In this document: positions 1-64,000 of the stretch, in pieces
Numbering within the stretch: position 1 is the first letter of the stretch
Layout of the letters: the number at the start of each line of letters is the position of its first letter
Assembly (NCBI RefSeq): GCF_007833165.1
Contig: NZ_VOBQ01000011.1
Span: 1 to 64,000, forward strand
Direction: 5' to 3'
DNA from: Caenimonas sedimenti
GTDB lineage: Bacteria; Pseudomonadota; Gammaproteobacteria; Burkholderiales; Burkholderiaceae_C
Length of the DNA stretch: 64,000 nucleotides
Program-made: the position numbers and the translations under genes
Notes under the pieces: model-generated
The model's database searches: none
What the model saw: only the letters and a program-made list of their open reading frames with translations
Told to the model about the DNA's origin: nothing

Positions 1-90
1 CCGAGAACAGGGCTCATGCGTCGTTCCGGTCACGGGTCAAGACGGCAAGTCTTGACCCGCGCCCGCGCCTAGCCTGAGCCCTGTTCTCGG
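1..90. repeat. Nested inverted repeat downstream of metF
   Basis: Bases 1-16 are the exact reverse complement of bases 75-90. Inside them a second perfect 11-bp stem (33-43 with 49-59) closes a 5-base loop. The inner arms carry GGGTCAAG/CTTGACCC, a word shared with the hairpins at 1708-1785. It lies 36 bases beyond the metF stop, so it could end that transcript or simply be a dispersed repeat. No T-run is visible. The element may extend left of the window. Confidence 0.7.
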
Positions 91-125
91 CCCAACGCAG
101 GCCCGTTTCTCTGCCGCCCAGGCTC

Positions 126-950
126 CTAGCTCAGCCGCTCGCAGATCTCCAGCGTCGCGTTGGCCTGGTTCATCGTGTAGAAATGGATGCCGGGCGCGCC
201 GCCCGCAACCAGGCGTTCGCACAGCGCGGTCACCACGTCGAGGCCGAAAGCCTTGATCGACTCGGAATCATCGCCAAAGCTCTGCAGGCGCATGCGGATC
301 CAGCGCGGGATCTCCGCGCCGCAGGCATCGGAGAAGCGGATCAGCTGGGTGGAGCTGGTGATCGGCATCACGCCGGGCACCACGGGCACGCGGACGCCGC
401 GCGCGGTCAGGTCGTCCACATAGCGGAAGTACGCATCGGGGTTGAAGAAATACTGCGTGATGCCGGAGTCGGCGCCGGCCTCGACCTTGGCCGCAAAGGC
501 TTCGAGGTCGGAGCCGGGCGACTTGGCCTGCGGATGCGTCTCGGGGTAGGCGGCCACCTCGATGTGGAACTGCCGGCCGGTCTCGGCGCGGACGAAAGCC
601 ACCAGGTCGCTGGCGTAGCGGAACTCGCCGCCCAGCCCGTAGCCGCTGGGCAGGTCCCCGCGCAGCGCGACGATGCGCTTGATGCCGGCCGCGCCATAGG
701 CCGCCAGGCGGTCGCGAATGCTCTCGCGCGACTGGCCCACGCACGACAGGTGCGGGGCGGCCTGGCAGCCTTCGCCCATGATCTCGGTCACGGCGGCCAG
801 CGTGCCGTCCTGCGTGGAGCCCCCGGCGCCGAAGGTGACGGAGCAGAACTCCGGCTTCAGCGCGTACAGCTTCTGGCGCGCCACGCGCAGCTTCTGCGCG
901 CCTTCGTCGGTCTTGGTTGGAAAGAATTCCAGGCTGATGGGCAGCTTCAT
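126..950 (-). CDS. metF: Methylenetetrahydrofolate reductase
   Basis: This 274-residue protein has the usual length for bacterial MetF. It reduces 5,10-methylene-THF to 5-methyl-THF, the methyl donor for methionine synthesis, as a cytosolic FAD enzyme. It opens with the family's ISLEFFPTK strand, followed by the CSVTFGAGGST segment and the ALRGD loop, all typical of the TIM barrel. The ATG follows a GGAGG ribosome site and lies 10 bases after the tlyA stop, so it looks like the last gene of the ahcY-tlyA-metF transcript. Its place in an SAH-riboswitch operon fits methyl-cycle control. Confidence 0.96.
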   Translation of the reverse strand: MKLPISLEFFPTKTDEGAQKLRVARQKLYALKPEFCSVTFGAGGSTQDGTLAAVTEIMGEGCQAAPHLSCVGQSRESIRDRLAAYGAAGIKRIVALRGDLPSGYGLGGEFRYASDLVAFVRAETGRQFHIEVAAYPETHPQAKSPGSDLEAFAAKVEAGADSGITQYFFNPDAYFRYVDDLTARGVRVPVVPGVMPITSSTQLIRFSDACGAEIPRWIRMRLQSFGDDSESIKAFGLDVVTALCERLVAGGAPGIHFYTMNQANATLEICERLS

Positions 951-960
951 GCGTGCCTCC

Positions 961-1698
961 TCATGGTTTTCGTGCGTGAATGAAGAATTCGCGGTTGCCG
1001 TCGCCGCCTGCGATGGGGCTGTCGTGCCAACCCTGGACCGCCAGGCCCAGCGTCGTGCAGCAGTCGCGCAAGCGCCTTTCGACTTCGGCGTGCAGCGACG
1101 GGTCTTTCACCAGGCCACCCTTGCCGATCTGCGCGGGCTGCAGTTCGAACTGGGGCTTGGCGAGCATCAACAGCTCGCCTCCGGTCTTCAGCAGCGGCAC
1201 CAGCGCGGGCAGCACCAGCGTCAGCGAGATGAACGACAGGTCGCCGGTGACGAGATCGAAATCGCGGCCCACTTGCGCGGCGTCGAGATGGCGGGCGTTC
1301 ACCTTTTCGAAAGCCGTCACCCGTGGATCGCCGCGCAGCTTGCCATGCAACTGGCCCTGGCCGACGTCGACCCCGACCACCCGCGCGGCACCTTGCTGCA
1401 GCAGGCAGTCGGTGAAGCCCCCGGTGGACTGGCCGGCGTCGAGGCAGGTCCAGCCGCGCACGTCGAGCGCGGTGGCCCGCAGCGCGCCTTCCAGCTTCAG
1501 GCCGCCGCGCGAGACGTAGCGCGTTTCCGCGGTATCGAGCAGGCGCAGCTGCGCGGCCTCCGGCAACTCGTCGCCGTTCTTGGCCACGGACTTCCAGGCC
1601 GCGCCGTCCGACCACTGCACGCCCGAGGCGATGAGCCGCTGGGCTTGCGAGCGGGTGGTGGCGAGGCCGCGTTGCACGAGGAGCTGGTCGGCGCGCAT
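961..1698 (-). CDS. TlyA-family RNA methyltransferase (S4 plus FtsJ domains)
   Basis: The 245-residue protein begins with an S4 RNA-binding domain (about 1-60, opening MRADQLLVQRG). A Rossmann methyltransferase domain follows, with the SAM motif DAGQSTGGFTD near residue 89. The family includes TlyA 2'-O-methyltransferases of rRNA, historically called hemolysins. An upstream in-frame ATG at 1773 would add 25 residues encoded by the intergenic repeat, so ATG 1698 is preferred. It lies between ahcY and metF. A SAM-dependent methyltransferase next to SAH hydrolase is chemically sensible, since it produces SAH. The RNA target is not visible from sequence. Confidence 0.88.
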   Translation of the reverse strand: MRADQLLVQRGLATTRSQAQRLIASGVQWSDGAAWKSVAKNGDELPEAAQLRLLDTAETRYVSRGGLKLEGALRATALDVRGWTCLDAGQSTGGFTDCLLQQGAARVVGVDVGQGQLHGKLRGDPRVTAFEKVNARHLDAAQVGRDFDLVTGDLSFISLTLVLPALVPLLKTGGELLMLAKPQFELQPAQIGKGGLVKDPSLHAEVERRLRDCCTTLGLAVQGWHDSPIAGGDGNREFFIHARKP

Positions 1699-1707
1699 GA
1701 CGTGGTT

Positions 1708-1785
1708 GTCATCCCGGGCTTGACCCGGGATCCATGGCGGCATGCGGACACGCCACGATGGATTGCGGGTCAAGCCCGCAATGAC
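1708..1785. repeat. Bipartite hairpin repeat (GTCAT...ATGAC type) between ahcY and tlyA
   Basis: The unit starts with GTCAT and ends with ATGAC. It holds two perfect 8-bp stems with 5-base loops: 1711-1718 with 1724-1731, and 1762-1769 with 1775-1782. Both loops are versions of TCAAG/CTTGA. The unit at 35326-35405 has the same plan with different stem bases, so this looks like a dispersed intergenic family of REP type. It could stabilise or attenuate the ahcY-tlyA message. Confidence 0.8.
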
Positions 1786-1791
1786 AGACCT

Positions 1792-3237
<1,446 letters not shown>

Positions 3238-3307
3238 GGAGGGCTCCAGAAAGAGTGGTTGACAATTCAGCCACCTCTGCGCCCGGGACTCACCGCACGT
3301 CAGAAGT

Positions 3308-3388
3308 GGGTGAGCGTCGTTGCGAATCAGGTCCGAGCCTCACGCCGGCGCATCGTGGAAGATGGCGGCGCTGCAACGCTCCTCGGAT
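3308..3388 (-). promoter_or_regulatory. SAH riboswitch in the ahcY leader
   Basis: Read on the minus strand from 3386, the leader has CCGAGGAGCGTTGCAG, a variable hairpin, AGGCTCGG, then CGCAACGACGCTCACC ending near 3308. This is the layout of the SAH riboswitch known from upstream of ahcY and metH genes in beta- and gammaproteobacteria. P1 pairs CCGAG with CTCGG, and GAGCGT pairs with ACGCTC to form the pseudoknot-like helix. As I remember the consensus this last pair is C-G, so U-A here would be a compensatory change. It should raise ahcY-tlyA-metF expression when SAH builds up. Confidence 0.92.
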
Positions 3389-3396
3389 TGGCCATG

Positions 3397-3425
3397 ATTC
3401 TAACGCAGGAGGCCGGGCAGCTAAA
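3397..3425 (-). promoter_or_regulatory. Candidate ahcY operon promoter
   Basis: A good -10 hexamer TAGAAT lies at 3402-3397 on the minus strand. A weak -35 (TTTAGC, 3425-3420) stands 17 bases upstream. Transcription would start near 3390, a few bases before the first riboswitch helix, which is the position expected for an aptamer at the 5' end of the RNA. The site lies immediately before the start of the divergent HAD-UbiA gene. Confidence 0.45.
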
Positions 3426-3428
3426 CTC

Positions 3429-4919
3429 ATGGCCCTTTCGCCGCCCGCACCCTTGGATTCCTCGACCGTCCCCCCGCCGCCCACCGTCGTGCCGGCCGCC
3501 GAGCCGCCCCTGGTCGTCGACCTGGACGGCACGCTGATCCGCACGGACATGCTGCACGAGTCCTCGGTGCGGCTGTTCCGCGACGCGCCACTGGCGACCC
3601 TCCGCATCCCGGGCTGGCTCGCGGCCGGCAAGGCGGTGCTCAAGCGCGAACTGGCCGAGCGCACCCCTTTCGACGCCGCCGTTCTGCCGTACAACACGGA
3701 ACTGCTGGCATGGCTGGGTGAGCAGCACCGGGCCGGCCGGCGCCTGGTGCTGTGCACCGCGACGGACGACAAGCTGGCCCGCGAGATCGCGGCCCATTGC
3801 GGCATCTTCGACGAGGTTCTGGCGAGCGACGGCACCACCAACCTGGACGGCCAGCGCAAGGCGGAGGCCCTGGTGCGCCGCTTCGGCGCGGGCGGTTTCG
3901 ACTACGCCGGCAATGCGACGGTGGACCTGGCGGTCTGGCCGCACGCACGGCGCGCCATCGTCGTGAACGCGCGCCCCTCGGTGCTGGCCGGGGCGCAGGC
4001 CTGCTGCGCCGTCGAGAAGGTGTTCCCTTCGCTGCCGGTGACCACCTGGACCTGGGTCAAGCTGGTCCGCGCGCACCAGTGGCTGAAGAATGCCCTGCTG
4101 TTCGCGCCCCTGTTCGCCGCGCACCAGGTCGATAACCTTGACGCCTGGGTGCACCTGCTGCTGGCGTTCGCCGCTTTCAGCCTCTGTGCCTCCTCGGTGT
4201 ACGTCGCCAATGACCTGATGGACCTGGAGAGCGACCGCCACCACCCGCGCAAGCGGGCGCGGCCGTTCGCGGCGGGCACGGTGCAGATCTGGGTCGGCGT
4301 GCTGCTGGTGCCGCTGCTGGCCACGGCGAGCCTGGCGCTGGCGCTGCTCGTCAACCTCGAATTCCTGGGCTGGCTCGCCATCTATTTCGCGCTGACCTGG
4401 GCCTATTCATGGCGGCTCAAGCGGGTGGTGCTGGTCGATTGCCTCACGCTGGCCGGGCTCTACACCCTGCGGGTCGTCGCGGGCGCCGCGGCCGCCTCGC
4501 TGGCGCTGTCGTTCTGGCTGCTGGCGTTCTCCGGCTTCCTGTTCCTGTCGCTGGCGTTCGTCAAGCGCTACGCCGAACTGCAGGCGCAGGCCGCCGAGGG
4601 CCGCACGCACGCCCACGGGCGGGCCTACTTGACCTCGGACGCCCCGCTGATCCAGGTGCTGGGCATCGTGTCGGGCTACACCGCGGTGGTCGTGCTGGCG
4701 CTCTACCTGAACACGGTGCTGCGTTTCTACGCGCGGCCGGAATTCGTCTGGGCCACCGTGCCGATCATGGTGTGGTGGGTCAGCTGGATGTGGCTGCGCG
4801 CCTTCCGCGGCGACATGCACGACGACCCGCTGGTCTTCGCCTTCCGCGACAAGGCCAGCGTGGCCGCCGGCGTGCTGTTCGGCGCGGTGCTGTTTCTCGG
4901 CACCAGCTGGCCATGGTGA
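3429..4919 (+). CDS. HAD phosphatase-UbiA prenyltransferase fusion (DPPR-synthase-like)
   Basis: In this 496-residue protein, residues about 30-210 form a HAD domain with motif I DLDGT and a CTATDD motif. Residues about 215-496 form a UbiA membrane domain of roughly 8-9 helices, with the Mg-prenyl-diphosphate motif NDLMDLESD and a second acidic motif HDDPLVFAFRD. UbiA proteins next to DprE1/DprE2 homologues resemble mycobacterial Rv3806c, which joins PRPP to decaprenyl phosphate. The HAD domain could remove the 5-phosphate from the product (inference). ATG 3429 is preferred because the longer frame runs through the divergent riboswitch region. An AGGAGG lies rather far upstream (3407-3412). 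Confidence 0.88.
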   Translation: MALSPPAPLDSSTVPPPPTVVPAAEPPLVVDLDGTLIRTDMLHESSVRLFRDAPLATLRIPGWLAAGKAVLKRELAERTPFDAAVLPYNTELLAWLGEQHRAGRRLVLCTATDDKLAREIAAHCGIFDEVLASDGTTNLDGQRKAEALVRRFGAGGFDYAGNATVDLAVWPHARRAIVVNARPSVLAGAQACCAVEKVFPSLPVTTWTWVKLVRAHQWLKNALLFAPLFAAHQVDNLDAWVHLLLAFAAFSLCASSVYVANDLMDLESDRHHPRKRARPFAAGTVQIWVGVLLVPLLATASLALALLVNLEFLGWLAIYFALTWAYSWRLKRVVLVDCLTLAGLYTLRVVAGAAAASLALSFWLLAFSGFLFLSLAFVKRYAELQAQAAEGRTHAHGRAYLTSDAPLIQVLGIVSGYTAVVVLALYLNTVLRFYARPEFVWATVPIMVWWVSWMWLRAFRGDMHDDPLVFAFRDKASVAAGVLFGAVLFLGTSWPW

Positions 4920-6220
4920 ACGTCGGGTCCTGGGGCCGCCTGGGCAGCTGGCCGCATGACGTGCGTCCGCTGACGGAGCACGGGCTGCCCACGCTGCCGC
5001 TGGCACCGGGCCGGCAGGGGCTGGCCTACGGCATGGGGCGCAGCTACGGCGACGTCTGCCTCAACCCGGGCGGCACCTTGTGGACGACGCCCGGCCTGGA
5101 CCGCTTCCTGGCGTTCGACAAGGAGCAGGGCCTGCTGACCTGTGAAGCCGGCGTGCTGCTGCGCGACATCCAGCGCACCTTCCTGCCGCGCGGCTGGATG
5201 CTGGCCGTGACGCCCGGCACGCAGGTGGTCACGGTCGGCGGCGCGATCGCCAACGACGTGCATGGCAAGAACCACCACGTGCGCGGCTCGTTCGGTGACC
5301 ACGTCACGCACCTGCGGCTGCTGCGCACCGACGGCACGGTCATCGAATGCGGCCCGGACCGCCACGCGGACTGGTTCGCCGCCACCGTCGGTGGCCTGGG
5401 GCTCACCGGCGTCATCGCGCAGGCCACGCTGCGGCTGATCCAGGTGCCCGGCCCCTGGCTGGACGTGGAAAGCATCCCCTACGAATCGCTCGAGGAATTC
5501 TTCGCGCTGGCGGACAGCTCGGAAGCCGGCTGGGAGTACACGGTGTCGTGGGTCGACTGCATGCATGGCGAAGGCGCCCGCGGCATCTTCATGCGCGGCA
5601 ACATGAGCGACTCCACCGGCGGCCGCGCGCCGCCCGATCACGCGCGCACCGTGCCGTTCGCGCCGCCGGTTTCGCTGGTCAACCGCTTCAGCGTGCGTCC
5701 CTTCAACTGGGTCTACTACCACCACCACCGGCAGCGCGCCGGGCGCCAGCGGGTGCATTACGTGCCCTTCTTCTATCCGCTCGACCACCTGCTGGAGTGG
5801 AACCGGGTCTACGGCCGGCCCGGCTTCTACCAGTACCAGTGCGTGCTGCCGCGCGCCGCCGGGCTCGCGGGCACGCAAGGCCTGCTGCGCGAGATCGCGG
5901 CCTCGGGCGAGGGCTCGTTCCTCGCCGTGCTCAAGACCTTCAGCGAACGCGCCGCGCCCGGGATGCTCAGCTTTGCGCGGCCCGGCGTGACGCTGGCGCT
6001 GGACTTTCCCAACCATGGCGACGCCACGCTGCGCCTGTTCGACCGCCTCGACGCGGTCGTGCGCGAGGCGGGCGGACGCATCTATCCGGCCAAGGACGCC
6101 CGCATGCCGCGCGACCTGTTCGAATCGGGCTACCCGCGCCTCGCGGAGTTCCTGCCTTTCCGCGACCCGGGCATCCGCTCGGCGTTCGCGCAGCGCGTCA
6201 TGCCTGCTTCACCGGACTAG
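4913..6220 (+). CDS. DprE1-like FAD-binding oxidoreductase (polyprenyl-phosphoryl-ribose 2'-oxidase)
   Basis: The 435-residue protein is of VAO/FAD-linked type. GRSYGD and the TVGGAIANDVHGKNHH segment match mycobacterial DprE1, and later PLDHLLEWNRVYG and the catalytic-lysine region YPAKD also match. DprE1 oxidises C2' of decaprenylphosphoryl ribose, which is then reduced by DprE2 to the arabinose epimer. The residue aligned with DprE1 Cys387 is alanine here (LALDFP where I recall the mycobacterial enzyme has ICVDFP). The start overlaps the UbiA stop by 7 bases, indicating translational coupling. An aldonolactone-oxidase-like role is the alternative but fits the neighbours less well. Confidence 0.88.
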   Translation: MVNVGSWGRLGSWPHDVRPLTEHGLPTLPLAPGRQGLAYGMGRSYGDVCLNPGGTLWTTPGLDRFLAFDKEQGLLTCEAGVLLRDIQRTFLPRGWMLAVTPGTQVVTVGGAIANDVHGKNHHVRGSFGDHVTHLRLLRTDGTVIECGPDRHADWFAATVGGLGLTGVIAQATLRLIQVPGPWLDVESIPYESLEEFFALADSSEAGWEYTVSWVDCMHGEGARGIFMRGNMSDSTGGRAPPDHARTVPFAPPVSLVNRFSVRPFNWVYYHHHRQRAGRQRVHYVPFFYPLDHLLEWNRVYGRPGFYQYQCVLPRAAGLAGTQGLLREIAASGEGSFLAVLKTFSERAAPGMLSFARPGVTLALDFPNHGDATLRLFDRLDAVVREAGGRIYPAKDARMPRDLFESGYPRLAEFLPFRDPGIRSAFAQRVMPASPD

Positions 6221-6223
6221 AAC

Positions 6224-6982
6224 ATGCAATCCATCCAGGGCACCGTCGTCATCGTCGGCGCGACCTCCTCCATCGCCGAGCACTGCGCGCGGCTGTGGCT
6301 GCAGCGCGGCGCCACCCACCTCGTGCTGGTGGGACGGGACGCCGCGCGCACGGAACATCTGGCGACGGACCTGCGCGTGCGCGGACCGCAGGCCCGCATC
6401 GACGTCGTGACCGCCGACCTGCTCGAGCCGGCGGCGGTCCGCGAGACCGTCTCCGGCCTCCTGGCTACGGGCAACGTACCGGCTACCGTGCTGATCGCGC
6501 ACGGGTCGCTGCCGGACCAGGCGGCCTGCCAGCAGGACCTGGACAGCGCCGCGGAGGCCATGCGGGTGAACGCCATCTCGCCGGTGCTGTTCGCCGAAGC
6601 CTTCGCGGGCGCCATGCAGGCCGCCGGCCGCGGCCGCATCGGCATCATCGGCTCCGTGGCGGGTGACCGCGGGCGCAAGTCGAACTACGTGTACGGCGCG
6701 GCCAAGGGCCTGGTCACACGCTACGCGCAGGGCCTGCAGCACCGCCTGGCGGCGACGCCGGTGACGGTGACCCTGGTCAAGCCCGGCCCGACCGACACGC
6801 CGATGACCGCGCACCTGAAGGCGCAAGGGGCGAAGCTGGCCGATGTGAGCGCGGTCGCGGCCGCCATCGTGGACGGCATCGAGCGCGGTGCCCCCGTGGT
6901 GTATGCGCCAGCGAAGTGGGCCTTGATCATGATGGTCATCCGCCACCTGCCGCGCTTCGTCTTCAACAAGATGGACATCTGA
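6224..6982 (+). CDS. DprE2-like short-chain dehydrogenase/reductase
   Basis: This is a 252-residue classical-length SDR. The N-terminal nucleotide-binding turn is VGATSSIAE, and the catalytic set is Ser144, Tyr157 and Lys161 (GSVAG, then YGAAK). A C-terminal hydrophobic stretch (about 226-245) may contact the membrane, as expected for a lipid-linked sugar substrate. It starts 3 bases after the DprE1-like gene. In the DprE1/DprE2 pair the SDR reduces the 2'-keto intermediate to polyprenyl-phosphoryl-arabinose. The assignment rests mainly on this pairing, because SDR sequences alone seldom fix the substrate. Confidence 0.85.
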   Translation: MQSIQGTVVIVGATSSIAEHCARLWLQRGATHLVLVGRDAARTEHLATDLRVRGPQARIDVVTADLLEPAAVRETVSGLLATGNVPATVLIAHGSLPDQAACQQDLDSAAEAMRVNAISPVLFAEAFAGAMQAAGRGRIGIIGSVAGDRGRKSNYVYGAAKGLVTRYAQGLQHRLAATPVTVTLVKPGPTDTPMTAHLKAQGAKLADVSAVAAAIVDGIERGAPVVYAPAKWALIMMVIRHLPRFVFNKMDI

Positions 6983-6996
6983 GCCTGATTTCGAAG

Positions 6997-9099
6997 ATGC
7001 TTCCTTCTCGCGAAGCGCTCGTCACCTGGACGCTGCGGGTGCTGGCCCCGCTGTTCGTCCTGCTCGCCGTCGTCGGCGCGGTGCGCAACTACACCGAGGT
7101 GCCGCACTGGGACATGTGGCCCAGCTACGTCGACTTCTACCTGCGGATCGGCGAGGGCCATGGGGGCGACTGGTGGTCGCTGCACAACGAGCACCGCATC
7201 GTGCTCGCGCGCCTGCTCTTCTGGCTCGACCACCGGCTGTTCTCGGGCACGCTGTGGTTCCTGCTGGTGGTGAACTACCTTCTGGTGTTCGCGGCCTTCC
7301 TGACCTTCCGCGCCATCCTGCGCGAGCGCGCGGGCGCGGATGCGGACAGCAAGCCGGTCACCCTGGCCTCCCTGTTCGTGCTGCTGTGCCTGTTCTCCTG
7401 GATGCAGAAGGAGAACCTGACCTGGGGCTTCCAGAGCCAGTTCTTCCTGGCGCAGTGGCTGCCGCTGCTCGCGCTCTGGCTGCTGTACCGGGCCACGCGG
7501 CCGGTGCCGGAGGCGAGCCGCGACTTCGCGCTCGCCTGCATCGTCGGCGTCCTGTGCATCATGACCATGGCCAGCGGCGTGATCGCCCTGCCGCTGATGG
7601 TGGTGTACGCCGCCCTGCAGCGCATGGGCTGGCGGCGCATCGGCGTGCTGGCGGCGCTGGCGGTCCTCTGCCTCGTCGCGTACTTCACCGACTACCAGTC
7701 CACGCCCGGGCACGGCAGCCTGCGCGACGTGCTGCGCTACCGGCCCGAGAAGCTCGTGCAATACGTGCTGCTGTACCTGGGCTCACCGTGGTTCCACATG
7801 GTCAAGGAGCGCTCGCTGCCGCTGGGGCAGCTGGCGGGCCTCGCGCTCGTCGTCCTGGCTTCGGTGCAGGCGGTGCGCTGCCTGCGGGCCCCGCGTGAGC
7901 ACGCGCTGCAGCTGTGCCTGCTCGCCTTCATCATGTACATCGGCGGCACCGCGTTCGGCACGGGCGCGGGCCGCCTCGTGTTCGGGTTGCGCCAAGCCAC
8001 CGCCGAGCGGTACACGACGCCCGCCCTCATGGCCTGGATGGCGCTGCTGGCGCTTTACCTTCCCACGGTGCTGCGCCAGCTCGCCGGCTGGCGCCACCGC
8101 ATCGTGTGGCCCTTGCTGGCGCTGCTGGCGCTGCTGCTCGTGTTGCAGCTCGACGCCCGGCGATCCCAGCGGCCCATGCTGTTCGAACGGGACGTCGCCG
8201 CGGTGGCGATGGAACTCGGCGTGCTGGACCACGAGCAGCTGATCCGCATCATCTTCAGCCCCGAACTTGGCGTGTACTACGGGGCGCGGGCGGCACCCGT
8301 CGACCTCAGCGTGTTCGGCCGGCCCTGGCTCAAGGACGCCGGCACCCTGCTCGGCCGGCCTGCGGGTCCTGTGCCGGAGGCGGCCTGCCGCGGCGCGCTG
8401 GTGCAAATGGACACGCTGCCCGGCGAGCCCGGGTTCCGGCGCCTGGTCGGCTGGATCGCGCCGGCCACGGGCGAGAACAACATCCACACGTTGCGCGTCG
8501 TGGACCCTGCCGGTGACGTCGTCGGCTATGCGCTGGCCAGCGAGCGCAACAGGAAGCCGCGCGCGGACCTCGGGAACGTGGCGGACACGCGCTTCTTCAA
8601 GGGCTACGTCCTGACGCGCGCGGCGCACGGCCCGCTCGCCGTCGTCCCGGCGGACGCCGGCTGCGCGCTGCGCGTGACCGGTCCGCCCGCGCCCCCCTTC
8701 GACATCACGCCCACCATCATGGCCCTGTCGAAGGTGAACGTCACCAGCGGCGCGGTCCTGCGCAACGAGGGCTGGCAAGGCACCGACTACCTGCGTTCGA
8801 GCGCGCCCGGCTTCCGGACGCTGGGCACCATCATCCAGGGCGACCAGGACACGGGCACGATCCAGCTGCGCCTGAAACGCGGCGCCGCTTTCGTCTACCG
8901 CAACGGGCCCGTGAACGGCAGCCAGCGCTTCCAGGTGGACGACGGGCGGCAGTTCGCGGGCACCATGCCCCGGGCGGACCGCTGGTCCGCCGTGGTGTTC
9001 GACAATCCCCTGCTTCCGCAAGAATTCACCCTGACCCTGACCGATGCCGGTGCCGGCTGGGGTGAGTGGTCCGCCATCGGCATCATCGACAAACCATGA
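6997..9099 (+). CDS. Multi-pass membrane protein, GT-C glycosyltransferase-like with C-terminal beta domain
   Basis: The protein has 700 residues. An N-terminal membrane part (about 1-390) has some 10-11 helices. The first extracytoplasmic loop carries HWDMWPSY (37-44) and HNEHR (63-67), an acidic/aromatic loop of the type used by GT-C enzymes on polyprenyl-phosphate sugars. Residues about 400-700 look periplasmic and beta-rich at the end, like the carbohydrate-binding tail of arabinosyltransferases such as EmbC. I do not recognise a named family. In this operon it is the best candidate for the transferase using the arabinose donor. ATG 6997 was chosen over earlier in-frame codons that overlap the SDR gene. 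Confidence 0.7.
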
Positions 9100-10037
9100 A
9101 CGACGCAAAGATCCTGCTCCCCGGCGGCGCCGGGCTGGTGGGACAGAACCTGGTGGCGCACCTCAAGCGCGCCGGCTACCGCCATCTCGTGGTGCTGGAC
9201 AAGCATCGCGCCAACCTCGAAGTGCTGCGCCGCGTGCAGCCGGACATCACGGTGGTGGAGGCCGACCTGGCCGAGCCCGGCGACTGGGAGCGGCATTTCG
9301 AAGGTGCCGCCGCCGTGGTGATGCTGCAAGCCCAGATCGGCGACCTGGCGCCCGAGCCCTTCGTGCGCAACAACATCACGTCGACGGAGCGCGTGCTGGA
9401 GGTGATGCGGCGCCAGCCGCAACTGCCCTACCTCGTGCACATCAGCTCCTCGGTGGTGAAATCGGTGGCGGACGACCACTACACCAACACCAAGCGCCGG
9501 CAGGAGGAGATCGTGCTCGCGAGCGGCGTTCCCTGCGTGGTCCTGCGGCCCACGCTGATGTTCGGCTGGTTCGACCGCAAGCATCTCGGCTGGCTGGCCC
9601 GTTTCATGAAGAAGGTGCCGGTGTTCCCCGTGCCCGGCCACGGCCGCTACATGCGGCAGCCGCTCTACGCCGCCGACTTCTGCCGCATCATCGTGAGCTG
9701 CATCGAACAGCGCGTGCAGGGCCAGGTGTTCAACATCTCGGGGCTCGAGCGCATCGACTACATCGACATGATCCGCGAGATCAAGCAGGCGACGCGCGCC
9801 GGCTCGGTCATCCTGAAGATTCCCTATGGCCTGTTCCGCGTGCTGCTGCAGACCTGGGCGCTGTTCGACAAGAACCCGCCGTTCACCGCGGACCAGCTGA
9901 AGGCCCTGGTGGCGCACGACGAGTTCGAGGTCATCGACTGGCCGGGCATCTTCGGCGTGCAGGCGACACCTTTCGCCATGGCGGTCCACGAAACCTTCAA
10001 CGATCCCGAATACGGGCAGATCGTCCTGGAATTCTGA
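9096..10037 (+). CDS. NAD-dependent epimerase/dehydratase family protein
   Basis: The 313-residue extended-SDR protein has the glycine-rich loop [13 protein letters not shown] at the N-terminus and the family's SSSVVKS strand. The usual YxxxK appears to be YTNTKRRQE (about residue 129). The ATG overlaps the stop of the membrane protein gene as ATGA, so the two are coupled. Substrate unknown; proteins of this class act on nucleotide sugars or lipid-linked sugars. With the next FAD protein it seems to extend the core arabinose-donor pathway, perhaps modifying the sugar or acceptor (inference). Confidence 0.8.
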
Positions 10038-11335
10038 TGACCACCGGACAACGCATCGCGGTTCTCGGCGCCGGCCCCATGGGCCTGGCGGTGGCCTACC
10101 AGCTCGCGCGCGACGGCCACCGGCCGGTGGTGTTCGAAGCCGACGACCGCGTCGGCGGCATGACGGCGATGTTCGACTTCGCCGGACTCACCATCGAACG
10201 CTATTACCACTTCCACTGCCTCTCGGATCACGCGTTCCTGAAGGTGCTGGACGAACTGGGCCTGGCCGGCAAGATGCGCTGGGTCGAAACGAAGATGGGC
10301 TATTGGTACCAGCGGCAATTGCAGCCCTGGGGCAACCCCGTGGCATTGCTGAAGTTCCGTGGCCTGAGCCTGGTGGCGAAGTTCCGCTATGGCTTGCACG
10401 CCTTCCTGTGCACGAAGCGCACCGACTGGAAGCCGCTGGACCACGTGGAGGCAACGGGCTGGATCCGCCGCTGGGTCGGCGAAGAAGCGTGGGAAGTGCT
10501 GTGGCGCCGGCTGTTCGACTACAAGTTCTACGACAAGGCGCACAACCTGTCGGCCGCCTGGATCTGGAGCCGCATCCGCCGCATCGGCCGCTCGCGTTCC
10601 AGCCTGATGAGCGAAAAGCTGGGCCACCTGGAAGGCGGCTCCCAGACGCTGCTGCAAGGCCTGAAGGACGACATCGAAAAGCACGGCGGCGAGATCCGGC
10701 TGCGGCACCCGGCGAAGAAGGTGCGGCTGGAAGGCGGCGCGGTCGCCGGCGTGGAGACCGCCGAAGGCTTCGAAGCTTTCGACAAGGTGGTCAGCACCGT
10801 GCCGCTGCCGTTCGTGCCGCGCCTGCTGCCTGACCTGCCCGAGGAGCTGCTGGAGAAGTACCGCGCGCTCCAGAACATCGCCGTGGTCTGCGTCATCGCC
10901 AAGCTGCGCCGCCAGGTCACGCCCAACTTCTGGCTGAACGTCAACGACCCGGAGATGGACATTCCCGGCCTCGTCGAATACAGCAACCTGCGGCCGCTGG
11001 GCGACGAGCACGTGGTCTACGTGCCCTTCTACATGCCGGGCGAGCACCCCAAGTTCGCCGAGCCCGACCAGGCCTTCCTCGACAAGGTGAAGCACTACCT
11101 GAAGACGATCCAGCCGGCGCTGACGGACGACGACTTCCTGGCGATGCGCGCCAGCCGCTACCGCTACGCCCAGCCGGTCTGCCCGCCGGGCTTCCTGGAC
11201 ACCTTGCCACCGTTCGAGCTGCCGGTGCGTGGCCTCTGGGTGGCCGACACCTCGTACTACTACCCGGAAGACCGCGGCATCTCCGAAAGCATTGACTTCG
11301 GCCGGATGATGGCGCGCAAGGCGGCCGCCGCGTGA
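10037..11335 (+). CDS. NAD(P)/FAD-dependent oxidoreductase (amine-oxidase/UGM-like fold)
   Basis: The 432-residue protein begins with the dinucleotide motif [19 protein letters not shown] and continues with the GG doublet segment DRVGGM. It ends with a typical FAD-contact region ([19 protein letters not shown]). Proteins of this group (protoporphyrinogen-oxidase-like, related in fold to UDP-galactopyranose mutase) are frequent in polysaccharide clusters. The start ATG shares one base with the preceding stop (TGATG). Its reaction is not known. A ring-form or redox change on a glycan precursor is possible. Confidence 0.82.
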
Positions 11336-11733
11336 TGCGTGCCTTCGCCTCGCGGCAGTTCCTGGCCTTCCTGGTCACCGGCGGCATCGCGGCACTGGTG
11401 AATTTCGGTTCGCGGATCGTCCTGAACCTCTGGATGCCGTTCCCAGTGGCGGTGGTGGTGGCCTACCTGCTCGGCATGGTCACGGCCTTCCTGCTGGCGC
11501 GCGCCTTCGTGTTCGCGGGCTCCACGCAATCGGTGCAGCGCTCCGCGACCTTCTTCGTGCTGGTGAACCTGGTCGCCATCGCGCAGACCTGGATCATCAG
11601 CGTGGCGCTGGCCTACTACGTGCTGCCGGCACTTGGCGTGCGTGCCTTCGTGAACGAGATCGCCCACGGCATCGGCGTCATGGTGCCGGTGTTCACCAGC
11701 TACCTCGGCCACAAGCGCTTCTCGTTCCGGTGA
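11335..11733 (+). CDS. GtrA family membrane protein
   Basis: The 132-residue protein has four predicted membrane helices and the GtrA pattern: an N-terminal FLVTGGIAALVNF and a C-terminal SYLGHKRFSF motif. GtrA proteins are implicated in flipping or handling polyprenyl-linked sugars, and mycobacterial Rv3789, a GtrA protein, lies beside dprE1. Here it overlaps the preceding stop codon (GTGATG), with GTG 11332 as an alternative start. Its presence supports membrane translocation of the lipid-linked sugar made by this operon. Confidence 0.87.
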   Translation: MRAFASRQFLAFLVTGGIAALVNFGSRIVLNLWMPFPVAVVVAYLLGMVTAFLLARAFVFAGSTQSVQRSATFFVLVNLVAIAQTWIISVALAYYVLPALGVRAFVNEIAHGIGVMVPVFTSYLGHKRFSFR

Positions 11734-11737
11734 GCCC

Positions 11738-12688
11738 GTGAAGCTGCGCAAGGCTTTCTGGGCGGCGGCGGCGGTCACCGTGCTGTACGTGGCCGCCCTG
11801 TTCTGGGCCGATTCGCGCAACCGCGTGTTCGACCGGCTGCCCGAAGTCGCGGCGCTGCTGCCCGCGCTGATGGCCATGTCGCTGTTCTCGTATGCGTTGC
11901 GCTACCTGCGCTGGTGGTGGTTGCTGGCGCGGATCGGGCACAAGACGCCGTTCCTGCATGGCTGGTGGGCCTACCTCAGCGGATTCGCATTCACCGCGAC
12001 GCCGGGCAAGGTCGGCGAGTTGCTGCGCATCCGCTACTTCCTGCCGCTGGGGGTGCCGCCCGCCAGGGTGCTGGCAGTGTTCGTGTTCGAACGGGCCTGC
12101 GACGTGATCGCCGTCGCCTTGCTGGCTGCGCTGGCGATCCACGACAGCCGCTACTTCGCGCTGTTGCTGACCTTCGTGCTCGGTCTGCTGGCGGTGGTCG
12201 CCGTCCTGGCCACCCAACCGCGGCTGCTGGGCAGCATCGCCGCCACCGCCAGGAAGCGGCGGATGCCGCGCCTCGCCCGCCTGCTGCGTACCCTGCGCGA
12301 TGGCCTGTCGGGCGCACGCGAGTGGATCCATCCGCGCGAGCTGCTGGTCAGCCTGCTGCTCGGGCTGGCGGCCTGGGGCATTTCCGCCTGGGCTTTCGTC
12401 TGGCTGCTGGGGCGGCTGGGCATCGTGCTGGAAGCCACCGCCGCGCTGTCGCTCTATCCCACCGCGATGCTGGTGGGCGCGGCGTCCTTCCTGCCGGGCG
12501 GCGTGGGCGCGACGGAGGCCGTCATCGTCGTGTTGCTCGCCCTGCACGCCGTGCCGCTGGGCATCGCGACGCTCGCCGCCGTGGCCATCCGGCTGGCCGG
12601 GCTGTGGTTCTCGGTCGCCTGCGGCTTCGTGGCCATCGCGCAGCTCGAAAGGCGCACCGGCGCACACAAACCGGTGCCGGCAAGTTAA
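11738..12688 (+). CDS. UPF0104 / lysylphosphatidylglycerol-synthase-type transmembrane protein
   Basis: The 316-residue integral membrane protein has about eight helices and the family's landmarks: TPGKVGELLR near residue 88, FVFERACD and SFLPGGVGATE. It starts with GTG 4 bases after gtrA. Such flippase-domain-like proteins occur in many polysaccharide and glycolipid loci, and their roles are mostly unproven. It closes the eight-gene operon. The ligase gene follows after only 9 bases, so read-through is likely. Confidence 0.8.
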   Translation: MKLRKAFWAAAAVTVLYVAALFWADSRNRVFDRLPEVAALLPALMAMSLFSYALRYLRWWWLLARIGHKTPFLHGWWAYLSGFAFTATPGKVGELLRIRYFLPLGVPPARVLAVFVFERACDVIAVALLAALAIHDSRYFALLLTFVLGLLAVVAVLATQPRLLGSIAATARKRRMPRLARLLRTLRDGLSGAREWIHPRELLVSLLLGLAAWGISAWAFVWLLGRLGIVLEATAALSLYPTAMLVGAASFLPGGVGATEAVIVVLLALHAVPLGIATLAAVAIRLAGLWFSVACGFVAIAQLERRTGAHKPVPAS

Positions 12689-12697
12689 AAGGGACCC

Positions 12698-13783
12698 ATG
12701 GCCACCAAGAACACTCCACAGGCACTTGTGCCCCCGATCGAACCGATGCTGGCCCGGACCGCCGAGGCGCTGCCCGAGCAGGAAGGCTACCTGTTCGAAC
12801 CCAAATGGGACGGGTTTCGCGCCCTCGTCTTCCGCGGGCCGGACGAAACCTACCTGCAAAGCCGCGACCTGAAGCCGTTGAACCGCTACTTCCCCGAGCT
12901 GGAGAAGGCGCTGCATGAAATGCTGCCCCGCGGCTGCGTGCTGGACGGCGAGATCGTGATCGCGACACCGAAGGGGCTGGACTTCGACGCCCTGCAACAG
13001 CGCATCCACCCGGCCCCTTCGCGCATTGCCCGGGTCGCCAAGGAGACACCGGCCAGCTTCATCGCGTTCGACCTGCTGAGCGCGGGCGGCCGCTCGACGA
13101 TGGGCCTGACGCAGGCTGAACGCCGCGAGCGCCTGGAGCGCCTGCTGGGCAGCGCGAAGCCGCCGCTGCGGCTGACGCCCATCACCAGCGATCGCGCCGA
13201 GGCGCAGAAGTGGCTGACGGAGTTCGAAGGCGCCGGCCTCGACGGCGTGATGGCCAAGCTGGAAAAGGCGGCCTACCAGCCCGGCAAGCGCGCGATGCTG
13301 AAAATCAAGCACGTGCGCAGCGCCGACTGCGTGGTGGCCGGCTTCCGCTGGTACAAGGACCGTGACGATGCCGTCGGCTCGCTGCTGCTGGGGCTTCATG
13401 ACGATGCCGGCCAGCTGCAGCACGTGGGTGTGACGTCCGCCTTCCCGATGGCGATGCGCGAGCAGCTGGCCCAGGACCTGGCGCCGCTGCGCAAGAACGC
13501 CCTGGAGAATCATCCGTGGCGCGACTGGGCCGATGCGGCGTCGGCCGAGTCGCAACGCATGCCCGGCGCCCAGAGCCGCTGGAGCGGCGGCAAGGACCTG
13601 AGCTGGCAACCGCTGCGCCCGGAGCGCGTGTGCGAAGTGAAATACGACCACCTGCAAGGCGACCGCTTCCGCCACGCCGCGATCTTCCTGCGCTGGCGGC
13701 CCGACAAGCCGCCGGAGCAATGCCGCTACGACCAGCTGGAGGTGACGACGCCGTTCGAGCTGGCCAAGGTTTTCGGCGCCTGA
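12698..13783 (+). CDS. ATP-dependent DNA ligase, LigC-like
   Basis: This 361-residue ligase lacks polymerase or nuclease modules. The adenylation domain has motif I EPKWDG with nucleophilic Lys36, followed by FIAFDLL (motif III-like), DGVMAK (motif IV) and LKIK (motif V). An OB-fold domain follows from about residue 245. Size and domain set match mycobacterial LigC rather than LigD. It is convergent with a separate LigD-type polymerase gene only 3 bases away. No Ku gene is in the window. A role in gap-filling/ligation repair is likely. Confidence 0.88.
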   Translation: MATKNTPQALVPPIEPMLARTAEALPEQEGYLFEPKWDGFRALVFRGPDETYLQSRDLKPLNRYFPELEKALHEMLPRGCVLDGEIVIATPKGLDFDALQQRIHPAPSRIARVAKETPASFIAFDLLSAGGRSTMGLTQAERRERLERLLGSAKPPLRLTPITSDRAEAQKWLTEFEGAGLDGVMAKLEKAAYQPGKRAMLKIKHVRSADCVVAGFRWYKDRDDAVGSLLLGLHDDAGQLQHVGVTSAFPMAMREQLAQDLAPLRKNALENHPWRDWADAASAESQRMPGAQSRWSGGKDLSWQPLRPERVCEVKYDHLQGDRFRHAAIFLRWRPDKPPEQCRYDQLEVTTPFELAKVFGA

Positions 13784-13786
13784 CGT

Positions 13787-15022
13787 TCACGCCTTCGGCT
13801 TGCCATCCTTCGGGCGCAATCGTGCCGGCACATGCGTGAGGTTGACGCGCACGCGGTACCAGAGCGATGAACTCCCGCGCATGCGGTCCACCAGCACGTC
13901 CGCAGGCTCCAGGTGGGCCGCCGCCTTGGGATGCTCGGTCTTCCAGGCTTCCAGCTGGGCCAGCGCCTCGGCCTCGCGGTCGGCCCGCGCGACTTCGATC
14001 AGCGGCGCGCGCACTTTCTTCGCCGCCGTGGAGGGCGGGGCGCGCCGGGGCTCGCCCGCCGCCTTGCGGTAGTGCGGCGGCCAGGGGGCATCACCCAGGC
14101 CGGCCGCCTCCTGCTGCTCGGACAGCGCCAGCAGGCTGTCGAGCGAGCATGGTGCTTCGTCGATGCCGGCGTGCGGGTCACCGACGCGGCTCAGGCGCTC
14201 GGGCATGGTGTGCAGCGTGAAGTCGGCCGGGTCGCAAGCAGCCAGTTCGTCCCACGAAATCGGTGCTGAAACCCGCGCATCCGGCTTGGGCCGCACCGAG
14301 TAGGCCGATGCCACGGTGCGGTCCTTGGCGTTCTGGTTGTAGTCGATGAAGACGCCGTGGCGCTCCTCCTTCCACCACTTGCTGGTGGCGAGTTCGGGCG
14401 CGCGCCGCTCGACGTCGCGCGCCAGCGCCAGCGCGGCCCGCCGGACCTGGTCGAAGCTCCAGCGCGGCGCGATCCGCACCAGCACGTGCAAGCCGCGCGA
14501 GCCGGACGTCTTCAGCCAGCCCTGCAGCCCGTAGTCGTCCAGCACGGAGCGCACCACGGCGGCCACGTCGCGGATCTGCGGCCACTCGACGCCGGGCACG
14601 GGATCGAGGTCCACGCGCAATTCGTCCGGATGATCCAGATCGGAGGCGCGCACCGGATGCGGGTGCAGTTCGAGGCAGGCGAGGTTGGCCATCCAGGCGA
14701 GGTCGGCGGCATGGCGCGGCACCACCTCCTCGGCCGAGCGGCCGGAAGGAAAGCGGATCTGCGCCACCTCCAGCCAGTCCGGCCGTTTGGCCGGCGCGCG
14801 CTTCTGGAAAAAGAACTCCCCGTCGATGCCGTCCGGGTAGCGCACCAGCACGCAGGGCCGGCCACCGGCGCCTCGCAAGGCGCCCTCCGCCACGGCCAGG
14901 TAGTACCTGACCAGGTCGAGCTTGGTGACGCCCGCGGTGGGGATGAGGATCTTGCCGGGGTGGGTGACGACGATGTCGCGATCGCCGGCAGGCACCACCA
15001 CCGAATCGTCAGCTGCGCCCAT
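13787..15022 (-). CDS. Stand-alone LigD-type polymerase/primase (Prim-Pol)
   Basis: The 411-residue protein belongs to the archaeo-eukaryotic primase family as found in the LigD POL domain. The metal-binding residues are visible: DLD at 138-140, SGSRGLH at 173-179 and the third Asp in VFIDYNQN near 227. Roughly 100 extra residues follow the usual 300-residue core, rich in Ala, Glu and Lys. There is no fused ligase or phosphoesterase; the ligase is the convergent neighbour. Related mycobacterial Prim-PolC works with LigC in short-gap repair, so the two genes probably form a functional pair. Confidence 0.86.
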   Translation of the reverse strand: MGAADDSVVVPAGDRDIVVTHPGKILIPTAGVTKLDLVRYYLAVAEGALRGAGGRPCVLVRYPDGIDGEFFFQKRAPAKRPDWLEVAQIRFPSGRSAEEVVPRHAADLAWMANLACLELHPHPVRASDLDHPDELRVDLDPVPGVEWPQIRDVAAVVRSVLDDYGLQGWLKTSGSRGLHVLVRIAPRWSFDQVRRAALALARDVERRAPELATSKWWKEERHGVFIDYNQNAKDRTVASAYSVRPKPDARVSAPISWDELAACDPADFTLHTMPERLSRVGDPHAGIDEAPCSLDSLLALSEQQEAAGLGDAPWPPHYRKAAGEPRRAPPSTAAKKVRAPLIEVARADREAEALAQLEAWKTEHPKAAAHLEPADVLVDRMRGSSSLWYRVRVNLTHVPARLRPKDGKPKA

Positions 15023-15076
15023 GCGCCATGACGCTACACGGTTTGCGGTGCGCCGTGGGTCGGCGGCGGCCTCCCC

Positions 15077-15637
15077 TTACCTGCAGATGCGTTCGACCTG
15101 CGCGGCCGTGACCCCGTTGGCGCGCATGCGCGCCATGAGCGGCTCCGTGCACAGCGAGGAAGCCGCCGGCTTGGCGGCGGGCGGGCAACCGTTGCGGATG
15201 TTGGCCAGGGCCTCCGGCAAGCCTTGCAGCCGCAGGGCCACCTGGCTGCGCTTTTCCTTGCTGGAGAACTCGACATTGAGCCGGCGGCTGGTCTGCAGCT
15301 TCTCGAACTGGTCGCCGCCGATCACGATGGCGCCGAGCTGCTGCTCGGCCTTGGTCGCGGCGCGTGAGGGCAGGGAAACCTCGTCGTTGAAACGCACGAC
15401 GATCTGGCGCGGCTTGCCCGGCACCTTGAGGATGAGCTGGTCGGCGCCCAGCTGGACGTCGCGTTCGGACTTGTAGTAGCCCGTGCAGCCCACCGTGTCG
15501 GAGCGGGCCCGCGCCGAGCGCACCACGAACCAGTTGCCGCTTTTGAACACCACCTCGTTGGTGGCCAACTGCGGCTGCGCCCAGCCGGGGCACCAGGCGC
15601 CGGACAGGACAAGGAGGGCAGCGAGCCGGAGTTTCAT
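15077..15637 (-). CDS. Exported hypothetical protein
   Basis: The 186-residue protein has a clear Sec signal peptide (hydrophobic LAALLVLSG, cleavage near PGWAQ). The mature part is beta-rich with four cysteines (VGC, NGC, SLC and the C-terminal ERICR), which could form two disulfides in the periplasm. I do not recognise a family. It lies alone between the Prim-Pol gene and the divergent prfC, 92 bases from the prfC start. Confidence 0.7.
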   Translation of the reverse strand: MKLRLAALLVLSGAWCPGWAQPQLATNEVVFKSGNWFVVRSARARSDTVGCTGYYKSERDVQLGADQLILKVPGKPRQIVVRFNDEVSLPSRAATKAEQQLGAIVIGGDQFEKLQTSRRLNVEFSSKEKRSQVALRLQGLPEALANIRNGCPPAAKPAASSLCTEPLMARMRANGVTAAQVERICR

Positions 15638-15729
15638 GGCAGCCGCGATAATCCTATCTTTTCCACGCTGGCTCGACCATCCCCCCGCGCCCGGCGCGCG
15701 GGCCGAAGCCGGCGCCAGCCCCGCATTCC

Positions 15730-17370
<1,641 letters not shown>

Positions 17371-17388
17371 ACCCACGAAGTCCATACC

Positions 17389-18558
17389 ATGAAGCAGTTC
17401 CCCCTCTGGCGTCCAGTGACCGCTGCCTTGGCTGCCGCCGCCATCCTGGCCGGCTGCGGCGGCGGTGGCGGCGACGCCCCCAGCCCGCCGCCCTCGTCCA
17501 CCTTCGGCGCGTCGAGCAGCTTCGAAGGCATGTGCAGCCTGGCGGACCAGAAGAAGTTCGTCCGGAGCTACCTGGATGAAACCTACCTCTGGTACGGCGA
17601 GATCCCGTCGGTCAACGCGGCCGCCTTCAACAACATCCCGGACTACTTCGAGGCGCTGCTGGTCACCACGCCCGACGTCAACGGCCTGCCGAAGGACCGG
17701 TTCAGCGCCATCCTGCCCAGCTCCCAGGCCAGCCTGCCGCAGGGCCTGCTGAAGAACCACACCGACGCGGTCCCCGTCGTCAAGGTCGTGACCAGCCCGG
17801 CCGGGCGGCGTACCGGCTACATCCAGTTCAACGACCACGAGGAAGGGTCGCAGGACGACCTGATCACGGCTTTCCGCCAGATGCAGGACGCCCGGGTGGA
17901 AGACCTGGTGCTCGACCTGCGCTACAACAGCGGCGGCTTCCTTTACGTGGCGATCGCCGCTGCCTCGATGGTCACGGGCCCGGCCAGCGAGGGCCTGGTG
18001 TTCGAGCAGCTGCGCTACAACGACAAGCGCAGCGCGGAGACGGCGTCGAGCTTCCTCACGTTCTCCAACCGGGTGCAGTTCGCGGAAACCCAATACCCGC
18101 GCGACACCCTGCTGCCGCAGCTGAACCTGCCGCGGCTCTATGTGCTGAGCTCGAACCAGACCTGCTCATCGAGCGAATCGCTCGTCAACAGCCTGCGCGG
18201 CATCAATGTCGAGGTGATCCTGGTGGGCGGAACCACGTGCGGCAAGCCCTACGGCTTCCACCGCAAGGAAAACTGCGGCTTCGCCTACTTCCCGATCGAG
18301 TTCCAGGGCTTCAACGCCAAGGGCTTCGGTGACTACACCGCCGGCTTCAAGCCGACCTGCGCCGTCAACGACAACCCGGCCACGGCCGCCGGCAGTGCCG
18401 CCGATCCGTTGCTGACCACGGCGCTGCTGCACATCGACACAGGCCGCTGTCCAGCCGGAACGGCGTCGCAGTTGCTGCAGTCCGCCGCGCCGCAGGCGGC
18501 GTCCGCGGGCACCATGCGGCCGTCGTGGGCGGGGCGCCTGCTGCGCCCGGAGCGGTGA
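17389..18558 (+). CDS. S41-family peptidase-like lipoprotein without a clear PDZ domain
   Basis: The 389-residue protein has a lipobox LAGC (20-23) followed by a Gly-rich tether. The S41 tail-specific protease core is present: LDLRYNSGG, the catalytic serine region TCSSSESLVNSLRG (about 260) and the catalytic lysine in GGTTCGKPYG (about 284). Between the N-terminal helical part (ending DRFSAILP, about 106) and the core entry at about 125 there is space for only some 20 residues. The usual PDZ domain of about 80 residues therefore appears missing. Likely anchored in the outer membrane facing the periplasm. Confidence 0.85.
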   Translation: MKQFPLWRPVTAALAAAAILAGCGGGGGDAPSPPPSSTFGASSSFEGMCSLADQKKFVRSYLDETYLWYGEIPSVNAAAFNNIPDYFEALLVTTPDVNGLPKDRFSAILPSSQASLPQGLLKNHTDAVPVVKVVTSPAGRRTGYIQFNDHEEGSQDDLITAFRQMQDARVEDLVLDLRYNSGGFLYVAIAAASMVTGPASEGLVFEQLRYNDKRSAETASSFLTFSNRVQFAETQYPRDTLLPQLNLPRLYVLSSNQTCSSSESLVNSLRGINVEVILVGGTTCGKPYGFHRKENCGFAYFPIEFQGFNAKGFGDYTAGFKPTCAVNDNPATAAGSAADPLLTTALLHIDTGRCPAGTASQLLQSAAPQAASAGTMRPSWAGRLLRPER

Positions 18559-18575
18559 GCGTGGATGGGGGCGGC

Positions 18576-19367
18576 ATGCGGCCGCTGCGCGAGTGGCCCG
18601 CGCAACAGCGGGCGGGCATCCGCGGTGTGCTCACCGACATCGACGACACGCTGACGACCGAGGGCGTGGTGACCGGCGACGCGCTGGCGGCGCTGGACGC
18701 GCTGGCGCAGGCTGGCGTGCAGGTGATCCCGATCACCGGCCGCCCGGTCGGCTGGAGCGAGCCGTTCGCGCTGCAATGGCCGGTGGCCGCGATCGTCGCC
18801 GAGAACGGCGCGGTCGCGCTCACACGCGCGCCATTGCCAGGCGCCTTGCGCAAGCTCCATGTGCAGGACGAGGAACTGCGCGCGGCGAATTTCGCGCGCA
18901 TGCAGCAGGTCGCGCAGCGCATCCTCCGTGAAGTGCCCGGTACCGCCCTGGCCCGCGACAGCGCAGGCCGCGAGACCGACATCGCGATCGACCACAGCGA
19001 ATACACGCACCTGCCGCCAGCATCGGTCGAGCGCGTGGTGGAGCTGATGCAGCTGGAAGGCATGAACGCCACCGTGAGCTCCATCCACATCAACGGCTGG
19101 TATGGCGACCACAACAAGCGCTCCGGGGCGCGGTGGGTGGTGCGGGAACTGCTGGGGCGCGAACTCGACCAGGAGATCGAGCAATGGGTTTACGTGGGCG
19201 ACTCGACCAATGACGTGCTCATGTTCGAGCACTTCCCGCACAGCGTGGGGGTGGCCAACATCCGCCGGTTCGCCGACCAGCTGACGCATGCGCCGCGCTA
19301 CATCAGCGACGGTGAGCGTGGCGCGGGCTTTGCCGAGGTGGCGGCGGCGATCCTTTCGGCGCGCTGA
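18576..19367 (+). CDS. HAD-IIB family hydrolase (sugar-phosphatase-like)
   Basis: In this 263-residue protein, motif I is TDIDDTLT, motif II ITGRP, and the C-terminal motif GDSTNDVLMFE is that of Cof-type sugar phosphatases, with cap segment IHINGWYGDHNK. It resembles mannosyl-3-phosphoglycerate and sucrose-phosphate phosphatases. GTG codons at 18555 and 18561 are alternative starts; ATG 18576 has GGGGGCGG just upstream. Its 3' end overlaps the convergent amidotransferase gene by 70 bases. Confidence 0.82.
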   Translation: MRPLREWPAQQRAGIRGVLTDIDDTLTTEGVVTGDALAALDALAQAGVQVIPITGRPVGWSEPFALQWPVAAIVAENGAVALTRAPLPGALRKLHVQDEELRAANFARMQQVAQRILREVPGTALARDSAGRETDIAIDHSEYTHLPPASVERVVELMQLEGMNATVSSIHINGWYGDHNKRSGARWVVRELLGRELDQEIEQWVYVGDSTNDVLMFEHFPHSVGVANIRRFADQLTHAPRYISDGERGAGFAEVAAAILSAR

Positions 19368-20140
19368 GCGCCGCCGCGCTGCGCCAGGCGGGCCCAGCAC
19401 GCCTGCGCAAAGGTGTCCATGATGCGCCCGTAGGCCGGATGCCAGCGCCAGCCCCATTCCGGGTGGAACTGGAAGCCCCAGGCGAACAGGCTGGGGTCGT
19501 GCCAGCGGAACGCCTCCACCAGCCCGTCGTCGGCATGGGCCTCGGCCACCAAGCCGTGGCCCAGCACCTTCACGCCCTGCGAGTGCAGTGAGCTTGCCGG
19601 GAACCGCGACAGGCCGGTGAGGCGCTCCAGTTCCCCGCCGGGCGCGCAACTGACGTCGTGGCGCTCGGCGTATTGCTCGTCGAGCGATTCACCCTCTTCT
19701 TCCCAATGTTGCACGCCGCCAGCCCGTTGCCTGAGCGACTGGTGCAGGCTGCCGCCCATGCAGACGTTGAAGTCGTGCGAGCCGCGGCAGAAAGCGATGA
19801 CCGGCACGCGATGGCGGATGGCCAGCCGGATCAGCGCTGGCGCCAGCCGGTCGCGCTCCGCGTCGTATTGCAGGTCCGGCGCGGCCGGCGCTTCCGCGAA
19901 CAGGCGCGGATGGACGTTGGTGTCGGAACCGCCGAGCAGCACGCCGTCCACGTGCGCCAGCACGGCCTCCAGCCGTTCGTCCGGCACCCGCGGATAGCAG
20001 ACAGGTTGCATCCCCATGTTCACCAGCGTGCGGGAACCGGCCTCATCCATCACCGTGTAGCACTGGGGGTTGCCGTCCGGATTGCCCAGCTCCCGATGGC
20101 TCGCGACCACCCAGACACAGGGCACCGGCACCGGGTTCAT
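19298..20140 (-). CDS. Class I glutamine amidotransferase-like protein (PuuD/peptidase C26 type), copy 1
   Basis: The 280-residue protein has the PuuD layout: the oxyanion loop GGSDTNVHP, the nucleophile in AFCRGSHDFN and the His-Glu pair in FQFHPEW. PuuD hydrolyses gamma-glutamyl-GABA in putrescine breakdown; related proteins act on other gamma-glutamyl amides. The ATG overlaps the stop of the next amidotransferase as ATGA, so the pair is co-translated. An earlier in-frame start would run into the neighbour and was not used. Confidence 0.85.
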   Translation of the reverse strand: MNPVPVPCVWVVASHRELGNPDGNPQCYTVMDEAGSRTLVNMGMQPVCYPRVPDERLEAVLAHVDGVLLGGSDTNVHPRLFAEAPAAPDLQYDAERDRLAPALIRLAIRHRVPVIAFCRGSHDFNVCMGGSLHQSLRQRAGGVQHWEEEGESLDEQYAERHDVSCAPGGELERLTGLSRFPASSLHSQGVKVLGHGLVAEAHADDGLVEAFRWHDPSLFAWGFQFHPEWGWRWHPAYGRIMDTFAQACWARLAQRGGAQRAERIAAATSAKPAPRSPSLM

Positions 20141-20910
20141 GACTGGCCCCGGGCCTCGCAATGGGCGCGACAGGCCTGGGCAAAGGCGCGCAGCGTGTTG
20201 TCGTAGAAGGGGTGCTGCTCGTGGCGCCATTCGGGGTGCCACTGCACGCCATAGGCGAAGGCGGTCGCGCTTTCCACGCGGACGCCCTCCACCAGGCCGT
20301 CCGGGGCGAGAGCTTCCGCGACCAGCCCGTTGCCGAGCCGGGCGATGCCCTGGCCATGCAGCGAATTCACGACGGCGCGCGTTCCCCCGGCCCAGCCCGC
20401 GAACGCACTGCCGGGCGTCAGGAGCACCTCATGGCGTTCGGCGAACTGGACGGCGAGGTCGGGGTCGTCGGGTTCCCGATGGTCCATCAGCCCGGGCTGC
20501 TCGTGCACCGTCTGGTGCAGGCTGCCGCCCAGGGCCACGTTCATCTCCTGGAGTCCCCGGCACACGCCGAAGAGCGGCACGCCCTGGCCCAGTGCGTCGC
20601 GGACGAGGCGCATGGTGAGGGCATCGCGCCGCGGATCCAGCAAGTCCGTCGGCAGGGCCGAAGCGCCGAAGTGCGCGGCATCGACGTTCGACGGCGAGCC
20701 GGTCAGCAAGACACCGTCCACCAGCGGCAGCAGGGCCTGGACGTCCTCCGCCGCCGCAAGCGGAAACAGGACCGGCTGGAGGCCGAGGGCCCTCACCGCC
20801 GCCGCGTAGCGGTCGGCGAGGACGGTGTAGCCGCCGGGGTCCGAGAGGTCGAGGTGCCGGTGACAGGCCGGCAGCCAGACCAGCGGCTTGACGCGGTCGC
20901 GCGCGATCAG
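20137..20910 (-). CDS. Class I glutamine amidotransferase-like protein (PuuD type), copy 2, non-ATG start
   Basis: This is a paralogue of the downstream copy, with TGSPSNVD, nucleophile loop GVCRGLQEMN and VQWHPEW. The obvious GTG at 20796 would remove the first strand. The frame stays open upstream and encodes KPLVWLPACHRH, which lines up with PCVWVVASHRE of copy 1. No ATG, GTG or TTG is in frame there. Initiation probably uses CTG (20910 or 20913) or ATC 20907, which sits 6 bases after GAGGG. The region overlaps the stop of the upstream lipoprotein gene. About 257 residues. Confidence 0.75.
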   Translation of the reverse strand: MIARDRVKPLVWLPACHRHLDLSDPGGYTVLADRYAAAVRALGLQPVLFPLAAAEDVQALLPLVDGVLLTGSPSNVDAAHFGASALPTDLLDPRRDALTMRLVRDALGQGVPLFGVCRGLQEMNVALGGSLHQTVHEQPGLMDHREPDDPDLAVQFAERHEVLLTPGSAFAGWAGGTRAVVNSLHGQGIARLGNGLVAEALAPDGLVEGVRVESATAFAYGVQWHPEWRHEQHPFYDNTLRAFAQACRAHCEARGQS

Positions 20911-21407
20911 CAGCCCTCGGGGCGATTGCCGCGCATCGGGATGCTGCCGGACAGGGTGATCGTCGCGCCCGTGCCCTGCGTGGAGGTCAGCGTCGCGCCG
21001 GTGTAGTCGATCTCGTTGTTGACCTTGTCGACGGCGGCCTGGGCGGTGCCCTGCAGGCGGAACTCGGTGCCGTTGATCGAGATGAACGTGACGCGCAGCT
21101 CGTTGGTGCCCGGGATGTAGCGGATGTCGCCGTCCATCAGGCGGCTGCTGCCGGTCTGCTGCAGGCCCGAGAAGCGGAAGCGGCAGGTTTCCGGATCGCC
21201 GCCGATGGGGTTGAACTTCTCGACGTCGTTGATCGAGACCGTGTTGCTCGAATACGTTCCGTTGAGGGCGGCCTCGGTGCCGGAGGCGACAGCGACCTGG
21301 GCGTTCAATGCGGACGGGAAGGGCTCGTTGTCGTCACCACCGCCGCAGGCGGACAGTGCGGCGGCAACCGCGACCAGGGCGAAAGAGCGGGCAGCAAATT
21401 TGTTCAT
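20907..21407 (-). CDS. Small lipoprotein of unknown function
   Basis: The 166-residue protein has a signal peptide and lipobox LSAC (cysteine 21), followed by a Gly/Asp linker. The mature part is beta-rich and ends in SIPMRGNRPEGC. ATG 21416 would add three residues; ATG 21407 is better placed. Its TGA overlaps the beginning of the amidotransferase gene, so the three minus-strand genes may form one transcript. No known family recognised. Confidence 0.72.
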   Translation of the reverse strand: MNKFAARSFALVAVAAALSACGGGDDNEPFPSALNAQVAVASGTEAALNGTYSSNTVSINDVEKFNPIGGDPETCRFRFSGLQQTGSSRLMDGDIRYIPGTNELRVTFISINGTEFRLQGTAQAAVDKVNNEIDYTGATLTSTQGTGATITLSGSIPMRGNRPEGC

Positions 21408-21546
21408 TCGAGGCAACCTCAGGTGTTCATGGGGAGCGCCAGAGTACGAACAGTCGAGGCACGGGTTTGCGGGAACCCGGGCCTACCTCGTGTCAGACAA
21501 ACCCACCGGTGGCTGTGGGTGGAAGCGCACGTCCGGCTGGGCTGCT

Positions 21547-24500
21547 TCAGCCGCGCGCCAGGACGGGGGCCAGCGCCACACCTGTGTGGGTGCCACGGGC
21601 CACCACGTCCTCCGGCGAGGCGGCTGCCACCACCTTGCCACCCGCCGTTCCGCCTTCCGGACCCAGGTCGATGACCCAGTCGGCTTCGGCGATCACGTCC
21701 AGGTCGTGCTCGATCACGACGACGCTGTGGCCGCCGTCCACCAGCCGGTGCAGCACGCGGATGAGTTTCTCGACATCGGACATGTGCAAGCCGACCGTGG
21801 GCTCGTCCAGCACGTAGAGGGTGTGTGGCGCCTTCTGGCCGCGCCGCGTCACGTCGTCGCGGACCTTGCTGAGCTCGGTCACCAGCTTGATGCGCTGGGC
21901 CTCGCCACCGGACAAGGTCGGCGATGGCTGCCCCAGGGTGAGGTATCCCAGGCCGACGTCGCGCAGCAACTGCAAGGGGTGGCTGATGTTGGGCATGGCC
22001 GAGAAGAACTCGACCGCCTCGTCCATCTCCATCTGCAGCACGTCGCCGATGTTCTTGCCGCGCCAGGTGACGGCGAGCGTCTCCGGGTTGAAACGCGCGC
22101 CACGGCAGGCTTCGCATGGCACTTTCACGTCGGGCAGGAAACTCATGGCGATGGTGCGCACGCCCTGGCCCTCGCACAGCGCGCAACGGCCCTCCCCGGT
22201 GTTGAAGGAGAAGCGGCCGGGCCCGTAACCGCGCGCGCGCGCCTCCAGCGTGTCGGCGAACAGTTTGCGGATGGTGTCCCAGAAGCCGATGTAGGTGGCG
22301 GGGCAGGAGCGCGGCGTCTTGCCAATGGGCGTCTGGTCGACTTCCAGCACGCGATCCACGGTCTGGTAGCCGTCCAGCGATTTGCAGCCCACCAGCGCGG
22401 GGCGCTTGCCGCGCTCGTCGGCATCGCGGCCGGCCTTGGTGGTGCGCTGCTGCACGATGGCCTGCACGTTCTGCAGCAAGACGTCGCGCGCCAGCGTCGA
22501 CTTGCCGGAACCGGACACACCGGTGACGACCACGAGGCGCTGCAGCGGAACGTTGACGTCGATGTCGTCGAGGTTGTGCAGGTCCGCGCCCCGCAGCTCC
22601 AGGCTGGGGATCTTGCGCGGCACGGCACGGCGCGCCTGCACCGGGTGCCGCATCGCATGCAGCAGGTAGCGGCCAGTCACGGATTCGCCGTCCGCCGAGA
22701 TGTCCGCGGCCTGGCCCTCCGCCACGACCCGGCCGCCGCGCTTGCCCGCGCCGGGGCCGATGTCGATGATGTGGTCCGCGCGGCGGATGGTGTCCTCGTC
22801 GTGTTCCACCACCACCAGCGTGTTGCCCTTGTCGCCCAGCTTGTGCAGCGCGTTCAGCAGGATCTGGTTGTCGCGTGCATGCAGGCCGATGGTGGGCTCG
22901 TCGAGCACGTAGCACACGCCCTGCAGGTTGGAGCCCAGTTGCGCGGCCAGGCGGATGCGCTGGGCCTCGCCGCCGGAGAGCGTGGGCGCGCCGCGGTCGA
23001 GGGTGAGGTACCCCAGGCCGACCTCCTCCAGGAACTCCAGCCGCGACTTGATCTCGGGGATCAGGTCGCGGGCGATGCCCTGCTCGCGCACGGACAGGAC
23101 ATCCGCCACCTGCAGGCTTTCGACCCAGCGCCGCACGTCTTTCACCGACAGCGAGGCGATGTCCGCAATCCCGGTCTTGTCGAAGCGCACCGCGCGCGCC
23201 TGGATGTTCAAGCGCGTGCCGTGGCAGGTCGAGCAGGCCTCGTCGGCCACGCCTTCCACTTCGGGCTCGGCGAAGGTCTGCTCGCGGCCCTTGTCCTCGG
23301 CCGCCACCAGCGTGTCGTCGAAAGCCTTGCGCTGGTCGCGGGTGAGGCGGACGCCGGTGCCCACGCAATCGGGACACCAGCCGTGCTTGCTGTTGTACGA
23401 GAACAGGCGCGGATCGAGCTCGGGATAGCTGGTCGCGCAGACCGGGCAGGCGCGCAGCGTGGAGAAGACTTCGATCTTGCCGATGCCGTCGTGCTTGCCT
23501 GAATGGAAGGCCGCCTTGAGGCCGTCGAGCGGCGCCAGCACGTGCAGGATGCCCTTGCCGTGCTCGAGGGCCGTCGCCAGCTTGGCACGCAGCAGTTCCT
23601 CGTTGGCCGGCGTGACGTCCAGGTCGCACACCGGCAGTTCGATCGTGTGCTCCTTGAAGCGGTCGATGCGCGGAAAGCCGGTGGTGGGCAGGAAGTTGCC
23701 GTCCACGCGCAGGTGCGTATAGCCACGCGGCCGCGCCCAGTCGGCCAGCTCGGTGTAGACGCCCTTGCGGTTCAGCACCAGCGGCGCCAGCAGGCCGATG
23801 TGCTGGCCGCGATAGCGCTTCATGATCTGCGCGACGATGCTGTCGGGTGTCTGTGGCCGGACTTCGGCGCCCTCGTTCACGCAGTGCTGCACGCCCAGCT
23901 TGACGTACAGCAGGCGCAGGAAGTGCCAGACCTCGGTGGTGGTACCCACGGTGGACTTGCGCCCGCCGCGCGAGAGCCGCTGCTCGATCGCCACCGTGGG
24001 CGGGATTCCGTACACCGCGTCGACTTCCGGCCGGCCGGCCGGCTGCACGATGCTGCGCGCGTACGCGTTGAGCGATTCCAGGTAGCGCCGCTGCCCTTCG
24101 TTGAACAGGATGTCGAAGGCCAGCGTCGATTTGCCCGAGCCGGACACGCCGGTGATCACGCTGAACTTGCCGTGCGGAATGTCGACGGTGAGGTTCTTGA
24201 GGTTGTGCTCCTTGGCGTTGACGATCTGGATGGCGTTCACGCGCAAATTGGGGTCAGATTCCGATTTCGGCGTCGGTTCGTGCGCCAGCAGATGCGTGCC
24301 CAGGGTCGCGTCATAGTCCCGCAGCGCCTTGGCGGTGTGCGAGGTCGGATGCTGCTTCACATCCTCCGGCGGGCCTTCGGCGACCAACAGGCCGCCCTCG
24401 TCACCACCTTCAGGGCCCAGGTCCACCAGCCAGTCGGCCGCGCGGATCACGTCGAGGTTGTGCTCGATGACGATCAGCGAATGTCCCGCCTCCAGCAGCT

Positions 24501-27270
24501 TGCGCAGCGCGCGCATCAGCTTGGCGATGTCGTCGAAGTGCAGGCCCGTGGTGGGCTCGTCGAACAGGAACAGCGTGCCCTTGGTCGCCTTGGCCTGGCG
24601 GCTCGAAGTCGCGTCGCGCGCGGCTTGCGCCAGGAACCCCGCGAGCTTGAGGCGCTGCGATTCGCCGCCGGACAGCGTGGGCACGGGCTGCCCCAGCTTC
24701 ACGTATTCCAGGCCGACATCCACGATCGGCTGCAGCGCACGGATGACGTCACGGTCATTGGCGAACAGTGCCGCGGCTTCGCTGACCGTGAGGTCCAGCA
24801 CATCGGCCACGTTCATCCGGCGTGGGTGGAGGGCGCCGATCGGCTGCCGGTCGATCGTCACTTCGAGGATCTCCGGCCGGTAGCGCTTGCCGTCGCAATC
24901 GGGGCAGCGCAGGTAGACGTCGGAGAGGAACTGCATCTCGACGTGCTCGTAGCCCGAGCCGCCGCAGGTGGGGCAACGGCCGTCGCCCGAGTTGAAGCTG
25001 AACTTGGACCCCGTGTAGCCGCGCTGCCGCGCCAGCGGCGCCGTCGCGAAGATCTCGCGCAGCGAATCCCAGGCGCCCACGTAGCTCACGGGATTGGAGC
25101 GCGCCGTCTTGCCGATGGGCGACTGGTTCACGAACACGACGTCGCTCAGGTGGTCGGCGCCCAGCAGCCGGTCGTGCGCACCCGCCGACTCCGTCGCGCG
25201 GCCGAAGTAGCGCAGCAGCGCCGGCGCCAGGATGTCCTGGATCAGGCTGGACTTGCCCGAGCCGGAGACGCCGGTCACGCACACCAGGCGCTGCAGCGGG
25301 AACTCGATCGACACATCGCGCAGGTTGTGCTCGCGCGCGCCTTCCAGCACCAGCCGCGGCGTCGCGTCGGTCACGGCGCGCTTGAAGCCCATGCCCACGT
25401 GCTTGCGCGCGCCCAGGTAGGCGCCGGTCAGCGTGTCGGCATGGCGCAGGTCATTCGTGGTGCCGTCGAAGACGATCTGGCCGCCGCGCTCGCCCGGGCC
25501 CGGGCCCATGTCGATGATGCGGTCGGCGGCCATCATCACCGCCGGATCGTGCTCCACCACCACCAACGTGTTGCCGGCGTCACGCAGCCGCTGCATGGCC
25601 TGGGTGATGCGGTGCATGTCGCGCGGATGCAGGCCGATGCTGGGTTCGTCCAGCACGAACAGCGTGTTCACCAGCGAGGTGCCGAGCGCCGTGGTCAGGT
25701 TGATCCGCTGCACCTCGCCGCCTGACAGCGTGCGGCTCTGGCGATCCAGCGTCAGGTAGCCGATGCCGACGTCCGACAGGTACTTGAGGCGGGTGTGGAT
25801 CTCCTCGAACAGCATCTTCAGCGCCTGCAGGTCGCCGGTGCCGGCATGCGCCTCGGCCTCCGGCTCCACCTGCGCGAAGAACTTGCGCAGCCGCGCGATC
25901 GGCATGAGCATCAGGTCGTGCAGGCTCAGGCCGGGCAGGGCTTCGAGCTGTTCGCGCGACCATTGCACGCCGGCGGGCATGAAGCGCTTCTCCGGCGGCA
26001 AGCCGACGTCGGCGTCTTGCTTGCTGCCGAGGCGCCACAACAGCGGTTCATGCTTCAGCCGCGCGCCCTTGCAGGTTTCGCAGGGCGTGTAGCTGCGGTA
26101 CTTGGACAGCAGCACGCGGATGTGCATCTTGTACGCCTTGCTCTCCAGGTACTGGAAGAAGCGCTTGATGCCGTACCACTGCTTGTTCCACTGGCCCTCC
26201 TTGTAGCCGGGCGTGCCGTTGATCACCCAGCCCTGCTGCTCGGGCGTGAGCTTGTACCAGGGCGTGTCGCGCGGGACGCCGGCCGCTTCGGCGTGCCGCA
26301 TCATGTCGTCCTGCGATTCGGACCAGGCGGGCGTGGAGAAGATCTTGATCGCGCCGGCGCGCAACGTGAGCTTGTCGTTGGGGATGACCAGGTTGTAGTC
26401 GACGCCGATCACCCGGCCGAAGCCGCGGCAGACCTCGCAGGCCCCCACCGGCGAGTTGAACGAGAACATCGACGGGACCGGATCCGCATAGCGGATGTCG
26501 CTGTCGGGGCAATGCAGGCCGGTGGAGAACTTCCAGGTCAAATAATTGGAATCTGACCCCAATTCTTGGGCGTAGACGGTGAGCCGTCCCGCGCCGCGCT
26601 TCAAGGCCACTTCGATGGCTTCGATCGCCCGGATCTTCTCCGTGCCCTGGATGCGGAAGCGGTCGGCCACGACGTCCAGCACCTTGCGCGGACCCGTGGG
26701 CGTGGCCACCTCGCGCTCGGCATGGACGCGCGTGAAGCCGCTGGCCGCCAGCCACTGCTCGACTTCCTCGGGCGTCGTCCCCCCCGGCAATTCCACCGGG
26801 AACGTCACCACCAGGCGCGGATCGCCCTCTTTCGTCCGCGCCATCAACTGCTCGTAGATCGTCTCGGGCGAGTCGTGCCGCACCGGCAGCGCCGTCTGCT
26901 TGTCGAACAACTGGGCGGCTCGCGCGAACAACAGCTTCAGGTGGTCGTTCAGCTCCGTCATCGTCCCGACGGTCGAGCGCGAGGAGCGCACCGGATTGGT
27001 CTGGTCGATGGCAATGGCGGGCGGCACGCCTTCCACGCGGTCGACTGCCGGCTTGTCCATGCGGTCGAGGAACTGCCGCGCATAGGCGGAGAACGTCTCG
27101 ACGTAGCGGCGCTGGCCCTCCGCGTAGAGCGTGTCGAACACCAGGCTGGACTTGCCGGAGCCGCTGGGCCCCGTGACCACCGTCAGCTCCCCGGTGCGCA
27201 GGTCGAGATCGAGGTTCTTGAGGTTGTGCTGTCTGGCGCCGCGGATGCGGATGGAACCCTGCTGGGACAT
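21547..27270 (-). CDS. uvrA: Double-length excinuclease ABC subunit A (tandem UvrA)
   Basis: At 1907 residues this is about twice the usual 940-950 of UvrA. It holds two UvrA units in tandem (about 1-985 and 990-1907), giving four Walker A motifs near residues 34, 667, 1042 and 1585 and four LSGGE signatures. In unit 1 the first zinc module is degraded (CPDS where CxxC is expected), while unit 2 keeps CPVC...CPDC. UvrA loads UvrB at DNA damage, normally as a dimer; this protein could act as a covalent pseudo-dimer. Two copies of a 17-bp repeat interrupt it in frame, near residues 238 and 1005. Confidence 0.94.
24246..24262 (+). repeat. 17-bp repeat inside uvrA, copy A
   Basis: AATTGGGGTCAGATTCC is an exact 17-base match, in opposite orientation, to 26548-26564. 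It falls in the linker between the two UvrA units and is translated on the minus strand as part of SESDPNLR. Its A+T content is well above that of the surrounding gene, which suggests an inserted word and not native coding sequence. Confidence 0.85.
26548..26564 (-). repeat. 17-bp repeat inside uvrA, copy B
   Basis: This is the reverse complement of 24246-24262, about 2.3 kb away, and is translated as part of GSDSNYLT in a loop before the degraded zinc module of UvrA unit 1. The flanking bases (AATT on one side, AATTC on the other) extend its A+T-rich look. The reading frame is kept. Confidence 0.85.
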
Positions 27271-27430
27271 GGAGGACTTCGGAAGAGGAGGCCCGACATT
27301 CTAGGGACGCGGCCCTGCCAGCTTCTGTCATGGGGGATTGGCAGACGTCCTACCGCCCGAGTGGGTGAATTCCTACACATCCGTGCGCCAGTCGGCGCCT
27401 AGATTGGGCGACCCTCCCGCCAAACCGACC

Positions 27431-27754
27431 ATGGCCGCCTGGACCCAATGGCTTTCGAGCCAGCTTGACCTGCCGCACATCTCCTCTCCACCCGCCGGTG
27501 TGGAGACCGTGCGGCAACAGGTGCTGTCCATCCTGGACGACTGCGAGGGCGTGGAATGCGACCGCTTGCGCTGGCGGCTGCACACGGCCGAATGCGCGCA
27601 GGATCTCTGGATGCTGCGCGGTCCCATCTTCCAGGTGGTGGCCAGCCAGCATTGCCAGTCGCTCGCCACCGACCGCCTCAACGAGCTGGCACCGGCCTTC
27701 CAGGAAATCCTGCCGCGCACGATGGTCGCACGGGTCAGGAATTCCTGGGCCTGA
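27431..27754 (+). CDS. Hypothetical protein
   Basis: The 107-residue soluble, mostly helical protein has three cysteines (DDCEGVEC and ECAQDL) and a conserved-looking central RLRWRLHTAECAQDLWMLRGPIF segment when read in two parts. ATG 27431 was chosen; an upstream in-frame start at 27338 would add 31 residues without a ribosome site. It is divergent from uvrA and convergent with the next small membrane gene. No function recognised. Confidence 0.65.
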   Translation: MAAWTQWLSSQLDLPHISSPPAGVETVRQQVLSILDDCEGVECDRLRWRLHTAECAQDLWMLRGPIFQVVASQHCQSLATDRLNELAPAFQEILPRTMVARVRNSWA

Positions 27755-27760
27755 AACCCT

Positions 27761-27925
27761 TTAGTGCTTGACCGCGGAAGCGGCGCCGGATGCAGCGGCC
27801 GCCGGCGCATGCACGGCATCGGCCCCATGCTTCTCGCCGCCCATGTCGATCTGGTCGCCACCCTTGAAGATGACGAACAGGGCGAGGGCGGCAAAAGCGA
27901 TGAAGCCGACGGCAATCTTCCACAT
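27761..27925 (-). CDS. Small single-pass membrane protein
   Basis: The 54-residue protein has an N-terminal transmembrane helix (about 4-21, WKIAVGFIAFAALALFVIF) and a polar tail with an Ala-rich end. The GGAGAC ribosome site is well spaced from ATG 27925, which is preferred over 27961. It lies just after the transporter gene and its hairpin. Function unknown; similar short proteins often accompany transporters. Confidence 0.7.
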   Translation of the reverse strand: MWKIAVGFIAFAALALFVIFKGGDQIDMGGEKHGADAVHAPAAAASGAASAVKH

Positions 27926-27960
27926 GGCAATGTCTCCTGGAGGCTGTTGAGTTCTGGCCA

Positions 27961-27986
27961 AAGCGCCCTGGCGGGCCAGGGCGCTT
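27961..27986 (-). terminator. Hairpin terminator after the MHS transporter gene
   Basis: A perfect 11-bp GC-rich stem (27961-27971 with 27976-27986) closes a 4-base loop. On the minus strand the stem is followed by TTT within GCGCTTTGG, a short U-run. It starts 17 bases beyond the transporter stop and probably ends or attenuates its transcript before the small membrane gene. Confidence 0.7.
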
Positions 27987-28002
27987 CAGTCAGACTTCGG
28001 CA

Positions 28003-29667
28003 TCAATCCTTGGCATAGATGTCGACGTCCTTGGTTTCCTTGATGAACAGCGTGCCGATCACGAACGTGGCGGCGGCGATGATGATCGGGTACCAGAGGC
28101 CGTTGTACATGTTACCGGTCTGCGCCACGATGGCGAAGGCCGTGGTGGGCAGCAGGCCGCCGAACCAGCCGTTGCCGATGTGGTACGGCAGGCTCATCGA
28201 GGTGTAGCGGATGCGCGTGGGGAACATCTCCACCAGCATGGCGGCGATCGGGCCGTAGACCATGGTCACCAGGAGCACCAGGTAGCTGAGGATGACGACG
28301 ATCATGAACTTGTCCATCTTGGCCGGGTCCGCCTTGGCCGGATAGCCGGCAGCCTTCAGCGCATCCGCCACGCCCTTCTTGAAGGCTGCGTCCTGCTTCT
28401 TCGCCTCGTCAGCCGGCAGGCCCTTGCTGCTGTAGCCCGGGATCACGGTCTCGCCCACCTTGATGGAGGCGGCGGTGCCGGGGGCGGCAACGGCATTCTC
28501 GTAGCTCACGGAGGCACCGGCCAGCACCTGCTTGGCGATGTCGCAGGAGCTGGTGAACTTCACGGTGCCGGTCGGGTTGAACTGGAACGAGCACTCGTTG
28601 GGGTCGGCCGTGACGACGACCTTGTTCTTCTGCTGGGCGGCGTGCAGGTCCGGGTTGGCGGCCTTGGTCAGCGCCTCGAACACCGGGAAGTACGTCAGCG
28701 CGGCCAGCAGGCAGCCCGCCATGATGATCGGCTTGCGGCCGATCTTGTCGGAGAGCGAGCCGAAGACGATGAAGAAAGGCGTGCCGATCAGGAGCGAAAT
28801 GGCGACCAGGATGTTGGCGGTGGAAGCGTCGACCTTGAGCGCCTGCGTCAGGAAGAACAGCGCGTAGAACTGGCCCGAATACCACACCACGGCCTGGCCG
28901 GCGGTGAGGCCGATCAGCGCCAGGATCACGATCTTCAGGTTCTTCCACTGGCCGAACGATTCGGTCAGCGGCGCCTTGGACGTCTTGCCCTCGGCCTTCA
29001 TCTTCTGGAAGGCCGGCGACTCGTTCATCGACAGGCGGATCCACACCGAGATGGCCAGCAGGAAGATGGACACCAGGAACGGAATGCGCCAGCCCCAGTC
29101 ACCGAAGGCCGCTTCGCCGATCAGCGTGCGCGTGCCCAGGATGACCATCAGGGACAGGAACAGGCCCAGGGTGGCCGTGGTCTGGATCCAGGCCGTGTAG
29201 GCCCCGCGCTTGCCGTGCGGCGAGTGCTCCGCCACATAGGTGGCCGCGCCGCCGTATTCACCGCCGAGCGCCAGGCCCTGCAGCAGGCGCAACGCGATCA
29301 GGATGACCGGCGCCGCGACGCCGATGCTGGCGTAGGTGGGCAGGATGCCGACGATGAAGGTCGACAGGCCCATGATCAGGATGGTGACCAGGAAGGTGTA
29401 CTTGCGCCCGATCATGTCGCCCAGGCGGCCGAAGAAGATGGCGCCGAACGGCCGCACGATGAAGCCGGCCGCGAACGCCAGCAGCGCGAAGATGAACGCC
29501 GAGCCGGCATCGAGGCCGGAGAAGAACTGCTTCGCGATGATCGCGGCGAGCGAGCCGTAGAGGTAAAAGTCGTACCACTCGAACACGGTGCCTAGCGACG
29601 AGGCGAAGATGACCTTCTTTTCCTCGGGCGTCATGGGCCGGTTCTCGGCCACTGCTGCGGATGCCAT
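28003..29667 (-). CDS. MHS-family MFS transporter (metabolite:H+ symporter) with large inserted loop
   Basis: The 554-residue, twelve-helix transporter has the MHS signature FEWYDFYLYG near the start, the GRLGDMIGRKYTF loop and a second SDKIGRKP loop, as in ProP/KgtP/ShiA-type organic acid or betaine carriers. About 115-125 residues are inserted between helices 8 and 9 (roughly 345-465). They contain two cysteines (NECSF, SSCDI) and charged helices, whereas family members usually have 420-450 residues. ATG 29667 follows GAGGAGA. The substrate cannot be told from sequence. Confidence 0.9.
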   Translation of the reverse strand: MASAAVAENRPMTPEEKKVIFASSLGTVFEWYDFYLYGSLAAIIAKQFFSGLDAGSAFIFALLAFAAGFIVRPFGAIFFGRLGDMIGRKYTFLVTILIMGLSTFIVGILPTYASIGVAAPVILIALRLLQGLALGGEYGGAATYVAEHSPHGKRGAYTAWIQTTATLGLFLSLMVILGTRTLIGEAAFGDWGWRIPFLVSIFLLAISVWIRLSMNESPAFQKMKAEGKTSKAPLTESFGQWKNLKIVILALIGLTAGQAVVWYSGQFYALFFLTQALKVDASTANILVAISLLIGTPFFIVFGSLSDKIGRKPIIMAGCLLAALTYFPVFEALTKAANPDLHAAQQKNKVVVTADPNECSFQFNPTGTVKFTSSCDIAKQVLAGASVSYENAVAAPGTAASIKVGETVIPGYSSKGLPADEAKKQDAAFKKGVADALKAAGYPAKADPAKMDKFMIVVILSYLVLLVTMVYGPIAAMLVEMFPTRIRYTSMSLPYHIGNGWFGGLLPTTAFAIVAQTGNMYNGLWYPIIIAAATFVIGTLFIKETKDVDIYAKD

Positions 29668-30030
29668 GTGTTGTCTCCTCGAAGGGGTTGATCGCATCCG
29701 GGACTGGATGCTGGCAACCTGGATTCTTGGAGATGGCTCTGACCCCCCTCTGACGCGAAACCAACATGTTCTTGCGCGAAGCCAACGGGGCCTTGCATGA
29801 AACTGAACGCGCTCTGACGGATTAGGGTGAAACCCAGGGCTGTCGTTTCACGATGGAAGATGAGGGCGATCTGTAACGCCAACGCACGGTCTGTGACGAG
29901 AAGAGCAGGCGCGTGAACACATGTCACTCCGCCTTCCGTTGGCGACCGTTCGGCGCCCTTTCATCGGCGCGCGATGTCCTCCCGTGACACAAACGGATGA
30001 CACTTCGCGGCCGAACAAGGAGCAGCAAGA
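29668..30030. other. Intergenic region between divergent transporter and TTG-start gene
   Basis: These 363 bases carry no convincing gene. They hold the GAGGAGA ribosome site of the transporter at the left and a perfect AAGGAG (30017-30022) for the next gene at the right. Several scattered CTCTGACG/CTGACC words occur (29737-29820) but no clean inverted repeat. Both promoters must lie here; I could not place them with confidence. Confidence 0.6.
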
Positions 30031-30789
30031 TTGAACACGAAGAGCAAGGCGGCGCCCGAGCCGCGTGAGTGGTTGGGGCCCAGCGACCTCATGGACTTCA
30101 GCGATCTTGCGCTGAGCGCCATGGCGCGATCGATCGCCACTGGCAAGAAGGAGCGCGAACGGGCCCTCGCGGCCCATGCGAAGGTGCGCGCCATGCCGCT
30201 GGCCTTTCGCCACCAGGCGAAGCCCGCGACCGCCAGCGCCGTGCTGCGCCGGCGGGAGGGCGACGCCGTGGACAAAGCCACCCTGCTGGTGGCATTGCTG
30301 CGCCTGGGCGACATCCCCGCGCGACTGCTGTTCGCGGAGCCGCCGGCCGAGGCGCTCCGCGGGCTGCCCGTGGACGTTTGCTGCGGGCCCCGGCCGATGG
30401 TCGAGGCCTGCATCGAGGGCGAATGGCTGCGGACGGACACCTTCATCTTCGACGAACGCTACGTCCGCGCCGCGCATCACCGGTTGCACCACAAGCACCG
30501 CGACGCGGGCTATGGCGTCACCCTGTCCGGCGCCATCCACTGGGATGGAACGCGAAGTGTTTCCGTGCTGGGCCCTGACTATGCGGGGGCCGACCCCGAC
30601 CAGCACCGCTACAACGACGCCGCGGAATTCGCGCGGTCGCTGGGCCTCTTCCAGCGCGTTCGGTACCTGGGCCACTGGGCCCTGTGGACCGGCCAGCGCG
30701 CGTTGCTTTCGCGTGCGCTGCACGGGCTGCGGTCGCGGCAGCCCGCCGCGCGCCCCCGGTCCGGCGGGCGTTCCTCCATTCCCGCATAG
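30031..30789 (+). CDS. Transglutaminase-fold protein lacking catalytic residues
   Basis: The 252-residue protein starts at TTG, supported by AAGGAG 8 bases upstream. The core strand-helix pattern GDAVDKATLLVALLR then GDIPARL matches bacterial transglutaminase-like domains. The position of the nucleophilic Cys (usually GDCxxxA) is Ala, and the following His-containing strand reads MVEACIEGEWLRTDTF without the histidine, so it is probably not an active protease or transferase. The C-terminal 40 residues are Arg-rich. The function is unknown. Confidence 0.72.
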   Translation: MNTKSKAAPEPREWLGPSDLMDFSDLALSAMARSIATGKKERERALAAHAKVRAMPLAFRHQAKPATASAVLRRREGDAVDKATLLVALLRLGDIPARLLFAEPPAEALRGLPVDVCCGPRPMVEACIEGEWLRTDTFIFDERYVRAAHHRLHHKHRDAGYGVTLSGAIHWDGTRSVSVLGPDYAGADPDQHRYNDAAEFARSLGLFQRVRYLGHWALWTGQRALLSRALHGLRSRQPAARPRSGGRSSIPA

Positions 30790-30805
30790 CGGCGAGAGGA
30801 CCGCC

Positions 30806-31444
30806 TTATCCGCCGCGCTTGATGCCCGCCGGCACCTGCGCGGCGGCGTCCCAGCCAGGCCCGAACCAGCCATCGCCCTCGAGGTACGCACGCAGCATCG
30901 CCAGCGCATCGAAGCCCCAGAACAACTTGCCGTCCACCGCGCAGGTGGGAACACCGAAGAGCCCGTCCGCGATGGCCTGCTCGGTGTTGCCCTTCAGCTC
31001 CGCCTTCACCGCGTCGCTGCCCGGGTCGCGCTGCGGCACCAGGGCTTGTTGCAGTTCCTGCAGGCGTCCCGCGTCCGCGGCCTCGGCGCCACCGCGCCAG
31101 ACGTGGCGAAAGATCGTCTCGCACACATAACGGTTCGCGAGCCCGTTCTCGCCGCAGGCCACGGCGAGTCGCAACAACGCCAGCGGATGGAAGGGATGCG
31201 ACGCCGGCATCTCCAGTGGGATGCCGTGGGCATGCGCGAGCCACAGCACCTGCCGGTAGGTCCAGTCGCGCTTCGGCGCGATCTCGGCGGGGCCGAGCTG
31301 GCCATGGTGCTTGAGCAGGCCCGCGAACAGCACCGGCCGGTAGTCCACATGGTAGCTCAGGCCCTTCAGCGCTTCGGGGAGCTTCTCGAAAGCCAGATAG
31401 GCGTAGGGCGAGATGAAGTCAAGGTAGAAGGTGATGTGCTTCAT
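30806..31444 (-). CDS. 2-hydroxychromene-2-carboxylate isomerase family protein (DsbA-like fold)
   Basis: The 212-residue kappa-class GST/DsbA-fold protein has the active-site serine in FISPYAYLAFEKLP and a cis-Pro segment FGVPTCAVDGKLFWGFD. Family members isomerise 2-hydroxychromene-2-carboxylate with glutathione in naphthalene breakdown, but most genomic copies have unknown substrates. The ATG overlaps the DUF1289 stop (ATGA). It belongs to a coupled minus-strand set with DUF1289 and YbaK. Confidence 0.88.
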   Translation of the reverse strand: MKHITFYLDFISPYAYLAFEKLPEALKGLSYHVDYRPVLFAGLLKHHGQLGPAEIAPKRDWTYRQVLWLAHAHGIPLEMPASHPFHPLALLRLAVACGENGLANRYVCETIFRHVWRGGAEAADAGRLQELQQALVPQRDPGSDAVKAELKGNTEQAIADGLFGVPTCAVDGKLFWGFDALAMLRAYLEGDGWFGPGWDAAAQVPAGIKRGG

Positions 31445-31665
31445 GCGGCGGCCTCCGCGCGTCGTTCGATGGCGCGCCAGATGTCGCGCTTGCGCAAGTC
31501 GTCGAGCGTGCTCCACGCGGCGATTTCGTCCAGCGTGCGGAAACAGCCCTGGCAGATTTCGCTCACCGGGTCGATGCGGCAGATGGAGATGCAGGGCGAC
31601 GGCACCGGGGCGGCGGATTCCACGGTGCGCGCCCGCTCGAGCACCAGCTCCTTGGCCGTGATCAC
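31441..31665 (-). CDS. DUF1289 domain protein
   Basis: The 74-residue protein carries four cysteines in the DUF1289 pattern PCISIC...CQGC, which suggests a metal or Fe-S site, followed by the family's LDEIAAW segment. It starts at GTG 31665, overlapping the YbaK stop (GTGA), and overlaps the isomerase start on the other side, so all three are translated together. Function unknown. Confidence 0.85.
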   Translation of the reverse strand: MITAKELVLERARTVESAAPVPSPCISICRIDPVSEICQGCFRTLDEIAAWSTLDDLRKRDIWRAIERRAEAAA

Positions 31666-32162
31666 GCCGGCACCTGCACCACGTCGGCCACCGGCGCACC
31701 GGTCAGCGTCTCCAGGTCCTGCGGCCGCAGCTTGAAGACCCCGTGCGGGTGCCCAGCCGCTGCCCAGATTTCTTCGAAGCGGAACAGCTCGCGATCGATC
31801 AGCGTCACCGGCGGCTGAGCATGGGCGAGCGGCGAAACGCCACCGATGGTGAAGCCGGTTTTCGCCTTGACGAACTCGGCATCCGCGCGGCCGGTCTTGC
31901 CGACGATGGCATCGACCTTCTTCTCATCGACGCGACGGTCGCCGGACGTGATGACCAGCACGGCCGCGTCGTCCGACTTGCGGCGGAAGATGATGCTCTT
32001 GGCAATCTGGCCGACCTGGATGCCAAGCGCATCCGCCGCCTGCTGCGCGGTGCGCGCGGCGTCGTCGAGCATCACGGGGGTGTGGGGATGGCCCTTGTCT
32101 TGCAGGGCACGGGCGACGCGCTGCACGCCGTCGGGGAGGGAGCTGAGTTCGGAGCCGCACAT
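31662..32162 (-). CDS. YbaK/EbsC-family aminoacyl-tRNA deacylase
   Basis: The 166-residue protein has the YbaK fold: an IAKSIIFRRKSD strand with the conserved lysine, the VLVITSGDRRVDEKK segment, and FTIGGVSPLAHAQP near residue 110. The family clears mischarged Cys- or Ala-tRNA(Pro) and related species in the cytosol. It heads a coupled trio with DUF1289 and the isomerase. The specific editing target is not determinable here. Confidence 0.87.
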   Translation of the reverse strand: MCGSELSSLPDGVQRVARALQDKGHPHTPVMLDDAARTAQQAADALGIQVGQIAKSIIFRRKSDDAAVLVITSGDRRVDEKKVDAIVGKTGRADAEFVKAKTGFTIGGVSPLAHAQPPVTLIDRELFRFEEIWAAAGHPHGVFKLRPQDLETLTGAPVADVVQVPA

Positions 32163-32183
32163 CCGGACATCGTATCGCCTCCG

Positions 32184-32618
32184 TCAGCGCCCTGCTCCCC
32201 CCTGCTCCACGTGGGCTTTCAGGGACACCAGGGTGGCCGGCAAGCCGGCGCGCACATCCCTGCCCACTGTCCGGTCCAACCAGCCCGCCAGCCAGCCATG
32301 GAAGCTGGCACTGTGCGTGACCTGCACACCGCCGGCCGCCGGGACCAGCTCGTGGCCGAACCGCATGCGGCTGCCCAGCACCGGGCATTCGACCGTGAAG
32401 CTGCGGCCCGGGGTCGCCTCCGCCACGTGCATGGCCACCTTCAGTCCCTTGCGCGGCCTCAGCCAGCCGCGTGCACCCGCCTGCAATGACCCGTCGAGGC
32501 CGGCCGCGCGGGTGTCGGGGTCCCATCGCGGCCAGCCCGGCACATCGGCATAGACCTCGTACACGGCCTCGGGCGAGGCCGAGATGTGGATGGAGAAGGC
32601 AATGGGTGGCGGCTGCAT
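32184..32618 (-). CDS. SRPBCC family (START-like) protein
   Basis: The 144-residue protein has the lipid/ligand-binding helix-grip fold of the polyketide cyclase/SRPBCC group: an N-terminal HISASPEAVYEVYADVPGWPRWDP and a later basic strand region. Such proteins bind hydrophobic ligands or act as small enzymes. It lies between the AraC-type gene and ybaK, with 24 bases to the regulator stop. Ligand unknown. Confidence 0.8.
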   Translation of the reverse strand: MQPPPIAFSIHISASPEAVYEVYADVPGWPRWDPDTRAAGLDGSLQAGARGWLRPRKGLKVAMHVAEATPGRSFTVECPVLGSRMRFGHELVPAAGGVQVTHSASFHGWLAGWLDRTVGRDVRAGLPATLVSLKAHVEQGGAGR

Positions 32619-32642
32619 GCCCGCAGCGTAGGGCGCGGGGCC

Positions 32643-33470
32643 TCAGGCGGCTTGGAAATTTCCGACAGCCGCGGCCCGGCCGAAAAAGCGGGGCGCGAGT
32701 TCGCTGGCGCCCAGGCGCAAGGCCTGATGCGCCACCGCCCGCATGGGCGGCGTGCCGGCCAGAAGCCGATAGTCGCGCGCCAGGTGGGCCTGGTCGCTGA
32801 AGCCCGCATCGATCGCATGCTCGGCCCAGGGTTGCCTTGTCGCGCCGGCCTGGCCCCGCACGCTCGCATGCAGGCGCGCCAGCCGCGCCAGCAGCTTGGG
32901 CGACACGCCCAGTTCGTCGCGGCAAGCGCGCTGCCAGGATCGCTCGCCCCAGCCTTCGGGCGCGACGACCCGGCCGCCTTCCAGCGATCCCCAGTTCGCG
33001 AGGGCGGAGGCGAACCGATTGGCGCAGGCCTTCGGCTGGCGCGCAGCGCGCAACAGTCCCGCCGCCCAGGCCAGGGCCCGCGCCGCGACCAGGGCGTCGT
33101 CGTGCGCGCCTGCCATCCAGTCTTCGATGTCGGGGCGCCTGGCCAGCTCCGCCGGCAAGGCCTGCCCGGCGAACAGCCGCGCCGGCTCGCCACTCAGGCG
33201 CGGCAGGATGCTGGCCCGGCAAAGCACCGTCGCGACGATCGTGTCCGCACCCACGTGCAGCACGCGCGCCTGGGCGGCGCTGCCTTCACCGGCGAACCCT
33301 CCCGCGCCGAGACTTCGGCCCTCGGCCGAGGACACGAAGCCGCGCAGCACGATCGTGAAGAGCGCCGCCGCATGCGCAGGCACGGGCACCGCCTGCGCCT
33401 CCGCCGTGCGCAGCATGACCACCCCCAGCACCTCGGGCGCGAGAGCCGCCGGGGCCGGGTAGAACCGCAT
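32643..33470 (-). CDS. AraC-family transcriptional regulator
   Basis: The 275-residue protein has a C-terminal HTH segment (about 170-260) with the second-helix pattern AIDAGFSDQAHLARDYRLLAGTPP typical of AraC proteins. The N-terminal 150 residues are a beta-rich sensor. It starts 10 bases after the HMG-CoA lyase gene ends, so it may be the last gene of the leucine operon and possibly part of its control. Some consensus HTH positions are weak. Confidence 0.8.
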   Translation of the reverse strand: MRFYPAPAALAPEVLGVVMLRTAEAQAVPVPAHAAALFTIVLRGFVSSAEGRSLGAGGFAGEGSAAQARVLHVGADTIVATVLCRASILPRLSGEPARLFAGQALPAELARRPDIEDWMAGAHDDALVAARALAWAAGLLRAARQPKACANRFASALANWGSLEGGRVVAPEGWGERSWQRACRDELGVSPKLLARLARLHASVRGQAGATRQPWAEHAIDAGFSDQAHLARDYRLLAGTPPMRAVAHQALRLGASELAPRFFGRAAAVGNFQAA

Positions 33471-33479
33471 GGCCGTGCC

Positions 33480-34388
33480 TCAGCCCGCCCGCTTGTTCAA
33501 CAACGCGGTCGCCGCCCGCGAATTCGGCTTGCGCCCCAGGAAGTCGCTGATGTACTTCCCCGCGTCGATCAGCTTGTCGAGATCGATGCCGGTTTCGATC
33601 CCCATGCCATGCAGCATGTAGACCACGTCCTCCGTCGCCACATTCCCCGTCGCACCCTTGGCATAAGGGCAACCGCCCAGGCCGGCCACCGAGGAGTCGT
33701 ATTGCCAAACGCCCATCTCCAGCGTGGCCAACGTATTCGGCAATGCCTGTCCATAGGTGTCGTGGAAGTGCCCGGAGACGTCGTCCAGCTCGTAGTGCTT
33801 CAGCGCCGCTTCCATCGCCGCCTGCACCTTGCGCGGCGTGCCGACGCCGATGGTGTCGGCCACGCCGACGTGCTGCACGCCGATCTGCTTCATCAGTTTC
33901 GCGACCAGCTCCACGCGCTCCGGCGCCACATCGCCTTCGTACGGGCAGCCGACCGCGGTGGAGATCGCGCCGCGCACATAGATGCCCTTGGCGCGCGCCG
34001 CCTCGACCACCGGCGCGAAACGCTCGATGCTCTCCGCGATCGAGCAATTGATGTTGCGCTGGCTGAAAGCCTCGCTGGCCGCGCCGAACACCACGATCTC
34101 GTCCGGCTTCGACGCGACGGACGCTTCGAAGCCCTTCATGTTGGGTGTCAACACCGAATAGCGCACGCCAGGCTTGCGCTGGATGCCGGCCATCACCTGC
34201 GTGTTGTCGGCCATCTGGGGCACCCACTTGGGCGACACGAAGCTGGTGACCTCGATCTCCTTCAGCCCGGCGTCCTGCAGGCGGTGCACCAGGCCGATCT
34301 TCACGGCCGCGGGCACTTCGCCCTTCTCGTTCTGCAGGCCGTCGCGGGGGCCCACGTCGACCAGCTTGACTCTGGATGGGAGTTTCAT
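33480..34388 (-). CDS. liuE: Hydroxymethylglutaryl-CoA lyase
   Basis: The 302-residue enzyme cleaves HMG-CoA to acetyl-CoA and acetoacetate, the final step of leucine degradation. Substrate loop DVGPRDGLQNEKG, metal-binding segments and the signature GLGGCPYAKGATGNVATED with the catalytic cysteine are all present. It lies 4 bases downstream of the GhrA-like gene in the minus-strand catabolic operon. Confidence 0.96.
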   Translation of the reverse strand: MKLPSRVKLVDVGPRDGLQNEKGEVPAAVKIGLVHRLQDAGLKEIEVTSFVSPKWVPQMADNTQVMAGIQRKPGVRYSVLTPNMKGFEASVASKPDEIVVFGAASEAFSQRNINCSIAESIERFAPVVEAARAKGIYVRGAISTAVGCPYEGDVAPERVELVAKLMKQIGVQHVGVADTIGVGTPRKVQAAMEAALKHYELDDVSGHFHDTYGQALPNTLATLEMGVWQYDSSVAGLGGCPYAKGATGNVATEDVVYMLHGMGIETGIDLDKLIDAGKYISDFLGRKPNSRAATALLNKRAG

Positions 34389-34392
34389 CGGA

Positions 34393-35313
34393 CTAGTATC
34401 CTCGTTGCAGATCCACCACGCCGGCGACGGGGTCGCCGCGCTCCATCGCCTGGATCTTGCCGGCGATCTGGGCGACGGTCTCGTCGCGCAAGGTGCGCGC
34501 CGAAGTGTGCGGCGTGATGGTGATCTTGGGATGCCGCCAGAATGCGTGCTCCGCCGGCAACGGCTCGGTCTGGAACACGTCCAGCGTCGCGCCGGCCAGC
34601 TGGCCGCTGTCCAGCAACGGAATCAGGTCTTCCTCCACCAGGTGGCCGCCGCGCGCGACATTGATCAGGTAGCCGCCGGGTTTCAGCCGCGACAGGTTGT
34701 CGCGGTTCAGGATGCCACGCGTCTCGGGCGTGAGGGGCAGCAGGCAGACCAGGAAGCGGGAACCGGCGAGGAAGTCGTTCCAGCCGGCGGCGCCTGAAAA
34801 GCACTGGACGCCGCCGATCTTCTTGGGCGAGCGGCTCCAGCCGAGCACCGGGAACTCGAACTGGCCGATGGCCTGTGCCACGCGCTCGCCCAGCACGCCC
34901 AGGCCCATGATGCCCACCGGGTATTCGCTGCGGATGCGCGGCTTGCGGAACGACCACTTGCCTTGCGACACGTCGTCCGCATAGACGTCGAGTTCCCGGA
35001 AGTGACGGATGACCGCGTGGCACACGAACTCCGCCATCTGCACCGACATGCCGGCGTCGTCCAGCCGCACCAGCGTCGCGCCTGCGGGCAGCTTCAGCTT
35101 GAGCAGCGCGTCCACCCCGGCCCCGATGTTGAAGATGCCGCGAACGCCCGCCTGCTCGTCCAGCAACTGTTGCGGCGGCGCCCAGACGACCAGGTGATCG
35201 GCAGGAGGTGCGCCGGGTTGCCACGCGGAAACGTCCGCCTCGGGCAATGCGGATTTCAGGGCGTCGACCCAGGGCGCGGGCTTGGTGTCGGCGGAGTGGA
35301 AGTAGATGCGCAT
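34393..35313 (-). CDS. Glyoxylate/hydroxypyruvate reductase A-like dehydrogenase
   Basis: The 306-residue D-2-hydroxyacid dehydrogenase of GhrA type has the NAD(P) loop MGLGVLGERVAQ, catalytic NVARGGHLVEED and a late ITPHTSART histidine segment. It reduces 2-oxo acids such as glyoxylate in the cytosol. It sits inside the leucine-degradation operon, where it has no standard role. A hairpin repeat separates it from the upstream carboxylase alpha gene. Confidence 0.9.
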   Translation of the reverse strand: MRIYFHSADTKPAPWVDALKSALPEADVSAWQPGAPPADHLVVWAPPQQLLDEQAGVRGIFNIGAGVDALLKLKLPAGATLVRLDDAGMSVQMAEFVCHAVIRHFRELDVYADDVSQGKWSFRKPRIRSEYPVGIMGLGVLGERVAQAIGQFEFPVLGWSRSPKKIGGVQCFSGAAGWNDFLAGSRFLVCLLPLTPETRGILNRDNLSRLKPGGYLINVARGGHLVEEDLIPLLDSGQLAGATLDVFQTEPLPAEHAFWRHPKITITPHTSARTLRDETVAQIAGKIQAMERGDPVAGVVDLQRGY

Positions 35314-35325
35314 TGGAAGTCGGCC

Positions 35326-35405
35326 GTCATCCCAGCGAAGGCTGGGATCCAGGGGCCTTGTGTATTTTCCTCGATGCCCTGGATCCCAGCCTGCGCTGGG
35401 ATGAC
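35326..35405. repeat. Bipartite hairpin repeat (GTCAT...ATGAC type) in the liu operon
   Basis: An 80-bp unit bounded by GTCAT and ATGAC. Two 8-bp hairpins (35329-35336 with 35341-35348; 35383-35390 with 35395-35402) are themselves inverted copies: 35339-35354 pairs perfectly with 35377-35392. Same architecture as 1708-1785. It lies between the ghrA-like start and the carboxylase alpha stop, so it is transcribed within the operon and could stabilise or tune the downstream segment. Confidence 0.85.
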
Positions 35406-35406
35406 T

Positions 35407-37395
35407 TCAAGTGATCTTCAGCAGCTCCGCGCCCTCCGCCACCTGGTCCCCCGGCGCATACATCAGCTCCACCACCGTGCCATCGGCCGGTGCGGCGATG
35501 GTGTGCTCCATCTTCATCGCTTCCATCACCGCCAGTGCCTGGCCCTTGGTCACCGCGTCGCCGGCCTTCACCGCGAACGAGACCACCTTGCCCGGCATCG
35601 GCGCCGTCAGGCGGCCGCCCTCTGCCGCTTGGTCACCGGCGTGCGCCAGCAGGTCGATGGAGACGATCTGCGTGGCCCCGGCCGGCGTGAAGACGTGGTC
35701 GGTTTCGCCCTGCGTGTACACGGTGGCGCTGGCGCGCTGCGCCCCGTACGTGAGCGTGATGGTGCCGCCCTCGGCGCGGAACGACAAGGGCGCGGCCACC
35801 CCGTTGACCGCCAGCACTTGCGCGCCGTCATGCAAGGTGGTGAGTTCGGCCTTGGTGTGGGCGCCATGGAAGTCGAACTCGAACCGGCGCTTGGCGACAC
35901 CATGCGAGAGCCAGCCGTCGCGCCGGCTGAACGGGTCCGCGCCGCTCAACGCCTGCTCGTCGAGCAAGGTCTTCGCCACGGCCGCGGCCGCGGCCAGCGT
36001 GAGCCCGACCGGCTCCTGGTTGAACAGCACGGCAGCCTCGCGCGGGATCAGCGCCGTGTCCAGGTTCGCCTGGGCGAATGACGGACTCTTCAGCACGTAA
36101 CGGAGGAACTGCACGTTGGTGTGCAGGCCCACGATGTGCGTGGCGGCCAGTGCGTCGTCGAGCCGTGCCAACGCCTGCTCCCGCGATTCGCCATGCACGA
36201 TGAGCTTGGCGATCATCGAATCGTAGTAGGGCGAAATCGCATCGCCCTCACGCACGCCGTCGTCCACCCGCACCATGCCGCGTTCAAACGCGGTGGCCGG
36301 CGGTTTGCGATAGACCTGCAGCGTGCCGGTGGCGGGCAGGAAGTTGTTGTCGGGGTTCTCGGCGCAGATGCGCGCTTCGATCGCATGCCCGTGGATGCGC
36401 AGTTGCTCCTGCGCCAGCGGCAAGGGCTCACCCGCTGCCACCCGCAGCTGCCACTCCACCAGGTCCAGCCCGGTGATGGCCTCGGTGACCGGATGCTCCA
36501 CCTGCAGCCGCGTGTTCATCTCCATGAAGAAGAAGTCCATGGCACCGCCGCCGCGTTGCTCCACGATGAATTCGACCGTGCCCGCGCCGACGTAGTGCAC
36601 CGCCCGAGCCGCGGCCACCGCCGCCCTGCCCATCTCGCGCCGCATGCCCTCCGGCATCCAGGGCGCCGGCGCTTCCTCCAGCACTTTCTGGTGGCGCCGC
36701 TGCACGGAGCAGTCCCGCTCGAACAGGTACACATAGTTGCCGTGCGTGTCGCCGAACACCTGGATCTCGATGTGGCGCGGCCGGGTCACGTATTTCTCGA
36801 TCAGCACGGCGTCGTCGCCGAAGCTGTTGCGCGCCTCGCGCTGGCACGAAGCCAGCGCCGCCGCGAAGTCTTCGGGCTTTTCCACCACCCGCATGCCCTT
36901 GCCGCCGCCGCCCGCGCTGGCCTTGATCAGCACCGGGTAGCCGATGCGTTCGGCTTCGCGTTGCAGCAGTGCCGGGAACTGGTCGGCCTCGTGATAGCCC
37001 GGCACCAGCGGCACACCCGCCTTTTCCATCAGCTGCTTGGACTCCGCCTTCAGGCCCATGGCCTGGATGGCGGAAGGGGGCGGGCCGATGAAGACCAGCC
37101 CCTGCGCGGCGCAGGCGGAAGCGAAGTTTTCGTTCTCGCTCAGGAACCCATAGCCGGGGTGGATGGCTTCGGCCCCCGTGGCCTTGGCCGCCTCGATGAT
37201 GCGCTCCCAGCGCAGGTAGCTTTCCTTGGGCGCACTGCCGCCGATGTGCACGGCCTCGTCGCAGGCGGCCACGTGCTTGGCGTTCGCGTCGGCGTCGGAA
37301 AACACGGCGACGGTCCGCACGCCCATGCGGCTGGCGGTCGCCGCCACCCGGCATGCGATCTCGCCGCGGTTGGCAATCAGGATCTTCTTGAACAT
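35407..37395 (-). CDS. liuD: Methylcrotonoyl-CoA carboxylase alpha subunit (biotin carboxylase plus BCCP)
   Basis: In the 662-residue subunit, the biotin carboxylase domain (about 1-450) opens with FKKILIANRGEIACRV and has the ATP-grasp loop GGGGKGMR. A linker domain follows, and a C-terminal biotinyl domain carries the attachment lysine in AVMEAMKMEH (about 625). It carboxylates biotin for the beta subunit in 3-methylcrotonyl-CoA breakdown. ATG 37395 is the natural start; the frame extends upstream but lacks homology. It is separated from the beta subunit by three genes. Confidence 0.93.
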   Translation of the reverse strand: MFKKILIANRGEIACRVAATASRMGVRTVAVFSDADANAKHVAACDEAVHIGGSAPKESYLRWERIIEAAKATGAEAIHPGYGFLSENENFASACAAQGLVFIGPPPSAIQAMGLKAESKQLMEKAGVPLVPGYHEADQFPALLQREAERIGYPVLIKASAGGGGKGMRVVEKPEDFAAALASCQREARNSFGDDAVLIEKYVTRPRHIEIQVFGDTHGNYVYLFERDCSVQRRHQKVLEEAPAPWMPEGMRREMGRAAVAAARAVHYVGAGTVEFIVEQRGGGAMDFFFMEMNTRLQVEHPVTEAITGLDLVEWQLRVAAGEPLPLAQEQLRIHGHAIEARICAENPDNNFLPATGTLQVYRKPPATAFERGMVRVDDGVREGDAISPYYDSMIAKLIVHGESREQALARLDDALAATHIVGLHTNVQFLRYVLKSPSFAQANLDTALIPREAAVLFNQEPVGLTLAAAAAVAKTLLDEQALSGADPFSRRDGWLSHGVAKRRFEFDFHGAHTKAELTTLHDGAQVLAVNGVAAPLSFRAEGGTITLTYGAQRASATVYTQGETDHVFTPAGATQIVSIDLLAHAGDQAAEGGRLTAPMPGKVVSFAVKAGDAVTKGQALAVMEAMKMEHTIAAPADGTVVELMYAPGDQVAEGAELLKIT

Positions 37396-37400
37396 GGGGT

Positions 37401-38036
37401 CTAGGTTTGTTGCGGCGCGCGGCGGCCGGCCAGGAAAGCCCGCAGGCCGCGGCCCACCGTCTGCAGGAACTTGAACAGCACCACCAGCGCCACGATGGCG
37501 CAGACAATGGAAACGAACAGCACGGCGGCGAAGATGAGCGGGTGCGTGGCGGCGAGCAACAGCATGAACACCGCCAGCCCGTCCTCGACCAGCGACACGC
37601 CGATGTTGGAGAACGGCTCGGGCGAGGTGTTGACGGCGGCCCGCGTCGTCATCTTGGTGGCGTGGCTGGTCGCGGCCAGCGTCCCGCCCAGGATGGCGGC
37701 AATCCAGGCCGCGGCCGGGCCTTCCGCACCCAGCGCGCCGAAGGCCAGCGCGGCGCCGGCCGGAATGCGGATCAGCGTGTGCACGGTGTCCCACAGCGAA
37801 TCGACCAGCGGGATCTTGTCGGCGAAGAACTCGATGAAGCACATGAAGCCGCTGGCCGCCAGCACGCCGGGGTGCTGCAGCACCTGCAGGGCCGGAGGCA
37901 GTTCCATCCAGCCGAGGTAGCCAACCGCCCCGGCCAGGAAAACCGCTGCATAGAGCCGGATGCCGCTGACCCAGCCGAGCGCGGCGGCGAGCGCCAGCAG
38001 TTGCGGGGCGTCGATGAGGTGGCTGAGGGCTTCCAT
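37401..38036 (-). CDS. DUF4126 family membrane protein
   Basis: The 211-residue protein has about five or six helices. Family features include the N-terminal GWVSGIRLYAAVFLAG and the central GGTLAATSHATKMTTRAAVNTSPEP loop, read in pieces. It is inserted between the hydratase and carboxylase alpha genes and starts 10 bases after the hydratase. Its role is unknown; DUF4126 genes are found beside acyl-CoA metabolism genes in related bacteria as far as I recall. Confidence 0.85.
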   Translation of the reverse strand: MEALSHLIDAPQLLALAAALGWVSGIRLYAAVFLAGAVGYLGWMELPPALQVLQHPGVLAASGFMCFIEFFADKIPLVDSLWDTVHTLIRIPAGAALAFGALGAEGPAAAWIAAILGGTLAATSHATKMTTRAAVNTSPEPFSNIGVSLVEDGLAVFMLLLAATHPLIFAAVLFVSIVCAIVALVVLFKFLQTVGRGLRAFLAGRRAPQQT

Positions 38037-38046
38037 GGGACTTGGA

Positions 38047-38832
38047 CTACTCGGGGAGCAACCAGTTCGGCTTGCGCTTCGCCAGGAAGGACTGCACGCC
38101 CTCCCGCCCTTCGGCCGAGGCGCGGATGTCGGCGATGGTCTCGACCGTCATCTTGACCACCCCCGGCGCCAGCGGCTGGTCCGCAACCTCCCGCACCAGC
38201 TTCTTGGTGATTCGCACGGCGGCCGGGCCGGCATTCACCAGCGCGGCGGCGATCTCCGCGACCTTCGCATCCAGCGCGTCCCCCGCCGCCACCTCATGGA
38301 TGAAGCCGATCCGGTGCGCCTCGGCGGCGCTGAACCGTTCAGCCGTGAGGAACCAGCGGTGCGCCGCGCGGGCGCCCATGGCGCGGATGACATAGGGACT
38401 GATGGTCGCCGGCGTGAGGCCGAGACGCGTCTCGCTCAGGCAGAACGAGGCGCTTTCCACGGCCACGGCGATGTCGCATGCGGCGACCAGGCCGGTGCCG
38501 CCCGCATAGACATCGCCGTGGATTCGCGCGATGGTCGGCTTCGGGCATTCGTGGATGGTGCGGAGCATCTCGGCCAAGCCGGCGGCATCGGCCAGGTTCT
38601 CCTCGCGCGTGTAGTCCGCCATGCGCTTCATCCAGTTCAGGTCCGCACCCGCGCAGAACGCGGTGCCGGCCGCGGCCAACACGATGCAGCGCACCTCCTC
38701 GCGCTCCCCCAGCCCGGCAAAGGCCGCGGTCAATTCGGCGATGACCTCCTCGTTGAAGGCATTGCGGACTTCCGGCCGGTTCAAGGTCACGGTCGCGACG
38801 GCGCCGTGGAATTCGAGCAGCAGATTCTTCAC
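38047..38832 (-). CDS. liuC: Methylglutaconyl-CoA hydratase (enoyl-CoA hydratase family)
   Basis: The 261-residue crotonase-fold protein has oxyanion motifs FCAGADLNWMKRMADY and HGDVYAGGTGLVAACD. The NWMKRMADY helix and LSETRLGLTPATISPYV stretch are characteristic of the hydratase that converts 3-methylglutaconyl-CoA to HMG-CoA. It is co-transcribed with the carboxylase, dehydrogenase and lyase genes, giving three consecutive leucine steps. Confidence 0.92.
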   Translation of the reverse strand: MKNLLLEFHGAVATVTLNRPEVRNAFNEEVIAELTAAFAGLGEREEVRCIVLAAAGTAFCAGADLNWMKRMADYTREENLADAAGLAEMLRTIHECPKPTIARIHGDVYAGGTGLVAACDIAVAVESASFCLSETRLGLTPATISPYVIRAMGARAAHRWFLTAERFSAAEAHRIGFIHEVAAGDALDAKVAEIAAALVNAGPAAVRITKKLVREVADQPLAPGVVKMTVETIADIRASAEGREGVQSFLAKRKPNWLLPE

Positions 38833-38842
38833 CCGTGTCCCT

Positions 38843-39982
38843 TCAATAGCGCTTGGCCACTTCTTCCAGCATCACCTCGGTGGCACCACCGCCGATGGCC
38901 AGCACCCGCGCGTCGCGCCACAGGCGCTCGATGGCCGTCTCGCGGATGAAGCCCATGCCGCCGTGGAACTGCTGGCAGGTCTGCACCACCTCGTTGACGA
39001 GTTCGCCCGTCAGCGCCTTCAGCATCGACACGTCCTGCACGATGTCATGCCCCTGCGTGACGCGCCAGGCGCAGTGGTACATGAACTGGCGCGCGGCGCG
39101 CGTCTTGGCGTCGAGCATCGAGAGACGCTGGCGGATGGTCTGCTGCTCCCACAGGACGCCGCCGAAGGCCTGCCGCTGCCGCACATAGTCCAGCGTGTGC
39201 TTCAGCGCCTGCTGGCAGTGGCCGACGGCCATCGCCGCCAGGGCGATGCGCTCCGTCTGGAAGTTCTGCATGACCGAGTAGAAGCCCTTGCCCTCCTCGC
39301 CCAGCAGGTTGGCGGCTGGGATGCGCACGTTGTCGAAGACGAGCTCGGCGGTGTCGGACGAGAGCCAGCCGGTCTTCTTGAGCGCACGGCCGACCGTGAA
39401 GCCGGGCGTGCCCTTCTCCACGATGAACATCGAGACCTCGCGTTTGCCCGGCCCGGTCTTCGCCGCCACGAAGTACAGGTCCGCATGGACGCCATTGGTG
39501 ATGAACATCTTGGTGCCGTTCAACACCCAGTGGTCGCCAGCCCGCTTCGCGCTGGTCCGGATGCCGGCCACGTCCGAGCCGGCGCCCGGCTCGGTGATGC
39601 CGACGGCGGTAATCAGCTCACCCGTGGTCACCTTGCGCAGGTACTTGTCCTTCTGCGCCGCGCTGCCGGCATGGTGGAGGTGCGGCCCGGCCATGTCGGT
39701 ATGGACCAGCACGGTGATGATGAAGCCGGCGAAGGTCGATTGCGACAGGGCTTCGGCGAACACCAGGTTGGTCATCGCGTCGGCCCCGGCACCGCCATAT
39801 TCAGGCTCGAACATCAATCCCAGCAGGCCGGCCGCACCCAGGCGGCGCAGCACCTCGCGCGGGACCATGCCCTGCTCTTCCCAGGCGGCGCCGTGCGGCT
39901 CGACCTCCTTCGCGATGAAGCGCGCGACCTGGTCGCGCAGCAGCTCGTGATCGGGCGAGTCGTAGATGGAAACGTTGGACAT
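38843..39982 (-). CDS. Acyl-CoA dehydrogenase (isovaleryl/long-chain type active site)
   Basis: The 379-residue flavoprotein has TEPGAGSD, the FAD segment AVGITEPGAG and FHGGMGF. The C-terminal catalytic Glu of many acyl-CoA dehydrogenases (YEGT) is absent (IGGGATE here). A Glu in helix G, NFQTERIALA (about 240), aligns with the catalytic base of isovaleryl- and long-chain enzymes. By position it should supply 3-methylcrotonyl-CoA from isovaleryl-CoA, but its N-terminal half is unlike the isovaleryl-CoA dehydrogenases I remember from Burkholderiales, so the substrate is uncertain. Six bases separate it from the carboxylase beta gene. Confidence 0.88.
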   Translation of the reverse strand: MSNVSIYDSPDHELLRDQVARFIAKEVEPHGAAWEEQGMVPREVLRRLGAAGLLGLMFEPEYGGAGADAMTNLVFAEALSQSTFAGFIITVLVHTDMAGPHLHHAGSAAQKDKYLRKVTTGELITAVGITEPGAGSDVAGIRTSAKRAGDHWVLNGTKMFITNGVHADLYFVAAKTGPGKREVSMFIVEKGTPGFTVGRALKKTGWLSSDTAELVFDNVRIPAANLLGEEGKGFYSVMQNFQTERIALAAMAVGHCQQALKHTLDYVRQRQAFGGVLWEQQTIRQRLSMLDAKTRAARQFMYHCAWRVTQGHDIVQDVSMLKALTGELVNEVVQTCQQFHGGMGFIRETAIERLWRDARVLAIGGGATEVMLEEVAKRY

Positions 39983-39987
39983 CGCGG

Positions 39988-41610
39988 TCACATCCGGAAC
40001 ACGCCGAACTTCGGCTCGGGGATGGGCGCATTCAGGGAAGCCGACAAGCCCAGCGAGAGCACGCGGCGCGTGTCCGCGGGGTCGATGACACCGTCGTCCC
40101 AGAGCCGCGCACTGGCGTAGTAGGGATGCGACTGGTGGGTGAACTGATCGAGCAGCGGCTGCTTGAAGGCCGCTTCCTCCTCGGCGCTCCACTGGCCGCC
40201 GCGGCCCTCGATGCCGTCGCGCTTGACGGTGGCCAGCACGCTCGCCGCCTGCTCTCCGCCCATCACGGAGATGCGCGCGTTCGGCCACATCCACAGGAAG
40301 CGTGGCGAATAGGCCCGACCGCACATGCCGTAGTTGCCGGCGCCGAAGCTGCCGCCGATGATCACGGTGAACTTCGGCACGGTCGCCGTCGCCACCGCCG
40401 TCACCATCTTGGCGCCGTGGCGGGCGATGCCCTCGTTCTCGTACTTGCGGCCCACCATGAAGCCGGTGATGTTCTGCAGGAACACCAGCGGCACCTTGCG
40501 CTGGCAGCACAGCTCGATGAAGTGCGCGCCCTTCTGCGCCGATTCGCTGAACAGGACGCCGTTGTTGGCGATGATGCCGACCGGCATGCCCTCGATGTGG
40601 CCGAAGCCGCAGACCAGGGTGGCGCCGAAGCGCGCCTTGAATTCGTGGAACTCGGAGCCGTCGACGACGCGCGCGATGATCTCGCGCACGTCGAAAGGCT
40701 TGCGCGCATCCGTCGGGATCACGCCGTACAGCTCCTTCGGGTCGAAGCGCGGCGGCTCGGGCGCACGCAATTGCACGGCCGGGGTCTTGGGGCGGTTCAG
40801 CGTACCGACGATCTGCCGCGCGATCGCCAGCGCATGCTCGTCGTTCAGGGCCAGGTGATCCGCCACCCCAGACAACCGCGTGTGGACGTCGCCACCGCCC
40901 AGGTCTTCCGCGCTGACGATCTCGCCGATCGCCGCTTTCACGAGCGGCGGGCCGCCCAGGAAGATGGTGCCCTGCTCCTTGACGATGATGGTCTCGTCGC
41001 TCATGGCCGGCACATAGGCGCCGCCCGCGGTACAGGAACCCATCACCACGGCGATCTGGGCGATGCCCTGTGCGCTCAGGTTGGCCTGGTTGAAGAAGAT
41101 GCGGCCGAAATGCTCGCGATCGGGGAACACCTCGTCCTGGTTGGGCAGGTTGGCGCCGCCCGAATCCACCAGGTAGATGCATGGCAGGCGGTTCTGGGCC
41201 GCGATCTCCTGCGCCCGCAGGTGCTTCTTCACCGTCATCGGGTAGTAGGTTCCGCCCTTCACCGTGGCGTCGTTGCACACCACGATGCAGTCCACGCCGC
41301 TCACGCGGCCGATGCCGGCGATCAGGCCGGCGCAAGGCGCGTCCATGCCGCCGTCCTTGTTGAGGTACATGCCGTGCGCGGCCAGGGGCGCGATCTCGAG
41401 GAACGGCGTGCCCGGGTCCAACAGCATCTGCACGCGCTCGCGCGGGGGCAGCTTCCCGCGCGCCGAATGCTTGGCGCGCGCCGCCTCGCCGCCGCCGGCG
41501 GCGTGCACCGCCACCTGCGCGTTGAGGTCGTCGACCAGCGCCCGCATGGCGGCCGCGTTGGCCTGGAAGTCGGCGGAGCGGGGATTGAGTTGGGATGCGA
41601 GGACCGGCAC
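39988..41610 (-). CDS. liuB: Methylcrotonoyl-CoA carboxylase beta subunit (carboxyltransferase)
   Basis: The 540-residue subunit transfers CO2 from biotin to 3-methylcrotonyl-CoA. Landmarks are [54 protein letters not shown] and the acyl-CoA loop [19 protein letters not shown], read in parts. It starts at GTG 41610 with GGAG 7 bases upstream; the long open frame beyond is non-coding. It is the first gene of the operon, divergent from an AraC-type regulator 117 bases away. Geranyl-CoA carboxylase is the alternative. Confidence 0.93.
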
Positions 41611-41727
41611 GCTGTCTCCTGGTGAACCCGCCACGATAGCGCCAAGCGGGCCGGGCGGGCGGCGCGATGGCCGCGCCCGCCGCCAGGCGGGTTGCAAATC
41701 GTGCCACGCTGCCCCAGACTTCCGGCG

Positions 41728-42762
41728 ATGCCCGCCGCGCCCCCAAGCCGTCCTGCCGCCACCGCGGCGGCCGCCACCCCGATGGCCTTCGCCCGCGCCA
41801 TCGCCGCCGCCTACCGCCGGCACGGCCAGAACCCGGACGGGGCCTTGAAACTGGCACGGATCACGCCAGCCCAACTGCAGAAAGCCGATGGCCGCATGAC
41901 CGCGCGCCAGATGGAGCTGCTGTCGGCCGCGGCCATGCAGGAGCTGGACGACGAAGGCCTGGCCGCGTTCGAGCGCAAGCTGCCGTGGGGCAGCTACGGC
42001 ATGCTGGCGCGCGCCTCGCTCACCGCCCCCACGCTGGGCGTGGCGCTGAAGCGCTGGTGCCGGCACCACGGCCTGATCGCGGGCGGCGTCCGGCTGGCGC
42101 TCGCGGTGAGCGGCAGCACCGCCATCGTGTCTCTGCGCGAACAGCGCACGCTGCCGCGCGAGGTGCGCGAGCTGAGCATCGCCTTCGTGCTGCGCAACAT
42201 CCACGGCCTCGCCTGCTGGTATGTCGACTCGCGCATCCCGCTGCAGGGCGCCCGCTTCCCGTATCCGGCGCCGCCGCATGCCGACGCGTACCAGCACATG
42301 TTCCCCGGTCCGCGGCAGTTCGATTCGGCGCAGGCCGAGCTGCGCTTCGACGCGCAATACCTGGCATTGCCGCTGCGCCGCGACGAGAAGGCTTTGAACC
42401 AGCTGCTGCAACGCGCCCTGCCGATCACCGTGCTGCAGTACCGGCGCGACCGCCTGCTGGTGGGGCAGGTGCGCCAGGCGCTGGCCGCACACCCGGAGCG
42501 CGCGCCCAGCGCCGCTGCGCTCGCCGAAGTGCTCCATGTCTCCGCCCGCACGCTGCACCGCCAGCTGAAGGAGGAAGGCGCGAGCCTGCAGCGGTTGAAG
42601 GACGAGGTGCGCATGGAACGCGCGAAGGACCTGTTGCTGCGCACCACCCGGCCCGTGAAACAGGTCGCGGCGGCCGTGGGCTTTCGCAACGAAAAGAGCT
42701 TCGCGCGCGCGTTCCGGGCCTGGGTGGGCGTTGCGCCCGGCGCCTTCCGCAGCACGCAGTGA
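41728..42762 (+). CDS. AraC-family regulator, arabinose-binding-domain type
   Basis: In the 344-residue protein, an N-terminal effector domain (about 15-215) of the type found in OruR/ArgR-like AraC regulators precedes a C-terminal double HTH with [21 protein letters not shown] and [21 protein letters not shown] (read separately). ATG 41728 is preferred; 41692 would add a non-conserved leader. Its divergent position makes it the likely regulator of the leucine operon, with the operator in 41611-41727. Confidence 0.87.
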
Positions 42763-42771
42763 CACGCCGCC

Positions 42772-43752
42772 TCAGGCGCTCGCCACGTGCGTGCGGAAAG
42801 CGCTCGGGTTCGCGCCCGCCCACTTCCGCATCATGCGGCGCAGCGCGGTGGCATCTTCATAGCCGACCTGCTCCGCCACCTGGGCGATGCTCATCTTGCT
42901 GGTCTCGATCAGCGCCCGCGCGCGCTGCAGTCGGACGTTCTGCACCAGCGCGAGCGGGCCCAGGCCCGTCGCGGCCCGCACGTGCCGGGCCAGCGTGCGT
43001 TCCGACATCGCGAACTCGCCGGCCAGGTCCGCCACGCTGGGCGGGCGCGGCAGCCCCGCCTCGATCCTGGCCGTGACGCGGGCCACCAGCGCATTGCCGG
43101 TCGCGAGCATCGCCGGCACCGCATAGCCCGCCTGGGCCTGGCGCGCATCGAGCACGAGGACGCGGCGCACCAGTTCCGCCAGCGGCGTGCCGAAACGCGA
43201 CTGCAGCAGGTGCAGCATGAGGTCGGTCTGCGCGAACGCCGCGCCGGCCGTGGCCACCGGCCCGTCGACGCAGACCATGCGCTCGGCCGCCACCACGCAC
43301 GCCGGTTCGATCTGTTGCAGCCGGGACGCGAGCCACCACGAGGTGGTCACGCGCCGGCCCGCAAGCGCACCGGCCGCCTGCAGCAGGAACACTGCGGAGC
43401 ACGAGGCCGCCAGGCTGCCTCCCGCCGCATGCTGCGCCCGCAGCGCTGCGACGGCCCGTTGCGCGCCGGGCTCCGCCAGCCGGGCGCGGATCGCCCCGGG
43501 ATTTTCCGTGCCGAGGCCGGGGACGATCCAGGCCGAGCGGTCCGGCCGGGCGCGCCGCGCGAGGGCGTCCGTGTCCACGGTCATCCCGTTGCCCAGCGTG
43601 ACCCGGCCGCCCTCCGGCGACTTGACGCGCCAGCGCGGCGGCGCGGCCGACGCCCGCGGCGCCAGCGCCGCGGCGGCAGCCACCATGTCGAGCGTCGCCG
43701 CCACGCTGGATGCGAAAGCGCCGGGCAGGACCAGGACGGTGAAATCGTGCAT
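42772..43752 (-). CDS. GlxA-family transcriptional regulator (DJ-1/PfpI plus AraC HTH)
   Basis: In the 326-residue protein, residues 1-165 form a class I amidotransferase-like domain with a nucleophile-elbow cysteine in LAASCSAVFLLQAAG. Residues 215-320 are an AraC HTH (MSERTLARHVRAATG and QVGYEDATALRRM). Members control amine or amino-acid catabolism. ATG 43752 was chosen over 43794, which would overlap the upstream region. The 73-base gap to the divergent hydrolase gene would hold the operator, so that gene is a possible target. Confidence 0.88.
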   Translation of the reverse strand: MHDFTVLVLPGAFASSVAATLDMVAAAAALAPRASAAPPRWRVKSPEGGRVTLGNGMTVDTDALARRARPDRSAWIVPGLGTENPGAIRARLAEPGAQRAVAALRAQHAAGGSLAASCSAVFLLQAAGALAGRRVTTSWWLASRLQQIEPACVVAAERMVCVDGPVATAGAAFAQTDLMLHLLQSRFGTPLAELVRRVLVLDARQAQAGYAVPAMLATGNALVARVTARIEAGLPRPPSVADLAGEFAMSERTLARHVRAATGLGPLALVQNVRLQRARALIETSKMSIAQVAEQVGYEDATALRRMMRKWAGANPSAFRTHVASA

Positions 43753-43825
43753 TGACCGAAAAAGCCTGAAGGATGTCAAAAGCGACGCTCCCACTCTAAC
43801 GCGCCGCCGGGTTCAATGCACCTCC

Positions 43826-44680
43826 ATGACACAACGCAAACTGCAGGAAGACGACCCGCTGGCGGATTTCTCGCCGCGCGAGATCACGCTGGACGACGCC
43901 ACCAAGCGGGTCTACGTCGCGGGCCGCGGGCCGGCGGTGATCGTGATGGCCGAGATGCCCGGCATCAGCCCCCACGTCGCGCGCTTTGCCCGCTGGGTGC
44001 GCGACGCGGGCTTCACCGTCTACATGCCATCGCTGTTCGGCCGCGACGGCGCCGTGGCCACGGCGGAGGAAGGCGTCAAAGTGTTCCGGCGCGCCTGCGT
44101 CAGCGCGGAATTCCGTGCGTTCGCGGCCGATGAAGCCAGCCCGGTCACGCAATGGCTCCGTGCACTGGCGCGGCTCGCCCACGCGGAATGCGGTGGGCCG
44201 GGCGTGGGCGCGATCGGCATGTGCTTCACCGGCAACTTCGCGCTCAGCATGATGCTCGAGCCCGCCGTGCTGGCGCCGGTGCTCTCCCAGCCCAGCCTGC
44301 CGCTGGAGAACCCGGCCGCGACCGGCATCGCCCCCGCCGAACTGGCGGCCGTGCGCGCGCGGCTGGAGCGCGAGGACCTGACGGTGCGGGCTTACCGCTT
44401 CGCCGGTGACAAGTGGTGCACCGCGCAGCGCTTCGCGGCGTTCACCGAAGCGCTGGGACCGCGTTTCGTCGCCCGCGTGCTGCCCGACAGCGCGGCCAGC
44501 CGCGACACGCCGCCGTTCTTCCGCGACGTGGTCGCGAGCCCGCACAGCGTGGTGACGGCGCACCTCATCGACGAGGCGGGGCAGCCGACGCTGTCGGCCC
44601 GTGACGAGATCCTGGATTTCTTCGCTGCGCGCCTGCGGCGGGCAACCGAAGCCGTCAGAACGACAGCTGCTGGGGCGTGA
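43826..44680 (+). CDS. Dienelactone hydrolase family protein
   Basis: The 284-residue alpha/beta hydrolase has the nucleophile elbow GMCFTGNFAL, where Cys replaces the usual Ser as in dienelactone hydrolases. AEMPGISPHVARFARWVRDAGF sits at the N-terminus, and a C-terminal histidine lies in the SPHSVVTAH region. The aspartate usually before it seems to be in the FAGDKWC segment. It is divergent from the GlxA-type regulator. The start ATG 43826 excludes a long unlikely upstream frame. Its 3' end overlaps a small convergent gene by 26 bases. Confidence 0.88.
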   Translation: MTQRKLQEDDPLADFSPREITLDDATKRVYVAGRGPAVIVMAEMPGISPHVARFARWVRDAGFTVYMPSLFGRDGAVATAEEGVKVFRRACVSAEFRAFAADEASPVTQWLRALARLAHAECGGPGVGAIGMCFTGNFALSMMLEPAVLAPVLSQPSLPLENPAATGIAPAELAAVRARLEREDLTVRAYRFAGDKWCTAQRFAAFTEALGPRFVARVLPDSAASRDTPPFFRDVVASPHSVVTAHLIDEAGQPTLSARDEILDFFAARLRRATEAVRTTAAGA

Positions 44681-44855
44681 ACGGCCGGCGCGGCAGGTCG
44701 CCGTAGGCTTCCTTGGCGCGCCGGATGCGCTCGAGGTCGGCGAGGAGCGTCATCAAGGCCGCATCGGCGCCCACGCCGCTGCGGCCGCGCGGGACACGGT
44801 ACTCGGGGGGCTTGACCTCGGGGTCGCGCCAGGGGGTGGGTTCGAAATGCTGCAT
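44655..44855 (-). CDS. Small conserved-looking hypothetical protein
   Basis: The 66-residue soluble protein has an N-terminal Pro-rich half (TPWRDPEVKPPEYRVPRG) and a C-terminal helix with LLADLERIRRAKEAYGDLP. The balanced composition and clean ATG favour a real gene, although it overlaps the convergent hydrolase end. No family recognised. Confidence 0.5.
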   Translation of the reverse strand: MQHFEPTPWRDPEVKPPEYRVPRGRSGVGADAALMTLLADLERIRRAKEAYGDLPRRPFTPQQLSF

Positions 44856-44946
44856 GGCGTTGCCGCAAATGCTACCGCCGGACGCGCACCCTGTCGACTC
44901 CCCGCCACGGCCGAGCAGGAGGAAGAGGACGCGCTAGCATGGGGCC

Positions 44947-45819
44947 GTGCACCCCATCGCCGGCTACTACATCAACCTGGACCGCTCACCAGACCGGGCC
45001 GCATTCATGCAGGAGCAGCTGGCACGGCTGGGCTTGCATGGGATGCAGCGCCACGTCGCCATCGACGGCGCGCAAAGCGCGCTCCCGCCGGGCTGCACCC
45101 TCCTGCCGGGCGAATACGCATGCTTCCTGTCCCATCTGCGGGTCCTCGAGCAGGCGCCGCCCGAGTCCGTCACCCTCGTGCTGGAAGACGACGTCGAGCT
45201 GAGTCCCCACTTGCCGGAACTCCTGTCCGGCATCGTCCAGGCGGCCGCGCCCGCTTTCGACATCGCCCTGCTCGAGTGCCAGCCTCATTTTTCGCTGGCG
45301 GATGTGTCCCGGCTCTGGGACGTCGCCTCGCGCCACTTCGTCGGCGTCACCCGGCGGATCGGCGGCGTGGACCTCATGGATGCGCAGCGCCATTACAAGT
45401 GGGGCATGATCGCCTATGTGGTCCCGCCGGCTGCACGCCGCCGCGTGCTGGAGGTGCTGCACCGCGCCATGGCCAACGGTCCCATCCTGCCGATCGACCG
45501 CTGCCTGGAGCAGGCATTCACGACGCAGGCACTGCGCGGCGCCATCACGGTTCCGTTCCTCGCCACGCCGTCATTGCGGTGGCATGGCCGCTCGACCATC
45601 AGCAACGACCGGCTGCCGCAGAACCCACTGACCGTGCTCCGGCGCCTGCTCTATGCGGGCGGATTCGGCGACATCGAAGAACTGACGCGCTCGTTCGCGG
45701 GGGCGCCGGCGGATCCGGCCTTGCGACTGTTCGGCCTGGTGCTGCGCGAACTTGCGGCGTACCAGCGCGCCGTGGCGCAGTTGCCGCCACAGCCACCGCC
45801 CGCCGGCGACGGGAGCTGA
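44947..45819 (+). CDS. Glycosyltransferase family 25 protein, copy 1
   Basis: The 290-residue protein has GT25 hallmarks: YYINLDRSPDR at the start, the AIDG loop, GEYACFLSHLRVLE and the acidic LEDDVEL that binds the metal and nucleotide sugar. GT25 enzymes add galactose or glucose in lipooligosaccharide synthesis. It starts at GTG 44947. It is followed directly by a close paralogue starting 2 bases after its stop. Confidence 0.88.
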   Translation: MHPIAGYYINLDRSPDRAAFMQEQLARLGLHGMQRHVAIDGAQSALPPGCTLLPGEYACFLSHLRVLEQAPPESVTLVLEDDVELSPHLPELLSGIVQAAAPAFDIALLECQPHFSLADVSRLWDVASRHFVGVTRRIGGVDLMDAQRHYKWGMIAYVVPPAARRRVLEVLHRAMANGPILPIDRCLEQAFTTQALRGAITVPFLATPSLRWHGRSTISNDRLPQNPLTVLRRLLYAGGFGDIEELTRSFAGAPADPALRLFGLVLRELAAYQRAVAQLPPQPPPAGDGS

Positions 45820-45820
45820 C

Positions 45821-46714
45821 ATGCAGACACCTTTGCTCGCGGGCTATTTCATCAATCTGGACCGTTCCACCGCCCGCGCAGAGTTCATGCGGGCCCAACT
45901 CGAGCGCCTGGGCATGCGGTGGGTCCAGCGCGCTGCTGCGATCGATGGCGCGCAGGTGTCGCCGCCAGCCGGTTGCCGGCTGCTGCCTGGCGAATACGCT
46001 TGCTTCCTGTCGCACCTGCAAGTGCTGGAACGGGCCCCGCCGGACGCCTTCACCCTGGTCCTGGAGGACGACACCGAACTGAGCGACCAGCTTCCGCAAG
46101 TCCTGGCCATGGCCTTGCAATCCGCGCTGCCGGCGTTCGACGTCGCTCTGCTCGAGTGCCAACCGCACTTCTCGCTGGAGCACGTCTCGGCTCTTTGGGA
46201 CACCGCTTCACGCTTCTTCGTGGGGGGGACCCGCCGGATCAAGGGCGTGGACCTGATGGATGCCGCGATGTATTTCAAGTGGGGCACGCCGGCCTACCTG
46301 GTACCGCCGGGCGGTCGCGGCGCGGTCCTGGATGTGCTGCGCGCGGGTCTCGCCGAAGGGCCGACCATGCCTCTCGACGAATGCATGAGGTCCGGCCTGG
46401 TGGGTGGCAAGTTGCGGGGCGTCATCACGATCCCCTTTCTTGCGACGACCGGGCTGCAGTGGCACGGCCGCTCCGACATCGGGAATGGCGCGCGCATGCC
46501 GGACGATTCGCTGATGGTCTTGCGGCGCCTGCTCTATGCCGGGAGCCTCGGAGATGCCGAATCGCTGGCACGCTCCTTCGCCGCGGCGCCGGCCGACCCC
46601 GGCCTGCAGATGTTCGGGGCGGTGCTGCGCGAACTCGCCGCGCACCAGCGCATGGAAGCCCAGGCGGAGATCCCGCCGCTCACACCCGCGCCGGCCGCGT
46701 CCCCAGCGCCGTGA
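45821..46714 (+). CDS. Glycosyltransferase family 25 protein, copy 2
   Basis: The 297-residue tandem paralogue of the previous gene has the same layout (GYFINLDRSTAR, GEYACFLSHLQVLE, LEDDTEL, LLECQPHFSLE). The two proteins share long identical blocks around residues 80-130, which points to a duplication. Acceptor differences could lie in the C-terminal half. The 3' end overlaps the convergent LysE-type gene by 35 bases. Confidence 0.88.
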   Translation: MQTPLLAGYFINLDRSTARAEFMRAQLERLGMRWVQRAAAIDGAQVSPPAGCRLLPGEYACFLSHLQVLERAPPDAFTLVLEDDTELSDQLPQVLAMALQSALPAFDVALLECQPHFSLEHVSALWDTASRFFVGGTRRIKGVDLMDAAMYFKWGTPAYLVPPGGRGAVLDVLRAGLAEGPTMPLDECMRSGLVGGKLRGVITIPFLATTGLQWHGRSDIGNGARMPDDSLMVLRRLLYAGSLGDAESLARSFAAAPADPGLQMFGAVLRELAAHQRMEAQAEIPPLTPAPAASPAP

Positions 46715-47321
46715 GCACGCCCAGCCCGATGAAGGAAGTGCCCGCCAGGCGGTTGCCCCACACCGCGTGCCGCGAGATGCTGCCCAGCCGCGGCGCGATC
46801 AGGCTGGCGGCCAGCACGTAGAACAGGTCGGTGCAGCAGGCGATGCCGACGAACACGCCGCCCAACGCCAGCGTCTGCGCCAGCGCGCTGCCCTGGGCGT
46901 CCATGAACTGGGGCAGGAACGCGGCGAAGAACAGGCTGGTCTTGGGGTTGAGCAACGCCACGACGAACCCGTCGCGGAACACCCGTGCGAGCGGCTGCGC
47001 GGGCGGGGCCTCGCCCACGCCCGTACCCGCAGGCGCCGCGCGCCACAAGCGGATCCCGAGGTAGACCAGGTACGCGGCGCCGGCCCACTTCACGACCGTG
47101 AACGCGGCGGACGACACGGCAAACAAGGCGGCCAGGCCGAGCGCCGCGCCAATCGCGTTACCCAGGTTGCCGAGGGCGACGCCGAGGACGGAGGCCAGCC
47201 CACAGGCCCGCCCCTGCCCCAGCGTGCGCGCCAGGATGTAAACGACGGCCGGACCGGGGGTGAGCGCCAGCACCAGGCTGGCGGCGACGAAGGCCAGGAG
47301 CAACGGGGGATCGGGCAGCAT
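46680..47321 (-). CDS. LysE-family amino-acid exporter
   Basis: The 213-residue protein has six helices, the N-terminal LALTPGPAVVYILARTLGQG motif and the central NPKTSLFFAAFLPQF segment of the LysE/RhtB superfamily. It would export amino acids or derivatives across the inner membrane. ATG 47321 is preferred over 47348. Confidence 0.9.
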   Translation of the reverse strand: MLPDPPLLLAFVAASLVLALTPGPAVVYILARTLGQGRACGLASVLGVALGNLGNAIGAALGLAALFAVSSAAFTVVKWAGAAYLVYLGIRLWRAAPAGTGVGEAPPAQPLARVFRDGFVVALLNPKTSLFFAAFLPQFMDAQGSALAQTLALGGVFVGIACCTDLFYVLAASLIAPRLGSISRHAVWGNRLAGTSFIGLGVLTALGTRPARV

Positions 47322-47372
47322 GGGAATTCTTCTCCGGTCGAGTAGCATTCAGCCGATGCCGGAGACGCCGCC

Positions 47373-47615
47373 ATGAGACATCTCGCCATTCTCGCCTGCC
47401 TGGGCGCCTGCCTCGCGGGTTGCGGGGACGGCGTGCACACCCTGTACCGCAGCAACGCCAGTGACCCGAACAAGCGCGAGCACGTCGCCACGTTCGACGC
47501 GTCGGAAGGCGACAAGTACAACGCGGCGAATTGCACGCTGGCCAGCAACCTGCTGCAGGAGCAACCGCGCAACCTGATCCGCTTCTGGTGCGAAAAAGGC
47601 CCATACAAGAAGTAG
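47373..47615 (+). CDS. Small lipoprotein (EexN-like)
   Basis: The 80-residue lipoprotein has lipobox LAGC with cysteine 17. The mature part ends with RFWCEKGPYKK, and an NCTLASNLLQEQP block precedes it. This N-C...WCEKG.YK pattern resembles EexN/TrbK-like small lipoproteins linked to entry exclusion in conjugation, but no conjugation genes are near, so a general envelope role is equally likely. Confidence 0.75.
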   Translation: MRHLAILACLGACLAGCGDGVHTLYRSNASDPNKREHVATFDASEGDKYNAANCTLASNLLQEQPRNLIRFWCEKGPYKK

Positions 47616-47698
47616 CCGCTCCTGTCGCCTCCCAGCCTACAGGGGCGGGCAACAACCGCTTACAGGCAAGCGTGCGGTATTGCTGCACAGTAGGTGCC

Positions 47699-48022
47699 AT
47701 GAGCTCCTCGTTGACCTCCTTGCGGCGCACGTATTCGCTGGCCCGCGTCCACCATCCCAGCCCCCGCCTGGTGCAGCTCCACGGCGACTACCGCCGGCTG
47801 AAGAGCGCCTATGACAGGCAGCTGGCGGAAGACGCCGACCACGAAGTGGCGCTGGCCATGATCCTTGGCGACCTGATCCCGGTCGAGCGCCAGCTGGCCG
47901 AGATGTTGCAGCGCGCGGAGCAGCAGCCCGCCAATGCGCCTTCGTTGCGCGGCGAGCGTGCCGTGGCGCGAGCAAGCGAACGCGCGCCGAAGAAGCGCCG
48001 CAGCGCCAAGCCGCGGGCCTGA
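47699..48022 (+). CDS. Hypothetical protein with basic tail
   Basis: The 107-residue helical protein has a mid-section of DYRRLKSAYDRQLAEDAD type, probably a coiled coil, and a C-terminal tail rich in Arg, Lys and Ala ending KKRRSAKPRA, suited to nucleic-acid binding. ATG 47699 is taken as the start; the longer frame overlaps the lipoprotein gene. No known family. Confidence 0.55.
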   Translation: MSSSLTSLRRTYSLARVHHPSPRLVQLHGDYRRLKSAYDRQLAEDADHEVALAMILGDLIPVERQLAEMLQRAEQQPANAPSLRGERAVARASERAPKKRRSAKPRA

Positions 48023-48041
48023 CCGCCGGCCCCGGACGGCT

Positions 48042-48362
48042 TCAAGCCAGCGGCTGACGCAGCCCGATCCAGGCGGTCGTCGTCGTGATGGCGGCCGACA
48101 GGCATACGCCCCCCAACGCATAGAACGCGGCCCCCATGCCGGGCGCATCCAGCCAGCCTTCCAGCACGGCACCGGCGGCGCAGAACAGCCCGCAACAACA
48201 CAGCCACCGCCGGATGTAGACCGGCAACCAGGCTGCCTGGCGCTGGTTGTGCCGCAGCACCGCGGCTCGCTCGAACAGGTTGCCGTCGGAGTCCAACTCC
48301 CTGAACAACCAGCCGAAGAAGAAGTACCGGTACAGCAGGGTGCGGAAGGGCAAGTTGTTCAC
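48042..48362 (-). CDS. Hypothetical two-helix membrane protein
   Basis: The 106-residue protein starts at GTG. It has an aromatic N-terminus (LLYRYFFFGWLF), a basic loop and two hydrophobic segments (about 54-70 with three adjacent cysteines, and 78-98). A clear ribosome site is lacking, so confidence is moderate. Confidence 0.5.
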   Translation of the reverse strand: MNNLPFRTLLYRYFFFGWLFRELDSDGNLFERAAVLRHNQRQAAWLPVYIRRWLCCCGLFCAAGAVLEGWLDAPGMGAAFYALGGVCLSAAITTTTAWIGLRQPLA

Positions 48363-48543
48363 GGCGGCAAGTCCGGGACGGAGGAGTAGGCGGACAGCTT
48401 GCGCCGCGGCGCCGTCACCAGCCGTAGGAAGCTATCGACGTCCGGCGTACGCGCAGCGCCGTGGGCACCTGCCCTACACCGGCTTGGTCTCTTCACCGTC
48501 CGCGCCCCGGCGCAGCACGCGTTAGCGTTCCGCAGGCACAACG

Positions 48544-49611
48544 ATGAACCCCAAGAACCTTCCCTCCCTGGCGGCGCTGGTCCTGGCTGCCGCGGCAGCC
48601 CTCGCCGGCTGCGACCGCACGGCCGCGCCCGGCGGAACCGCGTCCGCGCCGCCCGACCGGGCGCCATCGGCGGCCGCCGTGACGCCGCCGGCCGCTGCGC
48701 CGGCGGCCGAACCGCCGGCCCCCACCGCATCCGCCGCTGCCACGCCCCCGGAAGAGGAAGGCGATCCCCAGACGGCGGAGTCGGCCACCCCTCCGGTGAA
48801 CCCGAACCTCTCTTTCGGCCGGCTGGCCGGCCTGCACCGCGCCCCGGACGGCCTGCGCCTGACGGCGAGTGCGGCGATCGTGGTGGAGGCGGACGGCGGC
48901 AAGGTGCTCTACCAGAAGAACGAGAAGGCGGTGCTGCCGATCGCGTCGCTCACCAAGCTGATGACCGGGCTGGTCATTGCCCAGGCCGGGCTGCCGATGG
49001 ACGAGATGCTCACCATCACGCAGGACGACGTGGATACGGCGCGCAACAGCCGCTCACGCCTGCGCGTGGGGACATCGCTGCCGCGGGGCGAAGCCCTGCA
49101 CCTGGCCCTGATGTCCAGCGAGAACCGCGCGGCGCACGCGCTGGGCCGCACCTTCCCGGGCGGCCTGCAGGCCTTCGTCGACGCGATGAACAACCAGGCG
49201 CGCGCGCTGGGCCTGGAGAGCACGACGTTCGTCGATCCCACCGGCCTGTCGAACCGCAACCAGTCGAACGTGCGCGACCTGGCCCTGCTGGCCGGCGCGG
49301 CGTCGCGCCATGCGCTGCTGCGCGAGTACTCCACCACGCCCCGCTACCAGGCGGCGTTCGGCAAGCGCACGCTGCAATACGTCAACTCGAACCGCCTGGT
49401 GAAGGATCCCGACTGGGAGATCCTGCTGCAGAAGACCGGCTACATCGTCGAGGCCGGCCAGTGCCTGGCGATGCGCACGCGCATGGGCGGACGCGAGGTG
49501 ATCCTGGTGCTGCTGGACGCGGGCAGCAAGGCGAGCCGCAGCGCCGACGCGCAGCGCCTGCGGCGCTGGGTGGTGGCCGAGGCGGCGGGCGCGCGCTCAC
49601 GCACAAGCTGA
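48544..49611 (+). CDS. D-alanyl-D-alanine carboxypeptidase/endopeptidase (S11), lipoprotein-like
   Basis: The 355-residue protein shows all three penicillin-binding motifs: ASLTK with Ser135 and Lys138, SEN at 192-194 and KTG at 297-299. It trims or cleaves peptidoglycan peptides in the periplasm, like PbpG/DacA enzymes. The N-terminus has lipobox LAGC (cysteine 23) and a Pro/Ala-rich tether of about 50 residues that could span from the membrane to the cell wall. Confidence 0.9.
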   Translation: MNPKNLPSLAALVLAAAAALAGCDRTAAPGGTASAPPDRAPSAAAVTPPAAAPAAEPPAPTASAAATPPEEEGDPQTAESATPPVNPNLSFGRLAGLHRAPDGLRLTASAAIVVEADGGKVLYQKNEKAVLPIASLTKLMTGLVIAQAGLPMDEMLTITQDDVDTARNSRSRLRVGTSLPRGEALHLALMSSENRAAHALGRTFPGGLQAFVDAMNNQARALGLESTTFVDPTGLSNRNQSNVRDLALLAGAASRHALLREYSTTPRYQAAFGKRTLQYVNSNRLVKDPDWEILLQKTGYIVEAGQCLAMRTRMGGREVILVLLDAGSKASRSADAQRLRRWVVAEAAGARSRTS

Positions 49612-49737
49612 GGCCCGCGTCCCCGCCGGGCGCGGCCGGCCGCTTGTAACGGCCGCACGCACGGCCTTGCGTTTGTTCACGCGCCGCGCGCCGCAAGCGC
49701 CGGGACAATGCGCCGTCCTGTCGAGCTGGAGTTGCCC

Positions 49738-50928
49738 GTGTCGTTGAAGCGCTTGTTCCTTGGAGTGGCCTGGCTGGCCGTGGCCGGCTGCGGTGGCGGC
49801 GGGGGTGGAAACGACGTGCCTGCGCCGCCGTCACCGGCGCCCGCGCCTGCGCCCGCACCGGCGCCCGCGCCGGCCCCCACGCCCGCGCCACCGCCTGTCG
49901 CCGGCGCGTGCGAAATGTTCCTGGCCAGCGCGGTCTTCAACACGCGCATCGACGACACCAGCCGCTTCCCTGCCCACGCGAACAGCGCCGCGTGGATCAA
50001 TGGCATCGGCACCACGGTCCGCTTCCACGCCGACTGGGGCACCAACGACAACCCCGCGCAGGCGGCCACCTACTACGGCATCCCGGTGAACACCGTGGAC
50101 GGCACGGCGGCCACCACCGAGTGGCCGCTGGTCTCCTACGATTTCGCCACCTCCGGCGCCAGCACCCAGCGCGGCTGGCCCGACGAAAGCGATTGCGCGG
50201 TGGCGGCCGGCAGTGGCTTCACGCTCACCCGCAACTGCAGCGCCGTGCCGGTCGCGCAGCGGCGCTTCCCCTTCCCACTTGCGAACAACGTGCGCAACGA
50301 AGGCGGCCAATGCAACGACCCCAACACCTGCGGCGACCACCACGTGCTGGTCGTCGAGCAAGGGGCCTGCCGCCTGTGGGAAGCCTATTCGGCCTACCGC
50401 ATCGGCAGCCAGTGGTACGCGATGTCCACCGCGGCCTGGGACCTGAAGTCGAACGCACTGCGGCCAGCTGGCTGGACGTCGGCCGATGCCGCCGGCCTGC
50501 CGATGACGCCCCTGCTCGCCAAGGCCGCGGAGGCCTCGTCCGGCGAGGTGCGCCATGCCTTGCGCGTCACCTTCACCGACAGCATGCTGGCCAACGCTTT
50601 CGAATGGCCGGCCCGGCATGCGGCGGGCAGCGCCACGCCCGGCGGCATCCCCTTCGGTGCCCTGCTGCGACTGAAGGCCGATTTCGTGATCCCGGCGGAG
50701 TGGACGCCGCAAGCCCGCGCGCTCGCCACCGCGATGAAGCGCTATGGCCTGTACGTGGCGGACATCGGCTCCAACTTCTATGTGCAGGGCGAGCCGAATG
50801 CGGCCTGGGATGCACGGACCATCACGCAACTGCAGTCGCTGACGATGGGGCAGATGGAGTTCGTCAGCCTCGCCGCCGTGACGGGCGACGCCCGGTGGTC
50901 CCGGGACTCCCTGGCGGCGAGCTGGTAG
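49738..50928 (+). CDS. Large lipoprotein with Pro-Ala tether, unknown function
   Basis: The 396-residue protein starts at GTG 49738, which has GGAG 7 bases upstream and gives a short signal ending at lipobox VAGC (cysteine 18). ATG 49708 is an alternative. A GGGGGG run and a Pro-Ala repeat of about 25 residues (encoded by a GC-rich near-repeat at 49825-49900) tether a globular domain of about 330 residues with paired cysteines (CNDPNTCGDHH, GACRLWEAY). It was not recognised as a known enzyme. Probably exposed in the periplasm or at the surface. Confidence 0.75.
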   Translation: MSLKRLFLGVAWLAVAGCGGGGGGNDVPAPPSPAPAPAPAPAPAPAPTPAPPPVAGACEMFLASAVFNTRIDDTSRFPAHANSAAWINGIGTTVRFHADWGTNDNPAQAATYYGIPVNTVDGTAATTEWPLVSYDFATSGASTQRGWPDESDCAVAAGSGFTLTRNCSAVPVAQRRFPFPLANNVRNEGGQCNDPNTCGDHHVLVVEQGACRLWEAYSAYRIGSQWYAMSTAAWDLKSNALRPAGWTSADAAGLPMTPLLAKAAEASSGEVRHALRVTFTDSMLANAFEWPARHAAGSATPGGIPFGALLRLKADFVIPAEWTPQARALATAMKRYGLYVADIGSNFYVQGEPNAAWDARTITQLQSLTMGQMEFVSLAAVTGDARWSRDSLAASW

Positions 50929-51107
50929 ACGAACGTGAGCGTCCACTAGCACCGACTCATCGCCTTCCGGCACTCCGCATGCCCTCCAAAGGTGCAGGGC
51001 CAGCCCCAATCCGCGAATTGCCACAACGCGGAAGCGATGATTCGCGCGTGGCACTGGACGTCCAGCGGGCGCCGAGGTCCAATGGAGGGGTCGGAGGGTG
51101 TGAGCGA

Positions 51108-51389
51108 ATGAGGATCAAGCGCGTCCCAAGCACCAACATTCGTCGGGATCACGATGAACTGCTGGCCCTGCTCGAGCTTTGCGAAGCGCCGGGCCCGGGG
51201 GAACACATGCGCGTGGGCGTCCGCAACCAGTACGGCGACATCTGCCTCAGCATCGAGACCGACAACCCGCAGGAATACATGAACGTCATCTCGTGCCTCG
51301 ACGGGCGCGACATGCGCGACGAGCTGTTCGAGGCCGACGGCCCGGTGGGCGGCTACAACGCCATCTTCACCAACAACCAGCCGCATTGA
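51108..51389 (+). CDS. Small hypothetical protein
   Basis: The 93-residue acidic protein opens MRIKRVPSTN. A mixed alpha/beta pattern follows: a helix around DELLALLELCEAPG, then strands MRVGVRNQYGDICLSIE. ATG 51108 follows a GGAGGGT stretch and a GTG-rich leader. The 179 bases upstream (50929-51107) hold no gene. No family recognised. Confidence 0.6.
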   Translation: MRIKRVPSTNIRRDHDELLALLELCEAPGPGEHMRVGVRNQYGDICLSIETDNPQEYMNVISCLDGRDMRDELFEADGPVGGYNAIFTNNQPH

Positions 51390-51402
51390 AGCGGCGTGCG
51401 CT

Positions 51403-51948
51403 TCACCTGCGCGAGAACGGGTGGGACGGCAGGCTCAATCCGCTGGAATAGATGAAATCGCTGCGGGTGCCGTGCCAGACCGGCTGGTCTTCGCCGATCA
51501 GCTGCCGGCTCTGCGCGATGATGCTGTCGATCGCGGCGTCCTGGTTGTCGCGCAGCGACTGGTAGCGCGGGTCGGCATGGATCGGGACACCGGGCGCGGC
51601 GTGGCCGATCCGCAGGATGTTCTGCTGCCACAGGAACTCGATCATCGCGCTGTGCGACTTCAGCAGCCGCACCATGGCGGGCGCCATCTGCGGGAAGGCC
51701 TCGTCCTTGATGGTGACCGCGCGGCGCAAGGGCGGCGGCACGGTCAGTTCATCGAGGCTGCTGTCGTCCAGCGGCTCGTCGCGGCGCGCATCCATCCAGG
51801 CGCCATAGGCCTTCATGCTGTCCACCAGGTCGCGCGCGGCCTTGCGGCGCGCCGTGGCCGCACGCTCCACGCGCAGGCGAGCCAAGCGCCAGGCCAGCGC
51901 GAAGCCGAGAAAAGTGGCGAGGGCGACGAGGACGATCAGCCAATCCAT
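51403..51948 (-). CDS. Membrane-anchored hypothetical protein
   Basis: The 181-residue protein has one N-terminal transmembrane helix (about 3-20, LIVLVALATFLGFALAW). A basic linker and a cytoplasmic helical domain containing KDEAFPQMAPAMVRLLKSH follow. It is convergent with the 93-residue gene. Composition and codon use look normal. Function unknown. Confidence 0.7.
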   Translation of the reverse strand: MDWLIVLVALATFLGFALAWRLARLRVERAATARRKAARDLVDSMKAYGAWMDARRDEPLDDSSLDELTVPPPLRRAVTIKDEAFPQMAPAMVRLLKSHSAMIEFLWQQNILRIGHAAPGVPIHADPRYQSLRDNQDAAIDSIIAQSRQLIGEDQPVWHGTRSDFIYSSGLSLPSHPFSRR

Positions 51949-52024
51949 GAGAAAAGTAGCGTACCGCCTTGCGGCGAATGCTTGAAGCGAGCGGAGGGTG
52001 CTGGACTGTAGGACGCCTGGGGGA

Positions 52025-52150
52025 CTATTTGTCAGTCAGGGCCGACAGACCGGGGCGTGCCGTGAAAAGCATCACGACCGGGGCCGTCGACAGGGTGGCG
52101 GCCGCGGCCATCAGCAGGATGGCCAGGATGCGCCGGGGGGAGCAGGGCAG
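52025..52150 (-). CDS. Possible 41-residue membrane peptide, CTG start
   Basis: The frame just downstream of the 68-residue gene encodes a basic start (SPRR), a hydrophobic segment ILAILLMAAAATL continuing to VVMLF, and a polar end ALTDK before TAG. The best start is CTG 52150, 9 bases after GAGGGG; ATG 52111 would give only 28 residues. The amphipathic layout is typical of small membrane proteins, but nothing else supports it. Confidence 0.35.
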   Translation of the reverse strand: MPCSPRRILAILLMAAAATLSTAPVVMLFTARPGLSALTDK

Positions 52151-52174
52151 CCCGGCCGGCCCCTCACCGAACGG

Positions 52175-52381
52175 TCAATGCAGCGCGCTGCGCTCCACCG
52201 CCGGCACTGCGAGCTCGCGGCCCACCATCGCACGGGCATAGAGGTAGTTGTTGCGGGCGCGTTCGCTCAGGTGGTCGAGGTCCACCTGGCCGTCCGGGCC
52301 GCAGGGGAATGCGAAACCGCGGCCGCTGTCGAACAGGGAGCGGAAGCAAAGCTGGAACTGGTCGGACGCGGAATTCAACAT
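52175..52381 (-). CDS. Small conserved-type hypothetical protein
   Basis: The 68-residue protein has the segment LCFRSLFDSGRGFAFPCGPDG followed by LSERARNNYLYARAMVGRE, a pattern I recall from short uncharacterised proteins in many Burkholderiales. A strong AAGGAG ribosome site lies 7 bases before ATG 52381. It may form an operon with the possible membrane peptide 24 bases downstream. Confidence 0.75.
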   Translation of the reverse strand: MLNSASDQFQLCFRSLFDSGRGFAFPCGPDGQVDLDHLSERARNNYLYARAMVGRELAVPAVERSALH

Positions 52382-52796
52382 TTCTGATCTCCTTCACAGC
52401 ATCGCCGCGAATGTCTTCACTATCGGCATGCCGCGGGTCGCGCGGTATCAGCGGGGGCGCCCAAGAGGGCGGCGTGCCGTCCGAGCCGCGCGCCCGCAGG
52501 CGCCGTGCATGCCTAGGAAACGTCCTACCCGCCGCCGCTGCCGACGAACATTGACGCCTGCACGCGGGCTTTACCGGCCAGCGAAGTTGCGACACGCCGC
52601 CTTCACGCCCGGACCGCGCCCTGTAGGGACACACAGTGGCGCCCACCAGGCTCCCGCTCGCCTGCCACGCGCGGCCCTACGGAACTCCGTAGGCGCCGAA
52701 TCCCGCTGGAAGCCTTCCAATGCGTCCTCACGAGAGGCGGAACCCACGGATGCGCGGCGCAGCGGACGACGACCAGGCAAGCTCCGCGCGTGCTCC
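52382..52796. other. Intergenic region of 415 bases with one palindrome
   Basis: No reading frame here looks like a gene. It separates the divergent 68-residue gene and the BLUF-fold gene, so both promoters should be inside. The only clear structure is the palindrome at 52676-52693. Several TAGGA/TCCTA words are scattered at 52515-52640. Confidence 0.6.
52676..52693. promoter_or_regulatory. 18-bp palindrome, possible operator
   Basis: CCTACGGA-AC-TCCGTAGG is a perfect 8-bp inverted repeat around two bases, 103 bases before the BLUF-fold start. The size and symmetry suit a dimeric regulator site. No copy was noticed elsewhere in the window. Confidence 0.4.
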
Positions 52797-53810
52797 ATGA
52801 GCGCGCGCACCCATTCGGCCGGCCCGTCCGAGGTCGAAAGGATCATCCGCGCCAGCATGGTCACGCGCCCACTCTCGCAGTATTCGGAGATGGAGCGCAT
52901 CCGGGTCAGCTCGATGCGGCACAACGAGCGTGGCGGCATCCACGCGGCGCTGCTCTACCAGAGCGGCTGGTACGTGCACTGGGCCGAAGGTCCTGGCGAC
53001 ATGCTGCGCGAACTGCTGGCGCGCGTGGACAAGGATCCGCGCCATCACTCCCACCATCTGCTGCACCACAGCCGCGGCGAGCGCTACCTGCCCACGGCCT
53101 GGTCGATGATGCTGAACCCCTCCACCGAAACCTTCGCGGATTTCGGCCTGCGGGTCGGCCAGCTGTTCCAGGCCCGCCAGCGCGGCACGCAGTTCCCGCC
53201 CACTTCCGTGATGCGGCGCCTCGCGGCGCCACTGCGCGTCCGCGGGCCGGAAACGGCCGATGCGCCGGAGTCCTTCCACCGCGTGGGCGTCTGCTCGGCT
53301 GACGAGGGCCGCAGCTTCGAGCTGGTGCGCTGGCTCGCGACCCGCCGGGACGCCTCGGGCCAGACGCGCCGGGTCGCCGGCGAGCACGATCTCGACAGCG
53401 GCAGCGACTATGCGGAGTTCCTGCAGGACGGCTGGCCATGCCGGGTGATCGCCGTCTCGCGTGCCGGCCTGCAGCACGGCCTGCGCCGCGCTTTCCTGCC
53501 CGACTGGCCGTTCCTGCTGCTGCTGTTCGGAGACGACGCGAAGCGCAACGCCGCCCTGCTGGAGCGGGTGCGGGAGGCCTTCATGGGGTTGCCGGTCGTG
53601 CCGCACCTGCTCGGTGTGGCCATGGACCCGGCGGTCCATGCGCGCATCTCGGTCGCCAGCCGCATGGCGGGGCTCTCGTACACGCAGCTCGGCCTGTTCG
53701 ATATCAGGGACTCCGCGGCGGTGTGGTCCGCCGTGGCCGAACGGCTGCGGGAAATCGGCCCGCCGCGCAGTTCGCAGTGGGACATGACGCAGCCGAACTG
53801 GGTGAGCTGA
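52797..53810 (+). CDS. BLUF-fold protein lacking the photoactive Tyr and Gln
   Basis: In the 337-residue protein, residues about 12-107 follow the BLUF pattern: the N-bearing helix RHNERGGI (Asn43), ALLYQSGWYVHWAEGP, DKDPRHH and a final AWSMM. The tyrosine that relays light to flavin is Arg18 (IIRAS), and the glutamine is His61. The remaining 230 residues, with one PLAAPLRVRG-type linker and a second alpha/beta domain, match nothing I know. It could be a light-independent sensor or protein-interaction module. Confidence 0.72.
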   Translation: MSARTHSAGPSEVERIIRASMVTRPLSQYSEMERIRVSSMRHNERGGIHAALLYQSGWYVHWAEGPGDMLRELLARVDKDPRHHSHHLLHHSRGERYLPTAWSMMLNPSTETFADFGLRVGQLFQARQRGTQFPPTSVMRRLAAPLRVRGPETADAPESFHRVGVCSADEGRSFELVRWLATRRDASGQTRRVAGEHDLDSGSDYAEFLQDGWPCRVIAVSRAGLQHGLRRAFLPDWPFLLLLFGDDAKRNAALLERVREAFMGLPVVPHLLGVAMDPAVHARISVASRMAGLSYTQLGLFDIRDSAAVWSAVAERLREIGPPRSSQWDMTQPNWVS

Positions 53811-53843
53811 TCGCCGCGCAAAGCGCGGGCGGCTTGCCGCAGA

Positions 53844-54287
53844 ATGGACACCATGGCCCATGTGGACGCGGACCCGCACCAGCTCGAGCGCTTCGTCGCC
53901 GCCCAGGCCCCCATGATCGAGGCGGTGCGGGCGGAACTGCGCGCCGCCCGCAAGACCAGCCACTGGATGTGGTTCGTGTTCCCCCAGCTGACGGCCCTGG
54001 GCCGCAGCCAGATGGCGCGGCATTACGGGCTGGCATCGGTGGAGGAAGCCAGGGCCTACCTCGCCCACCCCGTGCTGGGCCCGCGGCTGCGCGAATGCTG
54101 CACGCTGATGCTGCAGGCACCGGGCCATGATGCGCATGCGATCCTGGGTTCGCCGGACGACCTGAAGTTCCGTTCCTGCGTCACGCTGTTCGGGCTGGCC
54201 GAGCCCGCCGAACCGCTGTTCGCGCAATGCCTGCGCAAGTTCTACGGCGGGCAAGCCGATCCGCGCACGCTGGAGCTGTGCGCGTGA
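53844..54287 (+). CDS. DUF1810 family protein
   Basis: The 147-residue protein has the DUF1810 core KTSHWMWFVFPQLTALGRSQMARHYGL, read in parts, and AYLAHPVLGPRLREC. It is a widespread small cytosolic protein whose activity is not established to my knowledge. Its TGA overlaps the GTG of the next gene (GTGA), so the two are translationally coupled. Confidence 0.88.
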   Translation: MDTMAHVDADPHQLERFVAAQAPMIEAVRAELRAARKTSHWMWFVFPQLTALGRSQMARHYGLASVEEARAYLAHPVLGPRLRECCTLMLQAPGHDAHAILGSPDDLKFRSCVTLFGLAEPAEPLFAQCLRKFYGGQADPRTLELCA

Positions 54288-55207
54288 CGGCCGCCGGCGA
54301 GTTGCTGACCGAGCCCTTGCGCGAGTTGCGGGTGTCGCCGGCGCTGCATCCGCGCGGCCAGCGGCACCTGAGTTCCGCCAGCGGGCTGGTGCTGGCCGGT
54401 GGCTGGCTGTACCTGGTCGCCGATGACGAGCACCACCTCGGCGCGTTGCCGCTCGCCCATGCGGGCGACGACCACCCCGTCGCATTGCACCGCCTGCGCC
54501 CCGGCGAGCTGCCCGGCGACAAGGAGGCGCGCAAGAAACACAAGCCGGACTGCGAGGCTTTGCTGGCCTTGCCGCCCTGGAGCGGCCACCCCCAGGGCGC
54601 CTTGCTGGCCCTGGGCTCCGGATCGCGGCCGAACCGCGAGCAGGGCTTCCTGCTTCCCCTGCGGCCGGACGGTTCGCTGGCCGATGCGCCGGTGGAGCCG
54701 GTCGATCTCCACGGTCTCTACGCGCCGCTGCGCAGCCGGTTTCCCGACCTCAACATCGAAGGCGCCTTCGCGAGCGGCGACCGCATCTGCCTGCTGCAGC
54801 GGGCGAACCAGGGCGATGCACGGAATGCCTGCGCGTCTTATGCATGGCCGGACGTGCGCGATTGGCTGGACGGACGGCGTGCCGCCCCCGCTGCCATCGA
54901 CGTCACCCTGTATGAACTGGGAACCGTCGCGGGCGTGCCCTACGGATTCACCGACGGCGCCGCACTGCCCGGTGGCGGCTGGATCTTCAGCGCCGCGGCC
55001 GAAGACACCGAGGACAGCTACCGCGATGGCCTGTGCGCCGGCTCGGCGCTCGGCTGGGTGCGGGACGGGCGCCTGACGCGCCTGGCACCGCTGGCAGGCG
55101 GCCCCAAGGTCGAAGGCATCGCCGTCGCGGGCCACCGCCTGCTGCTGGTGACCGACGCGGACGACCCGGAGTCGGCATCACGACTGCTGGCCCTGCCCTT
55201 GCCTTGA
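54284..55207 (+). CDS. Uncharacterised beta-propeller-like protein (DUF6929-like)
   Basis: The 307-residue protein starts at GTG 54284. Repeated strands such as GLVLAGGWLYLVADDEHHLG and GIAVAGHRLLLVTDADDPESA suggest a propeller of about six blades without a signal peptide. The segment RKKHKPDCEALLALPP may be a ligand loop. As I recall, DUF6929 proteins have this layout. It is coupled to the DUF1810 gene. Confidence 0.65.
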   Translation: MTAAGELLTEPLRELRVSPALHPRGQRHLSSASGLVLAGGWLYLVADDEHHLGALPLAHAGDDHPVALHRLRPGELPGDKEARKKHKPDCEALLALPPWSGHPQGALLALGSGSRPNREQGFLLPLRPDGSLADAPVEPVDLHGLYAPLRSRFPDLNIEGAFASGDRICLLQRANQGDARNACASYAWPDVRDWLDGRRAAPAAIDVTLYELGTVAGVPYGFTDGAALPGGGWIFSAAAEDTEDSYRDGLCAGSALGWVRDGRLTRLAPLAGGPKVEGIAVAGHRLLLVTDADDPESASRLLALPLP

Positions 55208-55238
55208 GCGGCGGCGCTCGTGGGTGTACGCTGGCCCC

Positions 55239-55751
55239 ATGAGCACGCACGACCACCCCCACGGCCCCGGCCATGAGCACACGCACGAACACGCACCGTG
55301 GAAGCATGACGGCGTGCGCGTGATCCCCGGCCACCAGCTCGACGGCAACACCGCGCAGACGCCGGGCATGGACCGCAAGGCAGCCATCAACTTCGCCCGC
55401 GTCGGGGCGCAGAAACTCTGGGCCGGCACCGTCACCATCCATGCCAACGCCAAGACCGGCGCGCATCACCATGGCCACCTGGAAAGCGTGATCTACATCG
55501 TGAAGGGGCGCGCGCGCATGCGGTGGGGCGAACACCTCGAATTCACGGCCGAAGCGGGGCCGGGGGACTTCATCTACGTGCCGCCCTATGTCCCGCACCA
55601 GGAGATCAACGCCAGCCCCACCGAAAAGCTGGAATGCGTGCTGTGCCGCAGCGACGGCGAGGCGGTGGCGGTGAACCTCGACATCGAACCGGTGGAGAAG
55701 CCCGAGCAGGTGCTGTGGGTGGACCCCACCCATCCGAGCGGCGGCGTCTAG
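55239..55751 (+). CDS. Cupin-domain protein with His-rich N-terminus
   Basis: The 170-residue protein has seven histidines in its first 20 residues (HDHPHGPGHEHTHEHAP), likely a metal-binding tail. The cupin motif 1 is GAHHHGHLESVIYIVKG and motif 2 PGDFIYVPPYVPHQEIN, giving a His3-Glu metal site. The reaction is unknown. ATG 55239 is preferred over 55224. A coding gap of 13 bases links it to the RDD gene. Confidence 0.85.
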   Translation: MSTHDHPHGPGHEHTHEHAPWKHDGVRVIPGHQLDGNTAQTPGMDRKAAINFARVGAQKLWAGTVTIHANAKTGAHHHGHLESVIYIVKGRARMRWGEHLEFTAEAGPGDFIYVPPYVPHQEINASPTEKLECVLCRSDGEAVAVNLDIEPVEKPEQVLWVDPTHPSGGV

Positions 55752-55764
55752 GCAAGACGGTCCC

Positions 55765-56232
55765 ATGGACGCCTCCACCCGTTACGTCGGCTTCTGGGCG
55801 CGCTTTCTCGCGTTCGTCATCGACTCCGTCTGCGTGCTGCTGCTCACCGTGCCGCTGATGTTCGCGGTCTACGGGCAGGCGACGTCGCCGACGCCATTCG
55901 CCCTCGGCGACATCCTGATCAACATCGTGCTGCCCGCGGTGGTGGTCATCGCGTTGTGGGTCGCCTTCGGCGCGACGCCGGGCAAGATGGCGCTGGGCGC
56001 GACCATCGTCGACGCCGGCACCGGCGCGCCCCTCACGCCGGCCAAGGCGGTCGTGCGCTACCTGGGCTACTTCCTGTCGATCATCCCGCTGTGCGCCGGA
56101 TTCGCCTGGATTGCTTTCGACAAGCGCAAGCAGGGCTGGCACGACAAGCTGGCCAACTCCGTGGTCGTGCGGCCGGTGCGCACGCCACCCGTCAGTGGAA
56201 GCAGCCCCGCGCCAGGTGCTCCGCGAAGCTGA
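55765..56232 (+). CDS. RDD family membrane protein
   Basis: The 155-residue protein has three hydrophobic segments and the RDD hallmark residues in YVGFWARFLAFVIDS and the GATPGKMALGATIVDAGTG loop, read in parts. The RDD fold is of unclear function, with Na+/H+ antiport reported for one member. The 3' end overlaps the next convergent small gene by 41 bases. Confidence 0.86.
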   Translation: MDASTRYVGFWARFLAFVIDSVCVLLLTVPLMFAVYGQATSPTPFALGDILINIVLPAVVVIALWVAFGATPGKMALGATIVDAGTGAPLTPAKAVVRYLGYFLSIIPLCAGFAWIAFDKRKQGWHDKLANSVVVRPVRTPPVSGSSPAPGAPRS

Positions 56233-56431
56233 GCGTCCAGGTGCGCCCAAGCGCCGCGTCGTACTGAGCGGCACCGTGGCCGCAGGCGACGTGGATGGTC
56301 CGCAGGCGCGGCGCATCTTCCACCGTGAACACCTCCAGCCGGAACTCCGCGGGGTCGCGCCCGCCCGCGCGCACGACCCGGTCGAACGCTGAGCGTTCCG
56401 CTTCACTCACCTCGCCGCGCTGGACTCGCAT
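56192..56431 (-). CDS. Small hypothetical protein
   Basis: The 79-residue protein from ATG 56431 opens MRVQRGEVSEAERSAFD. It contains the strand FRLEVFTVEDAPRLRTIHVACG and ends in SFAEHLARGCFH. Regular composition and a plausible GGAGG upstream support it. The longer frame from 56533 would overlap the Bug gene's leader and is not used. Confidence 0.6.
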   Translation of the reverse strand: MRVQRGEVSEAERSAFDRVVRAGGRDPAEFRLEVFTVEDAPRLRTIHVACGHGAAQYDAALGRTWTLSFAEHLARGCFH

Positions 56432-56549
56432 GGAACCTCCGGAAGGAGCCTGATGCTTCAACGTGCCGGCGCGCGCTGCCGTCATCGGGGAATACGCGTA
56501 GCACAGCCATGTGAGAATGGATCGACCACTCACCCGAGGAGCAGCGCGC

Positions 56550-57539
56550 GTGACACACCGAACCCTTTCCGGCCCGACCCGCCGCTGCGCCCTGGCGCTG
56601 GCAGGCGCCGCGGCCCTGGTCCTGGCGGCGGCTCCGGCCCTGGCGCAGGACTACCCGAACAAGCCGGTCCGCCTGGTCATCCCCTTCCCGGCCGGCGGCA
56701 GCTCGGATGGCATCGGCCGCCAGATCGCCGACAAGCTGGGGCCCATCCTCAAGCAGAGCGTGGTCGTCGAGAACAAGGGCGGCGCCGGCGGCATGATCGG
56801 CGCCGATGCGGTCGCCAAGTCGGCGCCGGACGGCTACACGCTGGTGCTGGTCGATGTCTTCCACACGAGCACGCCGATCTATACCCGCAAGATGCCCTAT
56901 GACGCCGTCCGGGACTTCACGCCGGTTTCGCTGGTCGGCCGGTCCCCGGCCTTCCTCGTCTCGCATCCGGGCTTCGAGGCAAAAACCGCGCGCGACGCGC
57001 TGGCGTATGGCAAGGCCAACCCCGGCAAGCTGACAATGGCGATCGCCGGCACCGGCAGTGTGGTCGTGGACCTGTTCCGTGCACGCAGCGGCGTCCAGTT
57101 CCAGAGCGTGCCCTACCGCGGCTCGTCGCCGGCGCTCATCGACCTCATCAGCGGCCAGGTCAACGTGATGATCACCACCATGGCCAGCGCGGGCGCGCAC
57201 GTGAAGAGCGGCAAGCTGCGCGCGCTCGCGGTGACCGGCAGTGCGCGCAACCCCGACTTCCCCGATGTGCCGACGTTCAACGAACTCGGCGTGCAGGGCA
57301 TGGACTACGAGCAGTGGTTCGGCGTCATGGGCCCGGCCAACCTGCCGAAGCCGGTGGTCGACAAGCTGGCCGCTGCCATGGAGCAGGTGCTGCGCATGCC
57401 CGACGTGCGCGAGCGGCTGGTCGGCATGGCCATGGAAGTCGCGGCACCGGGGCCCGACGAGATGAAGCGCAAGGTCGAATCCGACGCCGCGCGCTGGGTG
57501 AAGCTGGCCCAGGAGCTGGACATCAAGCCGCTCGATTGA
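56550..57539 (+). CDS. Bug-family tripartite tricarboxylate transporter substrate-binding protein (TctC)
   Basis: The 329-residue periplasmic receptor has a twin-arginine-free Sec signal cleaved near ALAQDYP, then YPNKPVRLVIPFPAGG and GGAGGMIGA, typical of Bug proteins of Burkholderiales. It binds a carboxylate or related solute. GTG 56550 with AGGAGC upstream is preferred over ATG 56511. No TctA/TctB membrane genes are adjacent, as is usual for orphan Bug genes. It is convergent with the ABC genes. Confidence 0.9.
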   Translation: MTHRTLSGPTRRCALALAGAAALVLAAAPALAQDYPNKPVRLVIPFPAGGSSDGIGRQIADKLGPILKQSVVVENKGGAGGMIGADAVAKSAPDGYTLVLVDVFHTSTPIYTRKMPYDAVRDFTPVSLVGRSPAFLVSHPGFEAKTARDALAYGKANPGKLTMAIAGTGSVVVDLFRARSGVQFQSVPYRGSSPALIDLISGQVNVMITTMASAGAHVKSGKLRALAVTGSARNPDFPDVPTFNELGVQGMDYEQWFGVMGPANLPKPVVDKLAAAMEQVLRMPDVRERLVGMAMEVAAPGPDEMKRKVESDAARWVKLAQELDIKPLD

Positions 57540-57562
57540 TTTTGGTGAAACGCGGGCGCGCT

Positions 57563-58177
57563 TCAGCCGGCGAGCGCGCCCAGGTAGGTCCGCACCGCGT
57601 CCTGCTGCTGCAAGGTATCGAAATCGTCCGCGTGCGAGACGACGCCCTTTTGCACGAAGACGAAGCGCTCGCAGCATTCCCGCAGGATGTCCACGTGGTA
57701 GCGCTCGTTCGGGTGCAGGCAGAGGAACACCAGCTTTCCTTCGGCCCGCAGCTTGCGGAAGAAGTCCAGCATGAAGCCGATGTAGCCGTCCTGCGGGTTG
57801 AACTGGGGTTCATCGAACAGGTGCACCACCGGCGACAGGCTGGCGGCGTGCTGCAGCAGCGCGTCGGGCTTGCTCTTCTGGAAGGAACGCACCTGGTAAG
57901 ACTGGTGGTAGTGGATGGCGAGCCGGTCGCGCTCGCGCGTGCGCACCTGGTGGATGTCCTGGCCATTCACCAGCACGCGGCCGGCGCTCGGCAGGTTGGA
58001 GCCGGTGATCAGCTCGAACAGGGTGGTCTTGCCGGAGCCGTTGGGGCCCATCACGCCAACGATGGCGGGCCTCTCCACGATGAAGTCGGCGGCCAGCGAG
58101 AAGGTGACCTGCTTGTTCCACAGGCCTCGGGTGTACTGCTTGGCCAGGCCTTGCACCTGCAACAGGGGCGTCGCCAT
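57563..58177 (-). CDS. Short ABC-type ATPase lacking the LSGGQ signature
   Basis: The 204-residue protein has Walker A GPNGSGKTT, a Q-containing stretch HYHQSYQ, Walker B VVHLFDEP and an H-loop-like LHPNE. Between the Q-stretch and Walker B only about 25 residues remain, and no LSGGQ can be found. It follows the LivF-type gene with a one-base overlap (TGATG) and closes the operon. It may not form a normal NBD dimer; a regulatory or asymmetric role is possible. Confidence 0.78.
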   Translation of the reverse strand: MATPLLQVQGLAKQYTRGLWNKQVTFSLAADFIVERPAIVGVMGPNGSGKTTLFELITGSNLPSAGRVLVNGQDIHQVRTRERDRLAIHYHQSYQVRSFQKSKPDALLQHAASLSPVVHLFDEPQFNPQDGYIGFMLDFFRKLRAEGKLVFLCLHPNERYHVDILRECCERFVFVQKGVVSHADDFDTLQQQDAVRTYLGALAG

Positions 58178-58908
58178 CACACCCCCAGCAGGCGGCGCCG
58201 CAGGGCCGCATCGTTGCGCAACACGTCGGCCGGGCCCTCGTGCACCACGGTGCCGAGGTTCATCACGTAGGCGCGGTCGGCGACGGCGAGCGCCGTCTCC
58301 ACGTTCTGTTCCACCACCAGCACGGAAATCCCTTCTTTCTTGAGGCGCAGGATGGTCTTCATCACGTCCTGCACGACCTTGGGCGCCAGCCCCTGGCTGG
58401 GTTCATCGAACAGCACCAGGCCGGGCGCGCCGATGAGCGCGCGCGAAATGGCGACCATCTGCATTTCACCGCCCGACAGGTTCTCGCATTCGCGGTGCAT
58501 CAGGTATTCGAGGGCGCTGAAGATCTCGAAGCATTCCTTCTCGTTCCACGAGCGGAAGCGCGTCTTCTTGCGCGCGATCGCCAGGTTGCGCGCCACGGTC
58601 AGCGTGGGAAAGATGCGGCGGTCGTCCGGCACCCAGCCGATGCCGGTGCGGGCGATCTCGTGCGTGGGAGCGCGGGTGATGTCCCGGCCGTCGAAATCGA
58701 CGCTGCCGCTGCGCGCGGGCGTCAGGCCCAGGATCGTCCGCAGGGTGGTCGTCTTGCCGGCGCCATTGGGGCCCAGCAACGCGACCACTTCGCCGGCGCC
58801 GACGTTGAGGGAGACGTCGAACAGCACTTGTGTTTCGCCATAGTAGGTGTTGGCGCGGGCGACCGACAACACGGTTTCGCCCGGCACCGGTTTCAGGACT
58901 GCGTTCAT
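58177..58908 (-). CDS. LivF-family ABC transporter ATP-binding protein
   Basis: The 243-residue protein has Walker A GPNGAGKTT, ENLSGGEMQMVAISRAL, Walker B GLVLFDEPSQGLAP and an H-loop in VVEQNVE, as in LivF of branched-chain-type transporters. ATG 58908 overlaps the LivG stop (ATGA). It should energise the LivM permease with LivG; the transported solute is unknown. Confidence 0.9.
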   Translation of the reverse strand: MNAVLKPVPGETVLSVARANTYYGETQVLFDVSLNVGAGEVVALLGPNGAGKTTTLRTILGLTPARSGSVDFDGRDITRAPTHEIARTGIGWVPDDRRIFPTLTVARNLAIARKKTRFRSWNEKECFEIFSALEYLMHRECENLSGGEMQMVAISRALIGAPGLVLFDEPSQGLAPKVVQDVMKTILRLKKEGISVLVVEQNVETALAVADRAYVMNLGTVVHEGPADVLRNDAALRRRLLGV

Positions 58909-59654
58909 GCCGCCAGCGCTCCCAGGTTCGACCGCCGCACCCACTCGTTCTGCCCCAGTTCATGTGGCGTGCCCTGCGCGATCACCTGGCCCCAGTGGAT
59001 GACCGAGATGCGATCCGCCAGCTTGAACAGGAAGGCCATGTCGTGCTCGATGATGACGATGGTGAGCTGGCGCTTGAGTTCGGCTACCAACTCAGCGAGG
59101 CGCGCCGTTCCTTCCGCGCCCAGGCCTGCCGTGGGCTCGTCCAGGAAGAGCAGCCGCGGCCGGGCGGCGAGCGCCACGCCGATCTCCAGGGCTCGCCGCT
59201 CGCCATAGGAGAGGCTCTTCGCCGGCACGTTCTCCTTGCCCTGCAGGCCGACCCTCGCCAGCACCTGCGCCGCCTCGTCGCGCGCGGCGGTGTCCGCGCC
59301 CAGGTCGCTCCAGGCATTGAAGCCTTTCGCGCGCACCCGCGGCATGGTGACCAGCACGTTGTCGAGTGCCGTGTAGTCGTTGAAGAGATTCATGATCTGG
59401 AAAGAGCGCGAGATGCCGCGCCGGGCGATCTCGCGCGGCGCGAGGCCGGTGATGTCGTCACCCGCGAAAGTGACGCTGCCGCGGTCCGGCTTGAAGCGGC
59501 CGGTGAGCACATTGAAGCAAGTCGTTTTGCCGGCGCCGTTGGGGCCCATGATCCCGGCGAGCTGCCCCTCCTCGAAAGAGAGGCTGATGTCCTGCAGCAC
59601 CACCTGGTGGCCGAACCGCTTGGCGAGCCCGCGGGCTTCGAACAGCGTGCTCAT
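58905..59654 (-). CDS. LivG-family ABC transporter ATP-binding protein
   Basis: The 249-residue protein has Walker A GPNGAGKTT, the KSLSYGERRALEIG signature variant (Y for G, usual in LivG), Walker B LLFLDEPTAGLG and the IIEHDM H-loop. ATG 59654 stands 7 bases after AAGGAGG; ATG 59660 is only one base from it. It is coupled to LivF and closely follows LivM. Confidence 0.9.
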   Translation of the reverse strand: MSTLFEARGLAKRFGHQVVLQDISLSFEEGQLAGIMGPNGAGKTTCFNVLTGRFKPDRGSVTFAGDDITGLAPREIARRGISRSFQIMNLFNDYTALDNVLVTMPRVRAKGFNAWSDLGADTAARDEAAQVLARVGLQGKENVPAKSLSYGERRALEIGVALAARPRLLFLDEPTAGLGAEGTARLAELVAELKRQLTIVIIEHDMAFLFKLADRISVIHWGQVIAQGTPHELGQNEWVRRSNLGALAA

Positions 59655-59656
59655 GT

Positions 59657-60676
59657 TCATGCCTCCTTGTGCTGGGGCGCCACGACCGGCGGGGATGGCA
59701 CGTGCGGGCGCCGCTTCGCCTGCCAGGCTTGCCACATGCCGGCAATGCCCTCCGGCTTGAACAACACCAGCGCCATGAAGACCAGGCCGTACCAGAGCAG
59801 CCAGGCTTCGGTGTAGGCACCCAGCAGGTCCCTCGCCAGGATGAAGAAGGCCGCGCCGATCAACGGGCCCCAGAAGCTCACCAGGCCACCGCCGATCAGC
59901 ACCATCATCACCACGAAGCCCGAGTTCTGCAGGCTCATGACGTTGGGGTAGGCCGATTGCTGCGCCATCGCGAACAGGCCGCCGGCGAGTCCGGCCAGGC
60001 CGGCGGACAGCGTGAAGGCCAGCCACTTGTAGATCCACACGTTGTAGCCGGCGAAATCCGCGCGCATCTCGTTCTGCTTGATCGCCGACAGCACGCGTCC
60101 GAACGGCGAGTGCACCAGGCGCCAAAGAGCAAGCAGCGTGACGGCGAACACCGCCAGGCAGAAATAGAACAGCGCCTCGTTGCTCTTGAGCGGAATGGAG
60201 GCGAAGCCGAAATCGGCGGGCAAGCGCTGGATGTTCAGCAGGCCGTCCTCCCCGCCGGTGAGCTTGTGCCACTTCATGGCCACGAACCAGAACACCTGGC
60301 CGAAAGCGATGGTGAGCAGCGCGTAGTAGATGCCGCGCCGGTGGGACAGGAAGAGCGCCACCGCCGCCCCGAACGCGGCCGCGACGACGATGGCCCCGAA
60401 CAGGTCGAACCACAGGTTGGCCCAGACGCCCTTCTGCAGCAGGCCGAACGCATACGCGCCGATGCCGAAATAGGCGCCGTGGCCGAACGACGGCAGGCCG
60501 CTGGTGCCCAGCAGCAGGTTGTAGCCCAGCGCGAACAGCATCCAGATCATGATTTCCAGCGCCAGGTACTGGTACAGGCCCACCTTGGCCAGCCACAGCG
60601 GCGTGGAAAACAGGATGGCCAGCGTCAGCACCATCGGGAGGGGAACGAGGGGCGCGGGGCCCGGGACGGAAGGCAT
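59657..60676 (-). CDS. LivM-family ABC transporter permease
   Basis: The 339-residue inner-membrane protein has about eight helices and the LivM features NLLLGTSGLPSFGHGAYFGIGAY (read in parts), the cytoplasmic AIKQNEMRADFAGYN coupling loop and LGAYTEAW near the end. It is the first gene of the minus-strand operon. No LivH partner or periplasmic binding protein is adjacent, so these must be encoded elsewhere or it works alone with LivG/LivF. Confidence 0.9.
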   Translation of the reverse strand: MPSVPGPAPLVPLPMVLTLAILFSTPLWLAKVGLYQYLALEIMIWMLFALGYNLLLGTSGLPSFGHGAYFGIGAYAFGLLQKGVWANLWFDLFGAIVVAAAFGAAVALFLSHRRGIYYALLTIAFGQVFWFVAMKWHKLTGGEDGLLNIQRLPADFGFASIPLKSNEALFYFCLAVFAVTLLALWRLVHSPFGRVLSAIKQNEMRADFAGYNVWIYKWLAFTLSAGLAGLAGGLFAMAQQSAYPNVMSLQNSGFVVMMVLIGGGLVSFWGPLIGAAFFILARDLLGAYTEAWLLWYGLVFMALVLFKPEGIAGMWQAWQAKRRPHVPSPPVVAPQHKEA

Positions 60677-60714
60677 GGCGGGAAAACCCTTGTTCGAATT
60701 CGCTTGTCGAAATG

Positions 60715-60756
60715 GAATGTACGTTCTATTCTCCGAACTATCAAGAACATTCGTTC
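60715..60756. promoter_or_regulatory. Two repeated half-palindromic sites between divergent livM and rpiR-type genes
   Basis: GAATGTACGTTC (60715-60726) and GAACATTCGTTC (60745-60756) share GAAY-N4-GTTC, and their centres lie 30 bases apart, about three helical turns. The surrounding 70 bases are unusually A+T-rich for the window. This is the natural place for a SIS-domain RpiR regulator acting on both operons. The -10 elements are likely nearby but not clear. Confidence 0.5.
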
Positions 60757-60796
60757 TTTTCCAGTCTAGAGATAAACCCGAAACACCCGCAGGGCA

Positions 60797-61645
60797 ATGC
60801 AAGCCGCCACCAACTACGAAGACCTCAAGGGCGCGATCGCCAGCGCGTACCCCGACATGTCCAAGCAACTCCAGCGCATCGCACGGTTCGCTCTGGAAAA
60901 GCCGCACGACCTGGCGCTGGGCACCGTGGCCGCCGTCGCGGAAGCGACCGAGGTGCAGCCTTCCGCCATGATCCGCTTCGCCAACGCACTTGGCTACCGC
61001 GGCTTCTCCGACATGCAGCAGGTGTTCCGCGGCCATCTCGTCGAGCGCTCGGCCAGCTATCGCGAGCGGATCGACCAGCTGCGCGTGAAGCAGCTCAATG
61101 GCCAGCGCGCGCCGGCCGGCGTGCTGCACCAGCTGGTGGGCGACTCGATCGCCGAGCTGGGCCACCTGGAAGAGAGCATCCCTGAATCGGCATTGCGCGC
61201 GGCAGTGAAGCTGATCGCCGGCGCCGAGCGCATTCACGTGCTCGCGCAGCGCCGCGCTTTCCCGGTCGCGGCCTACCTGGCCTACGCACTCGGCCAGCTC
61301 GAACTGAAGACGCACCTGCTGGACGGTGCCGGCGGCATGTTGCGCGACAACCTGCACGCCATCGACAAGCGCGACGTGCTGTTGGTGGCCAGCTTCCGCA
61401 GCTATTCACCGGAGGTGGTCGAGGCGGCGGAATCGTGCGCCAAACGCGGCGTCGCGGTGATCGCGATCACCGACAGCCCGCTGTCGCCGGTGGTGCCGCC
61501 CGCCAAGGTCTGCCTGCAGCTGGCCGACGATTCGTCCAAGGCCTTCCGCTCGCTGGTGGGGCCACTGTGCCTCTCGCAGGCGCTGGTGATGAGCACCGGG
61601 CATGCGCTGGCGGAGAAGACGCCGGCGAAGAAGGCGCGGCCATGA
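60797..61645 (+). CDS. MurR/RpiR-family transcriptional regulator
   Basis: The 282-residue protein has an N-terminal HTH_6 domain (about 10-85; VAEATEVQPSAMIRFANALGYRGFSD is the recognition region, given in parts) and a C-terminal SIS sugar-phosphate domain (about 130-265; IHVLAQRRAF, LVASFRSYSPEV). Its stop overlaps iolC as ATGA, so it is coupled with inositol catabolism. It probably senses an inositol-pathway phosphate. Confidence 0.9.
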   Translation: MQAATNYEDLKGAIASAYPDMSKQLQRIARFALEKPHDLALGTVAAVAEATEVQPSAMIRFANALGYRGFSDMQQVFRGHLVERSASYRERIDQLRVKQLNGQRAPAGVLHQLVGDSIAELGHLEESIPESALRAAVKLIAGAERIHVLAQRRAFPVAAYLAYALGQLELKTHLLDGAGGMLRDNLHAIDKRDVLLVASFRSYSPEVVEAAESCAKRGVAVIAITDSPLSPVVPPAKVCLQLADDSSKAFRSLVGPLCLSQALVMSTGHALAEKTPAKKARP

Positions 61646-63633
61646 GCCCCGCCCGGCCGCCCGAAGGGGCTCGCACCGCAGCCGAAGGCGGAGGTGTTTC
61701 GAAGCCCCGGCGCAGCTTCGACGTCATCTGCATGGGCCGCGCCGCTGTCGACCTCTACGGCGAGCAGATCGGCGGCCGCCTGGAAGACATGCAGACCTTC
61801 CGCAAGTACCTGGGCGGCTCGCCGGCCAACACGGCCGTCGGCGTGGCGCGGCTTGGGCTGAAACCGGCCATGCTGACGCGCGTGGGCGACGAGCACAACG
61901 GCCGCTTCGTGCGCGAGACGCTGGCCGCGGAAGGCGTCGACGTTTCGCATGTCCGGACCGACCCCAAGCGGCTGACCGCCCTGGTCTTCCTCGGCATCCA
62001 GGACAAGAACACCTTCCCACTGGTGTTCTATCGCGACAACTGCGCGGACATGGCCATCGCGGCGGAGGATTTCGACGGCGACTTCATCGCGAAGGCACAC
62101 GGCCTGCTGATCTCCGGGACGCACCTGTCGCAGCCGCAGACCTACGCCGCCTGCCGCCGCGCGATGGCGCTGGCGCGCGAACGCGGCACCCGCGTCGTCC
62201 TCGACATCGACTACCGCCCCGTGCTCTGGGGGTTGACCAGCCCCGGCCTCGGCGAGCAGCGCTTCGTGCCCTCCGACCAGGTCAGTGCGCACCTGCAGAC
62301 CGTGGTGGCCGAATGCGACCTGATCGTCGGCACCGAGGAGGAGATCCACATCGCCGGCGGCAGCGAAAACACGCTGGCGGCCCTGCGGCGGCTGCGCGAA
62401 CTCAGCGCCGCCACACTGGTGGTCAAGCGCGGGCCCATGGGCTGCGTCGTATTCGAGGGCGCGATCCCCGGCGACATCGAGCAGGGGCTGCGCGGTCCCG
62501 GCTTCCCTGTGGAGGTGTTCAACGTCCTCGGCGCCGGCGATGCGTTCATGGCCGGCTTCCTGCGCGGCTGGCTGCGCAACGAACCCCTGGCCAGCTGCTG
62601 CGCCTGGGCCAACGCCTGCGGCGCGCTGGTGGTGTCCCGCCACGGCTGCGCGCCCGCGATGGCCAGCTGGGATGAACTGCAACGCTTCATCGCCCAGGGC
62701 TCCCCCACGCGGCGGCTGCGCGAGGACGCGCAGCTCGAGCACTTCCATCGCGTGACCACCCGCACCCGGCACTGGGGCGAACTGGTGGTCCTGGCCTTCG
62801 ACCACCGGGTGCAGCTGGAAGAGATTGCGGCGCGGCACGGCGCCGGCGACGAGCGCATCCGGCAGTTCAAGCAGCTCATCGCCGATGGCGCCCGGCAAGG
62901 CGCCGCGGGCCGGGCTGGCGCGGGTGTCATCCTCGACGGTCGGTTCGGCGAAGACGTGCTGCCCACCGTCACCGGGCGCGGTCTGTGGATCGCGCGGCCG
63001 GTGGAACTGCCCGGCTCGCGTCCGCTCGCCTTCGAAGCCGGCGACGAACTCGCCTTGCGGATGCGGGAATGGCCGGCCGAACACGTGGCCAAGTGCCTGG
63101 TCAGCTATCACCCGCTGGACGAGGCGGCCATGCGCGCCGCGCAGGTCGCGCGCATGCACCAGCTGCAGGCCGCCTGCATCGCGACCGGCCACGAGTTGCT
63201 GCTGGAAGTGATCCCCCCACGCGACCTGGGCCGCGACGCCGGCACGCTGGCGGCCGCCCTGCAACAGATCTACCAGGCCGGCATCCGGCCCGACTGGTGG
63301 AAGCTGCCGCCCGGCGACAGCGACGCCGAGTGGGAGCAGCTCAGCGCCGTCATCCAGCGCAACGACCCGCACTGCCGCGGCGTCCTGGTGCTGGGCCTGG
63401 AAGCGAGCGAGGACGTCCTGGAGCGCAGCTTCCGCATCGCCGCGCCGCACCCCATCTGCCGCGGCTTCGCGGTGGGCCGCTCGATCTTCGCCGAGGCGGC
63501 CGCGCAGTGGTTCGCGGGCGGCATGAGCGACGCCGAGGTGGTGGACGACATCGCACTGCGTTACCGGCGGCTCATCGCCCGCTGGGACGAAGCCCGCGCC
63601 GGGCTGGGCGAATCACTGGCATCCGTTTTTTGA
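61642..63633 (+). CDS. iolC: 5-dehydro-2-deoxygluconokinase fused to DUF2090 aldolase-like domain
   Basis: In the 663-residue protein, residues about 25-345 form a PfkB/ribokinase-type kinase with GGSPANTAVGVARLG and the catalytic NVLGAGDAFMAGFLRG (DxxGAGD form). Residues about 360-660 are a DUF2090 TIM-barrel-like domain (LVVLAFDHRVQLEE; FAVGRSIFAEAA). IolC phosphorylates 5-dehydro-2-deoxygluconate in myo-inositol breakdown. The second domain resembles class I/II aldolases and may cleave the product. The fusion is common in proteobacterial iol operons. Confidence 0.93.
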   Translation: MSPARPPEGARTAAEGGGVSKPRRSFDVICMGRAAVDLYGEQIGGRLEDMQTFRKYLGGSPANTAVGVARLGLKPAMLTRVGDEHNGRFVRETLAAEGVDVSHVRTDPKRLTALVFLGIQDKNTFPLVFYRDNCADMAIAAEDFDGDFIAKAHGLLISGTHLSQPQTYAACRRAMALARERGTRVVLDIDYRPVLWGLTSPGLGEQRFVPSDQVSAHLQTVVAECDLIVGTEEEIHIAGGSENTLAALRRLRELSAATLVVKRGPMGCVVFEGAIPGDIEQGLRGPGFPVEVFNVLGAGDAFMAGFLRGWLRNEPLASCCAWANACGALVVSRHGCAPAMASWDELQRFIAQGSPTRRLREDAQLEHFHRVTTRTRHWGELVVLAFDHRVQLEEIAARHGAGDERIRQFKQLIADGARQGAAGRAGAGVILDGRFGEDVLPTVTGRGLWIARPVELPGSRPLAFEAGDELALRMREWPAEHVAKCLVSYHPLDEAAMRAAQVARMHQLQAACIATGHELLLEVIPPRDLGRDAGTLAAALQQIYQAGIRPDWWKLPPGDSDAEWEQLSAVIQRNDPHCRGVLVLGLEASEDVLERSFRIAAPHPICRGFAVGRSIFAEAAAQWFAGGMSDAEVVDDIALRYRRLIARWDEARAGLGESLASVF

Positions 63634-63649
63634 CAAGGCAGGACACAAC

Positions 63650-64000
63650 ATGACGACACGCATCGGATTCATCGGCATCGGGATGATGGGCCACGGGATG
63701 GCGAAGAATCTCCTGGCCAAGGGCTTCCCGCTCACCTTCAAGGCCAACCGCAACCGCAGCAATCTCGAGGACCTGTTGGCCGCCGGCGCGCAGGAGGCGA
63801 AGACCAACGCCGATTGCGCGCGCGCCGCGGACGTGGTGTTCATCTGCGTGACGGGCTCCCCGCAGGTGGAGGAGATCGTCTACGGCCCGCAAGGCCTGCT
63901 GGAAGCGGCGCGCGCCGGCCTGGTGGTCGTCGACACCTCGACGGCGGAGCCCGCGTCCACCGCGAAGGTCCGCAACGACCTCGCGGCCAAGGGCGTGAAG
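63650..64000 (+). CDS. 3-hydroxyisobutyrate dehydrogenase/GarR-family NAD(P) oxidoreductase, truncated by window edge
   Basis: From ATG 63650 the frame stays open for 117 codons to the end of the window. It begins TTRIGFIGIGMMGHGMAKNL, the Rossmann entry of beta-hydroxyacid dehydrogenases, then has VFICVTGSPQVEEIVYG and VVDTSTAEPAS typical of tartronate semialdehyde/3-hydroxyisobutyrate reductases. It starts 16 bases after iolC and probably belongs to the same operon; a role in the malonic semialdehyde branch is possible. Confidence 0.85.
   Translation, partial: MTTRIGFIGIGMMGHGMAKNLLAKGFPLTFKANRNRSNLEDLLAAGAQEAKTNADCARAADVVFICVTGSPQVEEIVYGPQGLLEAARAGLVVVDTSTAEPASTAKVRNDLAAKGVK

Follow-up and report, generated by a model that had tools for sequence, protein, structure and literature searches.

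According to Kelly et al. (Kelly 2024, PMC11127046), Gram-negative bacteria can use a HAD-UbiA route with homologues of DprE1 and DprE2 for arabinofuranose (Araf). There, the HAD-UbiA fusion ORF15 of Citrobacter was shown to make farnesyl-P-ribofuranose and its six UbiA residues were tested, while elaborate systems of Xanthomonas and Bacillus with several candidate epimerases or GT-Cs were left unexplained. Here, we describe an operon of Caenimonas sedimenti that contains the genes of this route and in which an additional pair, genes 5 and 6, stands out as the distinctive part.

Organization of the operon

Within the window, i.e., the whole 64-kb stretch of DNA that was analyzed, eight plus-strand genes occupy positions 3429 to 12688, each with an open frame without internal stops. 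Their predicted products are as follows:

Gene 1: 3429-4919, + strand, HAD phosphatase fused to a UbiA-type polyprenyl-phosphate phosphoribosyltransferase (Pfam HAD 3513-3857, UbiA 4125-4844)
Gene 2: 4913-6220, + strand, DprE1-like FAD oxidase (Pfam FAD_binding_4; NCBIfam, PDB)
Gene 3: 6224-6982, + strand, DprE2-like short-chain reductase (Pfam adh_short; NCBIfam, PDB)
Gene 4: 6997-9099, + strand, GT-C glycosyltransferase (predicted structure)
Gene 5: 9096-10037, + strand, extended SDR of the epimerase/dehydratase type (Pfam Epimerase, 77 bits)
Gene 6: 10037-11335, + strand, FAD enzyme of the amine oxidase/desaturase/mutase superfamily (Amino_oxidase, PRK07233)
Gene 7: 11332-11733 (alternative start 11335), + strand, GtrA family, probable lipid-sugar flippase (Pfam GtrA_DPMS_TM)
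Gene 8: 11738-12688, + strand, UPF0104/LPG_synthase_TM flippase-like membrane protein, accessory (Pfam LPG_synthase_TM)

From gene 1 to gene 8 the junctions measure -7, +3, +14, -4, -1, -4, and +4 bases and are all tight. An earlier sequence-only reading had described eight overlapping genes; the eight same-strand genes stand, but overlap is found at four of the seven junctions, the others being the gaps of +3, +14, and +4. The eight-gene arrangement is not due to chance, since all eight genes recur in unchanged order and at 57-77% identity in G005, one of 12 further genomes of the genus; a match to gene 4 was absent from the remaining 11 of the 12. A scan of positions 3200-12850 gave no sigma-70 promoters (0.5 expected) and eight terminator-like sites (4.6 expected), counts that are uninformative at the operon, and no tRNA was found in the 64-kb window.

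Genes 1 to 3 resemble the enzymes of mycobacterial arabinose donor synthesis

The gene 1 product scored 83 bits with Pfam UbiA, 34.6 bits with HAD, and 644 bits with NCBIfam PRK08238 (cut-off 351), and its best PDB relative is the mycobacterial Rv3806c (8j8j, E=1.6e-29). In an alignment from which copies outside 0.9-1.15 of its length were excluded, residues N261, D262, D265, D269, R380, and E383 were identical in 61/61 sequences, and the HAD residues D31 and D33 were kept in all 53 sequences covering them, the other 8 of the 61 being gapped there. The UbiA residues match N247, D248, D251, D255, R366, and E369 of Citrobacter ORF15, as given by Kelly et al., at a constant offset of 14. By its NDxxDxxxD motif, R/E residues, and HAD aspartates, gene 1 thus appears to encode a polyprenyl-phosphate phosphoribosyltransferase with a phosphatase domain (PPPRS-PRP). 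The sequence-only reading had recognized the phosphoribosyltransferase-like nature of this UbiA fusion but had missed the HAD phosphatase that forms part of gene 1.

For the gene 2 product, the best PDB relative is mycobacterial DprE1 (4aut, E=4.4e-67, residues 32-417), and the NCBIfam DprE1 model ranked first of the eight models listed with 325 bits, under its 500-bit equivalog cut-off. Residues H117, K119, and K394 are present in 66/66 sequences, and the equivalents of HGKNHH and Lys418, catalytic and substrate residues of the solved DprE1, are kept. Mycobacterial DprE2 (21gq_C) is the best PDB relative of the gene 3 product, with E=4.2e-28 against 7.7e-16 for the next match, and N116, S144, Y157, and K161, including the SDR catalytic Ser/Tyr/Lys, occur in 69/69 sequences. 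Whether the two proteins would align better to unrelated enzymes had been raised as a point that could overturn the assignment. No better oxidase match emerged for gene 2, with DprE1 best both in the NCBIfam models listed and in the PDB. For gene 3, the PDB search placed DprE2 clearly first, but the unnamed NCBIfam SDR model NF005489 scored 240 bits against 153 bits for the DprE2 model, which was second best and fell under its 250-bit equivalog cut-off. Because both proteins score below the curated cut-offs, we refer to them as DprE1-like and DprE2-like. The closest solved relatives and the kept catalytic residues bear out the original UbiA/DprE1/DprE2 assignment, and the operon very probably makes lipid-carried arabinose of the kind found in tuberculosis bacteria.

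Genes 5 and 6 co-occur in a minority of HAD-UbiA systems

Among 398 sampled Pseudomonadota genomes, 49 matched the HAD-UbiA model, 41 of them across its whole length and 8 with a HAD part that was largely or entirely missing; a homologue of DprE1 was also present in 44 of these 49. On its own, the arabinose route is therefore not new, being published (Kelly 2024, PMC11127046) and common among the sampled genomes. Homologues of gene 5 and close homologues of gene 6 were found in exactly the same 8 of the 398 genomes, all eight of which have a whole-length HAD-UbiA protein and DprE1, while the pair was absent from 36 of the 44 genomes with HAD-UbiA-model and DprE1 matches. By sequence similarity, genes 5 and 6 thus strictly co-occur and are limited to a minority of HAD-UbiA systems, and the final donor may therefore be a sugar other than arabinofuranose. 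This co-occurrence and the 2024 publication of HAD-UbiA systems had both been overlooked in the sequence-only reading.

We also collected loci by similarity to gene 6 and analyzed the best 80 of 250, a choice that biases gene 6 identity upward. A six-gene core was present in 68 of the 80, in one common order in 66, and gene 5 immediately preceded gene 6 in 77; this six-gene cassette occurs across beta- and gammaproteobacteria. Ten of the 80 had no local HAD-UbiA match. An assembly-wide search covered six of these (the short L083, L102, L103, and L122 were left out) and found no HAD-UbiA in the assemblies of Massilia brevitalea L116, which has genes 5 and 6, or of the metagenome-assembled genome L093, which has gene 6; the pair may therefore also serve another donor.

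At locus L079, genes 1, 2, and 3 are 47, 49, and 40% identical to those of the window, while genes 5 and 6 reach 75 and 79%. Gene 5 is closer to the window at L079 (75%) than at L065 (68%), a locus of a Duganella isolate, and the opposite holds for gene 1 (47% against 63%). Across loci whose genes 1-3 show 40-50% identity to the window, the pair shows 66-79%. Sequence identities thus suggest that the pair is apparently transferable. In the DprE1 tree, the three pair-less sequences of the genus form a separate branch; the pair may therefore also have been acquired just once, early on, with genes 1-3 diverging faster.

Simpler clusters consisting of HAD-UbiA, a GtrA-like protein, DprE1, DprE2, and a membrane protein occur in genus genomes G009 and G007, where no gene 6 was found in the whole genome and no gene 5 in a 20-kb stretch. 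In G011, genes 2 and 3 lie on a different contig. A HAD-UbiA search for the Citrobacter prototype in the family to which G058 belongs matched G058 alone (1/246 genomes).

Membrane proteins vary around a constant core

Since gene 4 had no named family by sequence in Pfam, NCBIfam, or the PDB, it was placed by fold. Its predicted structure comprises a membrane domain (approximately 6997-8289) and a C-terminal carbohydrate-binding-like sandwich (approximately 8728-9087) and has the GT-C fold of a glycosyltransferase. Gene 7 scored 50.5 bits with Pfam GtrA_DPMS_TM (cut-off 26.1) and is a probable lipid-sugar flippase by family; homologues were present at 77 of the best 80 of 250 gene 6 loci, compared with just 23 of the 80 for gene 8 (LPG_synthase_TM, 126.6 bits) by similarity. 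The GT-C, GtrA, and UPF0104 calls of the sequence-only reading, as well as its two further redox/epimerase proteins, were upheld.

Near the same best 80 of 250 loci, proteins with multiple membrane spans fall into at least seven groups unlinked at E<1e-6, while the core remains constant; Pfam supported a GT-C nature in 1 of 10 tested proteins from the other groups and weakly in 2 more. Because genes 5 and 6 stay with genes 1-3 while the membrane families change, the pair would be tied to the shared donor and not to variable acceptors, and we infer that its substrate is the donor, not the acceptor or the lipid. The most likely role of genes 5 and 6 is to change polyprenyl-phospho-D-arabinofuranose to a different pentose. 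More tentatively, the two may form a portable two-enzyme converter whose lipid-linked product could be L-xylopyranose, reached by isomerization of the ring and C4 epimerization, L-xylose as the product being a guess. A limited literature search found no report of such a converter. It is less likely that undP-D-Araf is itself the final donor and that the pair serves a second donor or modifies the acceptor. Genes 1-3 do form simpler clusters with GtrA and a membrane transferase candidate in the same genus, most sampled HAD-UbiA and DprE1 genomes do without the pair, and some of the best 80 of 250 loci contain two multi-span candidates. However, the pair accompanies genes 1-3 through changing membrane families, and there is one GtrA at most of these 80 loci and just one multi-span candidate at many.

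Identity of genes 5 and 6

The gene 5 product carries Y129xxxK133 and S117-119 in 80/80 sequences. Gene 6 belongs to family PRK07233, its alignment shows many invariant charged residues, and its closest fold match is a carotenoid desaturase. The company of an SDR epimerase and a flavoenzyme is reminiscent of UDP-galactopyranose mutase with GalE, the GalE-Glf pairing of an epimerase with a mutase whose fold class is also that of gene 6. We compared gene 6 by hhalign with five genus proteins passing the mutase-model cut-off (from 5 of 6 loci; L169 was left out). There was no full-length sequence or profile match to UDP-galactopyranose mutases; 68 columns aligned, covering the FAD-binding start alone. 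Since other flavoenzymes also ranked above the mutase by fold, a mutase identity of gene 6 is still a guess.

D-Arabinose and L-xylose differ in configuration at C4 only, and L-xylose occurs in O-antigens. In its most specific form, the converter would comprise a furanose/pyranose mutase (gene 6) and a C4-epimerase (gene 5), leading from undP-D-Araf through undP-D-Arap to undP-L-Xylp, although we regard this exact sequence as improbable. Still less probable is that gene 5 acts as a C3-epimerase after DprE1/E2 to give undP-lyxofuranose, with gene 6 assisting the redox step. The Citrobacter SDR ORF13, according to Kelly et al., sets Xylf versus Ribf (C3), and DprE1/E2 would supply the C2 inversion, but ORF13 is reported there to work alone, which leaves the strict pairing with gene 6 unexplained. 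We give equally little credence to gene 6 altering the polyprenyl chain in the manner of a desaturase or isomerase instead of the sugar. This would fit its carotenoid desaturase fold match and a 33%-identical homologue that adjoins GT2 and UPF0104 genes, not UbiA; however, it would explain neither the sugar-epimerase-type SDR found with close gene 6 homologues in 8/8 sampled genomes nor the many invariant charged residues.

Proposed pathway

We consider it probable that the operon encodes a pathway to a polyprenyl-phospho-pentose donor, which in turn supplies a periplasmic transferase. In step 1, the HAD domain of gene 1 would strip the 5-phosphate to give undP-ribofuranose, and in step 2, genes 2 and 3 would oxidize and then re-reduce C2 to yield undP-D-arabinofuranose, both by homology to characterized enzymes. 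In step 3, based on comparative genomics, genes 5 and 6 would convert this to a different pentose. By family and fold, GtrA would flip the donor, perhaps with the help of UPF0104 (step 4), and the GT-C encoded by gene 4, with its carbohydrate-binding-module-like C terminus, would transfer the sugar to an envelope glycan or protein (step 5).

If genes 5 and 6 act on lipid-linked arabinose, the locus would represent a conserved six-gene cassette with interchangeable transferase candidates and an unrecognized pentose donor. The converter would add a new branch to polyprenyl-phospho-sugar metabolism, leading from PRPP to another sugar, and we know of no biosynthetic route for its possible product, L-xylopyranose. 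The genes could then be used to predict an unusual surface sugar. Such a finding would extend a pathway best known in tuberculosis bacteria and touch on the "elaborate systems" left open by Kelly et al.

Comparison with known systems

The operon shares by homology the reaction order of the mycobacterial route (Rv3806c, Rv3807c, DprE1/DprE2, Rv3789, and Emb/Aft). The phosphatase and the phosphoribosyltransferase are fused in the operon and separate in mycobacteria, genes 5 and 6 are extra, and one GT-C stands against several. The position of mycobacterial DprE1 Cys387, the benzothiazinone target, is Ala in 66/66 gene 2 sequences. Both systems include a small membrane exporter, which in mycobacteria is the GtrA protein Rv3789. 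Kelly et al. class it as SMR-type and describe mycobacterial GT-C transferases, some with carbohydrate-binding domains as in gene 4.

Like the operon, Azorhizobium noeCHOP (Nod factor arabinosylation) and the Pseudomonas aeruginosa pilin D-Araf genes are Gram-negative homologues of mycobacterial arabinose genes, as proposed in the available text; unlike in the operon, their acceptors are known, and that text mentions no partners corresponding to genes 5 and 6.

Kelly et al. (PMC11127046) link DprE1/E2 homologues, both present in the operon, to Araf-containing glycans. In their description, the three-component pentofuranose systems of Citrobacter youngae O1/O2 have a HAD-UbiA fusion whose catalytic positions are those of gene 1, a GT-C with a C-terminal carbohydrate-binding domain, like gene 4, and auxiliary epimerases expected before flipping, like the proposed step of genes 5 and 6. 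The operon follows this layout with a donor synthase (gene 1), a flippase candidate by family (gene 7, and gene 8), and a GT-C by predicted fold (gene 4). By description, the GT136 enzyme ORF12 of Citrobacter resembles gene 4 in its Arg-Tyr pair and in a carbohydrate-binding or carbohydrate-binding-like domain at the C terminus, which provides no more than a lead. Where the Citrobacter systems have a MATE flippase, none of the eight genes encodes one, and GtrA and UPF0104 are present instead; unlike those systems, the operon has the conserved pair of genes 5 and 6.

Boundaries of the cluster

The eight-gene cluster is real and well bounded. Its plus-strand genes (g1 to g8, 3429-12688) contain no internal stops and follow one another with junction gaps of −7, +3, +14, −4, −1, −4 and +4 bases. 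Upstream, the opposite strand encodes methylenetetrahydrofolate reductase, an S4/FtsJ methyltransferase and S-adenosylhomocysteine hydrolase; an SAH riboswitch lies upstream of the hydrolase gene and adjoins the divergent operon start. Genome G005, of the same genus, has all eight genes, and those 3′ of its g8 differ from the window's and lie on the opposite strand; the neighboring genes were therefore left out of the operon. The ligase and primase-polymerase parts encoded downstream are fused in the LigD of other bacteria.

Features of the window outside the operon
3305-3390, minus strand, SAH riboswitch (Rfam RF01057, 56.3 bits)
12698-13783, plus strand, ATP-dependent DNA ligase gene, downstream of the operon
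13787-15022, minus strand, LigD primase-polymerase domain gene, downstream, convergent with the ligase gene
21547-27270, minus strand, double-length UvrA, 1907-aa frame (two UvrA models)
44947-46714, plus strand, two neighboring genes for LPS-type glycosyltransferases of family 25 (290 and 297 aa)

Within the UvrA frame, one model matched end to end at residues 7-971, and another UvrA model was best at 1341-1905.

Enzymes of the probable arabinose route

The sequence-only reading had proposed an arabinose route, and rightly so: the best solved relatives of g1, g2 and g3 are Rv3806c (the mycobacterial phosphoribosyltransferase, E = 1.6e-29), DprE1 (g2 residues 32-417, E = 4.4e-67) and DprE2 (4.2e-28 vs 7.7e-16 for the runner-up). 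Since g2 and g3 fell below the curated NCBIfam cut-offs (325 bits against 500 for g2, 153 against 250 for g3), they are named DprE1-like and DprE2-like. The equivalent of Lys418 was present in all 66 aligned DprE1 homologues, and the position of mycobacterial Cys387 was Ala in all 66 (g2, 4913-6220, plus strand). In g1, a HAD phosphatase is fused to a UbiA enzyme, and the protein passed the NCBIfam PRK08238 model with 644 bits. The Citrobacter ORF15 residues that Kelly et al. tested (PMC11127046), N247, D248, D251, D255, R366 and E369, correspond at a constant shift of exactly 14 to g1 N261, D262, D265, D269, R380 and E383, which were invariant in 61/61 aligned sequences (all with 0.9-1.15 times the length of g1 in the window).

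The g5-g6 pair

The extended SDR g5, with Ser/Tyr/Lys intact in 80/80, and the PRK07233-family flavoenzyme g6 were detected in 8 (E ≤ 1e-30) and 9 (E ≤ 1e-40) of 398 sampled genomes, respectively. The g6 genomes are the eight with g5 plus G175, whose g6 homologue is just 33% identical and adjoins GT2 and UPF0104 genes. All eight carry a whole-length HAD-UbiA match and DprE1; by naive counting that ignores kinship, the chance of all eight falling inside the 49 genomes with a HAD-UbiA match is 3e-8.

We kept the best 80 of 250 g6 relatives as loci. Among these 80, HAD-UbiA was found in 70, DprE1 in 71, DprE2 in 74, g5 in 79, GtrA in 77, a g4 relative in 26 and UPF0104 in 23; the six core genes (HAD-UbiA, DprE1, DprE2, g5, g6, GtrA) were all present in 68, with the same order and strand in 66, and g5 lay directly 5′ of g6 in 77. 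Ten of the 80 loci had no local HAD-UbiA. Assemblies of six of these, plus genomes G166 and G175, were searched: L066, L094 (from the G166 genome), L096 and L138 proved to have the gene at another place in their assemblies; it was not found in those of L116, L093 and G175.

At L116 (9056-18061, Massilia brevitalea), where g5-g6-GtrA occurs without a HAD-UbiA found in its assembly, the 3′ flank holds an epimerase-type SDR and a GT2 by Pfam and, by eye, CDP-glucose dehydratase- and nucleotidylyltransferase-like genes, a second GtrA and a large membrane protein. At another locus, L154:9856-13205, a distant g6 homologue (33%) has UPF0104 and GT2 genes as neighbors, which hints at a role of this flavoenzyme family in several polyprenyl-phospho-sugar routes.

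Within the genus, g1 and g5-g8 stand together in G011, whose g2/g3 lie on a separate contig. There (L063:8010-13913), the DprE1/DprE2 pair lies away from HAD-UbiA, beside a GT2 (Pfam) and neighbors resembling rmlBDA by eye. G009 and G007 carry a simpler cluster of HAD-UbiA, GtrA-like, DprE1, DprE2 and membrane protein genes; g6 was not found in these genomes, nor g5 in the stretch read. G004 has a contig-truncated form of the cluster.

Modularity of the cluster

Multi-span membrane proteins accompany the core, mostly between DprE2 and g5. Clustering at E < 1e-6, with five sequences added (window, L006, L047, L049 and L051), gave seven groups of at least three (30, 12, 11, 10, 10, 5 and 3) plus small groups and singletons; the group of 12 is encoded 3′ of GtrA, on the opposite strand. 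Of ten proteins run against Pfam, one was a clear PMT_2, one PMT_2 match and one GtrII match fell below cut-off, and seven gave nothing relevant, so only g4 is placed, by predicted fold, in GT-C.

Compared with a Pseudomonas locus (L079), the window showed 47, 49 and 40% identity for g1, g2 and g3 vs 75% for g5 and 79% for g6. L132 and L143 behaved similarly (g1-g3 42-50%, g5 66-72%, g6 75-76%); in L072, g5 reached just 58%. Window DprE1 is 43-46% identical to that of the pair-less systems of the genus, and g1-g3 of L079 are hardly closer. The ranking reverses between loci: L079 is nearer to the window than L065 in g5 (75 vs 68%) but much farther from it in g1 (47 vs 63%). These identities point to modular exchange. 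One early gain of the pair followed by slower drift of g5-g6 may also account for the pattern; in the midpoint-rooted DprE1 tree, the pair occurs in several deep lineages, and the three genus sequences without it branch off on their own. Most simply, the pair would act on the shared donor. In L100, L120, L138, L139 and L153, a methyltransferase-like gene (Pfam was run on those of L138 and L153) separates g6 from GtrA, which suggests further decoration in some species.

Comparison with known systems

The paper of Kelly et al. (PMC11127046) proves HAD-UbiA activity, defines a three-component system of synthase, flippase and GT-C, and demonstrates that formation of xylofuranose in place of ribofuranose is determined by an SDR gene; among its candidate systems for arabinofuranose-containing glycans are ones with DprE1/E2 homologues. 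HAD-UbiA matches (E ≤ 1e-60) occurred in 49 of the 398 Pseudomonadota genomes (41 whole-length, 8 mostly over the UbiA part), 44 of which had a DprE1 homologue (E ≤ 1e-40). Given that work and these counts, the Gram-negative arabinose route is neither rare nor new, and the sequence-only reading misjudged which part of the system is novel: HAD-UbiA with DprE1/E2 is already published and common.
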